Positions 1 through 64,000 of a DNA stretch of 64,000 nucleotides are shown one piece after another; positions within the stretch are counted from its first letter, which is position 1; each line of letters starts with the position of its first letter. The translations under genes were made by a program, and so were the position numbers. The stretch covers positions 56,261,675 through 56,325,674 of the forward strand of contig CM077162.1 of NCBI GenBank assembly GCA_039583875.1, read 5' to 3'. The notes beneath the pieces are model-generated. The model was not told where the DNA came from and made no database searches. It saw only the letters and a list, made by a program, of their open reading frames with translations. The stretch comes from Platanthera guangdongensis. Lineage: Eukaryota; Streptophyta; Magnoliopsida; Asparagales; Orchidaceae.

Positions 1-1750
1 TGACAAAGGACTGGGATACAAAAGTTGTAGCCATTAGGGAGTTTGGGAAGCTGCCGGAGATTGACCCTCAGAACCTTTTTTGAAAGTTGCTCTCCTATGA
101 ACTTCAGATGAATACCAGAAAGAAGGAGGAGCAAAGCAGCAGGACTTGAAGCAAAGAGAAGTATGTAGCTCTAAAGGTTGAAGGTTCGAGAAAGTATAAA
201 GCTGTGTCACCAGCAAGGACACGAGCTCAAGATACCCCAGAAGACTCTGAGCCAAGCACGCCAGGCTCTGAGTTACCTGATGGAGAGTTCTCACTCATCT
301 CCAAGTAGTTCAAAAGATTGCTCAATAGGAGGAGGTAAATGAAAAATCAGTCATCCTCCTCTGGTTTCAGAAGATCGCATCGTGATGGTGATCGCTCTAA
401 TAAGAGCTACAATCGAGAGGACAGGTATAAATCTAAACTGAATAAACATTCTTCCTCTGACATTGTTTGTTATTACTATAATAAGCCAAGACACATGATT
501 GCTGAGTGTCCTTACAAGAAGAAGGAAGTTTACAAGAAGGAAGAGAAGAGATCCTTCAAAGGTAAAAGGAATGAAGAGAAGAGCTTCGTCGATAAGAAGT
601 CAAAGATTCATAGTGACAGTTACTCAAGTGAATCCAGTTCCGAGAATGAAGAAGCCTACTCCGAGCATATGGCTCAATCAGATGAGGAAGTATGTGACTT
701 CGAGTTTCACGGGAAGGTAAACACGCACACAATCCTCTCTGAATCAGAAACTTCCACTAATGGTCATGAAGACTACTCTTCTGAGGAAGATGAAGCTGAC
801 TTGATGGCTCAACATTAAGAAATCTTAAAATCTTTTGACAAATGTCGCAAGGTTATCAAAAAGCAATTAAACGAGATTGCTTCTCTCAAGGTAGTGGAAT
901 CAAGCCTGAGGGAGGAAATTGCTGAATTGACTTCTCTCAAAAGCGAAGTTCACTCCTTGCATGAGGAATTGGAATGCTTCCCTGAACTGTTAAGTTAGAA
1001 CGAGAAATACTTAAATGAGCTGGAAGAAAAGCTCTTGGTGGATAGGAAACTAGTTGAAAGCTAGTCGAAGCCAAAGACCATCCTTCCCCTCATTGATGAG
1101 TTTTCCGCTCCTAAGATAGGTAGTGGTCTTGGCCACGTAGCTGGAAAAGGTAAGGCTACTAAGAAAGCCAGTACCAAAGACAAAGAAAAGGCACCACAAG
1201 GTCAACCATTGTTTAAGAAGGTAATCTTCCCGACGAATAAATTTGACCTTAAGACGTCCTATGGTCACCTTGCTAGGCCTACATACGTGGAACCAAAAAG
1301 GCACTGCCAAGGATAGACCCGTCCTTGAGACTTTGGAGTCAGTGTTTTCAAAGCACTTTATGAGGAAATTACCCTTAAAAACTATGGTCCTTATGTTCAT
1401 GTACTAAATGGTAAGAAGGCTCCAAAAACCAACACTGATGTTCCCAAGGCTAAGGAAACTATGAAGCCATGTGTATACTGCAATTATGAGGCTTCCACTT
1501 CCATGTCTGTTGCCCCTGCTAGACCTCTTGTATCAAAGGTAAAGCAAGAGTACAAGAGAATGTACAACAGGTTTGACTGTTGGTGTTGTGACAAGATTGG
1601 TCACTTTGCCGTAGATTACTAGTTTCATTTGGTAAAGCTAGAAACTCCACGAGTTAACAATGCGAGGCCAACCACTCGCAACGTTAATGTTCCAAGTGGT
1701 GTTAAACTGACAAGGAACCAAGGCCCAAGTATGTTTGTGTTCCTAAGGTA
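1..1750 (+). pseudogene. gag: SIRE-type gag (nucleocapsid part), degenerate
   Basis: Gag forms the cytoplasmic virus-like particle and binds RNA. Residues before about 330 read as the C-terminal part of the capsid region (Ser/Pro/Glu-rich linker). The longest open stretch is 339-818. A first zinc knuckle lies at 468-509, spaced as CX2CX4HX4C, but the second Cys is Tyr (CYYYNKPRHMIAEC). A charged, coiled-coil-like stretch follows at about 820-1060. A second knuckle at 1578-1619 (CWCCDKIGHFAVDY) has lost its last Cys. Stops and frame changes between these parts (for example near 996, 1062 and 1620) make it a pseudogene. The two-knuckle layout is what links it to SIRE-type gag. Confidence 0.75.
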
Positions 1751-1763
1751 AAATGATTTATGT

Positions 1764-4700
1764 TTGCAGGTATGTCCAAAGGCCAACAAAATGCCAATCT
1801 GGTATTTCGACAGTGGATGGTCTTGTCATATGACGGAGACTAGAAGCCTGCTGCGAGATTTTACCCTGGTCAAGGAAAGATCAAAAGTTATCTTTGGAGA
1901 GTCTGACAAGGGAATAACTAAAGGCTACAGTATGGTTTCCAACGGCATAGTCTATTTCACAGACGTGGCTTATGTTGAAGGATTACAACATAATCTGAAA
2001 AGCATAAGTCAACTATATGACAAAGACTATATCGTTGAGTTCTACAAGGACAAGTGTCAGATAAAATCATCTGCCAATTTGGAGACTGTCTTAACAGACA
2101 CTCAGAGTAGAAATATTATTTGTTTAAATTTTCCATGTCTAGATAATTCTACACTAGTGTGTTTTTAGCAAAATATAGTTCATCTCTTTGTGACCAATGA
2201 CACAAAAGATTAACACATATTAATTTCAAAAATATAACTATGTTATTTTCTCACAACTTAGTGCGTGATGCCCACAACATTAAGTGTCTTAAATAGAGTC
2301 CATGCCACGCATGTCAAATAGGTAAGCAGAAAAGGGCTACCTTTAAGGGTATCTATGAAAAAGATTCATCTAGAAGTTTGTATTTTCTTCATATAGACTT
2401 ATTCAGTCCTACGCCAATTCACAGTTTATGAGGTAAAGTCTATACGTTGGTCATTGTTAATGACTGCTCTCGTTTTACTTGAGTCTTCTTTCTAAAACAC
2501 AAGTCAGACACCTTTGAAGCTTTCACAAATTTTGTTAGGCAAATTCATAATAAATTAAACTGCTCGGTGGTCAAAATCAGAAGTGATCACAGAACAAAAT
2601 TTGAGTCTAGTGACATGATAGAATTATGTAAATGTCAAGGCATCTTTCATGAGTTTTCCTCGATGCATACTCCACAATAAAATGGATTTATCGAGCGAAG
2701 GAATATAACCCTCATAGAAGCATGTATGACTATGTTGAATGACACTTCACTACCAGAGTACTTCTGGGCCGAATTAGTCAACATAGCTTGTCACGTGCAA
2801 AATAGAGCACTAATCAACAAAAGTCATCGCATGACTCCCTATGAACTATTGAAGGGCAGAAAACCGACTTTGTCCTACTTTAGGATCTTTGGAAGTAAAT
2901 GCTTCGTACTTAACAATGGGAAGTTTTACCATACGAAATTTAGTAAAAAAATATTTTGAAGGTATTTTTGTAGGCTACAGTAGTCATAGTAAAGCATATA
3001 GAATTTTTAACAAGAAAACCCTAGTTGTAGAGGAGTCTATAAATATTGTATTTGATGAGATATGCATGCTCCATAACAGCTCGTCTAGTGTTGTTGGTGC
3101 AGATGCAGGTACTAAGTTAAAGGAACTAAGCTTGGAAGAAGCAATCAAGGAAGATGTGCTAAACTCAGTCAAGGTCATCAATCCAAGTATGGTGGATGAA
3201 GAACTACTTTAACCTGCTAGAGATGCAACAGATGCGGCAAAACCTGCTGGTGGAAGAGGAAGAAATCTAGTGTTCAAACACCTATGAGATCATCTAGTTG
3301 ATCTGATCATTGGAGAGCCAGGCGATGGTGTTAGAACCAGAAGAGGTACTGCTAACGAAATATTACATCTTAGTTTTCTATCACATGTTGAGCTAAAGAA
3401 ATTTGAAGAAGCAAACAAGGATGCCTCTTGGATTATGGCAATGTAAGAGGAGCTCAACCAGTTTGAATGGTGCAAAGTCTGGGAGTCAGTGCCCAGGCCC
3501 AAAGGACAGAACATGATCGGCACCAAATGGATTTTCAGAATCAAGCTGAATGAAAATGGAGTGATTATAAAGAACAAAGCTAGAATTTTAGCACAAGGGT
3601 ACAGATAAGAGGAAGGGGTCGACTTCGATTAGACCTTTGCTCCAGTGGCCAAACTCGAAGCGATCATGGTGTTTCATGTGTATGCTTCCCTCAAAGGCTT
3701 CAACGTATATCAAATGGACATGAAGTCAGCATTCCTCAACGGGGATCTAAAAGAGTAAGTATACATAGCGCAACGCCTAGGTTTTGTCAACTCAAATTTC
3801 CCTGATTATGTTTACTTTCTGAACAAAGCTCTTTATGGTTTAAAACAAGCTCCTCGAGCTTGGTATGAGACGATATCTAGCTTTCTTCTTGAGAACAAGT
3901 TCACAAGAGGAAAGATAGATAAGATATTATTTCTTACGGAAGTAAAAGGCAAGATTTTACGGGTGCAAATCTATGTCGACGACATAATTTTTGGCTCTAC
4001 AAAAGGCAACCTTTGCAAAAAAAAATTCTAAACTTATACAAGGGAAGTTTTAAATGAGCAGTACGGGAGAGCTGAAGTATTTTTTAGGACTTCAGGTGAA
4101 ACAATCTGATGATGGAATTTTCATCTCTCAGATGAAGTTCACCAAAGAGTTACTTAAGAAATTCGGAATGGAGAGTGCAATCGCGATGAGGACTTCAATG
4201 GGTTCAACTATATCTCTGGACAAGGATATGAAAGGGAAACCTTTTGATGAAACCAAGTACAGAAGCATAATTGGGTCCTTGATCTACCTTACTCCCAGTA
4301 GACCCGACATAATATTCTCAATATGCGTATGTGCTAGATTTCAGGTGGACTCTAAGGAATCTCATTACGTTGCTACAAATAGAATTTTGAGATACCTTAA
4401 GGGTACACCAAATCTTAGCTTATGGTACCCAAGAAGTAATGATGTCGAGCTAATTGGTTTTCCAGATGCAGATTTTGCATGTAGTAGGGATGACAAGAAA
4501 ATCACTTTCGGGACGTGCCAATTCCTCGGAAGAAGGCTTATCTCATGAAGTAGTAAGAAGCAAAATTGTGTGGCAACTTCCACTGCCGAGTCAGAGTATA
4601 TCTCTACTGGTAGTTGTTGAGCACAACTTCTTTGGATCAGGAATTAGCTTGAGGATTACAACCTGAAATTCAAGGAGATACCATTGTTTTGCGACTCCTC

Positions 4701-4905
4701 CAGTACAATAGCGATTGCAAATAATCTAGTCTCTCACAGCCGGACAAAGCACATCGAAGTCAGATATCACTTCATACGAGAGAATGTGGAGAACAAGGAC
4801 ATAATTCTCAGCTATGTCCCTACGGATAAGCAGGTCGCAGATATATTCACGAAGACACTGGACGAGGCCAAGTTCTCGTTTTCAAAATGGAACTGGGCAT
4901 GCTAA
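1764..4905 (+). pseudogene. pol: SIRE-type copia pol: protease, integrase, reverse transcriptase, RNase H (degenerate)
   Basis: Domains can be followed across several frames. The protease site at about 1810 reads YFDSGWSCHMT, where the family has DSGCSRHMT. The pre-integrase zinc region follows at about 2255-2335 (CHACQIGKQKRATF). The integrase core runs from about 2390 with HIDLF, IRSDHRTKFE and NGFIERRN carrying the D, D and E residues. The open segment 2726-2959 (MTPYELLKGRKPTLSYFRIF) is the region after the core. Reverse transcriptase spans about 3430-4560, with [33 protein letters not shown] and the catalytic YVDD (IYVDDIIFGST, about 3970). RNase H ends at 4684-4905 with CDSSSTIAIANN and HIEVRYHFIRE. 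At least a dozen stops and several frame changes show long inactivity. Confidence 0.85.
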
Positions 4906-5170
4906 ACAAGGACTCTTGAAGATGGCTAAGGAGACATGAATTCTCTCGGGAAGTACATCATTATGCAGAAAAACAATTTCAAGGAAAATTCGTCGGATAT
5001 TACTCATTGGAAATCGACAATTCATCAAAATAATACTAGTGTCCACGATGAAACTCGACGAATTTGGCTCAGCTTTCGATGAATCTCGACGAATTGCACT
5101 TATGTCAAATTTTATTGGATCCGAAGAGACGCCGGTTTCCGGTACGCGCCATTTTCCCACCTTAAAACTT

Positions 5171-5175
<5 letters not shown>
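4906..5175 (+). other. Spacer between RNase H and ORF3 of A1
   Basis: No gene is supported here. The stretch has two copies of CTCGACGAATT at about 5050-5100, the same motif that is tandemly reiterated in this element's LTR, and a short open frame that ends before the AT tract. Confidence 0.5.

Positions 5176-5242
<67 letters not shown>
5176..5242. repeat. (TA)n microsatellite
   Basis: About 67 bases of uninterrupted TA dinucleotide just before the third ORF of A1. Confidence 0.97.
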
Positions 5243-5244
<2 letters not shown>

Positions 5245-5289
5245 TTCTCGAGGAAACCAACCTCATTCCGTAGAACAAGCCCTTCAGAT

Positions 5290-8075
5290 TCCGCCGATTT
5301 CTTCCTCCCAATGATTCGAATCCCGCGACAGAACCTCATCTTCCTCATCGATTTGATTTCGTTAAGTCATTTCAGCAAGCTCCGGCAGCAATAGGAGACA
5401 GTTTAGTGCTTCTAGTCCTTCCAGAAATTTCTCGTTCGTTGTATGATTTAAGTATCGACCACCGCAGTTCGTTCAGAGTCGACTATGCCTCTTCTCAACT
5501 CTCTGTTCTCCATGGCTCCTCGCAGTACCAGTGGATTGCTCGGTGGTGGAGAACTTGTGTGAATTGGGTTCGTCTCGGCCACCGATGAATTCAGGAACGT
5601 GATACCCATGTTCGAATCTGCCGGCCTCTACTTCATCCTTGAACATCCGTGCAAAGTGTTGGATAAAGATATTCTTGAATTCTTCTCCAATGCAAAGCAT
5701 CACCATGAAGAAATAATGATCAAGAGCAAGGTTCGTTAGATCATAGTTAAGGTGAAGGCATCCCTCCTTATAAGGTACTTGGGACTTCTAGAATGTAACG
5801 AGGCCTATCAGCTTGAGGAAGAGAATTTCTCAAGCGCTCAATTAATCTGTAGTTTGCCCAGAGGTACCAAGGCAATTAAGCGCAATGAAATGAATGAGGA
5901 AGGCATGTTACTATCAGACATCATTGGAAAGGTTCTACTACACAAGACTGGATCCCACGATTACCTTTCCTCTGAAATGTTCAAGATTCTTGTAGCCATC
6001 ATCTGCAAAACGAAACTGGACTGGGATGCAGTGATGTTTGCCAGGATTAAAGATAGTCTTTGAGAACCAAATTTTGGCCAAATTATGAGTTTGTATCTGA
6101 ATCAGCTTGACTGTGACACCTTTGATATGTCCAAAGGTGTCCCTATCCACCACTTGAAGAAAATAGACTCATCAATTTTCTCCAGGTGGGATAGGAGGAT
6201 CCAGAGGCCAGGTGGATCCAGAGTGTTGCATGAAGAGGAGGAGGAGGTAGTTCCTGATGAAAGGATTTCTTCTCCAACCCCCAGTGAGATTCATGAGAGA
6301 CTAAGTGCAGGATTTGAGGGGGAGTCTGCTGCGACACAAATGGGCACTATGATAGTGCCCTTGAGTGTTCCTATTACTACAGAGACAGATGTTCCAGTTA
6401 GTCCTGAGCCAGATATACCAGCTCCAGCTGTAGAGGTTTCAGCTCCAATTCTAGTTGCTGTAGTTATAGTTGAAGATACAAATGACCTACTTTTTGAGGT
6501 TGCTGATATAGGTCATGCTACTGCTGCTGAGTTTGTGACAAATGAGGTTGCTGATGAGATGGTTGATGATGATATTGATTTGGATGCTGCTGCAAATGAT
6601 TTGGATATTGCTGATTATGAGGTTAATGCTGATAAGGACATGACAGCTGCTGATTTTGTACATGATGTTGATGAGACCAAAGTTGTTGATAATGCTAATG
6701 TTTCTTTTGAGCTTGCTCCCTTGGATAACTTGATCGTACCTCTCCTTGAGATTACTCCTACAGTGTCTGAAGGGGAGCCGACTCAGTCCTTTATCTCAGT
6801 TGCTACTCAGGTTAACAGGTTCTTCCGCAACCTCGAGAAAAGAATTGTAAAAGTGACTGGTGCACCTTCAGTTGTGGGAGAAGAAGTGGTAAATATTTTT
6901 GATGAGGAAGGAGATGCAGAGGAGCATCCTCCTGTCCTAGCTGCTCAAGATCCAGGTATACTTTCTCATGTTCACATCTCTCCTTTGATCGAGTCTTCCT
7001 ATGACTCTAATGTCCATGTTGTTGTTCTCTCTCCTCCAAGACCCCAGCTCACAGATATCCCAAGTTCGAGTTTAGATAGTTATATTCTAAAAACTATAGA
7101 AGCTATGATGGCCAAACAATAAGCAAGTTTTGATCTCTCAATGAATAAAGTACTGAAGAAAGTCAAGGAGACATAGAAAGATATGAATAACGGTCTTGCA
7201 GAGATCAAGGTGTGTTTTGACAAGCAGCATGAAAGGTTGGACTCCTGATTCGTGCAAGGGGGTCAAGCAATTTTCCATAACTTGGCAGGGCTGAAAAGTA
7301 ACTTGAATAATCTTTAGAACATTGATGAAAATTCCAAAACTGTCATTAATGCCCAAAATGCGTGGATGAACTATTTTGACGACTAAATGGTCTATTATAG
7401 TAATGTTATTGTAGCCAAGGTATTTGAAGAGCTCAGAAAGGGGGAGGATGAATTGAAATGTAAGGTAACTGCCCTTGAAGCGGCCATGATAGAAAACTTC
7501 AAGGGAGCCAACAACTACAGTTATGACAAATTCAGTTGGATTCAGAGTGATATTTTGGTAGGGCAAGTCATGGTGATGCAAGGATTCTAGTACCTGTGGT
7601 GCTTGCTCCAGTGGATGTTCATGTTAATCCTGCTTAGGATTATTGTCAATACTGGGCAGACACTCAGGATTTTTCTCAGTTTGAACCAAAATATGTTGCT
7701 GCTGCCCATCCAGGTGTTCAGGTAGTTGAAGACATACCTCCACCGGCTCTGAAAAGAAGAAAATATGGTGAATGCCCGTCTGCTGTTAGGCTGATCCTAA
7801 TAGAGAAATGGCTGAGGTATGGAGTCCAATTTCCAAGAGTATCATTCTGGACACCTTCAAGATAGTGTACTTAGCAAATGAAAACAGATGGGATCATCAT
7901 AGCACAGATGAATGACACAAGTATGAGGTAGCATGCGCTAAACGAAGACTTTATTTCAAGAAATACAACATTGATGATCCAAATGCTCCTCTAGCTCCGC
8001 CAAGATATTAACTGAAGCCAAAAGCTTATTTTGAAAGGCAACTTCAGAAGAGCAAGGGCAGACAGACTTGATGTG
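5290..8075 (+). pseudogene. Third ORF (env-like position) of SIRE-type element A1, degenerate
   Basis: This region lies between RNase H and the 3' polypurine tract, where SIRE-lineage elements carry an additional ORF often called env-like. I can follow a globular part through 5590-6085 (ATDEFRNVIPMFESAGLYFI, LLSDIIGKVLLHKTGSHDYL). An open frame at 6085-7122 (345 codons) follows; it begins with the folded segment CDTFDMSKGVPIHHLKKIDS and passes into a long acidic Val/Asp/Ala/Pro-rich stretch. A coiled-coil-like piece at 7390-7590 (KVFEELRKGEDELKCKVTAL) and a conserved tail near 7800-8060 (AKRRLYFKKYNIDDPNAP) complete it. I see no signal peptide or membrane segment, so an envelope role is not supported by the sequence. 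Stops near 5570, 6063, 7123 and 7249 break it. The tail after 7388 recurs at 49881-50580. Confidence 0.7.
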
Positions 8076-8122
8076 TTATTTTGATGATGTTTGTAGACAT
8101 TGGTTGCCCCAACAAAAAAAAC

Positions 8123-8126
<4 letters not shown>

Positions 8127-8203
<77 letters not shown>
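8127..8203. repeat. (AT)n microsatellite near the 3' end of A1
   Basis: About 75 bases of AT dinucleotide. At the equivalent place in the second SIRE copy (about 50627-50637) only five or six units are present, so the tract expanded in one copy. Confidence 0.95.
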
Positions 8204-8205
<2 letters not shown>

Positions 8206-8521
8206 GTAATGTAATGTAATGTTTTGTCTAGGAATGCATTTATTTCTTATTTTTCTTGTCTTTTCATTTTCATGCTTTTTTATACAATTCATATTAGTTT
8301 GTAGGGTTTTGACTTCTTAAAATAGGGGGAGATTGTTGGGTATTGTATCCACAATAACCTTGATGTAATGTAATGTAATGTTTTATCTAGGAATGCATTT
8401 ATTTCTTATTTTTCTTGTCTTTTCATTTTCATGCTTTTTTATACAATTCATATTAGTTTGTAGGGTTTTGACTTCTTAAAATAGGGGGAGATTGTTGGGT
8501 ATTGTATCCACAATAACCTTG
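8204..8521 (+). repeat. 159-bp tandem duplication containing the PPT and LTR start
   Basis: Two consecutive copies (about 8204-8362 and 8363-8521) begin with TGTAATGTAATG runs and contain the purine tract AAAATAGGGGGAGAT followed by TGTTGGGTATTGTATCCAC. The LTR start therefore occurs at both 8334 and 8493. The copies differ at very few positions (GTTTTGTC versus GTTTTATC). The A2 copy has this segment once. Confidence 0.93.
8479..8492 (+). other. Polypurine tract of A1
   Basis: AAAATAGGGGGAGAT abuts the TGTTGGG LTR start at 8493 and would prime plus-strand DNA synthesis. An identical tract lies at 8320-8333 in the duplicated unit. Confidence 0.85.
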
Positions 8522-9411
8522 ATTTGAAGAAGTGTCCATTGAACTAAGATGAATTGAGTTGTATTTGATGCTCTTTATTTAGTTATGTGCTTGCAGGACT
8601 ATACAATGTAATTCTTCATTGTGTAGGTCAATGTGTTGACTCATGCGTAATATCTCTATTGAGATGTACTTTCATTCCATGTGCATTAGAAGGATCAGGG
8701 AAGGATAAGGTGCTGGAATCAAAAGAACAGAATTTACCTAAGTAAAATTCGTTGAGTATAGTAGTGGATACTCGTCGAATTCGTCGAGTATACTCATGGA
8801 TACTCGTCGAATTCATCGTGTATACTTACTTGCACTCGTCGAACTCGTCGTATTTACTTAAGGTATAATTTTTGAGATCTGTAAAATCAGTTAAGTAAAA
8901 GTCGTCGAGTATCATCAGGTATACTAGTCGAATTCTTCGAGTGTATCTTTTGATACCCGCCAAATTCGTCGAATATACATGTCGATACATGCAGGATTCG
9001 TCGAGACTCATTGGGTATACCTTTGAGTTTACGAATTTACTTCTCTATATTTTTTAAGTCATATTCGTCGAATATCACTCATCTTATGCGTCGTGTGTAT
9101 CAGTCGATACTCGTCGAATTCATTAAGTGAGCCAGCCGATATTCGTCGAATTCGCCGATTATAACTTCTGCTAGGCGTCGAGTTACATGTTCGATCGGGC
9201 TGAAAATATCTAAGTTAATTTCATCGAGTTTCACTATAGTTCAACGAGTATACTCTATTATTCTCGATGATACTCAATGAATTATACTTAGGGTTTATTT
9301 CTTCAAATTTCAATTTTCTGGCTCGTTCTTCCCGATAGCCATGTACAGTAAATTCCGCACGTTTCGGTATGGAATGTCTTTTTTAGCCGTTATTGGAGGA
9401 GGATTTATATA
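8493..9411 (+). repeat. A1 3' LTR, part 1 of 3
   Basis: It starts TGTTGGGTATTG and aligns with 50759-51737 of the A2 LTR. It is interrupted at 9411 by Copia-2 (TSD ATATA at 9407-9411 and 34363-34367). The interruption falls in the TTTATATATATA tract that looks like the LTR's TATA box. Confidence 0.93.
8745..9290 (+). repeat. Degenerate CGTCGAG/ATATACTCG reiterations inside the A1 LTR
   Basis: CGTCGAATTCGTCGAG, GTATACTCGTCGAATTC and close variants recur more than a dozen times with irregular spacing of roughly 20-40 bases. They lie in the U3 part, upstream of the presumed TATA box. Confidence 0.85.
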
Positions 9412-9591
9412 TGTTGGAAAAGCTCAAAGCTTGTATGTATTACTCAGATAATCAAATACAGGGAGAGAATACAAATATATAGGAAAGAGGAGAGAAGAAT
9501 AAATCATATACAAGATGTGGGACTAAAGAAGGATGAGAGAAAGCAATAAAGAGGGCCAATAAATGGGCTCTTTACATGGGCTTTTCTAATA
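9412..9591 (-). repeat. Copia-2 3' LTR (180 bp)
   Basis: The + strand reads TGTTGGAAAAGC to GCTTTTCTAATA, giving imperfect terminal inverted ends; the expected CA end has become TA. The sequence matches 14635-14723 plus 34272-34362 almost base for base. Confidence 0.93.
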
Positions 9592-9600
9592 CTCCCCCGC
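9592..9600 (-). other. Polypurine tract of Copia-2
   Basis: The minus strand reads GCGGGGGAG directly before the LTR. Confidence 0.8.
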
Positions 9601-11234
9601 AAGCTGGAGCGTACAAGTTGTAGGCGCCAAGCTTGGATAGGCACTGGTAGAAGGGGGTACTTGGTAGAGCTTTGGTGAGGATATCTGCAACCTGTTCAGT
9701 ACCCGGAACATGCTTGAGCTCGACCTTCTTCATATGGACTTTCTCTCGGATGAAATGACAATCTACCTCAATATGCTTCGGTCTTTCGTGAAAGACCGGG
9801 TTCTTAGCAATATGTATAGCAGCTTGACTATCACATAGGAGGAGAGCTGATGAAGATAGTCGAACACCAAGGTCGGTAAGGAGACTCTCAATCCATGTGA
9901 GTTCCGAGACCACAGCCGCCATTGCCTGATATTCTGCTTCTGCTGAGGATCGAGCAACCACTGCTTGTTTCTTGCTCCGCTAAGTAATCAGGTGTCCTCC
10001 AAAATATGTGCAGAACCCGCTAGTAGATTGTCGATCATCGAGGGAGCCAGCATAGTCGGCATCAGAGTATGACACTAGTGTAGGAATAGAAGATGAAGTT
10101 TTGTACACAAGGCCTTGACCAGGGGCTGTCTTGAGATATCTGAGAATGCGCTCCACAGCTTGAAGATGAGAACTTTGAGGAGAATGCATATAGCGACTAA
10201 CAAGTCCCACAACGAAGGATATATCAGGTCTTGTTATTGTTAGGCAGATAAGTTTCCCAACTAGACGACGGTAATACTCTGGATTTTGTAGAGGAGAATC
10301 AGAATCTGAGCCCTAAGCACACAGTTTGTGATTAGCATCCATGGGAGTGTTTACCGGTTTGCAGCCAGAGTAGCCTGTATCATGAAGAAGATCCAGGCAA
10401 TATTTGCGCTGAGAGAGAACCAGACCATCGGGCCTTCTTGCCTGGGAAGTACCGAAGGGGTCCCAGATCCTTAGTTTGGAAGACGGAGCTTAGATGTTGC
10501 TTAACGGCCTATATGTTGTCCAAGTCATTTCCAGTAATAATGATGTCGTCGACATATACCAATAGGAGGACCATACCCGTTGCCTGGTGGCGAGTAAACA
10601 ACGAGAAGTCAGCCGAGCTTCGAGTAAAGCCAATTGTCTGGAGAGCTTTGCTGAACTTGTCGAACCATGCCCGAGGTGATTGTTTGAGACCATATAACGA
10701 TTTGAGAAGGTGACAAACCCGAGGCTCCTCCATGGTATCAAACCCGGGAGGTTGTTGCATGTAAACCGTTTCCTGAAGGTCGCCCTTCAGAAAAGCATTC
10801 TTGACGTCCAGTTGGAATAGGGGCCATTGGCGATGGACAGCGACGAAGATGAGAATGCAGACTGTGTTGAGCTTAGCGACCGGAGAGAAAGTCTCATCGT
10901 AGTCGAGATCCTGTTACTGGGTGAAGCCACGAGCAACTAGACGAGCCTTGAGACGATCAATGGTCCCATCAGGCACATGTTTGATGACAAACACCCATTT
11001 ACACCCAACGGGTTTCTGGCCGGGAGGAAGTGGCACCAGGGTCCAAGTCTGGTTGGCCCAAAGAGCCGCCATCTCGTCTGCCATGGCAGCGCGCCACCCA
11101 AGATGTTTAAGAGCATCTTGTACAGAGGTAGGAATAGAGACCGAGGATAGTGTAGTAGCCAAGGTCTGAAGCTGGGGATAGAGGCGATGTAGAGAAACAT
11201 AGTTAGCCATTGGATGAGCCGTAGAAGCGGGCAT
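9601..11234 (-). pseudogene. pol: Copia-2 reverse transcriptase and RNase H, degenerate
   Basis: On the minus strand, RT begins near 11110 ([18 protein letters not shown]) and runs through [11 protein letters not shown] to a stop at about 10911. It continues as LDYDETFSPVAKL, VKNAFLKGDLQETVYMQQP and SLYGLKQSPRAWF, with the catalytic YVDD in LLLVYVDDIIITGNDL (about 10550). A stop after LDNI and a frame change near 10440 follow. RNase H reads SYSDADYAGSLDDRQSTSGF, a stop near 9979, SSAEAEYQAM, CDSQAAIHIAKN and HIEVDCHFIREK, ending about 9572-9600 at the PPT. RT copies RNA to DNA and RNase H removes the RNA template; this copy can do neither. Confidence 0.88.
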
Positions 11235-11273
11235 CGGAGCAGCAGAACACGGAGAACCCGAGGTCGAAGCCGA

Positions 11274-12602
11274 CTACATAGGGGCAACGAGAGGAGGAGG
11301 GCGGCGATTGTAGACTCGAATGACGGGCGGCCTAGGAGGGTCAATAGTGGCAGGGGGAGGAGGTAGGGTGGGAGCTGAGTGGACAGGGATCACCGGCCGT
11401 GGGAGGGAGGGTGGGAGAGGGGGTGGTGGTAAAAGTGGTGGTAAGGGAGGGAAGAAGGGTTGATCATCCCGGAAAGTAACATCAGCAGAGACGAAGACTT
11501 TTCGCGTGGCTGGGGAATAACAGAAATAACCTTTTTGGGTGCGGGAGTAGCCGACGAAAATGTGTTTGGCCGCACGGGGATCGAGTTTGTCGATAGTGGA
11601 GCCCAGGGTATGGACAAAACATGTACAGCCAAAAACTCTGGGTGGGAGAGGAAAGGCGGGTGCAGAGGGAAAAAGGAGGCTGAAGGGGGGAGCATGCTGG
11701 AGAACCGGGGAAGGGAGACGGTTGATAAGAAAACACGCAGTGGAGACCGCAAAGTTCCAGAAGATTTTTGGAACATTCATGTGCAGCATGAGGGAGCGAG
11801 CAACATCGAGAAGGTGATGGTTCTTCCATTCGGCGACCCCGTTTTGTTGAGGGGTGTAGGGACAGGAGGTCTGATGAATAATACCGAAGTCGGCGCAGAG
11901 AGTAGCAAACTCGTGGCTAGTGTACTCCCTGGCATTATCAGAGCGGAAGTGTTTGAAAGTATTAGAGAACTGCGTACGAGTCTCGATTACAAAAGCCTGA
12001 AAGACCCGAGGAAGCTCAGAGCGATCATGAAGGAGATACAACCAGGTGGTGCGAGAGTAATCGTCAATAAATATTATAAAATAACAATAACCAGAGATGC
12101 TGGGAGTCTTATACGGTTCCCAAATATCAGAATGGATTAGATCAAAAGGAGCAGATCTCCGAGTACAATGCGCGGGATAAGAAGAACGTGGCTGTTTGTC
12201 AAGAATACATGAATTACAGTTAAAAACAGGAAGGGAGACGTCAGGAAGCGCCTTCTGGAGGATAGGTAGAGGGGAGTGCCCAAGAAGACAATGCCAGTCA
12301 GTGGAGGAGATAGAGGATAGGGCGGTAGAAGAGACATCGAGGAGGTAGAGCCCGTTCTGCAGTCGACCCCTACCAATGGTAATCTGCGTCTGCCAATCCT
12401 GTATCAAAAAACCAGAAGTGATGAAGGTGATAAAACAGTTCATATCAGTAGTAAGACGGCCAACAGAGAGTAAATTAAAGGGTGAGGCCGACACATAAAG
12501 GGCAGAGCGAAGAGAGAGAGGGGTGAATAGCGAGATCAGCACAGCCGGAGACCGGAACACGCACACCGTTGGCCACAGTAATAGACGGGGGATGAGGAGC
12601 AT
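11274..12602 (-). pseudogene. pol: Copia-2 integrase (442-codon open frame)
   Basis: From the N-terminus the frame shows the pre-integrase zinc region (WHCLLGHSPLPILQK, CNSCILDKQ), then the DDE core. The first Asp is in LIHSDIWEPY, the second in HFRSDNAREY (usually DNGxEY, so Gly is Ala), and the Glu is in QQNGVAEWKN. After the core come FLINRLPSPVL and a Pro-rich tail typical of the linker to RT. The frame is open for 442 codons but is out of frame with its gag and RT neighbours. Integrase inserts the linear cDNA into chromosomal DNA. Long plus-strand open frames over the same span are shadows of this gene. Confidence 0.9.
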
Positions 12603-13694
12603 CCGAGAACCGTGGTGGAAGCAGATAGGTAATGTGGTGGGTGGCGCCCGAGTCCAGGATCCAATGAGAACCAGAGGAGAGACAGGCAGTACCTATAATG
12701 GAGGAGGAGGCAATACCTGCAGGAGAGGTGGAGGCAACTGAAGCAGATGGAGGGTTGAGGAGCCCCTGGAGGTGTTGAAGCTGAAGGCGAAGAGCCTCAA
12801 GGTCAGTACCAGTGGGTGGAGAGCTATCAGTAACAGCAGTAGTAGGTGGGCGAGGAGGGTAGCCATGTTTCTTGTGACAGACCGCTTCAGTGTGGCCATC
12901 CCGGCCGCAGAAGGTGCACTTGGGCCGTCCGCGACCACCATGGCCCCATCCACGGGAGCCCGTACGTCCACCCCGAGGAAGAGATGGTGGGAGAAGTAAG
13001 GGGGAAGGGCCTGTTGAAGAAGAGCCGGCGAGGGTGGTGCAGAAGCCTCCGGTGGAGGTGGTATGCGGAGTAACATAGAGCAAACATTGGAGAAGGAAGG
13101 GGTAGCAGGTGATGCCAGAACCTGGGCCCGGATACTGTGAAGGTGCGGCGGGACTCGAGCCATAATCATAGCAATATAGACCGCCTCCTTCTTGGCGAGT
13201 TGAATATCGAGATCAGTAGTAGGGGGCTGGTGCTAAATCCAGGCCTCCGTGAGAGTTTTAGCCCGGGCCACAAAGGAGGTCATGTCCATAGTTGTGCCGA
13301 GATCCAGAGCTTGAAGAGCGGTGATGATGTCAAACAGGTGCTGAAGACTATCCTTGCCCTAGTACAAGGAATGGAGTTCGTCCCACATTGCTTTGGCGGT
13401 CTCATGATACATAATCATCTGGTACGGCTCACCCTCCACCGAGTTCAGGATCCAGGTCTGGACGCGACCGTCATTCCGTAGCCAGTCATCAATAGGATGA
13501 GTAGGAGGTCCCTGGGTAAGATGACGAGCAAGGCCCTTGGCTTGCAAGACCCACTAGACGGAGTGAACCCAGAGGATGAAATTCGACTTGCCGGAGAGGG
13601 AAAGAGTAGTAATCTGAAGCTCATCGCAGAGTTCGGGAGGAGGAGCCACGGGGGCCGCCGGGGGTTGAGCGGTGGTGGAGTCACTAGAGGACAT
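12475..13694 (-). pseudogene. gag: Copia-2 gag and protease, degenerate
   Basis: Gag can start at the ATG at 13694 (MSSSDSTTAQPP, then LSLSGKSNFILWVHSV, stop). After that stop it continues as QAKGLARHLTQGPP and AMWDELHSLY (13547-13359), the capsid-like part. A frame change near 13083-13169 leads into the segment holding an intact CCHC knuckle at 12877-12918 (CTFCGRDGHTEAVC), followed by a spacer and the protease site HWILDSGATHHIT near 12640. Protease would mature the polyprotein. Confidence 0.82.
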
Positions 13695-14616
13695 GGCGAC
13701 CTGGAGGAGAGGAGGCGCGGACAGAACCAACGGACTGATGCACAGCAGAAGACAGGCCGCAGCGAGTACAAACACGGGCGGCAAGGAGCGGGCTGGAGGA
13801 GGGCGCAGCGAGCTGGAGGATGTTGTGGAGGATAGGAACAGACTGCGACGAATTGGAGCCGGGCAAGGAGAGCAGAGACAGGACACATCGGGCAGAGAGA
13901 GGCCGCAACGGGTAGAGATAGGCCGCACGGAGAGAAACAGGCCGCGACGGGCAGAGAGACACCGCAACGGTCAGAGATAGGCCGCGCGGAGAGAAGCAGA
14001 CCACAGCGGGCAGAGAAAGGCCTCGCGAACAGAGACAGGCCGCGCTCAGAAAAGGCCACAGCGGGTAGACACAGGCCGCGCTGATAGAGAGGGAAAAAAC
14101 TGGAGGAGACCGCGACCAAGATGCAGGTGAGAGAGGAACAACCCGCACAGTCAGGCGCACCCGAGAACGGAGGAGAAGAAACCCGCGAGGAGAGAGATGC
14201 GAGCGGATAGAGAGGAGACCGCAGCAACCAACAAGAACCCGCAGAGGAGGCAGGCCGCAGGAGGCCGGGCGGGTAGTGAGGAGAAGAGAGCATAAGGGGC
14301 AGGCCGCAGTGAACCGGAGAAAGCCGCAGCAAGCGAGGGAGTCCGCTGCGAGCAGGCAATGAGAGGGGCAAGCCGCAACGCAGGAGAACAGGCCGCGTGA
14401 GAGAGAGCGGTCTGGAGGAGAGAGAGGGATGGTGGACCCATGGAGAAGAAGAGGGAGGGAAGGCTATAAAAGACGGAGGGGAGGGGTGGAACCACGGGAA
14501 GAGGAGTTCAAGGGAGAGGAGGAGCGGAGCGGACAGACCGGCAGGCCGCAGGAGGCCGAGCGGGTAGCGGATAGAAACAGTCCGGGCGGGTTGAGAAAGA
14601 CAGTCCGCTCAATTCG
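13695..14616 (-). other. Copia-2 leader with degenerate GC-rich minisatellite
   Basis: This is the untranslated leader between primer site and gag. From about 13860 to 14330 the + strand is a run of irregular units built on GAGACAGGCCGCAACGGG and GAGAGAGGCCGCG, roughly 30-36 bases each. It is almost pure purine with GGCCGC islands. Open frames here (up to 308 codons on the minus strand) are low-complexity artefacts. Confidence 0.75.
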
Positions 14617-14634
14617 AACCTGGCTCTGATACCA
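14617..14634 (-). other. Primer-binding site of Copia-2
   Basis: The minus strand reads TGGTATCAGAGCCAGGTT directly after the LTR, complementary to the 3' end of plant initiator-Met tRNA. Confidence 0.95.
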
Positions 14635-14723
14635 TGTTGGAAAAGCTCAAATCTTGTATGTATTACTCAGATAATCAAATACAGGGAGAGAATACAAATA
14701 TATAGGAAAGAGGAGAGAAGAAT
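14635..14723 (-). repeat. Copia-2 5' LTR, part 1
   Basis: TGTTGGAAAAGCTCAAATC onward, 89 bp, cut by element B after AGAAT (14719-14723). The rest is at 34267-34362. Confidence 0.94.
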
Positions 14724-17301
14724 TGTAACACCTCCCCTGTAATGAACGTATAATATGGGTCCGGCCGGGGCCCCACAACATACGGACGCCACAGCTTTAG
14801 TATTATAAGTTGATATAGCTACCCACACTCAAAACTCTTTGCACAACACAGCGGAAACAAAAGCAAGACTAGAAGTTATCCACCACTAGAAGAGTAAAAC
14901 AAATGGCCTTATGGCCTTACAACAAGTTCCCAAATCAAATAATACAGCAGTCATGAATGTGCGTAGCACTCCTTGTCTACCTCAGCATGAAGCCGGACAA
15001 CAAGAGTTTCAAACATACAACATCATACAAGTAAAGCCACAAAAAGAAAAGCACTTCATGAGGCTTAGACCTTTCTGGCCGGCGAGCTAGCTCTTGCATG
15101 CGATCCTTGCCCTGTAAAATTTATTAGTAACATGGGTCAGCAAAGGCTGACCTCAAACTGTGTAACAACACATCTCCTCCCGGCCGCCCCTAACGGACCC
15201 CGGGGTACCCCTCCAACCTGCAAGTTAGCACTTCGTATGCAATAATCATAAGCAAGAAAAGCGACTACAAAAACAGGTTTGGATGTCACACACATCATAC
15301 ATGTTCTCTACTGGTTGAGCATATAATAAAAGGGCCTACATATGCAATCATGTATGCAATAACCTGGGTTTCACCCAAGGCACCCTAACTCGTATGCATC
15401 TAGCACATCATCACATCATATGGGTACTCAACGATTCCCCATTGGCATCAAGCCGCAAACAAAGGGGGTCACCATTTCTCCCAACGGCTCACAGGCCGCC
15501 TCATGGAACTCTTTGCCAAGGCCCCACCCGCTCAAGGTCTTAGACCCGGGCTTGCCTACAAGCTCTGATGTCTCATGTCAGGATTACAACAAACACAAAA
15601 CTGACCGATTCTAAGAAGCCTTACCGGACCCCACCCGCTCATGGCCTCATTGCCCGGGCTTGCCCCCATGCTTGGCTTTCTCGTCAGTCTCATAGAAGGG
15701 GACTAGTCTCGTCGGGACACTCTCTGCACATGACGTGAACGTCACGGGATAGCCAGCTGACCACGGAGACACAGCCATGCCTTGGCACATCACAAACCAA
15801 GATACTTCCACCCTAGTCCCTCATTTGTACTGCAGCGTTCCCGCGCACCAAGGAAACCATCTCCAATGCATGCGGAGCTAACCTTGTCCACCAAGGAAAA
15901 CATCTACCGCCACGAGGAGCTAACCTTGTCCGGTTCCGACTACACGTACTCACTCGAGAAGAAGGGGAAAAACATCACCACATCACAAACGGCATCTTGC
16001 CGCAATGAAATCTCTACGAATCCTTAACGTTCGTATGCAACATCACCGAGTCGGACTAACGGTCACGACAACAGCTTCACCCACCATGCCTAATCCACTA
16101 ACGGAGCGGATCTCTAATGCAAAATATGTCGGGGACGGACTCAATCAACCCGGAGGTTCCTCTTGAACCTTGGCAAACCAAAACCCTTCTCATTTGAGAG
16201 TTTGGTGCCTAAAAACTAGAAAGAAAATAAATGATGCTAAAGACATGCATCCTAAGACCGAGAGGAGAAGTGTCGTTACCTTCTGACTCCTCTTCCTTGC
16301 CATGGCGAAATAGCCGGATGAAAACATTCGCAACGATCTAACCTCCACGGATCTGGACTCGGCTCGCAATTTGGACCACCTAAACCTCTCCTACAGCCCA
16401 AACTCTCCTTCTCCTTCTTCCTTGTTCTCACTTCTCTCTAGATCTTTAGTAAGAGAATGCTTGGAGAAGAATGAGGGTTTTCAACCCTATTCTCGGACTT
16501 AACTCCTAAAGAAATGATCTGAACCATCAGATCCTAAAACCAGGGAAATAAAGGGCCACGATCCGACAGAAAAATAAAAGACCTGGGCCGAATACGGCCT
16601 GGCACACGCCCGTGTCCAGGGTCGTGTGCCTCATACGCCGTCTCAAATCGATGCGCCTGGAACAGCACACGGGCATCCGACATGCCCGTGTTTGATCCGA
16701 CACGCCCGTGTCCCCAATGACACGGCCGTGTGCCTCCATCGACACGGCCCCGAAACCAACCCGAGAAGTGACACGGCCTGGGACACGCCCGTGTCCCACG
16801 CCGTGTTCCAAGTCTCGACACTCGTCTACAGCCTTTGTGTCGACACTGCGGAAAAACGTCGAGCGAAGATCGTCGACCAAGCGGGACACGCCCTGTGACA
16901 CGCCCGTGTCACAGGATGTGTGCCCCAGTATTGACACTCGACACTCGACACTCGTCGAGTGAACATCATCGACTGAAGCTCGTTGACAGACCCATACAGC
17001 CTTGGACACGCCCGTGTCCTAGGCCGTGTGCCTTGTCTCGACACAGTGTCGAGCGAAAGTGTCGACACCCCGGGCCGAGTGTCGACACGGGCTCGACACA
17101 CCCTGCGACACGCCCGTGTCGCAGGCCGTGTGCCCTAGTCTCGACACCTCGTCGAGCGAAAGTGTCGACACCCCAGGCCGAGTGTTGACACGGCTCGACA
17201 CACCCTGCGACGCGCCCATGTCGTAGGCCGTGTGCCCCCTGCCAGAAACCAAAAATTTCCAGCAACGCAAAACGACCCTCTCTCAAAACTGGGGTGTTAC
17301 A
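14724..17301 (-). repeat. B 3' LTR (2578 bp)
   Basis: It starts TGTAACACCTCCCCTGTAATG and ends CTGGGGTGTTACA. The half nearest the element body (about 16570-17230) is a dense array of ACACGCCCGTGT/ACACGGCCGTGT dyads and CTCGTCGAGCG-like motifs. Near 15500-15680 there is a degenerate direct repeat built on CCCCACCCGCTCA...CCGGGCTTGCC. Open frames across the array (Thr/Arg/Pro/Cys repeats) are not genes. It is a close but not identical match to 31666-34266. Confidence 0.95.
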
Positions 17302-17315
17302 ACTCTCCCCCACTT
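17302..17315 (-). other. Polypurine tract of B
   Basis: The minus strand reads AAGTGGGGGAGAGT directly before the LTR start TGTAACACCCCAG. Confidence 0.85.
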
Positions 17316-17359
17316 AACAGAATTTCGTCCCGAAATTACAAAACAAAGGGTACACAAAC

Positions 17360-17964
17360 TTAACTTGTACCTGAAATGAAGAGTTCTGGATACTCTTCTA
17401 GCATGGCCTGTTCTCACTCCCAAGATAGCTCCTCTCGACCGCAGTTGTCCCATCAGACTTTCACGAGTTTAACTTCTTTATTCCGCAACTGCCGAGTCTT
17501 CGAATCCTCTATAGCAATTGGAAGGACTCGCATCCTCAAGTCTTCCTCAATCGGCACCGATGCCGGCTCAATCACCATACTAGCCTCCACCAAAGCTTTC
17601 CTCAAAACGGAGACGTGGAAGACGTCATGCAATCCACTCAGCTCCGCGGACAACGCCAACCGATAGGCTGCTTCTCCCACCCGTTCAACAACTTCAAAAG
17701 GCCCCAAAAACCTTGGACTCAACTTCTTGAGTCGGCGAATCCGTGAGACGCCTTTGAACGGTTTGATCTTCAAATAGACCCAATCACCTACGGCAAACTC
17801 CAACTTCCGGTGACGAGCATTAAAGTATTTTTCTTGTCGGTCTTGCATCACCTTCATACGCTCTTGAATGGTCCGTACCAACTCACAAGCATCTACTACC
17901 ACCTCTTTTCCCAAAATTTTGGTGTCTCCCGCCTCTGCCCAAGACATCGGTGTTCGACACCATC
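17360..17964 (-). pseudogene. pol: B integrase C-terminus and chromodomain-like tail (split from 27508 onward by element C)
   Basis: This continues the integrase that stops at element C. After the junction the frame reads CRTPMSWAEAGD, then the GPY/F-type region ([54 protein letters not shown]), then the tail with RQLRNKEVKLVKV. Two TGA codons interrupt the tail, at VKV*WDN and SWE*EQ. Relatives C and D have CGA (Arg) there, so both fit CpG decay (C to T). The frame ends at TAA, 17360-17362. In the chromovirus family this tail is thought to steer integration toward heterochromatin. Confidence 0.9.
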
Positions 17965-20270
17965 TGTAACACCCCCTATCCGTCGCATAGCATATATCAG
18001 TAGGTCCGGCCGGGGCCCGACGCCATATACCACAGACAGACCGGGTGGTTACTTATGGAAACCATCCAACCAATCTCAACGTCCTACACAGAGCATTCTA
18101 GCGGAAGCAGTTTATAAAAGTTGTAAACAAGAACCCAGCATTAAAGCACGAATGTCCACTAGTACAAATTAGGAATGTTATACAAAAATACCCAAAACCG
18201 GCCTTAAGGCCTTACAAAATGTTTCACTTGAATATTACATGTTTTACAAACCACGGCACGCAGGCCGGTCATACATGAATAAAGCAGTAAACACTTCTAC
18301 TTGGGCCTTCGAGGGCCAGCTTCGCAAAAAGGGCTTTAGCCCGCTATTGACCGCTTGGTCCAGCTGCACCTGCAAGCAACAAACCACCGCACGGTGGCAA
18401 AAACAAGGCAACGGTCAGCAATGCTGACCAAATTATAACGATCCCGCCCCCAACTCGGGGTGGCGATGCTCCTTCCCTGCATTTCATTAGCATAAGCGAG
18501 CAATGTATATAACCATAGCCATTTCATCACAGATGTTGACTCGCACGGCCACACGCCCCGTGCACTCAGGGCACATTCTCGGTGAACCGGTCTATGTCAC
18601 GTCAATTCAAGCCATCAACATTCCGGACTCACCACCGCCAACTGACGGCCAAACCTATGAGCAATTTGTCTTCTCGGCCTGGGTCACGACAATTTAAGCC
18701 ATACCGCCGAAGACCCTACTCTATGCCAATGGTAAGTGCCACGTGCCTTTAGGTCTCTTTAACCGAACGACATAGAACGGGTACGGTTCCATCTAACCCG
18801 TGCTCACATCGCAACGGCAATTTAAGCCATTTGCGCGGGTCAAACTTCCACCGAGTCCCATTTCTATCACAGTTCACATAACCTCGTTATGTTCAAGTTG
18901 GCTCTCAAGCCACCAAGTTGGCAAGATCTCGTATCCGCCCAGTTTTCCGGGTGCACCTTTGGGTTAGTCCCCAAGGCTCCCTGCTGCAATCTACCGCGTA
19001 GAAAACCCGAAAAACAACCAATAGCACGGAGTCTTCTCCGACATTATGCAATGCAACATCACCGATCCAGACCAACATGTCCGGGTAGGCTTCACACATC
19101 ATGCCTATGTCCGTTCTCGCATAAGGACTCTAAACAACGGGGACTTCACATATCTACCCGAAGGAACGCCTCCAACTCTCCGCAAACTCGCGAGAGCGGG
19201 CTTCCTATGCTAAGAAAGAGAGCGACTCATGCTCAAGATGAGGATCGTTACCCTTGAGTTCCTCTTTGGCGCCATTGAAAAGTAATCGGATGAAAACAAC
19301 CGTACTAGCGTTGCCTCCGTGGATCCGGGGTCGGCTCGCGATTCGGAGCTACGAAGCTCCTCCAATGGCGGGATCTAGCTCTTCTTCCTCCCTTGGTTTT
19401 CCTCTTTCTCTAAGGATTTGGAAAGGGATAAGATAAGAAAAGTGATGGATTTCTAAGTCAATCCAGGGGTATATCCCTTCAGGAACATCCCCCAGCCGTT
19501 GGATCTCAAAACAAGGAAACGAACGGCTTTGATTCGGGGCTGAAATGCCCAATCTGGACCGAACACGGCCTGGCACACGCCCGTGTCCAGGGCCGTGTGC
19601 CGCATTCGCCGTCAAAATCGAATCACCTGGAACCTCACACGGGTATCGAACACGCCCGTGTTCGAGCTGACACGCCCGTGTTCCACCTGACACGGCCGTG
19701 TGGCCGGCCGTGTACCCCATGATTTTTCCCCTTTTTCAACCCGAGCACTGCACGGGTTCTAGGACACGCCCGTGTCCTTGCCCGTGTCACTTTGACACGC
19801 CTGGACCCCAGGCCGTGTACACGGTCTCGACATTTCGTCGCGTGAAGATCGATGACTTGATGACACGGCCTCGGACACGCCCGTGTCCTAGGTCGTGTGC
19901 CTTGTCTCGACGATCGTCGAGCGAATCTCGACGACTCCCCGGGACGATCGTCGACACGGGTCGACACGCCCTGCGACACGCCCGTGTCGCGGGCCGTGTG
20001 CCCATTCTCGACGAATCGTCGAGTATATCTCGACGACTCCGCGGCTAAGTGTCGACACGGGTCGACACGCCCTGCGACACGCCCATGTCGCAGGCCGTGT
20101 GCCCATTCTCAGCGAATCGTCGAGAAAATCTCGACGACTTCGCGGCTAAGTGTCGACACACGCTTGACACGCCCTGGGACACGGCCGTGTCCCAGGCCGT
20201 GTGCCTGCAGCCAGAACCCAAACTGGCCCAAAACGTCCCCCTTTGCTCCTTTGAGTTTCGGGGCGTTACA
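17965..20270 (-). repeat. C 3' LTR (2306 bp)
   Basis: TGTAACACCCCCTATCCGTC to GGGGCGTTACA. A dyad array occupies about 19560-20215, with ACACGGCCGTGT-type palindromes alternating with CTCGACGAATCGTCGAG-type palindromes. Differences from 25201-27507 are scattered single bases. Confidence 0.96.
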
Positions 20271-20284
20271 ACTCTACCACTCTT
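20271..20284 (-). other. Polypurine tract of C
   Basis: The minus strand reads AAGAGTGGTAGAGT before TGTAACGCCCC. It is less purine-pure than usual. Confidence 0.75.
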
Positions 20285-20322
20285 AAAAGAATTTCGCCCA
20301 CGAAATTACATAAAGGAAAGAC

Positions 20323-23300
20323 TTACAAAACAAAATTTGTACCTGAGCGGAACAACTCCGGATACTCGTCAAGCATAGTCTGCTCTCGCTCCCAAGAGAG
20401 CTCCTCACGACCGAAATTGTCCCACCGGACCTTGACCATCCTGATCTCTTTATTGCGTAGCCGCTTGACCTCCGAGTCCTCAATCCGCATGGGCTTGACC
20501 TTTGTCGTTAGCCCACTATCCACCGTCACTTGATCAACCGCGATCACTTGCGTAGGCTCTTGCACCGCCTTCCGAAGTACCGAAATGTGGAATACATCGT
20601 GTAAACCACTAAGCTCCACTGAAAGCTTCAACCGATAGGCTGCTTCCCCAACTCGCTCCAGGACCTCGAACGGTCCAAGGTACCTCGGGCTTAGCTTTTT
20701 CAATCGCCGCACCCGCGAGACACCCTTGAACGGATTGATCTTTAGGTATACATAATCGCCTACAGCGAACTCCACGTTCCTGTGCTTGGCATTATAGTAC
20801 TTTGCTTGCCGGTCCTGAGCGATAAGCAACCTCTCCCGAATGGTTCTCACCAAATAAGTAGCATCATCCACTTCCGATCGCTTATACAACTTTGACTCAC
20901 CCGTTTCTAACCAAGACAACGGCGTGCGACATCTTCTACCATATAGGGCCTCGAAGGGCGCCATCTGAATACTCGCTTGGTAGTTGTTGTTGTATGCGAA
21001 CTCCGCCAAGTAAAGGTGGTCTTCCCATTGCTTTCCAAAATTCAAGACACACATGCGAAACATGTCTTCCATGGTTCTATTGACCCTCTCAGTCTGCCCA
21101 TCCGTTTGTGGATGAAAGGCTGTGCTGAATTTCAGCTTTGTTCCCAACATTTGCTGCACAAGCATCCAATCATTGGACGTGAACCGCCCATCTCGGTCAC
21201 TCACGATGCTGCGGGGCACACCATGAAGCCGTACTATGTTATCCACATAAAGCTTTGCCAGCTTCTCCACCGGATCATCCTTCCTATGCGGAATAAAATG
21301 CGACACCTTCGTTAATCGATCAACAACCACCCAAATGGTGTCGTTTCCCTTTTGCGACCTTGGCAAACCGTGCACAAAGTCCATAGAGATGTCGTCGAAT
21401 TTCCACTCTGGAATAGGCAAGGACTTAAGAAATCCTCCCGGCTTTTGGCACTCCGCCTTTACCAAGGCGCACGTTTGGCACTTCGCTACGTATAGCGCCA
21501 CATCCTTTTTCAAACCCGGCCACCAAAATAGTTTCTTCACATCACGGTACATCTTTGTGCTCCCCGGGTGAATCGAGTACTTGGTATGGTGCGCCTCGTA
21601 CAACAACCCCACCCGTAAATTGCCCACACTTGGGACGCATAGACGACCGTCTTTCCACAGTAATCCGTCCTCCACGACGAATTGGGAATTTGACCCATCC
21701 AGAGCCTCTACCATGAACTGCTTCATATGAGCATCCATATCCAAAGCTTGCCGAATACGATCAGCCAGGTCATATTGGACTTCAGTCCAATTCAGAACTG
21801 CTTCAGCACTAGATTGTCTATCCACACAAACAATCTCCAACGCCTCCAACTCCCGCACCAACCGCTCATCATGCACTGATAGCCAATTGGCTTGAGCTAG
21901 GGCTCGGCGACTCAACGCGTCCGCAACCACATTCCCTTTGCCAGGCACGTAGTGGATCTTGAATGTATAGTCCCCCAGGAACTCCATCCATCTACGCTGC
22001 CGCATATTCAGATCCTTCTGATCTATCAAATATTTCAGGCTCTTATGATCGGTGTAGATATCAATCTTCACACCGTACAAATAGTGTCTCCACAGCTTCA
22101 AGGCAAAAATCACGGCCGCCAACTCCAAGTCATGGACCGGATAATTCCACTCGTGCACTTTTAGCTATCTCGAGCCATAAGCTATCACGCTTCCGTGCTG
22201 CAGTAGCATGCAACCCAAACCGCTGCCCGAAGCATCGCTATATATCTCATAGCCTTCGGTTCCACATGGCAAACTCAGCACAGGCGCCGTGGTCAACCGA
22301 CACTTCAATTCCTCAAAAGCTCGCGCGCACTCCGGCGTCCAAACGAACTTATGCTCCTTCCTCGTCAAAGTAGTGAGAGGTAACGCTAACCGCGAGAAGT
22401 TCTCTACGAAGCGCCTATAATAGCCGGCAAGCCCCAAAAAGCTCCGGACTTCTGCTACCGTAGCAAGCTCAGGCGACTCCCGTATCGCAACAATCTTCGT
22501 CGGATCCATAGCAATACCCTCTCCACTCACTATATGCCCGAGGAACGCCACTGAGGATAGCCAAAACTCGCACTTCGAGAACTTGGCATACAACTGATTT
22601 CTCCTTAGCGTTTCCAACACCAAATGGAGATGCTTGAAGTGATCTTCCTCACTTTGCGAGTACACCAAAATATCATCGATGAAGACGATCATGAAATGGT
22701 TCAAGTACTCCCTGAAAGTCCTGTTCATCAAATCCATGAACACTGACGGCGCATTAGTCAGCCCAAACGGCATGACCGTAAACTCATAATGTCCGTACCT
22801 TGTACTAAACGCTGTCTTCGGGATATCACTCTCCCTTTTTTGCAGCTGATAGTACCCAGCCTTGAGATCCAACTTCGAGTACACCGTCGACCCGACTAAC
22901 TGATCAAAGAGATCATCAATCCAGGGGATTGGGTACTTGTTCTTCTTCGTCAGCTTGTTTAGCTCCCGATAATCAATACATAGCCTCAAGCTTCCGTCCT
23001 TCTTCTTAACAAAGAGGACCGGTGCGCTCCAAGGCAAAGAACTCGGGCGCACATACCCTTGCTCCAACAACTCTTGCAGTTGAACTTTCAGCTCTGCCAT
23101 TTCCTTAGGCGCTAGGCGATACGGAGATCGTGACACAGGCTTTGCACCTGGCACTAGCTCGATCGTAAAATCTATCTCCCGTTGAGGCGGGGCTCCAGGA
23201 AGATCTGCGGGGAACACATCAGGGTATTCCGATACCACTGAAATACAATCCAAAGCGGGCTTCGGCTTTGTAACCTCCACTAGTGTAAAGAACAGTTCTG

Positions 23301-23748
23301 CTCCGGCACGAACCGCCTTCACCACCTGAAGAGCAGACATCAACGTCTTGCTCGACCCCTTTAAGCTCGTAAAAGTCGTCTCACGACTTGCTCCCAGCTT
23401 GACTTCCTTGCTACCGCAATCTATATGGGCATGCTGCTCCGAGAGCCAGTCCATGCCAAATATGACGTCAAACTCCACTAACGGAAGTAAAGACGCCCGC
23501 AGGTCAAACTCCTGCTCCCCAATACGAATCTTAACATCGCAGATCCTAACTGCTCACATCGAACACCCATTGGGCAACAACACATCCAACTTATCCTTCG
23601 CCATCGAAGAAGGGACTCCGATGCGTGATATAAATCCTTCGGACAAGAAGGAGTGTGAAGCTCCCGTATCGAAGAGTGCTCGTGCCGGATTTTCACAAAT
23701 CAATACAAATCCTAAACAAGTAGTGGTAATGTAACATATGCATAACAA
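20323..23748 (-). pseudogene. pol: C pol: protease, RT, RNase H, integrase, chromodomain-like tail (two premature stops)
   Basis: Protease has an intact site ([17 protein letters not shown], about 23640-23690). RT shows [38 protein letters not shown] and the catalytic FIDD ([12 protein letters not shown]). RNase H has [16 protein letters not shown] and [20 protein letters not shown]. Integrase has the HHCC finger ([19 protein letters not shown]), then [20 protein letters not shown] and [11 protein letters not shown] with D, D and E. The end is [19 protein letters not shown] and YPELF. Stops occur near 23555 (CGA to TGA; D has Arg) and near 22160 (CAG to TAG; D has Gln). Otherwise the frame is continuous over about 1140 codons. 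Confidence 0.93.
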
Positions 23749-23776
23749 GCATATAAAGAAAGTGACTTGCTATAAA

Positions 23777-24925
23777 TTAAATCATACATGTCACCACATC
23801 AGCTTGTTTGATGGCCTCCTGTTGGCCAAGATTATAGACCCTTGGTTGGGCCGGAGCATAGTGGGATGCGGTCGACTCCACCGCCTTTCCCTTCTCTTCA
23901 TAGGTAGCTCCCGGCCTCCTCTCGGACTTAGGACGTCCGCTCCAACAATCACGGGCGAAATGCCCCGTCTTTCCGCATGTAAAACACGCGCCCGGGGTCC
24001 GACCCGTAGTCGCCCCAGAAGCACCAGAAGGAGCTGGACCCGAAGTCCTATACTTCTTGAAAGACCTCCGATAGCCGGACTTTGAAGTAGTCGGCACTCT
24101 GAACTCCGATCTCTTCTCACCCAAGCTTTTCTTCGCTTGCACGCTCTTCATGTCCTTCTCCAAGGATTGGGCAGTATTGACCAAGGTTAAGAAACCCTGC
24201 GTCATCGGCCCTGAAAGTAATAATCTCAACTCATCCCTCAGGCCTTCATAGAAGCGATTAGTCTTGCGCTCCTCATCCATGATGGTGGAGCTAGCATATC
24301 GACTCAGACGAGTAAACTCGTGGAGGTATTCATCCACGCTCCTCTCACCCTGTACCAACTTCAGGAACTCATTCTCCAACGCTATCCTCTGCGTCGAATG
24401 GAGGTATCTAGCAAAAAATAATCTCGAGAACTCCTCCATCGAGACATCACAAAGTTGCCTACCTCTCAGTAAGTGCAGCTCCAATCCTTCCCACCACATC
24501 CTCGCTTCACCGTCCAGCAGGAACGTAGCGATGGTGGTCATTTGCCACTCCTCCGTCTCCGTCGCTGTCATGACTCTCTTCACCCTGGAGAGCCAGTCTT
24601 CAGCCTGAGATGGGTTCCCAACCCCGAGAATAACAGAGGGTTAAAGCTCATTACATGCTTCAGCTACCTCTCAGTTGCCCTCCTTGGCACTATTGGTTCC
24701 ACAATCACTTGCTCCACTCTCCTCGGCTCAGCCTCTTGAAGAGGTACTTGCTCCATCACAGGAGCGGGCTGCTGCGCTTACCTTCCAGGCTGCGCATTGA
24801 TCACGGCCAACACCGCTTCAGCCACCAATCGTATATTTTCAGCCGACAGAGGTGTTGCAGGAGCAACATCCGGTGCACTACTAGCCTCAGAAACTCGGCG
24901 TTCTGACGGCCCAACACCACTTCTG
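23777..24925 (-). pseudogene. gag: C gag, lightly damaged
   Basis: Gag of the retrotransposon particle. The capsid part includes EWQMTTIATFLLDGEARMWW, RSVDEYLHEFTRLSRYASST and NRFYEGLRDELRLLLSGPM. The nucleocapsid has an intact knuckle CFTCGKTGHFARDC (about 23950-23990). Upstream of 24583 the N-terminal part is broken by stops (one is CAG to TAG/CAA to TAA in the Gln-Ala-Gln-Gln region near 24775) and a frame change near 24610. The equivalent gag in D is open. Confidence 0.88.
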
Positions 24926-25140
24926 GTCACCTATAGTGGTACAAAACACCGTTAAGCGACCAAATAAATTGCAAACAACAATTATAGGAACACGCAGGTT
25001 CCTCAAACACGAGTATTTTCATTCCTAAGTGGACATTCATGGGTTCTTTTACCATTATAACGATGACGCACACAATGTGCTCACCACCCCTTAAAAAGAA
25101 TTCGCCCACTAATTCACTTGAAGCCCGACCAAAACCAGTA

Positions 25141-25160
25141 GTCTGATACCAAATTGTAAC
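25141..25160 (-). repeat. Second, partial copy of the PBS/LTR-end junction in C
   Basis: The + strand reads TCTGATACCAAATTGTAACAC, the same arrangement as the real junction 40 bases to the right (TTTGATACCAAATTGTAACACC). A short piece of primer site plus LTR terminus is thus duplicated inside the leader. Confidence 0.8.
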
Positions 25161-25179
25161 ACACAGGTCCCAAGATCGA

Positions 25180-25197
25180 AACCTGGCTTTGATACCA
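25180..25197 (-). other. Primer-binding site of C
   Basis: The minus strand reads TGGTATCAAAGCCAGGTT, matching the initiator-Met complement with one mismatch. A 3-base spacer separates it from the LTR at 25201. Confidence 0.93.
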
Positions 25198-25200
25198 AAT

Positions 25201-27507
25201 TGTAACACCCCCTATCCGTCGCATAGCATATAGCAGTAGGTTCGGCCGGGGCCCGATGCCATATACCACAGACAGACCGGGTGGTTACTTATGGAAACCA
25301 TCCAACCAATCTCAACGTCCTACACAGAGCATTCTAGCGGAAGCAGTTTATAAAAGTTGTAAACAAGAACCCAGCATTAAAGCACGAATGTCCACTAGTA
25401 CAAATTAGGAATGTTATACAAAAATACCCAAAACCAGCCTTAAGGCCTTACAAAATGTTTCACTTGAATATTACATGTTTTAAAAACCACGGCACGCAGG
25501 CCGGTCATACATGAATAAAGCAGTAAACACTTCTACTTGGGCCTTCGAGGGCCAGCTTCGCAAAAAGGGCTTTAGCCCGCTATTGACCGCTTGGTTCAGC
25601 TGCACCTGCAAGCAACAAACCACCGCACGGTGGCAAAAACAAGGCAATGGTCAGCAATGCTGATCAAATTATAACGATCCCGCCCCTAACTCGGGGCGGC
25701 GATGCTCCTTCCCTGCATTTCATTAGCATAAGCGAGCAATGTATATAACCATAGCCATTTCATCACAGACGTTGGCTCGCACGGCCACACGCCCCGTGCA
25801 CTCAGGGCACATTCTCGGTGAACCGGTCTATGTCACGTCAATTCAAGCCATCAACATTCCGGACTCACCACCGCCAACTGACGGCCAAACCTATGAGCAA
25901 TTTGTCTTCTCGGCCTGGGTCACGACAATTTAAGCCATCAACCGCCGAAGACCCTACTCTATGCCAACGGTAAGTGCCACGTGCCTTTAGGTCTCTTTAA
26001 CCGAACGACATAGAACGGGTACGGTTCCATCTAACCCGTGCTCACATCACAACGGCAATTTAAGCCATTTGCGCGGGTCAAACTTCCACCGAGTCCCATT
26101 TCCATCACAGTTCACATAACCCCGTTATGTTCAAGTTGGCTCTCAAGCCACCAAGTTGGCAAGATCTCGTATCCGCCCAGTTTTCCGGGTGCACCTTTGG
26201 GTTAGTCCCCAAGGCTCCCTGCTGCAATCTACCGCGTAGAAAACCCGAAAAACAACCAATAGCACGGAGTCTTCTCCGGCATTATGCAATGCAACATCAC
26301 CGATCCAGACCAACATGTCCGGGTAGGATTCACACATCATATCTATGTCCATTCTCGCATACGGACTCTAAACAACGGGGACTTGACATATCTACCCGAA
26401 GGAATGCCTCCAACTCTCCCAAACTCGCGAGAGCGGGCTTCCTATACTAAGAAAGAGAGCTATTCATGCTCAAGATGAGGATCGTTACCCTTGAGTTCTT
26501 CTTTGGCGCCATTGAAAAGTAATCGGATGAAAACAACCGTACTAGCGTTGCCTCCGTGGATCCGGGGTCGGCTCGCGATTCGGAGCTCCGAAGCTCCTCC
26601 AATGGCGGGATCTAGCTCTTCTTCCTCCCTTGGTTTTCCTCTTTCTCTAAGGATTTGGAAAGGGATATGATAAGAAAAGTGATGGATTTCTAAGTCAATC
26701 CACGGGTATATCCCTTCAGGAACATCCCCCAGCCGTTGGATCTCAAAACAAGGAAACGAACGGCTTTGATTCGGGGCTGAAATGCCCAATCTGGACCGAA
26801 CACGGCCTGGCACACGCCCGTGTCCAGGGCCGTGTGCCGCATTCGCCGTCAAAATTGAATCACTTGGAACCTCACACGGGTATCGAACACACCCGTGTTC
26901 GAGCTGACATGCCCGTGTTCCACCTGACACGGCCGTGTGGCCGGCCGTGTACCCCATGATTTTTCCCTTTTTTCAACCCGAGCACTGCACGGGTTCTAGG
27001 ACACGCCCGTGTCCTTGCCCGTGTCACTTTGACACGCCTGGACCCCAGGCCGTGCACACGGTCTCGACATTTCGTCGCGTGAAGATCGATGACTTGATGA
27101 CACGGCCTCGGAAACGCCCGTGTCCTAGGCCGTGTGCCTTGTCTCGACGATCGTCGAGCGAATCTCGACGACTCCCCGGGACGACCATCGACACGGGTCG
27201 ACACGCCCTGCGACACGCCCGTGTCGCGGGCCGTGTGCCCATTCTCGATGAATCGTCGAGTATATCTCGACGACTCCGCGGCTAAGTGTCGACACGGGTC
27301 GACACGCCCTGCGACACGCCCGTATCGCAGGCCGTGTGCCCATTCTCAGCGAATCATCGAGAAAATCTCGACGACTTCGCGGCTAAGTGTCGACACACGC
27401 TTGACACGCCCTGGGACACGCCCGTGTCCCAGGCCGTGTGCCTGCAGCCAGAACCCAAACTGGCCCAAAACGTCCCCCTTCGCTCCTTTGAGTTTCAGGG
27501 TGTTACA
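25201..27507 (-). repeat. C 5' LTR (2307 bp)
   Basis: TGTAACACCCCCTATCCGTC to TTTCAGGGTGTTACA. The dyad array is at about 26800-27450. The last bases before the terminus differ from the left LTR (CAGGGTGTTACA versus CGGGGCGTTACA). Confidence 0.96.
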
Positions 27508-30336
27508 CCGTCTCCCATACAAAGCTTCGTATGGCGCCATTTTTATACTTACTTGAGAACTATTGTTGTACGCGAACTCCACCATGAAGAGATGATCCTC
27601 CCACTTTTTGCTGAAGTCAATAACGCACATTATCAACATATCCTCCATAGTACGGTTCGTTCTCTCCGTTTGCCCGTCAGTTTGAGGATGAAATGTCGTA
27701 CTGAACTTTAGCTTCGTGCCCAAGCTCTTTTGTACCAGTCTCCAGTCCTTGGATGTAAACCGTCCATCTCGATCACTGACTATGCTCTTAGGAATTCCGT
27801 GCAGTCGCACAATGTTGTGAACATACAACTCCACCAACTTCTCCATGCTGTCCTCTTTCCGATTTGGGATGAAGTGAGCCACCTTGGTTAGGCGATCCAC
27901 GATCACCCAAATAGCATCATTACCCTGCTGCGATCTAGGCAGACCATGTACAAAGTCCATGGAGATGTCATCAAATTTCCATTCAGGGATTGGAAGGGGC
28001 TTTAGGAACCCGCCCGACTTCTGACATTCGGCCTTTACCAAGGCACAAGTTTGGCAACGATTCACATACAAAGCTACGTCCCGCTTAAGCCCCGGCCACC
28101 AAAAGGATTTCTTCATATACAGGTACATCTTTGTACTGCCCGGGTGAATGGAGTACTTTGTGAAGTGAGCCTCAAACATCAACTCCTCATGGAGTTTGCC
28201 GAACTGCGGTATACAAACCCTTCCGTTCTTCCTCAGAATCCCATCACTCATCTCCCAGGTGCTGCTCTCGCCCGCTAGAGCCTCCAGCACAAAAGGTTGA
28301 AACTCCACATCCAACCGAGACACTTCCCGAATGCGATCGGTCAAGTCGTTCTGCACTTCAATCCAGTTCAACTGAGCCACGTTGGACTCGCCTCTCGCAA
28401 CAAATTCCAATCCAAGGGACTCTCATTCCCGTACCAACCGCTCATCATGAGCTTCGATCCAATTTCCTTGCCCTGAGTACTTTCTACTCAAAGCATCTGC
28501 CACCACATTGGCTTTACCTGGCGTATACTGAATTGCCACTTTGTAGTCTCCAAGAAACTCAACCCACCTGCGTAGCCGCATGTTCAAGTCCTTTTGATCC
28601 AAGAGATACTTCAGGCTTTTGTGATCCGTAAAGATCTCCACCTTTGCGCCATATACATAATGCCGCCATATTTTCAACGCAAAGATTACCGCCGCCATCT
28701 CCAAGTCATGGACGGGGTAATTCCTCTCATGAGGCTTCAGCTGTCTAGACCCAAAAGTTATCACCTTGCCATATTGCACTAAAACGCAACCCAAACCGCA
28801 TCCCGATGCGTCACTGAAGATCTGAAATCCCTCGGTCCCTTGCGGTAGACTTAGGATTGGAGCCATCATCAGTCTCTCCTTCAGTGCCTCAAATGCTTGG
28901 CTGCACTCTTGAGTCCAAACAAACTTATGATCTTTACGAGTGAGTGAGGTGAGGGGTAGAGCTATCTGCGAAAAACTTTCCACGAACCTCCTGTAATACC
29001 CGGCTAGTCCAAGAAAACTTCGGACTTCCGCCACAGTCCTCAAGACTGGCCAATCTCTGATGGCCTCCACTTTTGTTGGATCCACTGCCACCCCATCCCC
29101 ACTAATCACGTGGCCCAAAAATGCCACCTTCTCTAGCCAGAACTCGCACTTGGAGAACTTTGCATACAACTGATTCTCCCTCAACACTTGCAAAACCACT
29201 CTCAAGTGGGTCTCATGCTCCACTTCCGATTTGGAATAAAACAAGATGTCATCAATGAAAACAACCACAAAAGAATCCAAGTATTCCCGAAATACCCGAT
29301 TCATATGATCCATGAACACAGATGGGGCGTTCGTCAGCCCGAACGGCATCACCGTAAACTCAAAGTGTCCATACCTTATACCAAAGGCAGTCTTGGGTAT
29401 GTCCTCATCCTGAATTCGCAACTGATAATAGCCTGACTTCAAGTCCAATTTGGAGTACGCCACTGACTCCGCCAGCTGGTCGAACAAGTCGTCTATCCGA
29501 GGGATCGGATACTTACTCTTGACGGCCAATTTATTCAGCTCTCGGTAGTCTATGCACAGCCGCATGCTACTGTCTTTCTTCTTTACAAACAACACCGGCG
29601 CACTCCACGGCGAAGAACTGGGTCTAATATACCCTTGCTCCAACAATTCCTGTAACTGTACTTTAAGTTCAGCCAACTCCTTTGGTGCCATCCTAAATGG
29701 AGGACGTGACACCGGCCTAGCCTCCGTCACTAACTCCATCGAGAAATCGATCTCCCTCCGAGTAGGCGCTCCAGGAAGTTCATCCGGAAACACATCCTTG
29801 AACTCTGCCACAACGGGCACCTCCTCAAAAGTCAGCTGGGAGAGATGAACCTCCAATAACGCTACAAGCGCTACACCACCCTGGTTAACCGCCCGCATCA
29901 ACTGCATGGCCGAAATCAGGGAACATGCCACTCCACAAAGGCCCTCAAATTTGACCTCCGCCTGCCCTTTGCCCTTTAGGGTTACTACCTTAGATAGGCA
30001 ATCAATACTGGCGTGCTGCTCTACAAGCCAGTCCATGCCCAAAATGACATTGAACTCAACCAACGGTAAAATCGCTGCTACCAAAACAAAGTCAACTCCG
30101 TCTAGCTCCCAACAGATGCGCCCTTTGACCCCGGTGGTCATGGATGACCCATTGGTCATGCGCACTTTCAGCTCTGCTCCCGACGAGAAAGACCCAACTC
30201 CTATTCTCTGGATGAAGCTCTCCGCAAGAAAGGAGTGCGATGCTCCCGTATCAAACAATACCCTAGCGGGATATCCGGAAACTAATACGAAGCCTACAAC
30301 ATAGACATCACACAAAAGTCTAAAAGTATGAAGCAC
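27508..30336 (-). pseudogene. pol: B pol: protease, RT, RNase H and integrase N-terminal part
   Basis: Protease has an intact site ([18 protein letters not shown]). RT shows [38 protein letters not shown] and FIDD ([14 protein letters not shown]). RNase H shows [18 protein letters not shown] and [20 protein letters not shown]. The frame is open from 30336 to a TGA at about 28421-28423 (LVRE*E; C has Leu-Glu there). It resumes with the integrase HHCC finger ([19 protein letters not shown]) and core ([38 protein letters not shown]). The frame is cut at GRRC by element C and continues at 17964 downward. Confidence 0.92.
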
Positions 30337-30347
30337 AAAATTTAAAC

Positions 30348-31565
30348 TTAAATTTTCTTCATACCTGTCACCACATCAGTTTGGCGGATTGCTTCTTGCT
30401 GTCCAAGGCTGTAAGCCCTTGGTTGCACCGGTTGGAACCGAGAAGCGCTCGACTCCGCCATCTTCCCTTTCTCTGCAACACTGGGGCCGGAGCGCACAGT
30501 CTGCTCCTGCCTTGTCTCTTGCCCCTCTCCTCCTTGGGGACAAACACGAGCTATGTACCCCACCTTACCGCAGTTGTAGCACGTCGGCGGTTCCCTAGAG
30601 TGTGGACCTCCAGGCGTCCAATTACTCTTCTCACCGGATCTGGAAGTGTGAGGCTTCGTCCTCCACCTACTCCCTTCAGACTTTCCATGAGATTGGGAAG
30701 GCTTCCCTTCCCCTTGCTTGGGAGTAAAACCCTTACGGCGTTGGGTTCGCTCCAAATCACTTTCCAAAATCCTGGCAGCCTCAACTAGTTCATTGAATCC
30801 CGCTCTCTTCATGGAGATGAGGGGTTGTCTCAGGTTCTCCCTCAGCCCCTGGTATAAGAGGTTATCCCTTTCTACATCATCTGTCATCGTCGTTCCCGCG
30901 TAACGACCCAACCGGGTGAACTCCTGCACATGCTCATCCACTATCTTGTCTCGCTGCATTAAATGCAGAAATTGCCTCTGAAGGGCCAATCGTGTAGAAA
31001 CTGGAATATACCTCTTTAGAAATGCATCCCCAAACTCCTCCACTAACGGGGTGCGTCCCGGAAACTGGAGGCTGCTATGGCTCACCCACCATAACTTGGC
31101 GTCTCCTTCCAACATGAAAGCCGCATACTCAGCTTTCTTTTCCTCTGGCGTCTCTGCCGCCCTTAAAAGCTCTTGAATGCGAACCCACCAGTCCTCCATA
31201 TCTGTTGGCGTACCAACTCCCTTGAATCACGGGGGATGGAAACTCAGGAAATACTTCATGTGACGGTCCCCATGTCCGACAACTACCCTTTCCGCCAAAG
31301 GCTCCACTCGCCTGGCCTCTCCGCCTGGCACGGCCGTTGCCGTGTCCGGTGTAGCAGGGGTTGCTACCTGAGCTGCCGCTGCAGCTTGGGCTGCCACCAT
31401 CGCTTCCGCAAGCATGCGGCAGAAGTCGGCTGGGTTAACACCCGTGCCCAAAAGACCTGGAGCAGTAGCACTGCTCGCCGAAATCTCTTCTCTAGCTCTC
31501 GACGTACCCGCCTCGTTGCTTGCACTCTTCAAGAAAACAAGAAACAAGGAATCAGTCTCAAATCT
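30348..31565 (-). pseudogene. gag: B gag, one premature stop and a damaged zinc knuckle
   Basis: The minus-strand frame opens just after TTTCTTGAAG near 31535 without an obvious ATG (SASNEAGTSRAREEISASS). It runs through an Ala-rich N-terminus to a TGA at about 31229 (HPP*FKG), a CGA-to-TGA type change. The main part (31199-30348) holds the capsid domain (KKAEYAAFMLEGDAKLWWVS, DEHVQEFTRLGRYAGTTM) and the knuckle CYNCGKVGYIARVC, in which the zinc-binding His is Tyr. It lies directly upstream of protease in B. Confidence 0.88.
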
Positions 31566-31644
31566 CCAGACTAAAACATAAGGACACTCATGGTCCCGCA
31601 TTACTCTTATGTAGATAACTTCTCTACGCATTGACCTTGAATCT

Positions 31645-31662
31645 AACCTCGCTTTGATACCA
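31645..31662 (-). other. Primer-binding site of B
   Basis: The minus strand reads TGGTATCAAAGCGAGGTT, an initiator-Met tRNA complement with two mismatches, three bases from the LTR. Confidence 0.92.
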
Positions 31663-31665
31663 AAT

Positions 31666-34266
31666 TGTAACACCTCCCCTGTAATGAACATATAATATGG
31701 GTCCGGCCGGGGCCCCACAACATACGGACGCCACAGCTTTAGTATTATAAGTTGATATAGCTACCCACACTCAAAACTCTTTGCACAACACAGCGGAAAT
31801 AAAAGCAAGACTAGAAGTTATCCACCACTAGAAGAGTAAAACAAATGGCCTTATAGCCTTACAACAAGTTCCAAAATCAAATAATACAGCAGTCATGAAT
31901 GTGCGTAGCACTCCTAGTCTACCTCGGCATGCAAGCCGGACAACAAGAGTCTCAAACATACAACATCATATAAGTAAAGGCACAAAAAGAAAAGCACTTC
32001 ATGAGGCTTAGGCCTTTCTGGCCGGCGAGCTAGCTCCAGCATGCGATCCTTGCCCTGTAAAATTTATTAGTAACATGGGTCAGCAAAGGCTGACCTCAAA
32101 CTGTGTAACAACACATCTCCTCCCGGCCGCCCCTAACGGACCCCGGGGTACCCCTCCAACCTGCAAGTTAGCACTTCGTATGCAATAATCATAAGCAAGA
32201 AAAGCGACTACAGAAACAGGTTTGGATGTCACACACATCATACATGTTATCTACTGGTTGAGCATATAATAAAAGGGCCTACTTATGCAATCATGTATGC
32301 AATAACCTGGGTTTCACCCAAGGCACCCTAACTCGTATGCATCTATCACATCATCACATCATATGGGTACTCAACGATTCCCCATTGGCATCAAGCCGCA
32401 AACAAATGGGGTCACCATTTCCCCCAACGGCTCACAGGCCGCCTCATTGAACTCTTTGTCAAGGCCCCACCCGCTCAAGGTCTTAGACCCGGGCTTGCTT
32501 ACAAGCTCTGACGTCTCATGTCAGGATTCCAACAAACACAAAACTGACTGATTCTAAGAAGCCTTGCCAGACCCCACCCGCTCATGCCCTCATTGCCCGG
32601 GCTTGCCCCCATGCTTGGCTTTCTCGTCATTCTCACAGAAGGGGACTAGTCTCGCCGGGACAATCTCCGCACATGACGTGAACGTCACGGGATAGCCAAC
32701 CGACCACGGAGACACAGCCACGCCTTGGCACATCATAAACCAAGATACTTCCACCCTAGTCCCTCATTTGTACTGCAGTGTTCTCACGCACCAAGGAAAC
32801 CATCTCCAACTCATGCGGAGCTAACCTTGTCCACCAAGGAAAATATCTACTGCCACGAGGATCTAACCTTGTCCGGTTCCGAATACACGTACTCACTCAA
32901 GAAGAAGGGGAAAAACATCACCACATCACAAACGGCGTCTTGCAGCAACAAAATCTCTACAAATCCTTAACGTTCGTATGCAACATCACCGAGTCGGACT
33001 AACGGTCGCGACAACGACTTCACCCACCATGCCTAATCCACTAACGGAGCGGATCTCTAATGCAAAATATGCCGGGGATGAACTCAAATCAACCCGGAGG
33101 TTCCTCTTGAACCTTGGCAAACCAAAACCCCTCTCATTTGAGAGTTTGGTGCCCAAAAACTAGAAAGAAAATAAATGATGCTAAAGACATGCATCCTAAG
33201 ATCGAGAGGAGAAGTGTCGTTACCTTCCGACTCCTCTTCCTTGCCATGGCGAAATAGTCCGGATGAAAACCTTCGCAATGATCTAACCTCCACGGATCTG
33301 GACTCGGCTCGTGATTTGGAGCACTGAAACCTCTCCTACAGCCCAAACTCTCCTTCTCCTTCTTCCTTGTTCTCACTTCTCTCTAGATCTTTAGTAAGAG
33401 AATGCTTGGAGAAGAATGAGGGTTTTCAACCCTATTCTCGGACTTAACTCCTAAATAAATGATCTGAACCATCAGATCCTAAAACCAGGGAAAGAAAGGG
33501 CCACGATCCGACAGAAAAATAAAAGACCTGGGCCGAACACGGCCTGGCACACGCCCGTGTCCAGGGTCGTGTGCCTCATTCGCCATCTCAAATCGATGCG
33601 CCTGGAACAGCACACGGGCATCCGACACGCCCGTGTTCGATCCGACACGCCCGTGTCCCCAATAACACGGCCGTGTTGACGATCGTGTGACTCCATCGAC
33701 ACGGCCCCGAAACTAACCCGAGAAGTGACACGGCCTGGGACATGCCCGTGTCCCAAGCCGTGTGCTAAGTCTCGACACTCGTCGACATCCTTTGTGTCGA
33801 CACTGCGGAAATACTTCGAGCAAAGATCGTCGACCAAGCGGGACACGCCCTGTGACACGCCCGTGTCACAGGCCGTGTGCCCCAGTCTCGACACTCGACA
33901 CTTGACACTCGACACTCGTCGAGTGAACATCGTCGACTGAAGCTCGTCGATAGACCCACACGGCCTTGGACATGCTTGTGTCCTAGGCCGTGTGCCTTGT
34001 CTCGACACACTGTCGAGCAAAAGTGTCGACACCCCGGGCCGAGTGTCGATACGGGCTCGATACGCCCTGCGACACGCCTGTGTCGCAGGCCGTGTGCCCT
34101 AGTCTCGACACCTCGTCGAGCGAAAGTGTCGACACCCCGGGTCCGAGTGTTGACATGGCTCGACACGCCCTGCGATACGCCCGTGTCGCAGGCCGTGTGC
34201 CCCCTGCCAGAAACCAAAAATTTCCAAAAACGCAAAACGACCCTCTCTCAAAACTGGGGTGTTACA
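31666..34266 (-). repeat. B 5' LTR (2601 bp)
   Basis: TGTAACACCTCCCCTGTAATG to CTGGGGTGTTACA. The dyad array is at about 33535-34200. It is slightly longer than 14724-17301, largely through small insertions in the array (for example an added ACACTTGACACTCG unit near 33900). Confidence 0.95.
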
Positions 34267-34362
34267 AGAATAAATCCTATACAAGATGTGGGACTAAAGA
34301 AGGATGAGAGAAAGCAATAAAGAGGGCCAATAAATGAGCCCTTTACATGGGCTTTTCTAATA
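34267..34362 (-). repeat. Copia-2 5' LTR, part 2 (with B's target duplication)
   Basis: It begins with the repeated AGAAT of element B and continues AAATCCTATACAAGATGTGGG to TCTAATA, the remainder of the 180-bp LTR begun at 14635. Confidence 0.94.
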
Positions 34363-34939
34363 ATATATATATATTTAGGGTGTAATTCATTCAACCCTAA
34401 TTGTGCTCCTTGGTCAAATCAAGAAACTTCTGAACGTCAAGATCCCGTTGGCACCTGATTCGTATTTCGAACATCTCTCGGCCGATGATAAGCTCGATGT
34501 ACGATTTGATCATCCTCTACCAAGTCGACTAGATCGTTGATCTCTAAAGATTTTGATTCTACTCAGATCTATTTGATCTGTGTGTTCATATCAAGTCTTC
34601 AAAGCATTCAGATTTTCCTTATTTTCAAGACATTCAAGATCGACCTTTTCGAACAACGAAGGATCGAATACTTTAGATCTAAATAAGATTATTTGTAATC
34701 TTTATTGTGTAAATCATTTTTGCTTTTGTAGGAGGTTTTTCCCTCCGAGTTGTAGATCTGTTTTTGGATCAACTTTTTGATTCGTGTTTGGATCGAGTTA
34801 TCGGAGATTTGTTCTCCGACTGGTAGGAGCGTTGTCTCCGAGTTGCCGGAGTTAAGGCTCCGAGGTGTAAGATTATGATCAATCAGAGATAAAGGTGAAG
34901 TAGTCGAATATAGCCCTTTGTGGTAGATAGACAAGACGG
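34363..34939 (+). repeat. A1 3' LTR, part 2 of 3
   Basis: It begins with the repeated ATATA and aligns with about 51738-52276 of the A2 LTR (TTCAACCCTAAT, GTGCTCCTTGGTCAAATC, GTAGATAGACAAGACGG). Element E interrupts it at 34939. Open frames here are not genes. Confidence 0.93.
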
Positions 34940-35943
34940 TCTAAGACCCTTTTTTTCTTTTAAACCACCGGGGTCTTATGCCTAGAACCGCCGCTTTGCA
35001 GTGACACCAAGACACCCGGGAGGTCGTCACTACAAAATGCCGATCCTGTCGGCCATGCCGATCGCAGAAGAGTAGAAGTATAAATAGTACATGAGTAAAG
35101 TAGAACTCAATACTGGTCCACCAGGATCACATATATATAAATAAATCTCCACGAAGGGAGAGTCCATAGAAAAGAATAAGCGAAGTACTAAAAAGGGCTC
35201 TTGCCTGATACATCAAGATCCTCACTACAAGTCACTCAACGCGAAATCAAATCTATAATAATTACTAATGATCGAGACTCACAGTCTATACTGACTTGAC
35301 TCCAGTTCTATACTACCCTGTCTCCATGCACACCGACCTTTGGGGCTGCATCTCCTGATGCGGCTCAACGATCCCCTAAAATGATTTGATAAATGACCGT
35401 TAGTATAAAAAGAGTAAGTCCTATCATCCCCCACCCCTCCCCCATGGATCCTAGGCACCGAGCGGGGAGGAGGAAAGGGAAGGTAATGAAGGTGGAGAGT
35501 AATAAAATAAACAGGTGACGGCAGAACTAGTCTATCATGATTATATAATCATAGCAAGTATAAGTAAGCAGTAGTAAGTAAGCAATATAAATATACACAA
35601 GAACAAGTGAACAAGTATAGTATGAGAAAGTAAAATAAGAAAGTAACCATGACCTATAGGAATGCTCATACAAACCTATAGACCAATGGGTCGTTTTGCA
35701 AGACTTATTGTATAAAGCGTCTCATACCACTTTATACAATAGGTGTCAGGGGTTATATGCAATGATGATGCTATGACATGCAAGTATGCCATGATGTGAA
35801 TCATGCAAGTGCAACACACCCACTCGATTCTATGTACATAGAACTTTAGTTCCCCTTTCTGGAGCCTAACCTCCCAAGATACCTCCGCAGTGGCAAACGG
35901 AAGCCGTGGGTTGGGCCTTGCCCACCTCTAAACCAGTATCAGC
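34940..35943 (-). other. E, left part: no gene
   Basis: No coding potential is seen. Notable are a pyrimidine run at about 35428-35450 (CCCCCACCCCTCCCCCATGG) and a short imperfect repeat, TTGTATAAAGCG and TTTATACAATAGG, at about 35708-35745. The last five bases, TCAGC, are the target duplication of element D. Confidence 0.6.
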
Positions 35944-38249
35944 TGTAACACCCCCTATCCGTCGCATAGCATATAGCAGTAGGTCCGGCCGGGGCCCGAC
36001 GCCATATACCACAGACAGACCGGGTGGTTACGTATGGAAACCATCCAACCAATCTCAACGTCCTACACAGAGCATTCTAGCGGAAGCAATTTATAAGAGT
36101 TACAAATCAAGAACCCAGCACAAGCATGAATGTCCACTAAAACCAAAAGGAATGTCATTACAAAATACTCAAAAGTCGGCCTTAAGGCCTTACGAGATGT
36201 TTCATTTGTCTATTACATGATTTACCAACCTCGGCACGCAGGCCGGCCATACATGAATAAAATAGAAAACATTTCCACTTGGGCCTTCGAGGGCCAGCTT
36301 CGCAAAAAGGGCTTTAGCCCGCTATTGACCGCTTGGTCCAGCTGCACCTGCAAGCAAACAAACCACCGCACGGTGGCAAACAAAGCAACGGTCAGCAATG
36401 CTGACCAAATTATAACGATCCCGCCCCCAACTCGGGGCGGCGATGCTCCTTCCCTGCAGTTCATTAGCACAAGCGAGCAATGCATATAACCATAGCCATC
36501 TTCATCACAGACGTTGGCTCGTACGGCCACACGTCACCGTGCACTCAGGGCACATTCTCGGCGAACCGGTCGATGTCACGTCAATTAAAGCCATTAACAT
36601 TCCGGACTCACCACCGCCACTTAGACGGCCATTCCTATGAGCAATTCGTCTTCATGGTATTGGTCACGTCAATTTAAGCCATTGACCACCGAAGACTCAC
36701 ATCTATGCCAACGGCGAGTGCCATGTAACTTTAGGTCTCTCTAACCCGAACGACATAAAGCGGGTACGGCTCCATCTAACCCGTGCTCACATCGCAACGG
36801 CAATTTAAGCCATTTGCGCGGGTCAAACTTTCACCGAGTCCCATTCTACCGCAAGACACATAACCCCGTTATGTTCATGTTGGCACTCAGGCCACCAAGT
36901 TGGCAAGACCTCGTGTCCGCCCAGTTTTCCGGGTGCACCTTTGGGTTAGTCCCCAAGGCTCCCTGCTGCAATCTACCGCGTAGAAAACCCGAAAACACCA
37001 AATAGCACGGAGTCTTCTCCGGCCTTATGCAATGCAACATCACCGATCCGAACTAACATGTCCGGGTAGGCTTCAACCACAATGCATATGTCCGTTCTCG
37101 CATACGGACGCTAAACAACGGGGACTTTACATATCTACCCGAAGGAATGCCTCCAACTCTTCGCAAACTCGCGAGAGAGGGCTTCCTATGCTAAGAAAGA
37201 AAGCTATCAAGCTCACAAGTGAGGATCGTTACCCTTGCGTTCCTCTTTGGCGCCATCGAAATGTAATCGGATAGAAATCACCGCGCTTGCGTTGCCTCCG
37301 TGGATCCGGAGTCGGCTTGCGATTCGGAGCTCCGAAGCTCCTCCAATGGCGGATCTAGCTCCTCTTCCTCTAGCCTTGGCTCTTCTTTCTCCAAGGGTTT
37401 GGAGAGAGATCAAGTGATGAAAAGTGTGGATTTTTCTAAGTCAAACCCGTGTATATCCTCCAGGAACCATCCCCAGCCGTCGGATCTCAACCTAAGAAAA
37501 CGAGCGGCTTTGATTCGGGGCTGAAATGCTCAATCTGGGCCGAACACGGCTTGGCACACGCCCGTGTCCAGGGCCGTGTGCCGCATTCGCCGTCAAAATC
37601 GAATCTTCTGAACACGCACACGGGTATCGAACACGCCCGTGTTCGAGCTGACACGCCCGTGTTCCAGCTGACACGGCCGTGTAGCCGGCCGTGTACCCAT
37701 GATTTTTCCCCGTTTCCAACCCGAGCACTGCACGGGTTCTAGGACACGCCCGTGTCCTTGCCCGTGTCACATTGACACGCCTGGGCCCCCAGGCCGTGTA
37801 CACGGGACATTTCATCGAGGGGAGAACGACGACTGGATGACACGGCCTTGGACACGCCCGTGTCCTAGGCCGTGTGCCTTGTCTCGACGACCGTCGAGTG
37901 AATCTCGACGATTTCACCTTGACGCTCGTCGACACGGGTCGACACGCCCGACGACACGCCCGTGTCGCGGGCCGTGTGCCCATTCTCGACGAATCGTCGA
38001 GAATAACTCGACGATTTCACGGCTAAGTGTCGACACGGGTCGACACGCCCTGCGACACGCCCGTGTCGCAGGCCGTGTGCCCATTCTCGACGAATCGTCG
38101 AGAATAACTCGACGACTTCGCGGCTAAGTGTCGACACACGCTTGACACGCCCTGGGACACGCCCGTGTCCCAGGCCGTGTGCCTTCAGCCAGAAACCAAA
38201 ACTGGCCCAAAACGTCCCCCTTTGCTCCTTTGAGTTTCGGGGCGTTACA
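35944..38249 (-). repeat. D left LTR (2306 bp, normal orientation)
   Basis: TGTAACACCCCCTATCCGTC to GGGGCGTTACA, with the dyad array at about 37540-38185. It is the 3' LTR, next to the PPT. Confidence 0.96.
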
Positions 38250-41200
38250 ACTCTACCCCTCTTAAAAGAATTTCGCCCACGAAATCACATAAAGGGAAAA
38301 ACATGTACAAAACAAAATTTGTACCTGAGCGGAACAACTCCGGATATTCGTCAAGCATCGTCTGCTCTCGCTCCCAGGAGAGCTCCTCACGACCGCAATT
38401 GTCCCACCGGACTTTGACCATCCTGATCTCTTTATTGCGTAGCCGCTTGACCTCCGAGTCTTCAATCCGCACGGGCTTGACCTTTGTCGTTAGCCCACTA
38501 TCCACCGGCACTTGATCGACCGCGATCACTTGCGTAGGCTCTTGCGCCGCCTTCCCTAAGTACCGAAATGTGGAATACATCGTGTAAACCACTTAGCTCC
38601 ACAGAAAGCTTCAACCTATAGGCCGCTTCTCCACTCGCTCCAGAACCTCGAACGGTCCAAGGTACCTCGGGCTTAGCTTTTTCAATCGCCGCACCCGCGA
38701 GACACCCTTGAACGGCTTGATCTTCAAGTATACATAATCGCCCACAGCGAACTCCACGTTCCTGTGCTTGGGATTATAGTACTTTGCTTGCCGGTCCTGA
38801 GCCATGAGCAACCTCTCCCGAATGGTTCTTACCAAGGAAGTAGCATCCTCCACTTCCGATCGCTTATACAACTTTGACTCGCCCGTTTCTAACCAAGACA
38901 ACGGCGTGCGACATCTTCTACCATAAAGGGCCTCGAAAGGCGCCATCTGAATACTTGCTTGGTAGCTGTTGTTGTGTATGCGAACTCCACCAAATAAAGA
39001 TGGTCCTCCCATTGCTTTCCAAAGTCCAAGACACACATGCGAAGCATGTCTTCCATGGTTCTATTGACCCTCTCGGTCTGCCCATCCGTTTGTGGATGGA
39101 AGGTTGTACTAAACTTCAGCTTTGTTCCCAACATTTGCTGCACCAGCCTCCAATCATTGGACGTGAACCGCCCATCACGGTCACTCACGATGCTGCGGGG
39201 CACACCATGAAGCCGTACTATATTATCCACATAAAGCTTCGCCAGCTTCTCCACCGGATCGTCCTTCCTATGCGGAATAAAGTGCGACACCTTCGTTAAT
39301 CGATCGACCACCACCCAAATGGCGTCGTTCCCCTTCTGCGACCTTGGCAAACCATGCACAAAGTCCATAGAGATGTCGTCGAATTTCCACTCCGGAATAG
39401 GCAAGGACGTAAGAAATCCTCCCGGCTTTTGGCACTCCGCCTTTACTAAGGCGCAGGTTTGGCACTTCGCTATGTATAGCGCCACATCCTTCTTCAAACC
39501 CGGCCACCAAAATAGCTTCTTGATATCGCGGTACATCTTCGTGCTCCCGGGTGAATCGAGTACTTGGTATGGTGTGCCTCGTACAACAACTCCACCCGTA
39601 AATTGCCCACACTTGGGACGCACAAACGACCGTCTTTCCAAAGCAATCCGTCCTCCACGACGAATTGGGAATTTGACCCATCCAGAGCCTCTATCATGAA
39701 CTGCTTCATATGAGCATCCATATCCAAAGCCTGCCGAATCCGATCAGCCAGGTCATATTGGACTTCAGTCCAATTCAGCACTGCTTCAGCGCTAGATTGT
39801 CTATCCACACAAACAATCTCCAACGCCTCCAGCTCCTGCACCAACCGCTCATCATGCACTGATAGCCAATTCGCTTGAGCTGGGGCTCGGCGACTCAATG
39901 CATCCGCAACCGCATTCCCTTTGCCAGGCACGTAGTGGATCTTAAAAGTATAGTCCCCCAGGAACTCCATCCACCTACGCTGCCGCATATTCAAATCTTT
40001 CTGATCTATTAGATACTTTAGGCTCTTGTGATCGGTGTAGATGTCAATCTTCACACCGTACAAATAGTGTCTCCACAGCTTCAAGGCAAAAATCACGGCC
40101 GCTAACTCCAAGTCATGGACCGGATAATTCCTCTCGTGCACTTTTAGTTGTCTCGAGCCATAAGCTATCACGCTGCCGTGCTGCAGTAGCACGCAACCCA
40201 AACCGCTGCCTGAAGCATCGCTATATATCTCATAGCCTTCGGTCCCAACCGGCGAACTCAACACAGGCGCCGTGGTCAACCGACACTTCAATTCCTCAAA
40301 AGCTCGCGCGCACTCCGGCGTCCAAATGAACTTATGCTCCTTCCTCGTCAAAGTAGTGAGAGGTAGCGCTATCCGCGAGAAGTTCTCTACGAAGCGCCTA
40401 TAATAACCGGCAAGCCCCAAAAAGCTCCGGACTTCTGCTACCGTAGCAAGCTCAGGCCACTCCCGTATCGCAACAATCTTCGCCGGATCCACCGCAATAC
40501 CCTCTCCACTCACTATATGCCCGAGGAACGCCACTGAGGATAGCCAAAACTCGCACTTCGAGAACTTGGCATACAACTGGTTTCTCCTGAGTGTCTCCAA
40601 CACCAAATGGAGATGCTTGAAGTGATCCTCCTCACTTTGCGAGTACACCAAAATATCGTCGATGAAGACGATCACGAAATGGTCTAGGTACTCCCTGAAC
40701 GTCCTGTTCATCAAGTCCATGAATACTGACGGCGTATTAGTCAGCCCAAACGGCATGACCGTAAACTCATAATGCCCGTATCTCGTACTAAACGCTGTCT
40801 TCGGGATATCACTCTCCCTTATCCGCAGCTGATAGTACCCAGACTTGAGATCTAACTTCGAGTACACCGTCGACCCGACTAACTGATCGAAGAGATCATC
40901 AATCCGGGGGATCGGGTACTTATTCTTCTCAGTCAGCTTGTTTAGCTCCCGATAATCAATACACAACCTCAAGCTTCCGTCCTTCTTCTTAACAAAGAGG
41001 ACCGGTGCGCTCCAAGGCGAAGAACTCGGGCGCACATACCCTTGCTCCAACAACTCTTGCAACTGTACTTTCAGCTCCGCCATTTCCTTAGGCGCTAGCC
41101 GATACAGAGATCGTGACACAGGCTTTGCACCTGGCACTAGCTCGATAGTAAAATCTATCTCCCGTTGTGGCGGGGCTCCAGGAAGATCTGCAGGGAACAC

Positions 41201-41731
41201 ATCAGGGTATTCCGATACCACTGAAATACAATCCATAGCGGGCTTCGGCTTTGCAACCTCCACTAGAGTGAAGAACAGTTCTGCTCCGGCACGAACTGCC
41301 TTAACCACTTGAAGAGCAGACATCAATGTTTTGCTCGACCCCTTTAAGCCCTTAAACGTCGTCTCACGACTCGCTCGCAGCTTGACTTCCTTGCTACCGC
41401 AATCTATATGGGCCTGCTGCTCCGAGAGCCAGTCCATGCCAAATATGACGTCAAACTCCACTAACGGAAGTAAAGACGCCCGCAGGTCGAACTCCTGCTC
41501 TCCAATACGAGTCTTAACCTCGCAGATCCTAACCGCTCGCATCGAACACCCATTGGGCAATAACACATCCAACTTGTCCTTCGCCATCGAAGAAGGGACT
41601 CCGATGCGTGATATAAATCCTTCGGACAAGAAGGAGTGTGAAGCTCTCGTATCAAAGAGTGCTCGTGCGGGATTTTCACAAATCATTACAAATCCTAAAC
41701 AAGCAGTGGTAAGGTAACATATACATAACAA
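38245..41731 (-). pseudogene. pol: D pol, with frameshifts and a changed protease active site
   Basis: The domain order is as in C. The frame is open from 41731 to about 39552 and covers protease, RT (FIDD in [12 protein letters not shown]), RNase H and the start of integrase. Compared with C there is a 1-base loss at about 39548 (CTCCCGGGT versus CTCCCCGGGT), a 2-base gain near 38972 (TTGTGTATG versus TTGTATG), a 1-base loss near 38630 and a 1-base gain near 38557. Each shifts the frame in integrase or its tail. The protease motif reads [10 protein letters not shown]: codon 41645-41647 is AGA where B and C have Gly, which should abolish activity. Integrase residues D, D and E are otherwise present ([26 protein letters not shown]). 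Only indels, not stops, break the frame, so assembly error should be considered. Confidence 0.9.
38250..38263 (-). other. Polypurine tract of D
   Basis: The minus strand reads AAGAGGGGTAGAGT before TGTAACGCCCC. Confidence 0.82.
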
Positions 41732-41759
41732 GCATATAAAGGAATTGACTTGCTATAAA

Positions 41760-42914
41760 TTAAACCGTACCTGTCACCACGTCAGCTTGTTTAATGGCCT
41801 CCTGTTGGCCAAGATTATAGACCCTTGGTTGGGCCGGAGCATAGTGGGATGCGGTCGACTCCACCGCCTTTCCCTTCTCTTCGTAGGTAGCTCCTGGCCT
41901 CCTTTCGGACTTAGGACGTCCGCTCCAACAATCACGGGTAAAGTGCCCCGTCTTGCCGCAAGTAAAACACGCACCCGGGGTCCGACCCGTAGTCGCCCCA
42001 GAAGCGCCAGAAGGAGCTGGACCCGAAGTCCTATGCTTCTTGAAAGCCCTCCGATAGCCAGACTTCGAAGTAGTCGGCACTTTAAACTCAGACTTCTTTT
42101 CACCCAAGCTTTTCTTTGCCTGTACACTCCTCATGTCCTTCTCCAAGGACCGGGCAGTATTCACCAAGGTTAAGAAACCCTGCGTCATCGGCCCCGACAG
42201 TAATAGTCTCAGCTCATCCCTCAGACCTTCGTAGAAGCGATTAGTCTTGCGCTCCTCATCCATGATGGTAGAGCTCGCATAACGACTCAACCGCGTAAAC
42301 TCGTGGAGATATTCATCCACGCTTCGCTCACCCTGCACCAACCTCAGGAACTCATTCTCCATTGAAATCCTCTGAGTAGAAGGGAGGTATCTTGCTAAGA
42401 ACAATTCCGAGAACTCTTCCATCGGAACGTCTATCAATTGTCTTCCTCTCAGATGATGCAGCTCCAAGCCTTCCCACCACATCCTTGCTTCACCGTCCAA
42501 CAGGAACGTAGCAATGGTGGTCATCTGCCACTCCTCCGTCTCCGTCGCTGTCATGACTCTCTTCACCCTAGAGAGCCAGTCTTCAGCCTGCGATGGGGTT
42601 CCCAACCCCGAGAATAACGGAGGGTTAAAGCTCATTACATGCTTCAACTGCCTCTCAGTCGCCCTCCTTGGCACTATTGGTTCTACAACCACTTGCTCCA
42701 TCCTCCTCGGCTCCGCCTCTTGAAGAGGTACTTGCTCCATCACAGGAGCTGGCTGCTGCGCTTGCCTCCCAGGCTGCGCATTTATCACGGCTAGCACCGC
42801 TTCAGCCACCAATCTTATATTTTCAGCCGACAAAGGTGTTGCGGGAGCAACTTCTGGTGCACTACTTGCCTCAGAACCTCGGCGTTCTGACGGCCCAACA
42901 CCACTTCTGGTCAC
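41760..42914 (-). CDS. gag: D gag, uninterrupted (about 384 codons)
   Basis: This is the only full-length undamaged gag in the window. The frame opens with GTG ACC AGA (42914) right after an AG and a TATAG stop, and no ATG lies near the conserved N-terminus (TRSGVGPSERRGSEASSAPE); the first in-frame ATG is about 58 codons in. The capsid domain is at residues about 115-255 (MTTIATFLLDGEARMWWEGL, VDEYLHEFTRLSRYASSTIM). A complete zinc knuckle CFTCGKTGHFTRDC lies near residue 320. The end is AIKQADVVTGTV with a stop, and protease follows in a separate open frame about 30 bases on. A start by splicing or at a non-ATG codon is inferred. Gag assembles the particle and packages the RNA. Confidence 0.85.
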   Translation of the reverse strand: MTRSGVGPSERRGSEASSAPEVAPATPLSAENIRLVAEAVLAVINAQPGRQAQQPAPVMEQVPLQEAEPRRMEQVVVEPIVPRRATERQLKHVMSFNPPLFSGLGTPSQAEDWLSRVKRVMTATETEEWQMTTIATFLLDGEARMWWEGLELHHLRGRQLIDVPMEEFSELFLARYLPSTQRISMENEFLRLVQGERSVDEYLHEFTRLSRYASSTIMDEERKTNRFYEGLRDELRLLLSGPMTQGFLTLVNTARSLEKDMRSVQAKKSLGEKKSEFKVPTTSKSGYRRAFKKHRTSGPAPSGASGATTGRTPGACFTCGKTGHFTRDCWSGRPKSERRPGATYEEKGKAVESTASHYAPAQPRVYNLGQQEAIKQADVVTGTV

Positions 42915-43125
42915 CTATAGTGGTACAAAACACCGTTAAGCGACCAAATAACATTGCAAACAGCAATTATAGGAACACGCAGGTTCCTCAAACACGAGTA
43001 TTTTCATTCCTAAGTGGACATTCATGGGTTCTCTTTACTGTTATAACGATGACGCACACAATGTGCTCACCACCCCTTAAAAAGAATTCGCCCACGAATT
43101 CAATTCAAGCCCGACCAAAACCAGT
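42915..43125 (-). other. D leader, lacking the primer-binding site
   Basis: The sequence matches C's leader (24926-25140) up to GACCAAAACCAGT and then joins directly to TGTAACGCC, the U3 end of the inverted LTR. The 60 bases that hold C's primer site and LTR junction are absent. The last three leader bases, AGT, are also the last three bases of the PPT before a normal U3 start. Confidence 0.85.
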
Positions 43126-45431
43126 TGTAACGCCCCGAAACTCAAAGGAGCAAAGGGGGACGTTTTGGGCCAGTTTTGGTTTCTGGCTGAAGGCACACGG
43201 CCTGGGACACGGGCGTGTCCCAGGGCGTGTCAAGCGTGTGTCGACACTTAGCCGCGAAGTCGTCGAGTTATTCTCGACGATTCGTCGAGAATGGGCACAC
43301 GGCCTGCGACACGGGCGTGTCGCAGGGCGTGTCGACCCGTGTCGACACTTAGCCGTGAAATCGTCGAGTTATTCTCGACGATTCGTCGAGAATGGGCACA
43401 CGGCCCGCGACACGGGCGTGTCGTCGGGCGTGTCGACCCGTGTCGACGAGCGTCAAGGTGAAATCGTCGAGATTCACTCGACGGTCGTCGAGACAAGGCA
43501 CACGACCTAGGACACGGGCGTGTCCAAGGCCGTGTCATCCAGTCGTCGTTCTCCCCTCGACGAAATGTCCCGTGTACACGGCCTGGGGGCCCAGGCGTGT
43601 CAATGTGACACGGGCAAGGACACGGGCGTGTCCTAGAACCCGTGCAGTGCTCGGGTTGGAAACGGGGGAAAAATCATGGGTACACGGCCGGCTACACGGC
43701 CGTGTCAGCTGGAACACGGGCGTGTCAGCTCGAACACGGGCGTGTTCGATACCCGTGTGCGTGTTCAGAAGATTCGATTTTGACGGCGAATGCGGCACAC
43801 GGCCCTGGACACGGGCGTGTGCCAAGCCGTGTTCGGCCCAGATTGGGCATTTCAGCCCCGAATCAAAGCCGCTCGTTTTCTTAGGTTGAGATCCGACGGC
43901 TGGGGATGGTTCCTGGGAGGATATACACGGGTTTGACTTAGAAAAATCCACACTTTTCATCACTTGATCTCTCTCCAAACCCTTGGAGAAAGAAGAGCCA
44001 AGGCTAGAGGAAGAGGAGCTAGATCCGCCATTGGAGGAGCTTCGGAGCTCCGAATCGCAAGCCGACTCCGGATCCACGGAGGCAACGCAAGCGCGGTGAT
44101 TTCTATCCGATTACATTTCGATGGCGCCAAAGAGGAACGCAAGGGTAACGATCCTCACTTGTGAGCTTGATAGCTTTCTTTCTTAGCATAGGAAGTCCTC
44201 TCTCGCGAGTTTGCGAAGAGTTGGAGGCATTCCTTCGGGTAGATATGTAAAGTCCCCGTTGTTTAGCGTCCGTATGCGAGAACGGACATAGGCATTGTGG
44301 TTGAAGCCTACCCGGACATGTTAGTTCGGATCGGTGATGTTGCATTGCATAAGGCCGGAGAAGACTCCGTGCTATTTGGTGTTTTCGGGTTTTCTACGCG
44401 GTAGATTGCAGCAGGGAGCCTTGGGGACTAACCCAAAGGTGCACCCGGAAAACTGGGCGGACACGAGGTCTTGCCAACTTGGTGGCCTGAGTGCCAACAT
44501 GAACATAACAGGGTTATGTGTCTTGCGGTAGAATGGGACTCGGTGAAAGTTTGACCCGCGCAAATGGCTTAAATTGCCGTTGCGATGTGAGCACGGGTTA
44601 GATGGAGACGTACCCGCTTTATGTCGTTCGGGTTAGAGAGACCTAAAGTTACATGGCACTCGCCGTTGGCATAGATGTGAGTCTTCGGTGGTCAATGGCT
44701 TAAATTGACGTGACCAATACCATGAAGACGAATTGCTCATAGGAATGGCCGTCTAAGTGGCGGTGGTGAGTCCGGAATGTTAATGGCTTTAATTGACGTG
44801 ACATCGACCGGTTCGCCGAGAATGTGCCCTGAGTGCACGGGACGTGTGGCCGTACGAGCCAACGTCTGTGATGAGATGGCTATGGTTATATGCATTGCTC
44901 GCTTGTGCTAATGAACTGCAGGGAAGGAGCATCGCCGCCCCGAGTTGGGGGCGGGATCGTTATAATTTGGTCAGCATTGCTGACCGTTGCTTTGTTTGCC
45001 ACCGTGCGGTGGTTTGTTTGCTTGCAGGTGCAGCTGGACCAAGCGGTCAATAGCGGGCTAAAGCCCTTTTTGCGAAGCTGGCCCTCGAAGGCCCAAGTGG
45101 AAATGTTTTCTATTTTATTCATGTATGGCCGGCCTGCGTGCCGAGGTTGGTAAATCATGTAATAGACAAATGAAACATCTCGTAAGGCCTTAAGGCCGAC
45201 TTTTGAGTATTTTGTAATGACATTCCTTTTGGTTTTAGTGGACATTCATGCTTGTGCTGGGTTCTTGATTTGTAACTCTTATAAATTGCTTCCGCTAGAA
45301 TGCTCTGTGTAGGACGTTGAGATTGGTTGGATGGTTTCCATACGTAACCACCCGGTCTGTCTGTGGTATATGGCGTCGGGCCCCGGCCGGACCTACTGCT
45401 ATATGCTATGCGACGGATAGGGGGTGTTACA
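43126..45431 (+). repeat. D right LTR (2306 bp), inverted relative to the left LTR
   Basis: It is the reverse complement of 35944-38249 with about ten differences, for example GTACGTCTCC for GTACGGCTCC and ACGTCCCGTGC for ACGTCACCGTGC. The U3 terminus TGTAACGCCCC faces the leader and the U5 terminus GGGGGTGTTACA faces the target site. The dyad array is at about 43190-43835. Confidence 0.96.
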
Positions 45432-48400
45432 TCAGCACTAACAGTTAGACCTATCGTATGCCTCAATGCTGGTGCACTAAGTGGAGCTCCTGCATACTCT
45501 TGCCGGCTGGAACACCAGACTTTATTTGGCCAAGTGCTAAACCACACTTGCCGAGTCAATGTATTGACGTCGGTGCGACGACTCTCCAATATCGAAGACT
45601 TATTACCTTTATCTTATGCACATGCAATATTACCATGATCTTCCACTGAGCCAAAGCTCCCCGAACTATCTCGTCCGTCATAATCATCTGTTGATCCAAA
45701 AGCTCCTCGGACTAGTCCGTCCTTCACAACTATCTATCGAGCCATCGGCTTGCCGGTCTAACCTGCCCATCACCAGAACCACCGAGCCTACCGCTCGTGT
45801 TACCAACCTAACTCCCATAACACCATGGAGTGTGAGTGTATGTGTAATCCTAGTTATGCTAGTTACTCTTAAACATTAATTATTCTTACGGTTTAGGTTA
45901 GCCCAGGACTGCCAAAGGTATTCCCGGTGAAGGGCTCTCACAGGGCACTAAGAACTATGATGGTAGCTGAAGCCCATCGTTTCCTTTCGCAAGGCACTTA
46001 CTATTATTGGTTAATAACCTATTCCCAATCCCTTTTAATATTACTCTGGATCTAACCCTAGTGTGTTTTGACTCTCTCTCTCCACAGGAAAGACGATCTT
46101 TCGTCGATCCCGAGCACCTCTTAACACTTGACAACCCAACACTCTCCTCATCATGACTCCTAATAAAGCTCTCTTTTTTTTTAGTTCACCAAGATCGGTA
46201 AACCAATAATCCCATCTGCATATGTCCATTCCACTTGTTATCACAATTTCCGCAGTCATACTAAATGCAGACCAACCTAAGTTATATGATGTACATGATG
46301 GGAGATACTGCAAACTTTCTTCCAAATGCCCTAAGATAATTATTGTGGGTCTATCATGACATATTTAGTCTAAATCCAGAAATTTATAATTTTGCTAATT
46401 AATTTAGCATTTATTAGATTTTCCCAAATGCTAGGCCATGGGTAATTTTGAACATAAAGTACTAGATTTCCTTAACTTATGGCCACCCAAACATTATGAA
46501 TACTATATGACAACAAAATATCAGTGAATACCAATTTTCACAGATTTTTATAAATGTATAGATTTCTAAATAATTAACCCAAGATAATACCAATAAATAA
46601 ATATAAAGAAGGAAGCATCATTAAACTTAATCCAAAAATTATACAAAACTTGCTAGAGATTTAATATGATCACAAAACATTATTGATTAAGTTTCATAAC
46701 ATTCTAAGTTATTTTAACCACTATTTTATCAAAATCATCAATAGAGGCAACACAAGGATTAAAACTACAAGTACAATCTACTGTCTTCCAAACATTCGAC
46801 AATAATTTCTAGAGACTCATAATGTTATAAAAACCTTCCTGCCAAAATTTCCTAAGGATCCAAGGTCATATGCCCCTTCAATATTTTCCTAAAAGGTAAA
46901 GGCCTAAACTAACCCTAATTAGCTTAAGTTGTGTGCCTAAGTATAAATGTCACCAAATTCTTCCCTAGTGCATTTCACCACCCTAGAATAACATGGCCTA
47001 AACACCAAGTCCATACAAGGACATAACACCCTATGTCCTTCACAAACCCCCCGAGATCAACCCTAGGGTTTGAACTAGGGTCCTAGGGAAAATCCACCCT
47101 AATCCACCCCATAATCCATGGGAGGGTGTTTACTGACATAACACATCAGGGGACCAAGTATCAACCTCTGTTGAGGTGATTTGTCCCCTTAAGCCCACAA
47201 GGGACACGTTGACCTAATTACCCCTTTTGGGTCAAGGCTAGGGTTTACTAAAATCTAAACCAAATCATCTCCAAATGAGATGAAATTTTATACAGATACC
47301 TATATTGACCCCAACAACCTCTCACCAAAGTTTGGGATAATTTGGAGGTCATTAGACCCTCTAATTAAATTATAAAATGTTAATTAAATTTTTACAAAAA
47401 CTATAGGAAACGTATGTCCAAAAATTCTCATTTTTAGATAGGTTGTTGGTATAGATAATAGTGACCCCCATCCAAAATTTCAAGTCACTTGTATGGCTGG
47501 ATTGATGGGGCCACGCAAAATAGTCTCTAGTCTAGCCTACGCATAGTCCTCACCAAAATGAGTGCTCTTGTCAAACCGCTTACCCAAATGGATTAAAACT
47601 AATTTTAAATTAAAGTAGACCCATAGAGCTACATTTTTTCATGTTGACCATTTTTTCTTATTGATCGTATAAGTATTTGTAAATTAATTCCCAACATTAT
47701 TGATTTTTAAGGGGCAGAAAATACATTAAATATAATATATATACAATTTGATTTTGCACGGATCTTGACGCAAATCCGACGGTGGCTGAGTTTATTCTTC
47801 CTCCAGCCGACGGGTGAGATTTACCCGACCTGTAGCATCTTCCAACCCTATTTCCCGGCCACCCGACCACCTCCCTGGTCCGTCGCCGCCGTCACCATCT
47901 TCATTGAGGTGGGGGCTATCCCCGGGCGGTGGCATGGCCGCCGGAGGGGCCGTTTCCGGCGAACTCGACCATGATTTTTCCCGGAAAATCATGAAAATGA
48001 AAGCTTTGATCAGGCTCAATTGAGCCCGATTCATATTCTAAATGAATCTTAGGATCTATCCACAGAAGGAGAGGAGGAGGACCTTATTAGAGGGTTGGAG
48101 GCGGGTCGATCTTCGAGTTGCCATGGCCGGTGGTGGAGCTTCGGGTATGTTACAACCATATAGTCGGAGGGCTCGATTCCTTTAGAAAAAGTGCGGAAAC
48201 TCCTGCTCTCTGCCTGGTGAAACTTTTAAAACACTCAAATGGGGGGAGGGGAGGAGCCTAACTTGGCTCCACCCTTAATGGCCTTAAAGTGGAGATTTCG
48301 TCCATGGTGGGGGGTGTGAACCTAGGCTTAACTCGGCCGGGAAATGACTGGAAACTCATCCTCTCCCCTAGGGAAGTTGAATCCAACCATTAATGGGGGA

Positions 48401-48779
48401 CTTGAGGGGTTATAGCTTCGAAGCCATTAATGGCCTTAAAAGCTTGAATTTCGTCCAAGGCTTGGTTCCAATGAATCCAGCCCCTAGGTGGCTGGTTAAA
48501 GTTGTTGATATTCTCAAAACTAAAGGGGGAATGAACCCAGCATGAAGAGAGGAGCTCTTGGCCTCCTTATGCCATGAATGGCCTTTATCCCCCCCTTTCT
48601 CTCTCCTTCATTAAAGGGGAAAATGGAGGTTTCTCTCTCCTGCCCATCAAGGCTGAATTTGATCTCTCCTCCAGCTTATTGGCATCCCACTAACTCATAT
48701 TAATAATAAAAATGAGGTTAGCCCAAGTGGGGGAAATGGGTTTGAGCTTGGGTTAGCCCATTTGGGCTAATTTGACCTA

Positions 48780-49165
48780 ACACTAGAGTAGAGTTGACCT
48801 TAGTCAACATGACCATTTAGGTTGACCACAATGGGTCCTTGGTGACCCATTTGCCTCCCCTAAAGTCTAGGAAGAGTTGGGTAGGGTTGGTTGAGCATCT
48901 TGGGGGTCACTTGACCCTTAGTTAGGGCACTTTGACCTTTTTGGGGCTGGGGTTGACTTGGGTCAACCTAGCCTCTTTGGTTGACTCCAATGGGTACTTG
49001 GTGATCCATTGGCCTCCTTTAGGGCTTGGGAAGGTCTAGGTGGGTCCATTTGGCCAAGGAGAGGTCAGTTGACCCTATATGAGCTTAGTTTGACCTGATT
49101 AAGGTTTGGGTTGACTTTGGTCAACTTGACCATTTTAGTTGACCCTAGTGGGTCCCTATGGCTCT
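48780..49165. repeat. Three degenerate tandem units rich in TTGAC (W-box-like) cores
   Basis: Units of about 160-170 bases start near 48790, 48950 and 49115. Each has an inverted pair of the kind GTTGACCTTAGTCAAC, then GTTGACNNNANTGGGT and TTGGTGACCCATT-like sequence. About a dozen TTGAC cores lie in this block and its margins. If E is a minus-strand LTR the block is in its U3 part. Confidence 0.75.
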
Positions 49166-49331
49166 AATGAACCCTCTAACAGGTTAATGATATTGTGGTG
49201 GGGTCATGGTGTCATGGTGAAGCCTTATGGTCATCCCTAAGCTAGTAATGTGAATTCTACTATTTGCAGACCAAGGTGGTTCACACACTAACTCCCCAGT
49301 TCAACCCATTCCTTTTGATAGTTCTCAGGGT

Positions 49332-49356
49332 TTTGTCATGACCCGGTCATGACAAA
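49332..49356. repeat. 25-base near-perfect palindrome near the end of E
   Basis: Two 12-base arms, TTTGTCATGACC and GGTCATGACAAA, surround a single C. It lies 37 bases inside the presumed U3 terminus of E. Confidence 0.9.
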
Positions 49357-49393
49357 GCCATCCTAGGGGTCTAGAAGTCTGAGGGATGTTACA

Positions 49394-49554
49394 GATGGGA
49401 CAGTGGACGTACCCAACTCGGGGAACCACTAAATATCTCTGTGTTCTGTGTGCTTTACTTTTCAGTTATTTTTATTCTGCGAAAACACTCAGAACTCACC
49501 TATTCACCTCCATCTAGGTGATTTAGGTTGACTCTAGATACTTTAACTCTGATA
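49394..49554 (+). repeat. A1 3' LTR, part 3 of 3
   Basis: It starts with the repeated GATGG and continues GACAGTGGACGTACCCAAC to TACTTTAACTCTGATA. It matches 52277-52436 of A2, whose end is TTTGACA. The three pieces total about 1.65 kb without duplications, as expected from the 1678-bp A2 LTR. Confidence 0.92.
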
Positions 49555-49880
49555 TGGCCCGACTGGTTGCACCCAAAGCATACTACCGGAGGGTGTCCTC
49601 GGTCATCACGTCTCCTCGGCTCCTAGAAGTGTGGTGGTGGGGCTGGAACTACAGGAGGTCGAAGTTCTGTCCTAACATCCAGATGAGGACGTCCACCACC
49701 TCTCATATATCTCATAAATCTACCTCACTGCGGGTCTATACTATTCTCACCATGGTATGTCCCCTCAGTCGATATTTTCCCTCTGCCATGAACCATCAGA
49801 TGATATGCTTCCCATTTCTTTGTTGTTTAGATAATCTTTGCCAAACTAGCCTTCGAGATAAACAAGAGGGTTTGCCTGAG
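49555..49880 (-). pseudogene. Fragment of a retrotransposon gag with a CCHC knuckle
   Basis: On the minus strand one frame reads MRYMRGGGRPHLDV, then RPPVVPAPPPHF, a stop, and RRRDDRGHPPVVCFGCNQSG followed by HIRVK. The CX2CX4H spacing after an Arg/Pro-rich linker is that of a Ty3-type gag nucleocapsid. It is cut at the A1 LTR boundary just before the last Cys. Both ends are abrupt, so it is a remnant trapped between the two SIRE copies. It matches neither B, C nor D. Confidence 0.55.
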
Positions 49881-50744
49881 TGGATGGTCTATTATAGCAA
49901 TGTTATTATAGCCAAGGTATTTGAAGAGGTCAGAAAGGGGGAGAATGAATTGAAATGTATGGTAACTTCCCTTGAAGCTGCCATGATAAAAAAAACTTCA
50001 AGGGAATCAACAACTACAGTTATGACAACTTCAGTTGGCTTCATAGTGAGATGTTTGGTACAACAAGTCATGGTGATGCAAGGATTCCAGTACCTGTGGT
50101 GCCTGCTCCAGTGGATGTTCATGTTAATCCTACTTAGGATTATTGTCAGTACTGGGCAGACACTTAGGATTTTTCTCAGTTTGAACTAGAATATGTTGCT
50201 GCTGCCCATCCAGGTGTTTAGGTAGTTGAAGACATACCTCCACTGGCTCTGAAAAGAAGAAAATATGATGAAAGCATGTCTGTTGTTAGGTCTGATCCTA
50301 ACAGAGAAATGGCTGAGGTATGCAGTCCAATTTCCAAGAGTATCATTTTGGACACCTTCAAGATAGTGGACTTAGTAAATGAAAATAGATGGGATCATTA
50401 TAGCACGGATGAATGACACAAGTATGAGGTAGCATGCACTAAACGAAGACTTTATTTCAAGAAATACAACATTGATGATCCAAATGCACCTCTATCTCTG
50501 CCAAGATATTATCTAAAGTCAAAAACTTATTTTGAAAGGCAACTTCAAAAGAGCAAGGGCAGACAGACTTGATGTGTTATTTTGATGATGTTTGTAGACA
50601 CTGGTTGTCCCAACAAAAAACTTTCATATATATATAATTTAATGTTTTGTCTAGGAATGCATTTATTTCTTATTTTTCTTATGTCTTTTCATTTTCATGC
50701 TTTATTATACAATTCATCTTAGTTTGTAGGGTTTTGACTTCTTC
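49881..50744 (+). mobile_element. A2: second SIRE-type copy, 3' end of the internal region only
   Basis: From ATGGTCTATTATAGCAATG onward it parallels 7388-8333 of A1 and contains only the end of the third ORF (VFEEVRKGENELKCMVTSLE, then AKRRLYFKKYNIDDPNAP). Stops and frame changes are present. The upstream internal region is missing. Confidence 0.88.
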
Positions 50745-50758
50745 AAATAGGAGGAGAT
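50745..50758 (+). other. Polypurine tract of A2
   Basis: AAATAGGAGGAGAT directly before TGTTGGG; A1 has AAATAGGGGGAGAT. Confidence 0.85.
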
Positions 50759-51067
50759 TGTTGGGTATTGTATCCATAATATTCTTGACTTGAAAAAGTA
50801 TCCCTTGAACAAAGACGAATTGAGTTGTATTTGATGATCTTTATTTAGTTATGTGCTTATATGACTATACTACTAAGTACAATCTAATGTCAGGTTACAA
50901 CGGGTCATGAAACACATGACTATACAATGTAATCCTTCATTGTGTAGGCCAATGTGTTGACTCACGCGTAATCTCTCTATTGAGATGTACTTCAATTCCA
51001 AGTGCATTAGAAGGATCAGGGAAGGATAAGGTGTTGGAATCAAAAGAATAGAAATTTACCTAAGTAA

Positions 51068-51600
51068 AATTCGTCGAGTATAGTAGTGGAAACTCGTCGA
51101 ATTCGTCGAGTATACTCATGGATACTCGTCGAATTCATCGTGTATACTTACTAGCACTCGTCGAACTCATCGTATTTACTTAAGGTATAATTTTTGAGAT
51201 CTGTAAAATCAGTTTAAGTAAAATTCGCCGAGTTTCATCAAGTATACTAGTCGAATTCTTCGAGTGTATCTTTCGATACCCGCCGAATTCGTCGAATATA
51301 CATGTTGATACACATCGAACTCGTCGAGACTCATTAGGTATACCTTTGAGTTTACGAATTTACTCCTTTAGATTTTTTAAGTCATATTCGTCGAATATCA
51401 CTCAGCTTATGCGTCCAGTGTATCAGTCGATACTCATCGAATTCATTAAGTGAGCCAGCTGATATTCGTCGAATTTGTCGAGTATGACTTATGTTAGGCG
51501 TCGAGTTACATGTTCGATCGGGCTGAAAATATCTAAGTTAATTTCGTCGAGTTTTACTACAGTTCGACGACTATGCTCAGTTATTCTCGATGATACTCAA
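51068..51600 (+). repeat. Degenerate CGTCGAG reiterations inside the A2 LTR
   Basis: Same arrangement as 8745-9290 (AATTCGTCGAGTATAGTAG, ACTCGTCGAATTCGTCGAG). The two LTRs differ within motifs at several units. Confidence 0.85.
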
Positions 51601-51726
51601 TGAATTATACTTAGGGTTTATTTCTTCAAATTTCAAATTTCCTGCTCGTTCTTCCTGATTGCCATGTACATTGAATTTTGCACGTCTCGGTATGGAATGT
51701 CTTTTCTAGCCGTTACAGGAGGAGGA

Positions 51727-51740
51727 TTTATATATATATA
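51727..51740 (+). promoter_or_regulatory. Probable TATA box of the SIRE-type LTR
   Basis: TTTATATATATATAG follows the motif-rich U3 part, with a plausible transcription start about 30 bases on. In A1 the same tract is split by Copia-2. Confidence 0.5.
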
Positions 51741-52439
51741 GGGTGGAATTGATTCAACCCTAATCGTGCTCCTTGGTCAAATCGAGAAACTTCTGAACGT
51801 CAAGATCTCATCACCACCCAATCCGTATTTCGCACATCTCTCGGCCGACGACAAGATCGCTACAAAATTCGATCATCCTCTACCAAGTTGACTAGATCAT
51901 TGATCTCTGAAGATTTTGATTCTACTCAGATTTATTCGATCTGTGTGTTCACATCAAGTCTTCAAAGCATTCAGATTTTCCTTGTTCTTCAAAACATTTA
52001 TGATCAAACTTTTCGAAGAACGAAGGATCAAAGACTTTAGATATAAATAAGATTATTTGTAATCTTTATTGTGTAAATCCTTTTTGCTTTTGTAGGAAGT
52101 TTTTCCCTCCAAGTTGTAGATCAGTGTTTGGATCGAGTTATAGGAGAGTTTGTTCTCTGAGTGGTGGGAGCGTTGTCTCCGAGTTGTAGGAGTTGAGGCT
52201 CCGAGGTGTAAGATTATGATCAATCTGATATAAAGGTGAAGTAGTCGAATCTAGCCCTTCATGGTAGATAGGCAAGGCGGGACAGTGGACGTACCCAACT
52301 TGGGAAACCACTATATATCTCTATGTTCTGTGTGTTTTACTTTTCAGTTATTTTTATTCTGCAAAAGACTCTTAAACTCACCTATTCACCCCCATCTAGG
52401 TGATTTAGGTTGACTCTAGATACTTTCACTTTGACATGT

Positions 52440-54021
52440 TGTAACACCCCGAAACTCAAAAGTGCGACGGGTGGCGTTTTGAGCCAAGTTTGAAACTTGG
52501 TAAGGGCCACACGGCCTGGGACACGGGCGTGTTCCAGGGGCGTGTCATGCCCGGGTCTAAGATCTGGCCGAGTGGTTGAAGAATATGGAGTCGACGATCG
52601 TCGAGCAGCGAACACGGCCTGAGACACGGGCGTGTCCCAGGCCGTGTCCTTTACGGGGTGAAGTCCGGGATGTGTCGGGGTGGTACACGGGGTCAGCACA
52701 AGGGTCGTGACAATTTAACACAGGCGTGTTGGGGAGCCGTGTACCTTATTGGACATTTTTATTCCTGTGTCGTTGGAGGAACACGTCTGTCAACATGGGC
52801 GTGTACTGGATGATACGGGCGTGTCAATCCGGACACGGCCGTGTCAAGAACCCGTGTTCGTTTTGGGACGCGTCGGTTTCGACGGCGAATGGGGAACATG
52901 GCCTTGGACACGGGCGTGTCACAAGCCGTGTTCGGCCCAGGTTTTGGATTTTAAGTCTGAATCGTTGGCCGTCTGTTTCCTTATTTTGGGATCTGACGGT
53001 TAAGAGATGCTCTTGCGAGGTTATAACCAGTAATAGGGTTTAGAAACCCTCATTTCAAACAAGCATTCTCTTTCTAAACTTCTAGAGAGAGGGGAGAGTA
53101 AGGAAGAAGAAGGAAGCTAGATCCGGCCGCCGGCAGAGCCTTGGAGCCCCAAATCACAAGCCGACTTCGGATCTACGGAGGCGAGGACATTGCGGTGCTT
53201 TTCATCCGCATAGTTTTCCATAGCGCCAAGGACAAATGCTAGGGTAACGATTCTCATACTACGGACATGTGATGTCATCTTTTCTTTGCATAGGAAGTCC
53301 GCTCTCGCGAGTTTGCGGTGAGTTCGAGGTGTTCCTTCGGGTAGAAATGAATAGTCCCCGTTGTTTAGCATGTAGAGTCCGTAATTGAGAAACGGACATA
53401 GGCATGATGTGTGAAGCCTACCCGGACAAGTTGGTCTGGATCGGTGATGTTGCATTGCATGAATAGCCGGAGAAGACTCCGTGCAATTGTTTGTTTTTCG
53501 GGTTTTCTACGCGGTAGATTGCAACAGGGAGCCTTGGGGACTAACTCCAAGGTACACCCGGAAAATTGGGCAGATGTGTGATTCTGCCATTTTGGTGGCC
53601 AGGGAGCCAACTTGCACATAACCGGGTTATCTGAATTGTGTGATCGAATTGGGACTCGGGGAAGCTTGACCTGCGTATATGGCTTAAATTGACGTTGCGG
53701 TGTGAGTAACGGGTTAGGCAGAACCGTACCCACTCTATGTCGTTCGGTAGGAGCCGTTGGCATAGATAGAGGGTCTTAGGCGGTCTATGGCTTAAATTGA
53801 CGTGACCAATGCTGGAAATACCAAAATGCTCACGAGATATTGCCGCCTAGGGTGTGGTGGTGAGTCAGCGGACTTTGACCGTGTTCACCGAGAATGTGCC
53901 CTGAGAGCACGGGGTGTATGGTCGTGCGTGCCCACGCCTGTGATGAAGTGTTTTTACACTATATTGCTTGGTTATACTAATAAAGTGTAGGGAAGGAGCA
54001 TCGCCGCCCCGAGTTTGGGAG
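52440..54021 (+). repeat. F: truncated Ty3 LTR of the B/C/D kind, plus orientation
   Basis: It starts TGTAACACCCCGAAACTCAAA, the U3 terminus of the C/D LTR type, and follows the order of the inverted D LTR to GGAGCATCGCCGCCCCGAG (equivalent to about 44935-44955), where element G interrupts it. Identity to D is moderate, so it is a separate subfamily or an old copy. A sparser dyad array is at about 52505-52935. The rest of F must lie beyond the window. Confidence 0.88.
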
Positions 54022-54706
54022 TGTTGGAACCGGCTTTTCGGTCCCTCCTAGAGTTCGAAACAGGATGCAGCCTACACGTACTCTCCTTGCGCTACCGCCC
54101 TGACGAGAGTCAGTGACCTGAAAACAGACCGAGGGGACTCAACTTGGAGGTCCCGCCTCTTACCCGGAAGAACTGTTAGTCTTCCCCTCCCTAGCCAGTG
54201 CTGAGCTAGGTGCCTGAGAGGGAAAAGGTGGGAAGGTTCAACAACCTCTTCTCAGGCACCTTATCGGTCTATTTATAGGCCTCTGAATCTGATCTGCAAA
54301 TATCACTCTTAAATCCACCTGAAAATACCAGAACACCCTGGGCTGGGTCTGCCTATAGCCAAACTCCGCTGTTCTGGAGAGCTATATGCAGGCCTCCAGG
54401 GGTAATAATGTAAAACTATCTGGGGCACGAAGGTAAAATCCCCCTTGTGGGTCAAAATAGGTAAAGATATCTTTTTCCCTTGCGGCGAGTGGGGAAGATA
54501 CTGCCGGGCGAGACGGCCGCCATGCCCGTCTTGCCGCCTTTTCGACATGTGAGCTCTCTCGCCTTCTAGGATGATTTCGCCCATTAGAAGGTCTCGCCCA
54601 CTCCAGAGGATCCCCCATCTCGCCTCCTGTAGGTGGGCATCCTATACTCTCGCCAGTCATCCCTTCGCCCGCCGGACCGTCTCTCGCGAGCCCCAGGTTG
54701 TACACA
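54022..54706 (-). repeat. G 3' LTR (right border uncertain)
   Basis: The outer (U5) end is TGTTGGAACCGG on the + strand. A minus-strand TATA box lies at 54270-54277. The inner border is tentatively 54706, where the minus strand reads GAAAAGAGCGGGGAT (purine tract) followed by TGTGTACAACC. The partner LTR is outside the window, so this border cannot be checked here. Confidence 0.5.
54270..54277 (-). promoter_or_regulatory. TATA box of the G LTR
   Basis: The minus strand reads CCTATAAATAGACC. Transcription would start about 30 bases further left and run toward the LTR end, as expected for U3 to R. Confidence 0.6.
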
Positions 54707-54822
54707 ATCCCCGCTCTTTTCGAGGTTGCCCTAACCTCGGAAAGATAAGTCCAACCGCGGCTCGCGATGCTAAGGTTCCTCTGTGGGAATCTTGGGTAGG
54801 GCCCCTCCTCCCCCGTACTGTC

Positions 54823-54830
54823 TATAAATA
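54823..54830 (+). promoter_or_regulatory. TATA box of the first antisense gene
   Basis: TATAAATA preceded by a pyrimidine-rich CCCCTCCTCCCCC run, 64 bases before the ATG at 54894. It faces opposite to the element's own transcription. Confidence 0.6.
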
Positions 54831-54893
54831 TGAGGAGGAAGGCTTCATTTGGAACTCTTTTTGCCTTCATCCTTTCTTCCGGAATGTCTCATA

Positions 54894-55787
54894 GTCAAAG
54901 TTTCCGTGAGCGTCTTGCGATTGTGCGAAGGCAGAACAAAGCCGGCACAGATGCCCTTTTCCCAGATCTGGGGCGTACTCCCCCCGCAGTCTCTCCGCCC
55001 TCTCGCACCAAGAAAGCAAAAGCCGTCTGCGCTCCTCTCTCGGCGGGCGCAACCTCTTCGGCCGCTCCGATAGACACCCCGTTCTCTTCCTCAGGGGGGA
55101 GACAGGTGATCACGTTATTTTTCCTTTCCCCTGTCTCGCCTGTCTGATTATGCTTTCATAGGGAAGTCCTGCTGATTCGCCGGTGCCTGCCGATCCCCAT
55201 GACAATGTAAGTCAAGTCCCTCAGCGCACGGACTCGCCCAAGATGGCCTCCCCACCTCCCTCGCGGAGAGAAAACCTCTCGCGAGTGGTGGGGAATCCTC
55301 GAATCCCAAGTAAGATCTTTTTCCTTCTCGCCTCTCAGTTGATTTGCCTTCTTCTATTCGGCTTGCGCGGGCTCATCCTTGTTTGTAACCTTTCACTATT
55401 TTCGCAGGCATCCACTTTGATTCTGATACTGAGGAAGCTCCCGCATCTCCCCCCTCTCGCCCCTTCCTCATCCGAGCGAGATCGAGGACTACCTAGGTGA
55501 TCCCATGGACTCTCTGGAGTTGAAACGGAGGACTGCCCGGATGTTCCGCAAATATACACACATAATCCGCGAGATGGAGCTCGAGAAGCAAGCCTCCGAC
55601 CGGCGCATGGAGTGGATGGAAGCAGATCATCACCGTCTTTCCGCGATGGTGGAGGCGGACGGGGTGCTGGACGGGACTGACCCCCAGGCTATACTGAATG
55701 AGACGGATGAACATCTCCGTCTCGCGCGCCGCGGCGTGATCGCCGCTCGCGCCTTTCATCTTCCTGGCCGCCCACCATGCGCGGGAG
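54894..55787 (+). pseudogene. Antisense ORF 1 of G, spliced, frame-damaged
   Basis: ATG 54894 opens MSHSQSFRERLAIVRRQNKA. Consistent splice signals suggest exon 54894-55105, intron 55106-55161 (56 bases, short), exon 55162-55309, intron 55310-55407 (GTAAGA to TTTTCGCAG), then an exon from 55408 reading IHFDSDTEEAPASPPSRPFL. In that exon a 1-base shift is needed to reach EDYLGDPMDSLELKRRTAR and a charged helical stretch (EMELEKQASDRRMEWMEADH), ending near a GT at 55788. No family is recognised. The shift lies in a C-rich run. From 55788 to 56209 I see no further supported exon. Confidence 0.5.
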
Positions 55788-56209
55788 GTAAGGATGGCCG
55801 CTGGCGGTGGGTGCGGAACTAAGCAGTCTCAGCCCGTCTCGCCTTCTCCGTATCTCGCTTCTACTAATGTCGTTGTTTTATTACTGCTATGTTGTACAAA
55901 CTTATTCGGACGAGACGCCCCTTTCTGCGGGACGGTTTCATTTTTTGGCTCCAGGTCACGCAATGGTCGTATCGTGGGGTCTTTTCATTATTGCAGTTTT
56001 TTCATTAGATATTATTTTATTTTATTTTATTAACCCTGTCATGATGGCTTGCCTCGAAAGGGTGTCTGCGGCGCCTCCGTCTCTTGAGTTCTAGAGAGAG
56101 AGTGAGAGAGGAAGTGAAATTAAGAGAGAGAGAGAGGGGGAGAGAACGAGGCGCCGGGACGTCCCCTCATGTCCCGCCGCCTTACTTTCCCGCCCTTTTC
56201 TCTACCTCT

Positions 56210-56217
56210 TATAAATA
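56210..56217 (+). promoter_or_regulatory. TATA box of the second antisense gene
   Basis: CTTATAAATACC followed about 30 bases later by CCTCACTATTC (possible start) and a CT-rich leader up to the ATG at 56349. Confidence 0.65.
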
Positions 56218-56348
56218 CCTTCAACCACCACCGTTGCCCCTCACTATTCTAAGCTGTTCTTTCGACCCCGGTTCCCGTTCCTCCTTCATCGTCTCGCGCC
56301 TCTCTTTCTGGGACATCCCTTTCTGCTTTTGCCGCTTTCTCGCTAATC

Positions 56349-58262
56349 ATGGGGAAAAAGAAGATCGAAGAGGGCGAGGGCCGCAGCCATTGCGGGAAAC
56401 GTTTCGTCGACCATGACTTCCCTCTCGGCCGACTGCCGGAGGAAGACCACGCCCGGTTTGCTCGCGAGTACCTCTCCGATTGCTACCCGTCTCGCCCGCC
56501 TAAGGTGGGCGAGTGCATCAACACCTTTTATTCCAATGAGCTGGCTTTCCCGATCTCGCACTTTGAGGCGGGACTGAGGCTCCCCCTCTGGCCGGAGGTT
56601 AAATTGGTGCTGAAGTACTTTGGGGTCGTCCCGGCCCAGTTCAACCCCAATGCTATCTCCATGCTGGTCGCCTTCGCCTGCTACTTGCGGCGAGAGCGCA
56701 TCGAGTTCAGTCTAACCGCCTTCCGCAAGCTGTTTGCCTACCACGCCAAGGACGACAGGCATTTCTTACTTCACAGGTCAAGGCCTCAAAGTATGCGAGA
56801 CCCCGAACAAGAACCACCATTGGTTGACACGGTTCGTCTTCATACGCGGGGATCTAGGAGGCATCCCCCTCGCCCCGGTATCCCCCGCCGAGTGCTATTA
56901 TTATACCCCCAAGGTGGGGGCGCCGAAAAAGAACTCTGCGACTTTTTCGTGGGAAAGAATTTTGAAGTCCAATACCTGCGGCGAGACCTGGACTCGCTGC
57001 CCGCCGTTTTTTCCGTGCGAAGGTAAGCCTCTATTCCCTTCTGTCCCTGTAAAAGTTTTTTCCTCCCGCTAACTGTTACCTTATCTAGGAGAAAGGACCG
57101 TTCCCGTCAATCCCCCCTACCAGAGCAATCGAGCTCTCGCTTTAGCGAATATGGCGGCGGAGGCTGCGAAAGATACGCTGACCCCTGTCGCCAAGAAGAG
57201 GCCTGCGGGCGAAGGTACCTCTCGCCTCAGCCCCAAGAAGAAGAAAAAGACTGTGTCCTTCGAGAAGGAAAAGCCGGCCAAGAGAAGAGAAGAGCTCGCG
57301 GGGTCTCTCTCACCTATCACCCTATCGTCTCCCTCGCCTCCACGTCAGCCCGTCTCGCCAACCCGCGAGACGATTTTTGCAGAACCAGCCGCCCACGGTC
57401 GTGCTCAGCCCCCTCAGCCTCCTCCTGGCGAAACTGGCTCATCCAGCCGCCCGGCTCCCACCTCGCACCCTAATTACAATATGGGGCCCGTGACGGGGGA
57501 TGACGCCGGCGAGCCGGTTCTAATATGGGAGCAGGATTCCAACCGAGTGTCGGTGTCCACCCTTCTCCCTTCCTGGAAGGAACAGGACCATCCCACCATC
57601 CACGCCTTTTCACTAGGCTTCGGGCTTTATGGAGGTCTTGGCTCCGAACCCGCTGACAACGAGGCCTCGCGGGACCTCATTCTGAAAAGCGTCCACTCGC
57701 AGTTTCGCTCCCTGGAGCTCGCGCATCGCGTCTCGCGCCGTCTTGTCTTCAACAACAGGAAATGGAAAGAGGCGGAGACCGGTCTCGCCGCGGAGCGAGA
57801 GAAGTCTATTGACTTGGAGAAGCGGTTGAATGTTGCTGACAAACTCCTTGCACAGAGCCAGGGTGGCGTGGTAAGTTTCCTTATCTTTGCCTCGCCCGCC
57901 TCGCCCTTGCCCCTTATGGTTTCTTACTTTCCCCCCTCCCGCAGGATGCCGAGACGGCGAATAGGATGCGCTCGCGTATCGAGGAGCTGGAGGGAGAAAA
58001 CAAGAAGCTGAAAGCCGAGAACCTTCGCCTTCAGAGCAGCGCGACGCCCCCCACGGATCAGTTTCCCGTTTCTTCCCGATATTCCGTGGATGAGGTGGAG
58101 GCCATCTGCCGGGACTCAAACATCCAGACAGCGGAGGTCGTCCTTAAGATGATGAAGGAGCTGGGAGTGGTGCGTGCTGATGCGGAGACGGTGACCGTCC
58201 GCGACCTAGTCCCGCGTTTGTTCGACGAGTCGGACGACAGCGCCTCCTCTGACAATGAGTAG
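56349..58262 (+). pseudogene. Antisense ORF 2 of G, putative gypsy-type transposon protein (Transposase_28-like), spliced
   Basis: ATG 56349 (ATCATGGGGAAA) starts MGKKKIEEGEGRSHCGKRFV. Residues about 50-140 (LRLPLWPEVKLVLKYFGVVP, then AQFNPNAISMLVAFACYL) match the Pfam family named putative gypsy type transposon, known from antisense ORFs of Tat elements. A 1-base shift near 56755 is needed to continue as FTGQGLKVCETPNKNHHWLT and RFVFIRGDLGG. Splicing intron 57023-57088 (GTAAGC to TTATCTAG) joins the frame to a Lys-rich basic segment (KKKKKTVSFEKEKPAKRREE). Splicing intron 57871-57944 (GTAAGT to CCGCAG) joins a coiled coil (RIEELEGENKKLKAENLRLQ) to an acidic end (FDESDDSASSDNE, stop 58260-58262). 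Both splices keep frame. Function is unknown. Confidence 0.7.
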
Positions 58263-58576
58263 TGCACCATCCCTCTCAATGTTTTCCTCTCGCCCTCATC
58301 TTTTTGTTTAACACTTATGATCCTGGTTCCCTTTCTTAAAGGGAGAGCGAGGTGTCTCTGCCTCATTAATTTTTTGTTTAAAACTCTTTATATGCTGACG
58401 GCCGCTTCCCCTTTTGGGGTGCTGTGCAATAGTTATTTAGGAGTTACTTTATTTTAATTGCCAGTTTGATTTTCCACCCTCTCGCTTAGCTACCAGTCCA
58501 AGGTGTATGGCTATTTTTTGGGACGCTGTTTAATCACTACTTTCATTGCCTTCCATTTCGCTGAAAACTGGCGCGA

Positions 58577-58607
<31 letters not shown>

Positions 58608-58929
58608 TATCGCTTTTTACCCGTCTTGATTACCTCCGTCGGCGCTGCACTGCGAGATCATCTCGCCACAAAATTTCTGGGTCCAGTCGTCTCGCCAGTC
58701 GGTTTCGGCCACTTCAGCTCACTTGATCCTAGGACGGGGAAAACCCTCCCGCCCGTGGCGAGACCCCCTTTGGCGAGTGCCGGCCAGGGACCTTCTTCCC
58801 TGGCCCTATTCCTGGTCACTCTCTGTTTCAGGGACTACCCCCCTCTTGCTGAGTCATGGATTTTTCTCCACGCGAATTCTTACCCTTAGACTTGTTTCCC
58901 CAAGTGAGTACCATCCTCCCAAAACACCC
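58263..58929. other. Spacer between antisense ORF 2 and the tandem array
   Basis: No gene is supported. It contains the C29 run and pyrimidine-rich sequence. Several TCTCGCC motifs recur here and throughout G's 3' region. Confidence 0.6.
58578..58606. repeat. C29 homopolymer (G29 on the element's sense strand)
   Basis: 29 consecutive C. On the coding strand of G it is a pure guanine run that could fold as a quadruplex or act as an additional polypurine primer. Its exact length is uncertain in any assembly. Confidence 0.9.
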
Positions 58930-59945
58930 TCAACCACCGAGTGAGCCTACAGCCCTGCCAGCTAGATGGGAGCCTGGTCAGCGGGTCTGCTCGGGGTCTC
59001 CTTTCCAAAACACCACCAACCACCGAGTGAGCCTACAGCCCTGCCAGCTAGATGGGAGCCTGGTCAGCGGGTTTGCTCGGGGTCTCCTCTCCAAAACTCC
59101 ACCAACCACCGAGTGAGCCTACAGCCCTGCCAGCTAGATGGGAGCCTGGTCAGCGGGTCTGCTCGGGGTCTCCTCTCCAAAACACCGCCAACCACCGAGT
59201 GAGCCTACAGCCCTGCCAGCTAGATGGGAGCCTGGTCAGCGGGTCTGCTCGGGGTCTCCTCTCCAAAACACCGCCAACCACCGAGTGAGCCTACAGCCCT
59301 GCCAGCTAGATGGGAGCCTGGTCAGCGGGTCTGCTCGGGGTCTCCTCTCCAAAACTCCACCAACCACCGAGTGAGCCTACAGCCCTGCCAGCTAGATGGG
59401 AGCCTGGTCAGCGGGTCTGCTCGGGGTCTCCTCTCCAAAACACCACCAACCACCGAGTGAGCCTACAGCCCTGCCAGCTAGATGGGAGCCTGGTCAGCGG
59501 GTCTGCTCGGGGTCTCCTCTCCTAAACACCACCAACCACCGAGTGAGCCTACAGCCCTGCCAGCTAGATGGGAGCCTGGTCAGCGGGTCTGCTCGGGGTC
59601 TCCTCTCCAAAACTCCACCAACCACCGAGTGAGCCTACAGCCCTGCCAGCTAGATGGGAGCCTGGTCAGCGGGTCTGCTCGGGGTCTCCTCTCCAAAACT
59701 CCACCAACCACCGAGTGAGCCTACAGCCCTGCCAGCTAGATGGGAGCTTGGTCAGCGGGTCTGCTCGGGGTCTCCTCTCCAAAACTCCACCAACCACCGA
59801 GTGAGCCTACGGCCCTGTCAGCTAGATGGGAGCCTGGTCAGCGGGTCTGCTCCGGGTCTCCTCTCCAAAACACCACCAACCACCGAGTGAGCCTACAGCC
59901 CTGCCAACTAGATGGGAGCCTGGTCAGCGGGTCTACTCGGGGTTG
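58930..59945. repeat. Tandem repeat, 86-bp unit, 12 copies
   Basis: ATGGGAGCCTGGTCAGCGGG recurs at 58966 and every 86 bases through 59912. Units differ mainly in one short segment (AAAACACCACCAACC, AAAACTCCACCAACC, AAAACACCGCCAACC). Because 86 is not a multiple of three, the overlapping 78-codon frames it creates are not a repeated protein. It lies between the end of integrase and antisense ORF 2. Confidence 0.97.
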
Positions 59946-60065
59946 TTTATACAAATCACCTCGCCCCTGGTGCCTCACAGGGGTCACCCACACTACCACC
60001 AAAAGAGCACATCGGGATGATAAGCATTTCCAAATAACAATAGAAAGATACTGTGAAGTAGAGTG

Positions 60066-61762
60066 CTACGGGTAAAATCTCTTCAAATCATCCCCACTCC
60101 GGGCTCGCTCGAGAGATACCCCGTCCACATTCTGGAGGTGGTACCCTCCTGACTTTAAGACTTCTTTTATTACAAAAGGACCCTCCCAATTTGGGTTAAG
60201 TTTTCCTACAGAGGCTCCTCTACCCGCCGCGTCAACCTTTTTTAGGACCAAATCTCCTTTCGCAAACTGTTTAAACCCTTACATGCTTGTCGAAGTACCT
60301 CGCCATCCGGCGCTTGACTTCCTCCTGCCGGACCACTGCTAAATCTCGGAGCTCCTCCACGAGATCCAACGAAAGTCTCTGCTCTTCTTCGTTCTCTGTC
60401 CTCCATCCTTCGGCTCCTTCCCTTGCAACCACTACTCTTGGCGATGCGACCTCGAACTCGACAGGTATGACGGCCTCTGAGCCGTGAGAGAGCTTAAACG
60501 GGGTTTCTCACCGTGGCTGTGTTTGGTGTGGTTCTTAAGGCCCACAGTACTGAAGGTAATTGCTCCACCCAGCTTCCTCTTAAATTCTCCACCTTTTTCT
60601 TCAACAGATTGACAATGACCTTATTGGCCGCTTCGACCTGTCCGTTACTCCGCGGATGATGAACAGAGGCAAAGCGGAGATCTATCCCCAAACGAATGCA
60701 GAAATCCACGAACTCCCTGCTTGCAAACTGGGGTCCATTATCCGTCACAATGGCTAGGGGCAACCCATGCCGGCAGACGATCTCCCCCCAAACGAAGTTC
60801 TTGACCACCTGCGAGGTTACCTTAGCCAATGCTTTCACCTCCAGCCACTTTGAAAAGTAATCCACCATGACTATCAGGAACTTCCTTTGGCCACTTGCTT
60901 GGGGAAAGGGGCCCACCAGATCTAGTCCCCATATAGCGAATGGCCAGGGAGCTGTGATGGTCCGCAACCTCTGGGCCGGGAGGAGCTGAAGAGGGGCGAA
61001 CTCCTGGCACTTTTGGCACTTTTTCGCAAATTCCTCCGCATCTCTCCTAAGGGTAGGCCAAAAGTACCCCTGCCTCAGCACCCTCCCCTCTAAAGTCCGG
61101 CTCCCCGAGTGACTTCCACATTCTCCGGAGTGGATCTCTTGCAGAACCCTAGGAGCCTCTTCCTCCGACACACACCTGGCCAGCAATCCTGTCAAGGTCT
61201 TGCGATATAAAACTCCCTCCTTCAATAGGTAGTATGCTGACTTGTATCTGGTGCGCTTCTTGTCGAGCTCCGTCGCGGGTAACTGTCCTGATGCCAAAAA
61301 AGTGATAAAGGGGTCCATCCACGACCTTTGTTGGCACACTTCCATAAGTTCTCCTTCCTTTATGGACGGTCTGAAGAGTTCCGTCACCGTTCCCCCGGCC
61401 CGAGGGCCGTGCTTGGCGAGTTGGTCGGCCTGGGTGCTCTCCTCTCTCGGGACGTGTTGAATTGAGAAACTTCGGAACTGCCCTATGATGTCCTTGACCT
61501 TTCCCAAATACAGCTGGAGGGCTGGCTCTCTTGCCTCGAACTCCCCTTTGATCTGACCTGCCACCACCATGGAGTCCGTCGAGGCCTCAATGTCTTGTAT
61601 GCCCAGCTCCCGGGCTAACCTCAGCCCTGCAATGACCGCCTCATATTCTGCCTGGTTGTTGGTGACTGCGAAATGAATCTTCAAGGCTTGCTCAATCTGG
61701 GTCCCCTCCGGACTGGTCAAGACCACTCCCCCCCCCAAAAGAGTTTCTTCCTGACGCTCCAT
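60066..61762 (-). pseudogene. pol: G pol: archaeal-type RNase H and integrase
   Basis: The frame 61762-60494 (422 codons) begins in the second RNase H. The first Asp, in KMLVDGAS, lies just upstream across a frame shift. NNQAEYEAVIAGLRLARELG and ASTDSMVVAGQIKGEF supply the next Glu and Asp. Integrase has the HHCC finger (IHSGECGSHSGSRTL, KKCQKCQEF). Its core carries WGLDLVGPFPQ, IVTDNGPQFASREFVDF and RSNGQVEAANKVIV with D, D and E. The core frame ends near 60494 (TATVRN, where relatives read TATGETPF), so an indel is likely. The C-terminal part reappears at 60251-60066 (GKLNPNWEGPFVIKEVLKSG). Only a few indels separate it from an intact gene. Confidence 0.88.
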
Positions 61763-63220
61763 CCACTAACATTTTCCAAGCTGCTCGAGGGGGCGTCTCC
61801 GCTTCTCGGACCTCGACCACATAGTCTGCCAAGAAATCGGCCACTGCCTGCGCCTTGATGGCGAGCCGTGGAACGAAGACGAGATCAAATTCACTGAGCT
61901 CTATTGACCATTTTGCCAGCCTCCCCGAATGCTCTACCCCGCTCAAGATGTTACGGAGGGGGTGGTCAGTCACCACTCGGATGGAGTGTGCCTGGAAATA
62001 CGGTCTGAGCTTTCGGGCCGAGACGATGAGGGCAAATGCTAACTTTTCCAGGATGGGGTACCCGAGTTCCGCCTTCTTCAGGACCCTGCTCACGTAATAA
62101 ATTGGGAATTGTTTCTTTCCTTCTTCACGCACAAGAACCGAGCTTACCGCCTCCATCCCTACCCCCAAATATAGGAACAGGTCTTCGGCTTCCCTTGGTC
62201 CCTGGAGTAAAGACGTCTGGGTAAGCTGCTGCTTTATGGCCTGAAAAGCCGTCTCGCACTCCGCGGTCCACTCGAAACCCTTACCCCCTCGCAGCGTTCG
62301 AAAGAAGGGCGAGCATCTCTCCCCCGCCCGGGAAAGGAACCTGCTCAGCCCGGCCAACTTTCCTGTGAGACGCTGGACTTCCTTCACATTCCGAGGGGAC
62401 TCCAGTTCTAGGATTGCTCTCACTTTTTCGGGGTTGGGCTCCACCCCAGATGGAGTGAGTAGGTGCCCCAGGAATCTTCCTCTGCTAGCGCCGAAAACGC
62501 ACTTCAGGGGGTTGATCCTCATTTTATACTCCCTCAGGGTTTTAAAGGTTTCCTCCAGATCTAGGACATGAGCCCCGAGGTCCTTGCTTTTGATCATCAA
62601 GTCGTCTACGTAACCCTCGAGGTTCCTTCCTCTCTGTTCTCGGAAAATTCGATCCATCATCCTTTGATAGGTTGCGCCCGCATTTTTCAAACCGAAGGGC
62701 ATCATATTAAAGCAGAAGCACCCATCCTCCGTGACGAAGGTGACGTCCTTAATGTCCGGAGGATGCATGCGTATTTGATGGTACCCAGAAAACGCGTCCA
62801 AGAAACTCATAAAAGGGAAACCGACGGCTGAGTCAACCAGCGCGTCGATTCGGGGCAGCGGATAACAATCCTTAGGGCATGCTTTATTTAAAAGAGAAAA
62901 ATCTATGCACATCCTCCACTTACCCTCCCCTTTTTGGACCATTACAACATTACTCACCCACCCCGGATACTTACAGGCGGACACAAACCCCGCCTTAAGT
63001 AATTTTTCCACTTCCTCTCTAATAGGTCCGGCCATCTTCGAGGCGATGGCCCTCTTCTTCTGTTGTATGGGGCGGGTGTTGGGGTCTAGATTGAGGCGGT
63101 GACAGGCGACGTCTGCATCGACCCCCGGCATGTCTGCGGCGCTCCACGCGAAGACGTCAATATTGTTTTGCACGCAGGTCCTGACCTTCTCCCGGTCCTC
63201 TGGTTTGAGCTCACCACTGA
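61692..63220 (-). CDS. pol: G pol: reverse transcriptase and first RNase H (open frame)
   Basis: Part of a 672-codon frame running down from 63710. It starts with KISGELKPEDREKVRTCVQN and NIDVFAWSAADMPGVD. RT shows VVMVQKGEGKWRMCIDFSLL, NKACPKDCYPLPRIDALVDS, FLDAFSGYHQIRMHPPD, MMPFGLKNAGATYQRMMDRI and the catalytic YVDD (LEGYVDDLMIKSK). Connection and RNase H follow (FEWTAECETAFQAIKQQLTQ, VVTDHPLRNILSGVEHSGRL). The frame leaves pol near 61735 at a 9-base G run (plus-strand CCCCCCCCC), just after LVDGAS of the second RNase H. A 1-base change there would rejoin it to the next entry. The RT type is the Tat lineage of Ty3/gypsy. Confidence 0.9.
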
Positions 63221-63960
63221 TTTTTATCATTTCTTCTCGGCCTTCCTTGGTGCATATTTCTACCTCTAGGACCTCCACTGCAGCTTTCAGCCTGGATGGC
63301 TCTTCCTCTCCTTCCTGCTCTGCCTGCATACCCTGCTGCTGGGCCTCGCTTCCTACGTTGGCCACCATTCTCCCTTCCCCCGGCTGCTCCGCCTCCCACT
63401 TGCTCGCGTCCTCCTTTTCTTGCCAGGAGGCTCTTCTCTTCTCTGGATGGGTCCCCTCCCCGGGTGATCCGCCCAACTCTTCCGTCTTCCTCTTCTCCTT
63501 CCTCCCTTCCTCTTCTTTTTGCCCCACTTCCCCTGCCGCTTCCGTCTCTCCTCCCTCCGCTCCAGCCATTCCTAGCTCCTCCCCCATACCCTTGTTCCTT
63601 GCCACTTCTCCCTCACCTCCAGCTCCTCCCCCTTCCCTTTCTTCTACCATCTCCGTCTCCCCGAACTCCTCTCCCGCCATTCCTGGCTCCCCCGCAATGC
63701 CTCCAACCACTACTACTTCTCCCTCTTCTCCAGCACCTTCCTCCTCCCTTTCTTATGTCATCCCCGTCTCCCCGAACTTCTCTCCCGCCATCGCTGGCTC
63801 CCCCGCAATGCCTCCAACCGATACTACTTCTCCCTCCCCTCCAGCACCTCCCTCTCCTCGCTCTTCTTTGCCTCCCTGCTCTTGTTGCAATCGCTCCATC
63901 CTCTTTTCCAACTCCTCTGCGTCCTCCTGCCAGGAGATTGTGTTTACTGCCGTCACGTAG
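63221..63960 (-). pseudogene. G: Gly/Glu-rich repeat region upstream of RT
   Basis: The minus-strand reading frame is low-complexity and acidic (EREGGGAGGEGEVARNKGMG, GEVGQKEEEGRKEKRKTEEL). About three degenerate 111-base (37-residue) units are seen at about 63520-63860, with the core GGIAGEPxMAGExFGETxM. A TAA interrupts two units near 63756. Upstream it opens with a charged helix (EDAEELEKRMERLQQEQGGK). I see no protease DTG/DSG motif here; gag and protease must lie to the right of the window. Confidence 0.65.
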
Positions 63961-64000
63961 CATTCCCTTGCTGCCTTCGGATCTCCTCGTACCCTGATTT

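Follow-up and report, generated by a model that had tools for sequence, protein, structure and literature searches.

Recurrent insertions with inverted LTRs in a Ty3/gypsy family of Platanthera guangdongensis

Known systems and architecture of the focal copy

Inverted LTRs are known from DIRS-1 and related tyrosine-recombinase elements (PMC5633606), which resemble the copy described here in this respect but use a tyrosine recombinase, whereas our copy has an rve integrase and 5-bp duplications. In the Triticeae, complex insertions attributed to template switching have been described as aberrant reverse transcription products (Sabot and Schulman 2007, PMC1950507). Like inverted copies, they represent such a product integrated with target duplications, but they contain three LTRs, the two outer ones being highly similar, and the word "inverted" is absent from the text. 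Auto-integration and rearranged 1-LTR circles are treated in a preprint (PMC12132167), and alt-EJ and PBS-guided circularisation in a review (PMC12786077, section 3.5). Both concern aberrant or alternative cDNA end joining, some of it at the PBS, but of circles, whereas here linear copies with two U5 ends are integrated. In a cucumber LTR family, two sequences with oppositely directed LTRs were met and removed in curation (PMC4600303); the LTR directions are as here, and the available text contains no analysis of these pairs. The neighbouring LTRs in opposite directions of PMC7166211 and PMC2151762 are, in the portions available, different from inverted-LTR copies. A literature search covering few subscription papers turned up no work on inverted LTRs in elements of the integrase type, a result that falls short of a proof of novelty.

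The focal copy occupies positions 35944-45431 of the window, the whole 64-kb stretch of DNA that was analysed. Its LTRs are each 2306 bp long and mutual reverse complements, with 2297 matches, 7 mismatches and 4 gap columns in their alignment, which confirms their description in the initial annotation. As also described there, the U5 end is outermost on both sides (TGTAACACCCCC / GGGGGTGTTACA), a perfect 5-bp duplication, TCAGC, flanks the copy on both sides, and at the inner joint the leader meets U3 at CCAGT|TGTAACG. The proposed search for an empty target site succeeded: the focal flanks are also found elsewhere in the assembly around a single TCAGC, that is, as related empty sites. The features of the focal copy and of an ordinary comparison copy are as follows.

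17965..27507, minus strand: ordinary relative C, direct LTRs, comparison copy (LTR alignment)
35939..35943, unstranded: left target-site duplication TCAGC (sequence; single TCAGC at related empty sites)
35944..38249, minus strand: normally placed LTR, the 3' LTR in the sense of the element; U5 terminus on the outside at 35944, U3 terminus at 38249 (LTR alignment)
37839..38183, unstranded: 101-bp tandem units within the normally placed LTR (repeat analysis)
38250..38263, minus strand: polypurine tract plus AGT adjoining U3, AAGAGGGGTAGAGT in element sense (sequence itself)
38889..39641, minus strand: integrase region, Integrase_H2C2 and rve (Pfam scan)
39494..41731, minus strand: protease, reverse transcriptase and RNase H, RVP_2, RVT_1 and RT_RNaseH (Pfam scan)
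41760..42914, minus strand: gag, Retrotrans_gag and zinc knuckle (Pfam scan)
43072..43102, minus strand: PPT-like repeat in the leader (local score 42; maximum 23 in 500 shuffles)
43121..43131, unstranded: aberrant junction CCAGT|TGTAAC, PBS-less leader to U3 of the reversed LTR, AGT microhomology
43126..45431, plus strand: reversed LTR, U3 inside, U5 end outermost (LTR alignment)
43192..43536, unstranded: 101-bp tandem units within the reversed LTR (repeat analysis)
45432..45436, unstranded: right target-site duplication TCAGC (sequence)

According to Pfam, gag is followed by PR-RT-RNaseH-integrase, as in Ty3/gypsy elements. The LTR termini TG...CA with a 5-bp target duplication also agree with this group, and a polypurine tract precedes the 3' LTR. 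The focal LTRs are not direct repeats, however, and the copy is therefore an aberrant derivative of the Ty3/gypsy family rather than a standard member. The PBS expected next to the 5' LTR is absent at 43125/43126. Pfam identified no tyrosine recombinase in the three internal ORFs, but Integrase_H2C2 and rve instead, and no tRNA genes were found within the window.

Ordinary elements of the same family, such as relative C, share the LTR, internal region, PPT and PBS region with the focal copy, but their LTRs are direct, one outer end is U3 and the other U5, and a PBS is present. The initial annotation had counted 60 bases, including the primer site, as lost in comparison with relative C. While the loss of the PBS holds, this number includes an extra stretch that the leader of relative C carries compared to the ordinary family boundary. 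The ordinary LTR-leader boundary pattern AAAACCAGTAGTCTGATACCAAATTGTAACR has 20,831 matches with at most 3 mismatches, and against it only 15 nt (PBS and spacer) are missing from the focal leader. An Rfam search of the relative C leader gave no match.

Recurrence and junction types

A search of the 4.25-Gb assembly for further head-to-head LTR copies, as had been suggested, revealed nine more insertions, one of them truncated. Together with the focal copy, the reversed LTR joint is thus found in ten insertions spread over eight contigs, and the sequences indicate that inverted-LTR copies formed repeatedly, the focal copy being no one-off. Both outer ends are visible in eight of the ten, and all eight have U5 at both; in the C14 copy at 143.7 Mb, one U5 end has a base change in the last CA. 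Seven insertions have perfect 5-bp duplications (TCAGC, GCACA, CCGTT, GGAGA, AATCC, CAAGG and GGCTC), and the eighth matches at 4/5 positions (ACTTT/ACTTC), as seen in both copies of a segmental duplication. One inverted copy, on C14, is palindromic and has a perfect duplication. Some sister inverted copies have kept the PBS, unlike the focal copy.

These counts derive from several searches. Among the best 40 of 1482 candidates for a junction query, 12 places, including the focal one, span the junction, ten of them covering query bases 1-120 and two covering 1-116 and 1-117. The junction CCAGT|TGTAACG has 7 exact matches, two of them within one insertion, and 74 matches with up to 2 mismatches; the internal-LTR joint was present in 10 and absent in 20 of the 30 fetched. 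Of the twelve loci fetched, we set aside C3 88.0 Mb, which is an ordinary copy, and C4 200.3 Mb, which represents another context; C17a/C17b were counted as one insertion. A further pattern gave 36 matches: among the 20 listed, leader-U3 joints account for 10 rows (9 places), and the other 10, which have neither a PBS nor an exact joint, were excluded from the count. Two excluded rows, on C12 at 25.3 and 108.9 Mb, may be joints carrying one or two additional bases. Seven of the 16 further matches fall in insertions already counted, and the other nine stand outside the counts. Another pattern had 12 matches, and C7 192.0, C17 43.5 and C18 122.3 Mb were left out of the counts.

When joints known from printed letters alone are added to the ten insertions, joint letters are available for 14 insertions and fall into six junction types. 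All six join the PBS edge to a position at most about 25 nt from the U3 end, a clustering that is partly ascertainment, as both the leader end and the U3 start served as search anchors, and the leader-U3 pattern with 24 fixed bases extends coverage by only about 30 nt of leader. The same base is used at the joint (CCAGT|TGTAACG) in six insertions. U3 starts exactly at TG in 12/14 joints; in the exceptions, C7 169.8 Mb and C17 45.8 Mb, the U3 terminus is missing, with 7 and about 25 nt gone across the two.

Microhomology in five distinct junction types amounts to 3, 2, 7, 4 and 0 nt, the zero being that of C17 45.8 Mb. The random-join null covers these five types from a single family and uses breakpoints within ranges chosen near the PBS and the U3 end. 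Its mean was 0.33 over distinct random products, and 0/200,000 draws reached the observed sum; without the 7-nt case, the value for the excess was 0.0009. The AGT microhomology noted at the focal junction fits these results. The sixth type, PBS plus a repeat of AAACCAGT, can be read as resembling a templated insertion, among other readings. For the mirror junction, in which a U5 end adjoins the PPT, a pattern with 28 fixed bases had 1 match, whereas the pattern for the leader-U3 junction, with 24 fixed bases, had 9, the stringency being unequal. A first mirror-junction pattern (198 matches) was dropped: among the 100 listed, nearly all had the ordinary U3-PPT boundary length, and U3 ends carrying a C-to-T change matched it as well. 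The stricter pattern was used instead.

Origins and rival explanations

LTR pair divergence is low (K2P 0.003-0.021; eight insertions, nine rows), and each insertion's own two LTRs group together in the tree; we therefore take the reversed LTR to have been copied at the birth of the insertion. In a tree with only six non-inverted rows, a single clade was rejected both for the six CCAGT|TGTAACG insertions (p 1.6e-112) and for all 20 inverted rows (p 1.1e-62). By this sequence comparison, the inverted copies are shown not to be one lineage, but to have separate origins. Among the best 40 of 6616 candidates for the focal gag, 39 places besides the gag itself have at least 99% identity (rounded), none of them a known inverted locus. 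Five of these places adjoin leader matches ending at query base 63, which is what an ordinary leader would give. The focal copy and C7 are close relatives with different junctions.

We consider it probable that this Ty3/gypsy element was inserted by its integrase from an aberrant linear cDNA that carried U5 at both termini and had been mis-joined before integration. The initial annotation had proposed a two-U5 cDNA, a view supported by the structure, the normal duplication and the recurrence. Minus-strand synthesis would reach the PBS or extend slightly into it, and normal plus-strand transfer would then fail. The minus-strand end, terminating in CCAGT, AGTCTG, ACCAAA or AAATTGTAAC, would be joined, usually via 2-7 nt of microhomology, to the U3 end of antisense LTR DNA, which might belong to the same cDNA or to another one within the particle. 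The joint would arise either through 3'-end priming and reverse transcriptase template switching, or through microhomology-mediated end joining (alt-EJ) by the host. The two termini on the outside would then be tRNA-defined U5 ends, which integrase would process and insert with a 5-bp duplication. Inverted copies would be generated afresh from ordinary elements.

The initial annotation had left a choice between faulty strand transfer and self-integration. In the latter, the U3 end of the cDNA attacks its own leader, and the resulting inversion circle with a U5-PBS-U5 junction is integrated via its two U5 ends. A preprint describes self-integration of LTR elements (PMC12132167), and integrase would leave the exact TG start that prevails at the joints. 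We nevertheless regard it as improbable and favour faulty strand transfer or PBS joining, because six insertions, which are not a single clade, reuse one base, U3 termini are lost at two junctions and microhomology exceeds the random-join null. In addition, the expected mirror product gave its one match in a pattern search alone. A flip of the 5' LTR after insertion, by recombination or repair, might exploit the short inverted repeats TGTAAC[A/G]CCCC at the LTR ends. It is, however, very improbable, because the visible outer ends are intact, with U5 kept at the target duplication in all eight insertions, and only the inner junction varies; the palindromic C14 copy has a perfect duplication as well.

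The sharing of one junction by several copies would suit an inverted lineage that replicates as such in a DIRS-like manner. This explanation also has very little probability in view of the rejected one-clade tests, the missing PBS in the CCAGT|TGTAACG copies, the gag relatives without a known inverted locus and the differing junctions of the focal copy and C7; even the tree with six non-inverted rows already points to inverted copies beside ordinary ones. The focal structure is known from the assembly, which would leave room for an artefact at 43125/43126. Such an error is extremely improbable given that the joint occurs in ten insertions on eight contigs, with differing target duplications and LTR divergences.

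Implications for LTR element replication

Under the preferred reading, in which a mis-joined two-U5 cDNA was integrated, the focal copy is probably a dead end for replication because it has no PBS. More tentatively, and with considerable doubt on our part, inverted-LTR insertions might be fossils of a host microhomology end-joining that normally finishes second-strand synthesis at the PBS; joining to the wrong partner end would yield a two-U5 cDNA that integrase accepts in vivo as a full substrate.

LTR finders search for direct repeats. For this reason, and because inverted pairs were discarded during the curation of one survey (PMC4600303), inverted-LTR copies may be uncounted elsewhere. If our reading is true, each copy would document in nature that a pair of U5 ends is sufficient for concerted integration in vivo, and would record where and how cDNA joining fails. 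The junctions thereby offer a test of end joining at the PBS as part of LTR element replication.

The inverted-LTR copy and its insertion site

The Ty3/gypsy LTR retrotransposon at 35944-45431 (the focal copy) had initially been annotated as carrying its two LTRs in opposite orientation. Alignment of 35944-38249 with 43126-45431 bears this out: the LTRs are 2306 bp each and inverted; 2297 positions match, 7 are mismatched and 4 columns are gaps. The coding regions between them are:

41760-42914, minus strand, gag
39494-41731, minus strand, protease-RT-RNase H
38889-39641, minus strand, integrase

In the element's own sense, the 3' side is ordinary, with the polypurine tract (PPT) ...AAGAGGGGTAGAGT followed by TGTAACG. 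The 5' LTR is back to front, and its U3 end meets the leader as CCAGT/TGTAACG on the plus strand. The two outer U5 ends proposed earlier, with TCAGC on either side, were likewise seen. The flanks are repeat sequence; when up to 3 mismatches were allowed, they were found 143 times fused around one TCAGC. The anticipated empty target site was seen as three strings with a single TCAGC among the matches listed, each with 1 mismatch. Because related sites carry a single TCAGC, the duplication was made at insertion. Within the focal leader, 43072-43102 also repeats the PPT region over 33 columns and is perhaps a second plus-strand start.

The ordinary family boundary, CCAGT-AGTCTGATACCAAAT/TGTAACA, had 20,831 matches (up to 3 mismatches; last base A or G). 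Compared with this boundary, the focal copy lacks 15 nt, namely the primer-binding site (PBS) and its spacer; the 60 missing bases of the initial annotation were counted against relative C, a same-family element with direct LTRs (17965-27507, minus strand). In the leader of relative C (25140-25200) the LTR-end-plus-PBS motif occurs twice, with about 44 extra nt in between; 36 nt of these presumably correspond to the 3' part of plant initiator tRNA-Met, read as its complement. If this likeness holds, the extra stretch would be primer read-through; Rfam returned no match at this leader. Elsewhere in the window, relative C is seemingly nested inside an older element (14721-34267) with 2.6-kb terminal repeats (14721-17302 and 31663-34267, 94.8% alike), a degraded relative LTR lies at 52438-54019, facing the other way from the left focal LTR, and at 58914-59943 an 86-bp unit is repeated 12 times in tandem (97% matches).

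Recurrence of reversed joints in the assembly

We searched the 4.25-Gb assembly (274 contigs) for the joint between leader and reversed U3 end. With a 120-bp junction query, 12 of 40 scored places (from 1482 candidates) span the junction, the focal copy included, and 10 of these cover the full 120 bases. The exact 20-base junction had 7 matches, 2 of them inside a palindromic copy; at 1-2 mismatches some of the matches proved to be joints, and many represent other contexts. Twelve loci were fetched, and an ordinary copy on C3 and another context on C4 were left out. The suggested genome search for further head-to-head copies thus yielded 10 insertions in total, counting the focal one.

Insertions with a reversed joint (contig and position)
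C16 (focal)
C13 19.8 Mb
C14 26.7 Mb
C14 143.7 Mb
C10 132.6 Mb
C12 102.0 Mb
C17 78.86/78.89 Mb (one insertion present twice, judged by 24/25 shared left-flank bases)
C17 45.8 Mb
C7 169.8 Mb
C5 195.7 Mb (truncated; the reversed LTR is down to 172 bases and the internal region is incomplete)

Both outer ends are visible in 8 of the 10 insertions and are U5 in every case (C12 and C5 not assessable); at C14 143.7 Mb one of the two terminates in TA, not CA. Perfect 5-bp duplications were TCAGC, GCACA, CCGTT, GGAGA, AATCC, CAAGG and GGCTC, and one insertion has an imperfect duplication (ACTTT/ACTTC, 4/5 bases). The C14 26.7-Mb copy is palindromic, with a reversed LTR fused to leader at either end. 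Its leader arms are alike at 220/222 bases (inner part C14:26738547-26739967), and the 16-base filler between the two internal arms pairs with the end of the arm in a 7-bp hairpin.

Separate origins and types of joint

LTR-LTR divergence within insertions ranges from K2P 0.003 (focal) to 0.021 (nine rows, eight insertions, without C12 and C5; stretch cuts left the left LTRs short by 46, 9 and 4 end bases at C14 26.7 Mb, C10 and C14 143.7 Mb, respectively). In the LTR tree (26 rows, including 20 inverted), the LTRs of one insertion pair up, and the C17 duplicate has its four rows clustered by position. The other six rows, namely two of relative C, one of the ordinary copy on C3 and three whose context is unknown, are scattered among the inverted ones. 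Constrained-clade tests ruled out a single clade of the six CCAGT/TGTAACG insertions (p 1.6e-112) and of all inverted rows (p 1.1e-62). A 1-kb piece of focal gag matched 39 other places at ≥99% (rounded) among 40 scored of 6616 candidates, and the known inverted loci are absent from these 39. The five places compared adjoin leader matches that stop just beyond CCAGT (query base 63), the pattern expected of an ordinary leader. The insertion at C7 169.8 Mb is a close relative of the focal copy (98% in the LTR), yet has a different junction.

Joint letters are known for 14 insertions and fall into six types; C6, C7 85.5, C11 41.6 and C11 135.7 Mb were counted from joint strings alone, not from whole inverted LTRs. 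Set against the 20,831 ordinary boundary matches, 14 insertions amount to about one in a thousand, which is not a rate, since the search stringencies differ and the count covers part of the matching places.

Types of joint
Type 1: CCAGT/TGTAACG; 6 insertions; microhomology 3 nt
Type 2: PBS and second AAACCAGT (or AAAGCCAGT), then TGTAACG; C5, C17 78.9 Mb, and C11 41.6 Mb with changes
Type 3: PBS to AAAT, U3 from base 8; C17 45.8 Mb; 0 nt
Type 4: PBS to ACCAAA, U3 from base 26 including shared CAAA; C7 169.8 Mb; 4 nt
Type 5: PBS to AAAT, then TGTAACG; C7 85.5 Mb, and C11 135.7 Mb with changes; 7 nt
Type 6: AGTCTG, then TAACG; C6 183.7 Mb; 2 nt

Under random joining, with break ranges around the PBS and U3 end chosen by us, mean microhomology is 0.33 over distinct products and 0.67 over all break pairs. 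The observed sum for types 1, 3, 4, 5 and 6 was reached in 0/200,000 draws from distinct products; without the 7-nt case, p = 0.0009. Type 2 may stem from a strand that primed at AGT/ACT, was extended by about ten bases and then returned to the PBS by slipping on TTTGGT; alternatively, it may be a templated insertion.

Origin of the joints and relation to known elements

Intact outer ends and duplications, combined with a variable inner joint, indicate that the error precedes integration. Every joint seen, in searches anchored at both points, runs from the PBS, the usual end of minus-strand DNA, to the U3 end. A wider pattern (24 fixed bases, about 30 nt deeper into the leader) gave nine matches, known by length only: six at places already known, with the length of type 1, the palindrome accounting for two; two of full-PBS length (C7 85.5 Mb, C16 66.9 Mb); and one 4 nt shorter than type 1 (C13 120.6 Mb). 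The mirror joint, a U5 end beside the PPT, had one match by pattern only (28 fixed bases; C5:95286210-95286292).

The simplest account is failed transfer followed by microhomology joining: plus-strand transfer would fail as the starting fault, after which microhomology would guide fusion of the minus-strand end with the U3 end of LTR DNA in antisense. The joining agent may be reverse transcriptase, by priming, or host alt-EJ, which, according to section 3.5 of a review, carries out the PBS-guided circularisation of cDNA from mdg4 and IAP (PMC12786077). Self-integration would account for the exact TG in 12 of 14 joints, but neither for the two U3 ends that are truncated nor for the recurrent use of one base.

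Our literature searches, which covered the retrovirus literature in part, found no study of such inverted-LTR insertions. Related studies describe template-switched Triticeae insertions with duplications and three LTRs (PMC1950507) and, in cucumber, the removal of two sequences with opposite-direction LTRs (PMC4600303). DIRS elements share the inverted LTRs but rely on a tyrosine recombinase (PMC5633606). The focal copy resembles Ty3/gypsy in gene order and ends, but differs in having neither direct LTRs nor a PBS. Because these two defining features are missing, it is an aberrant derivative of Ty3/gypsy.
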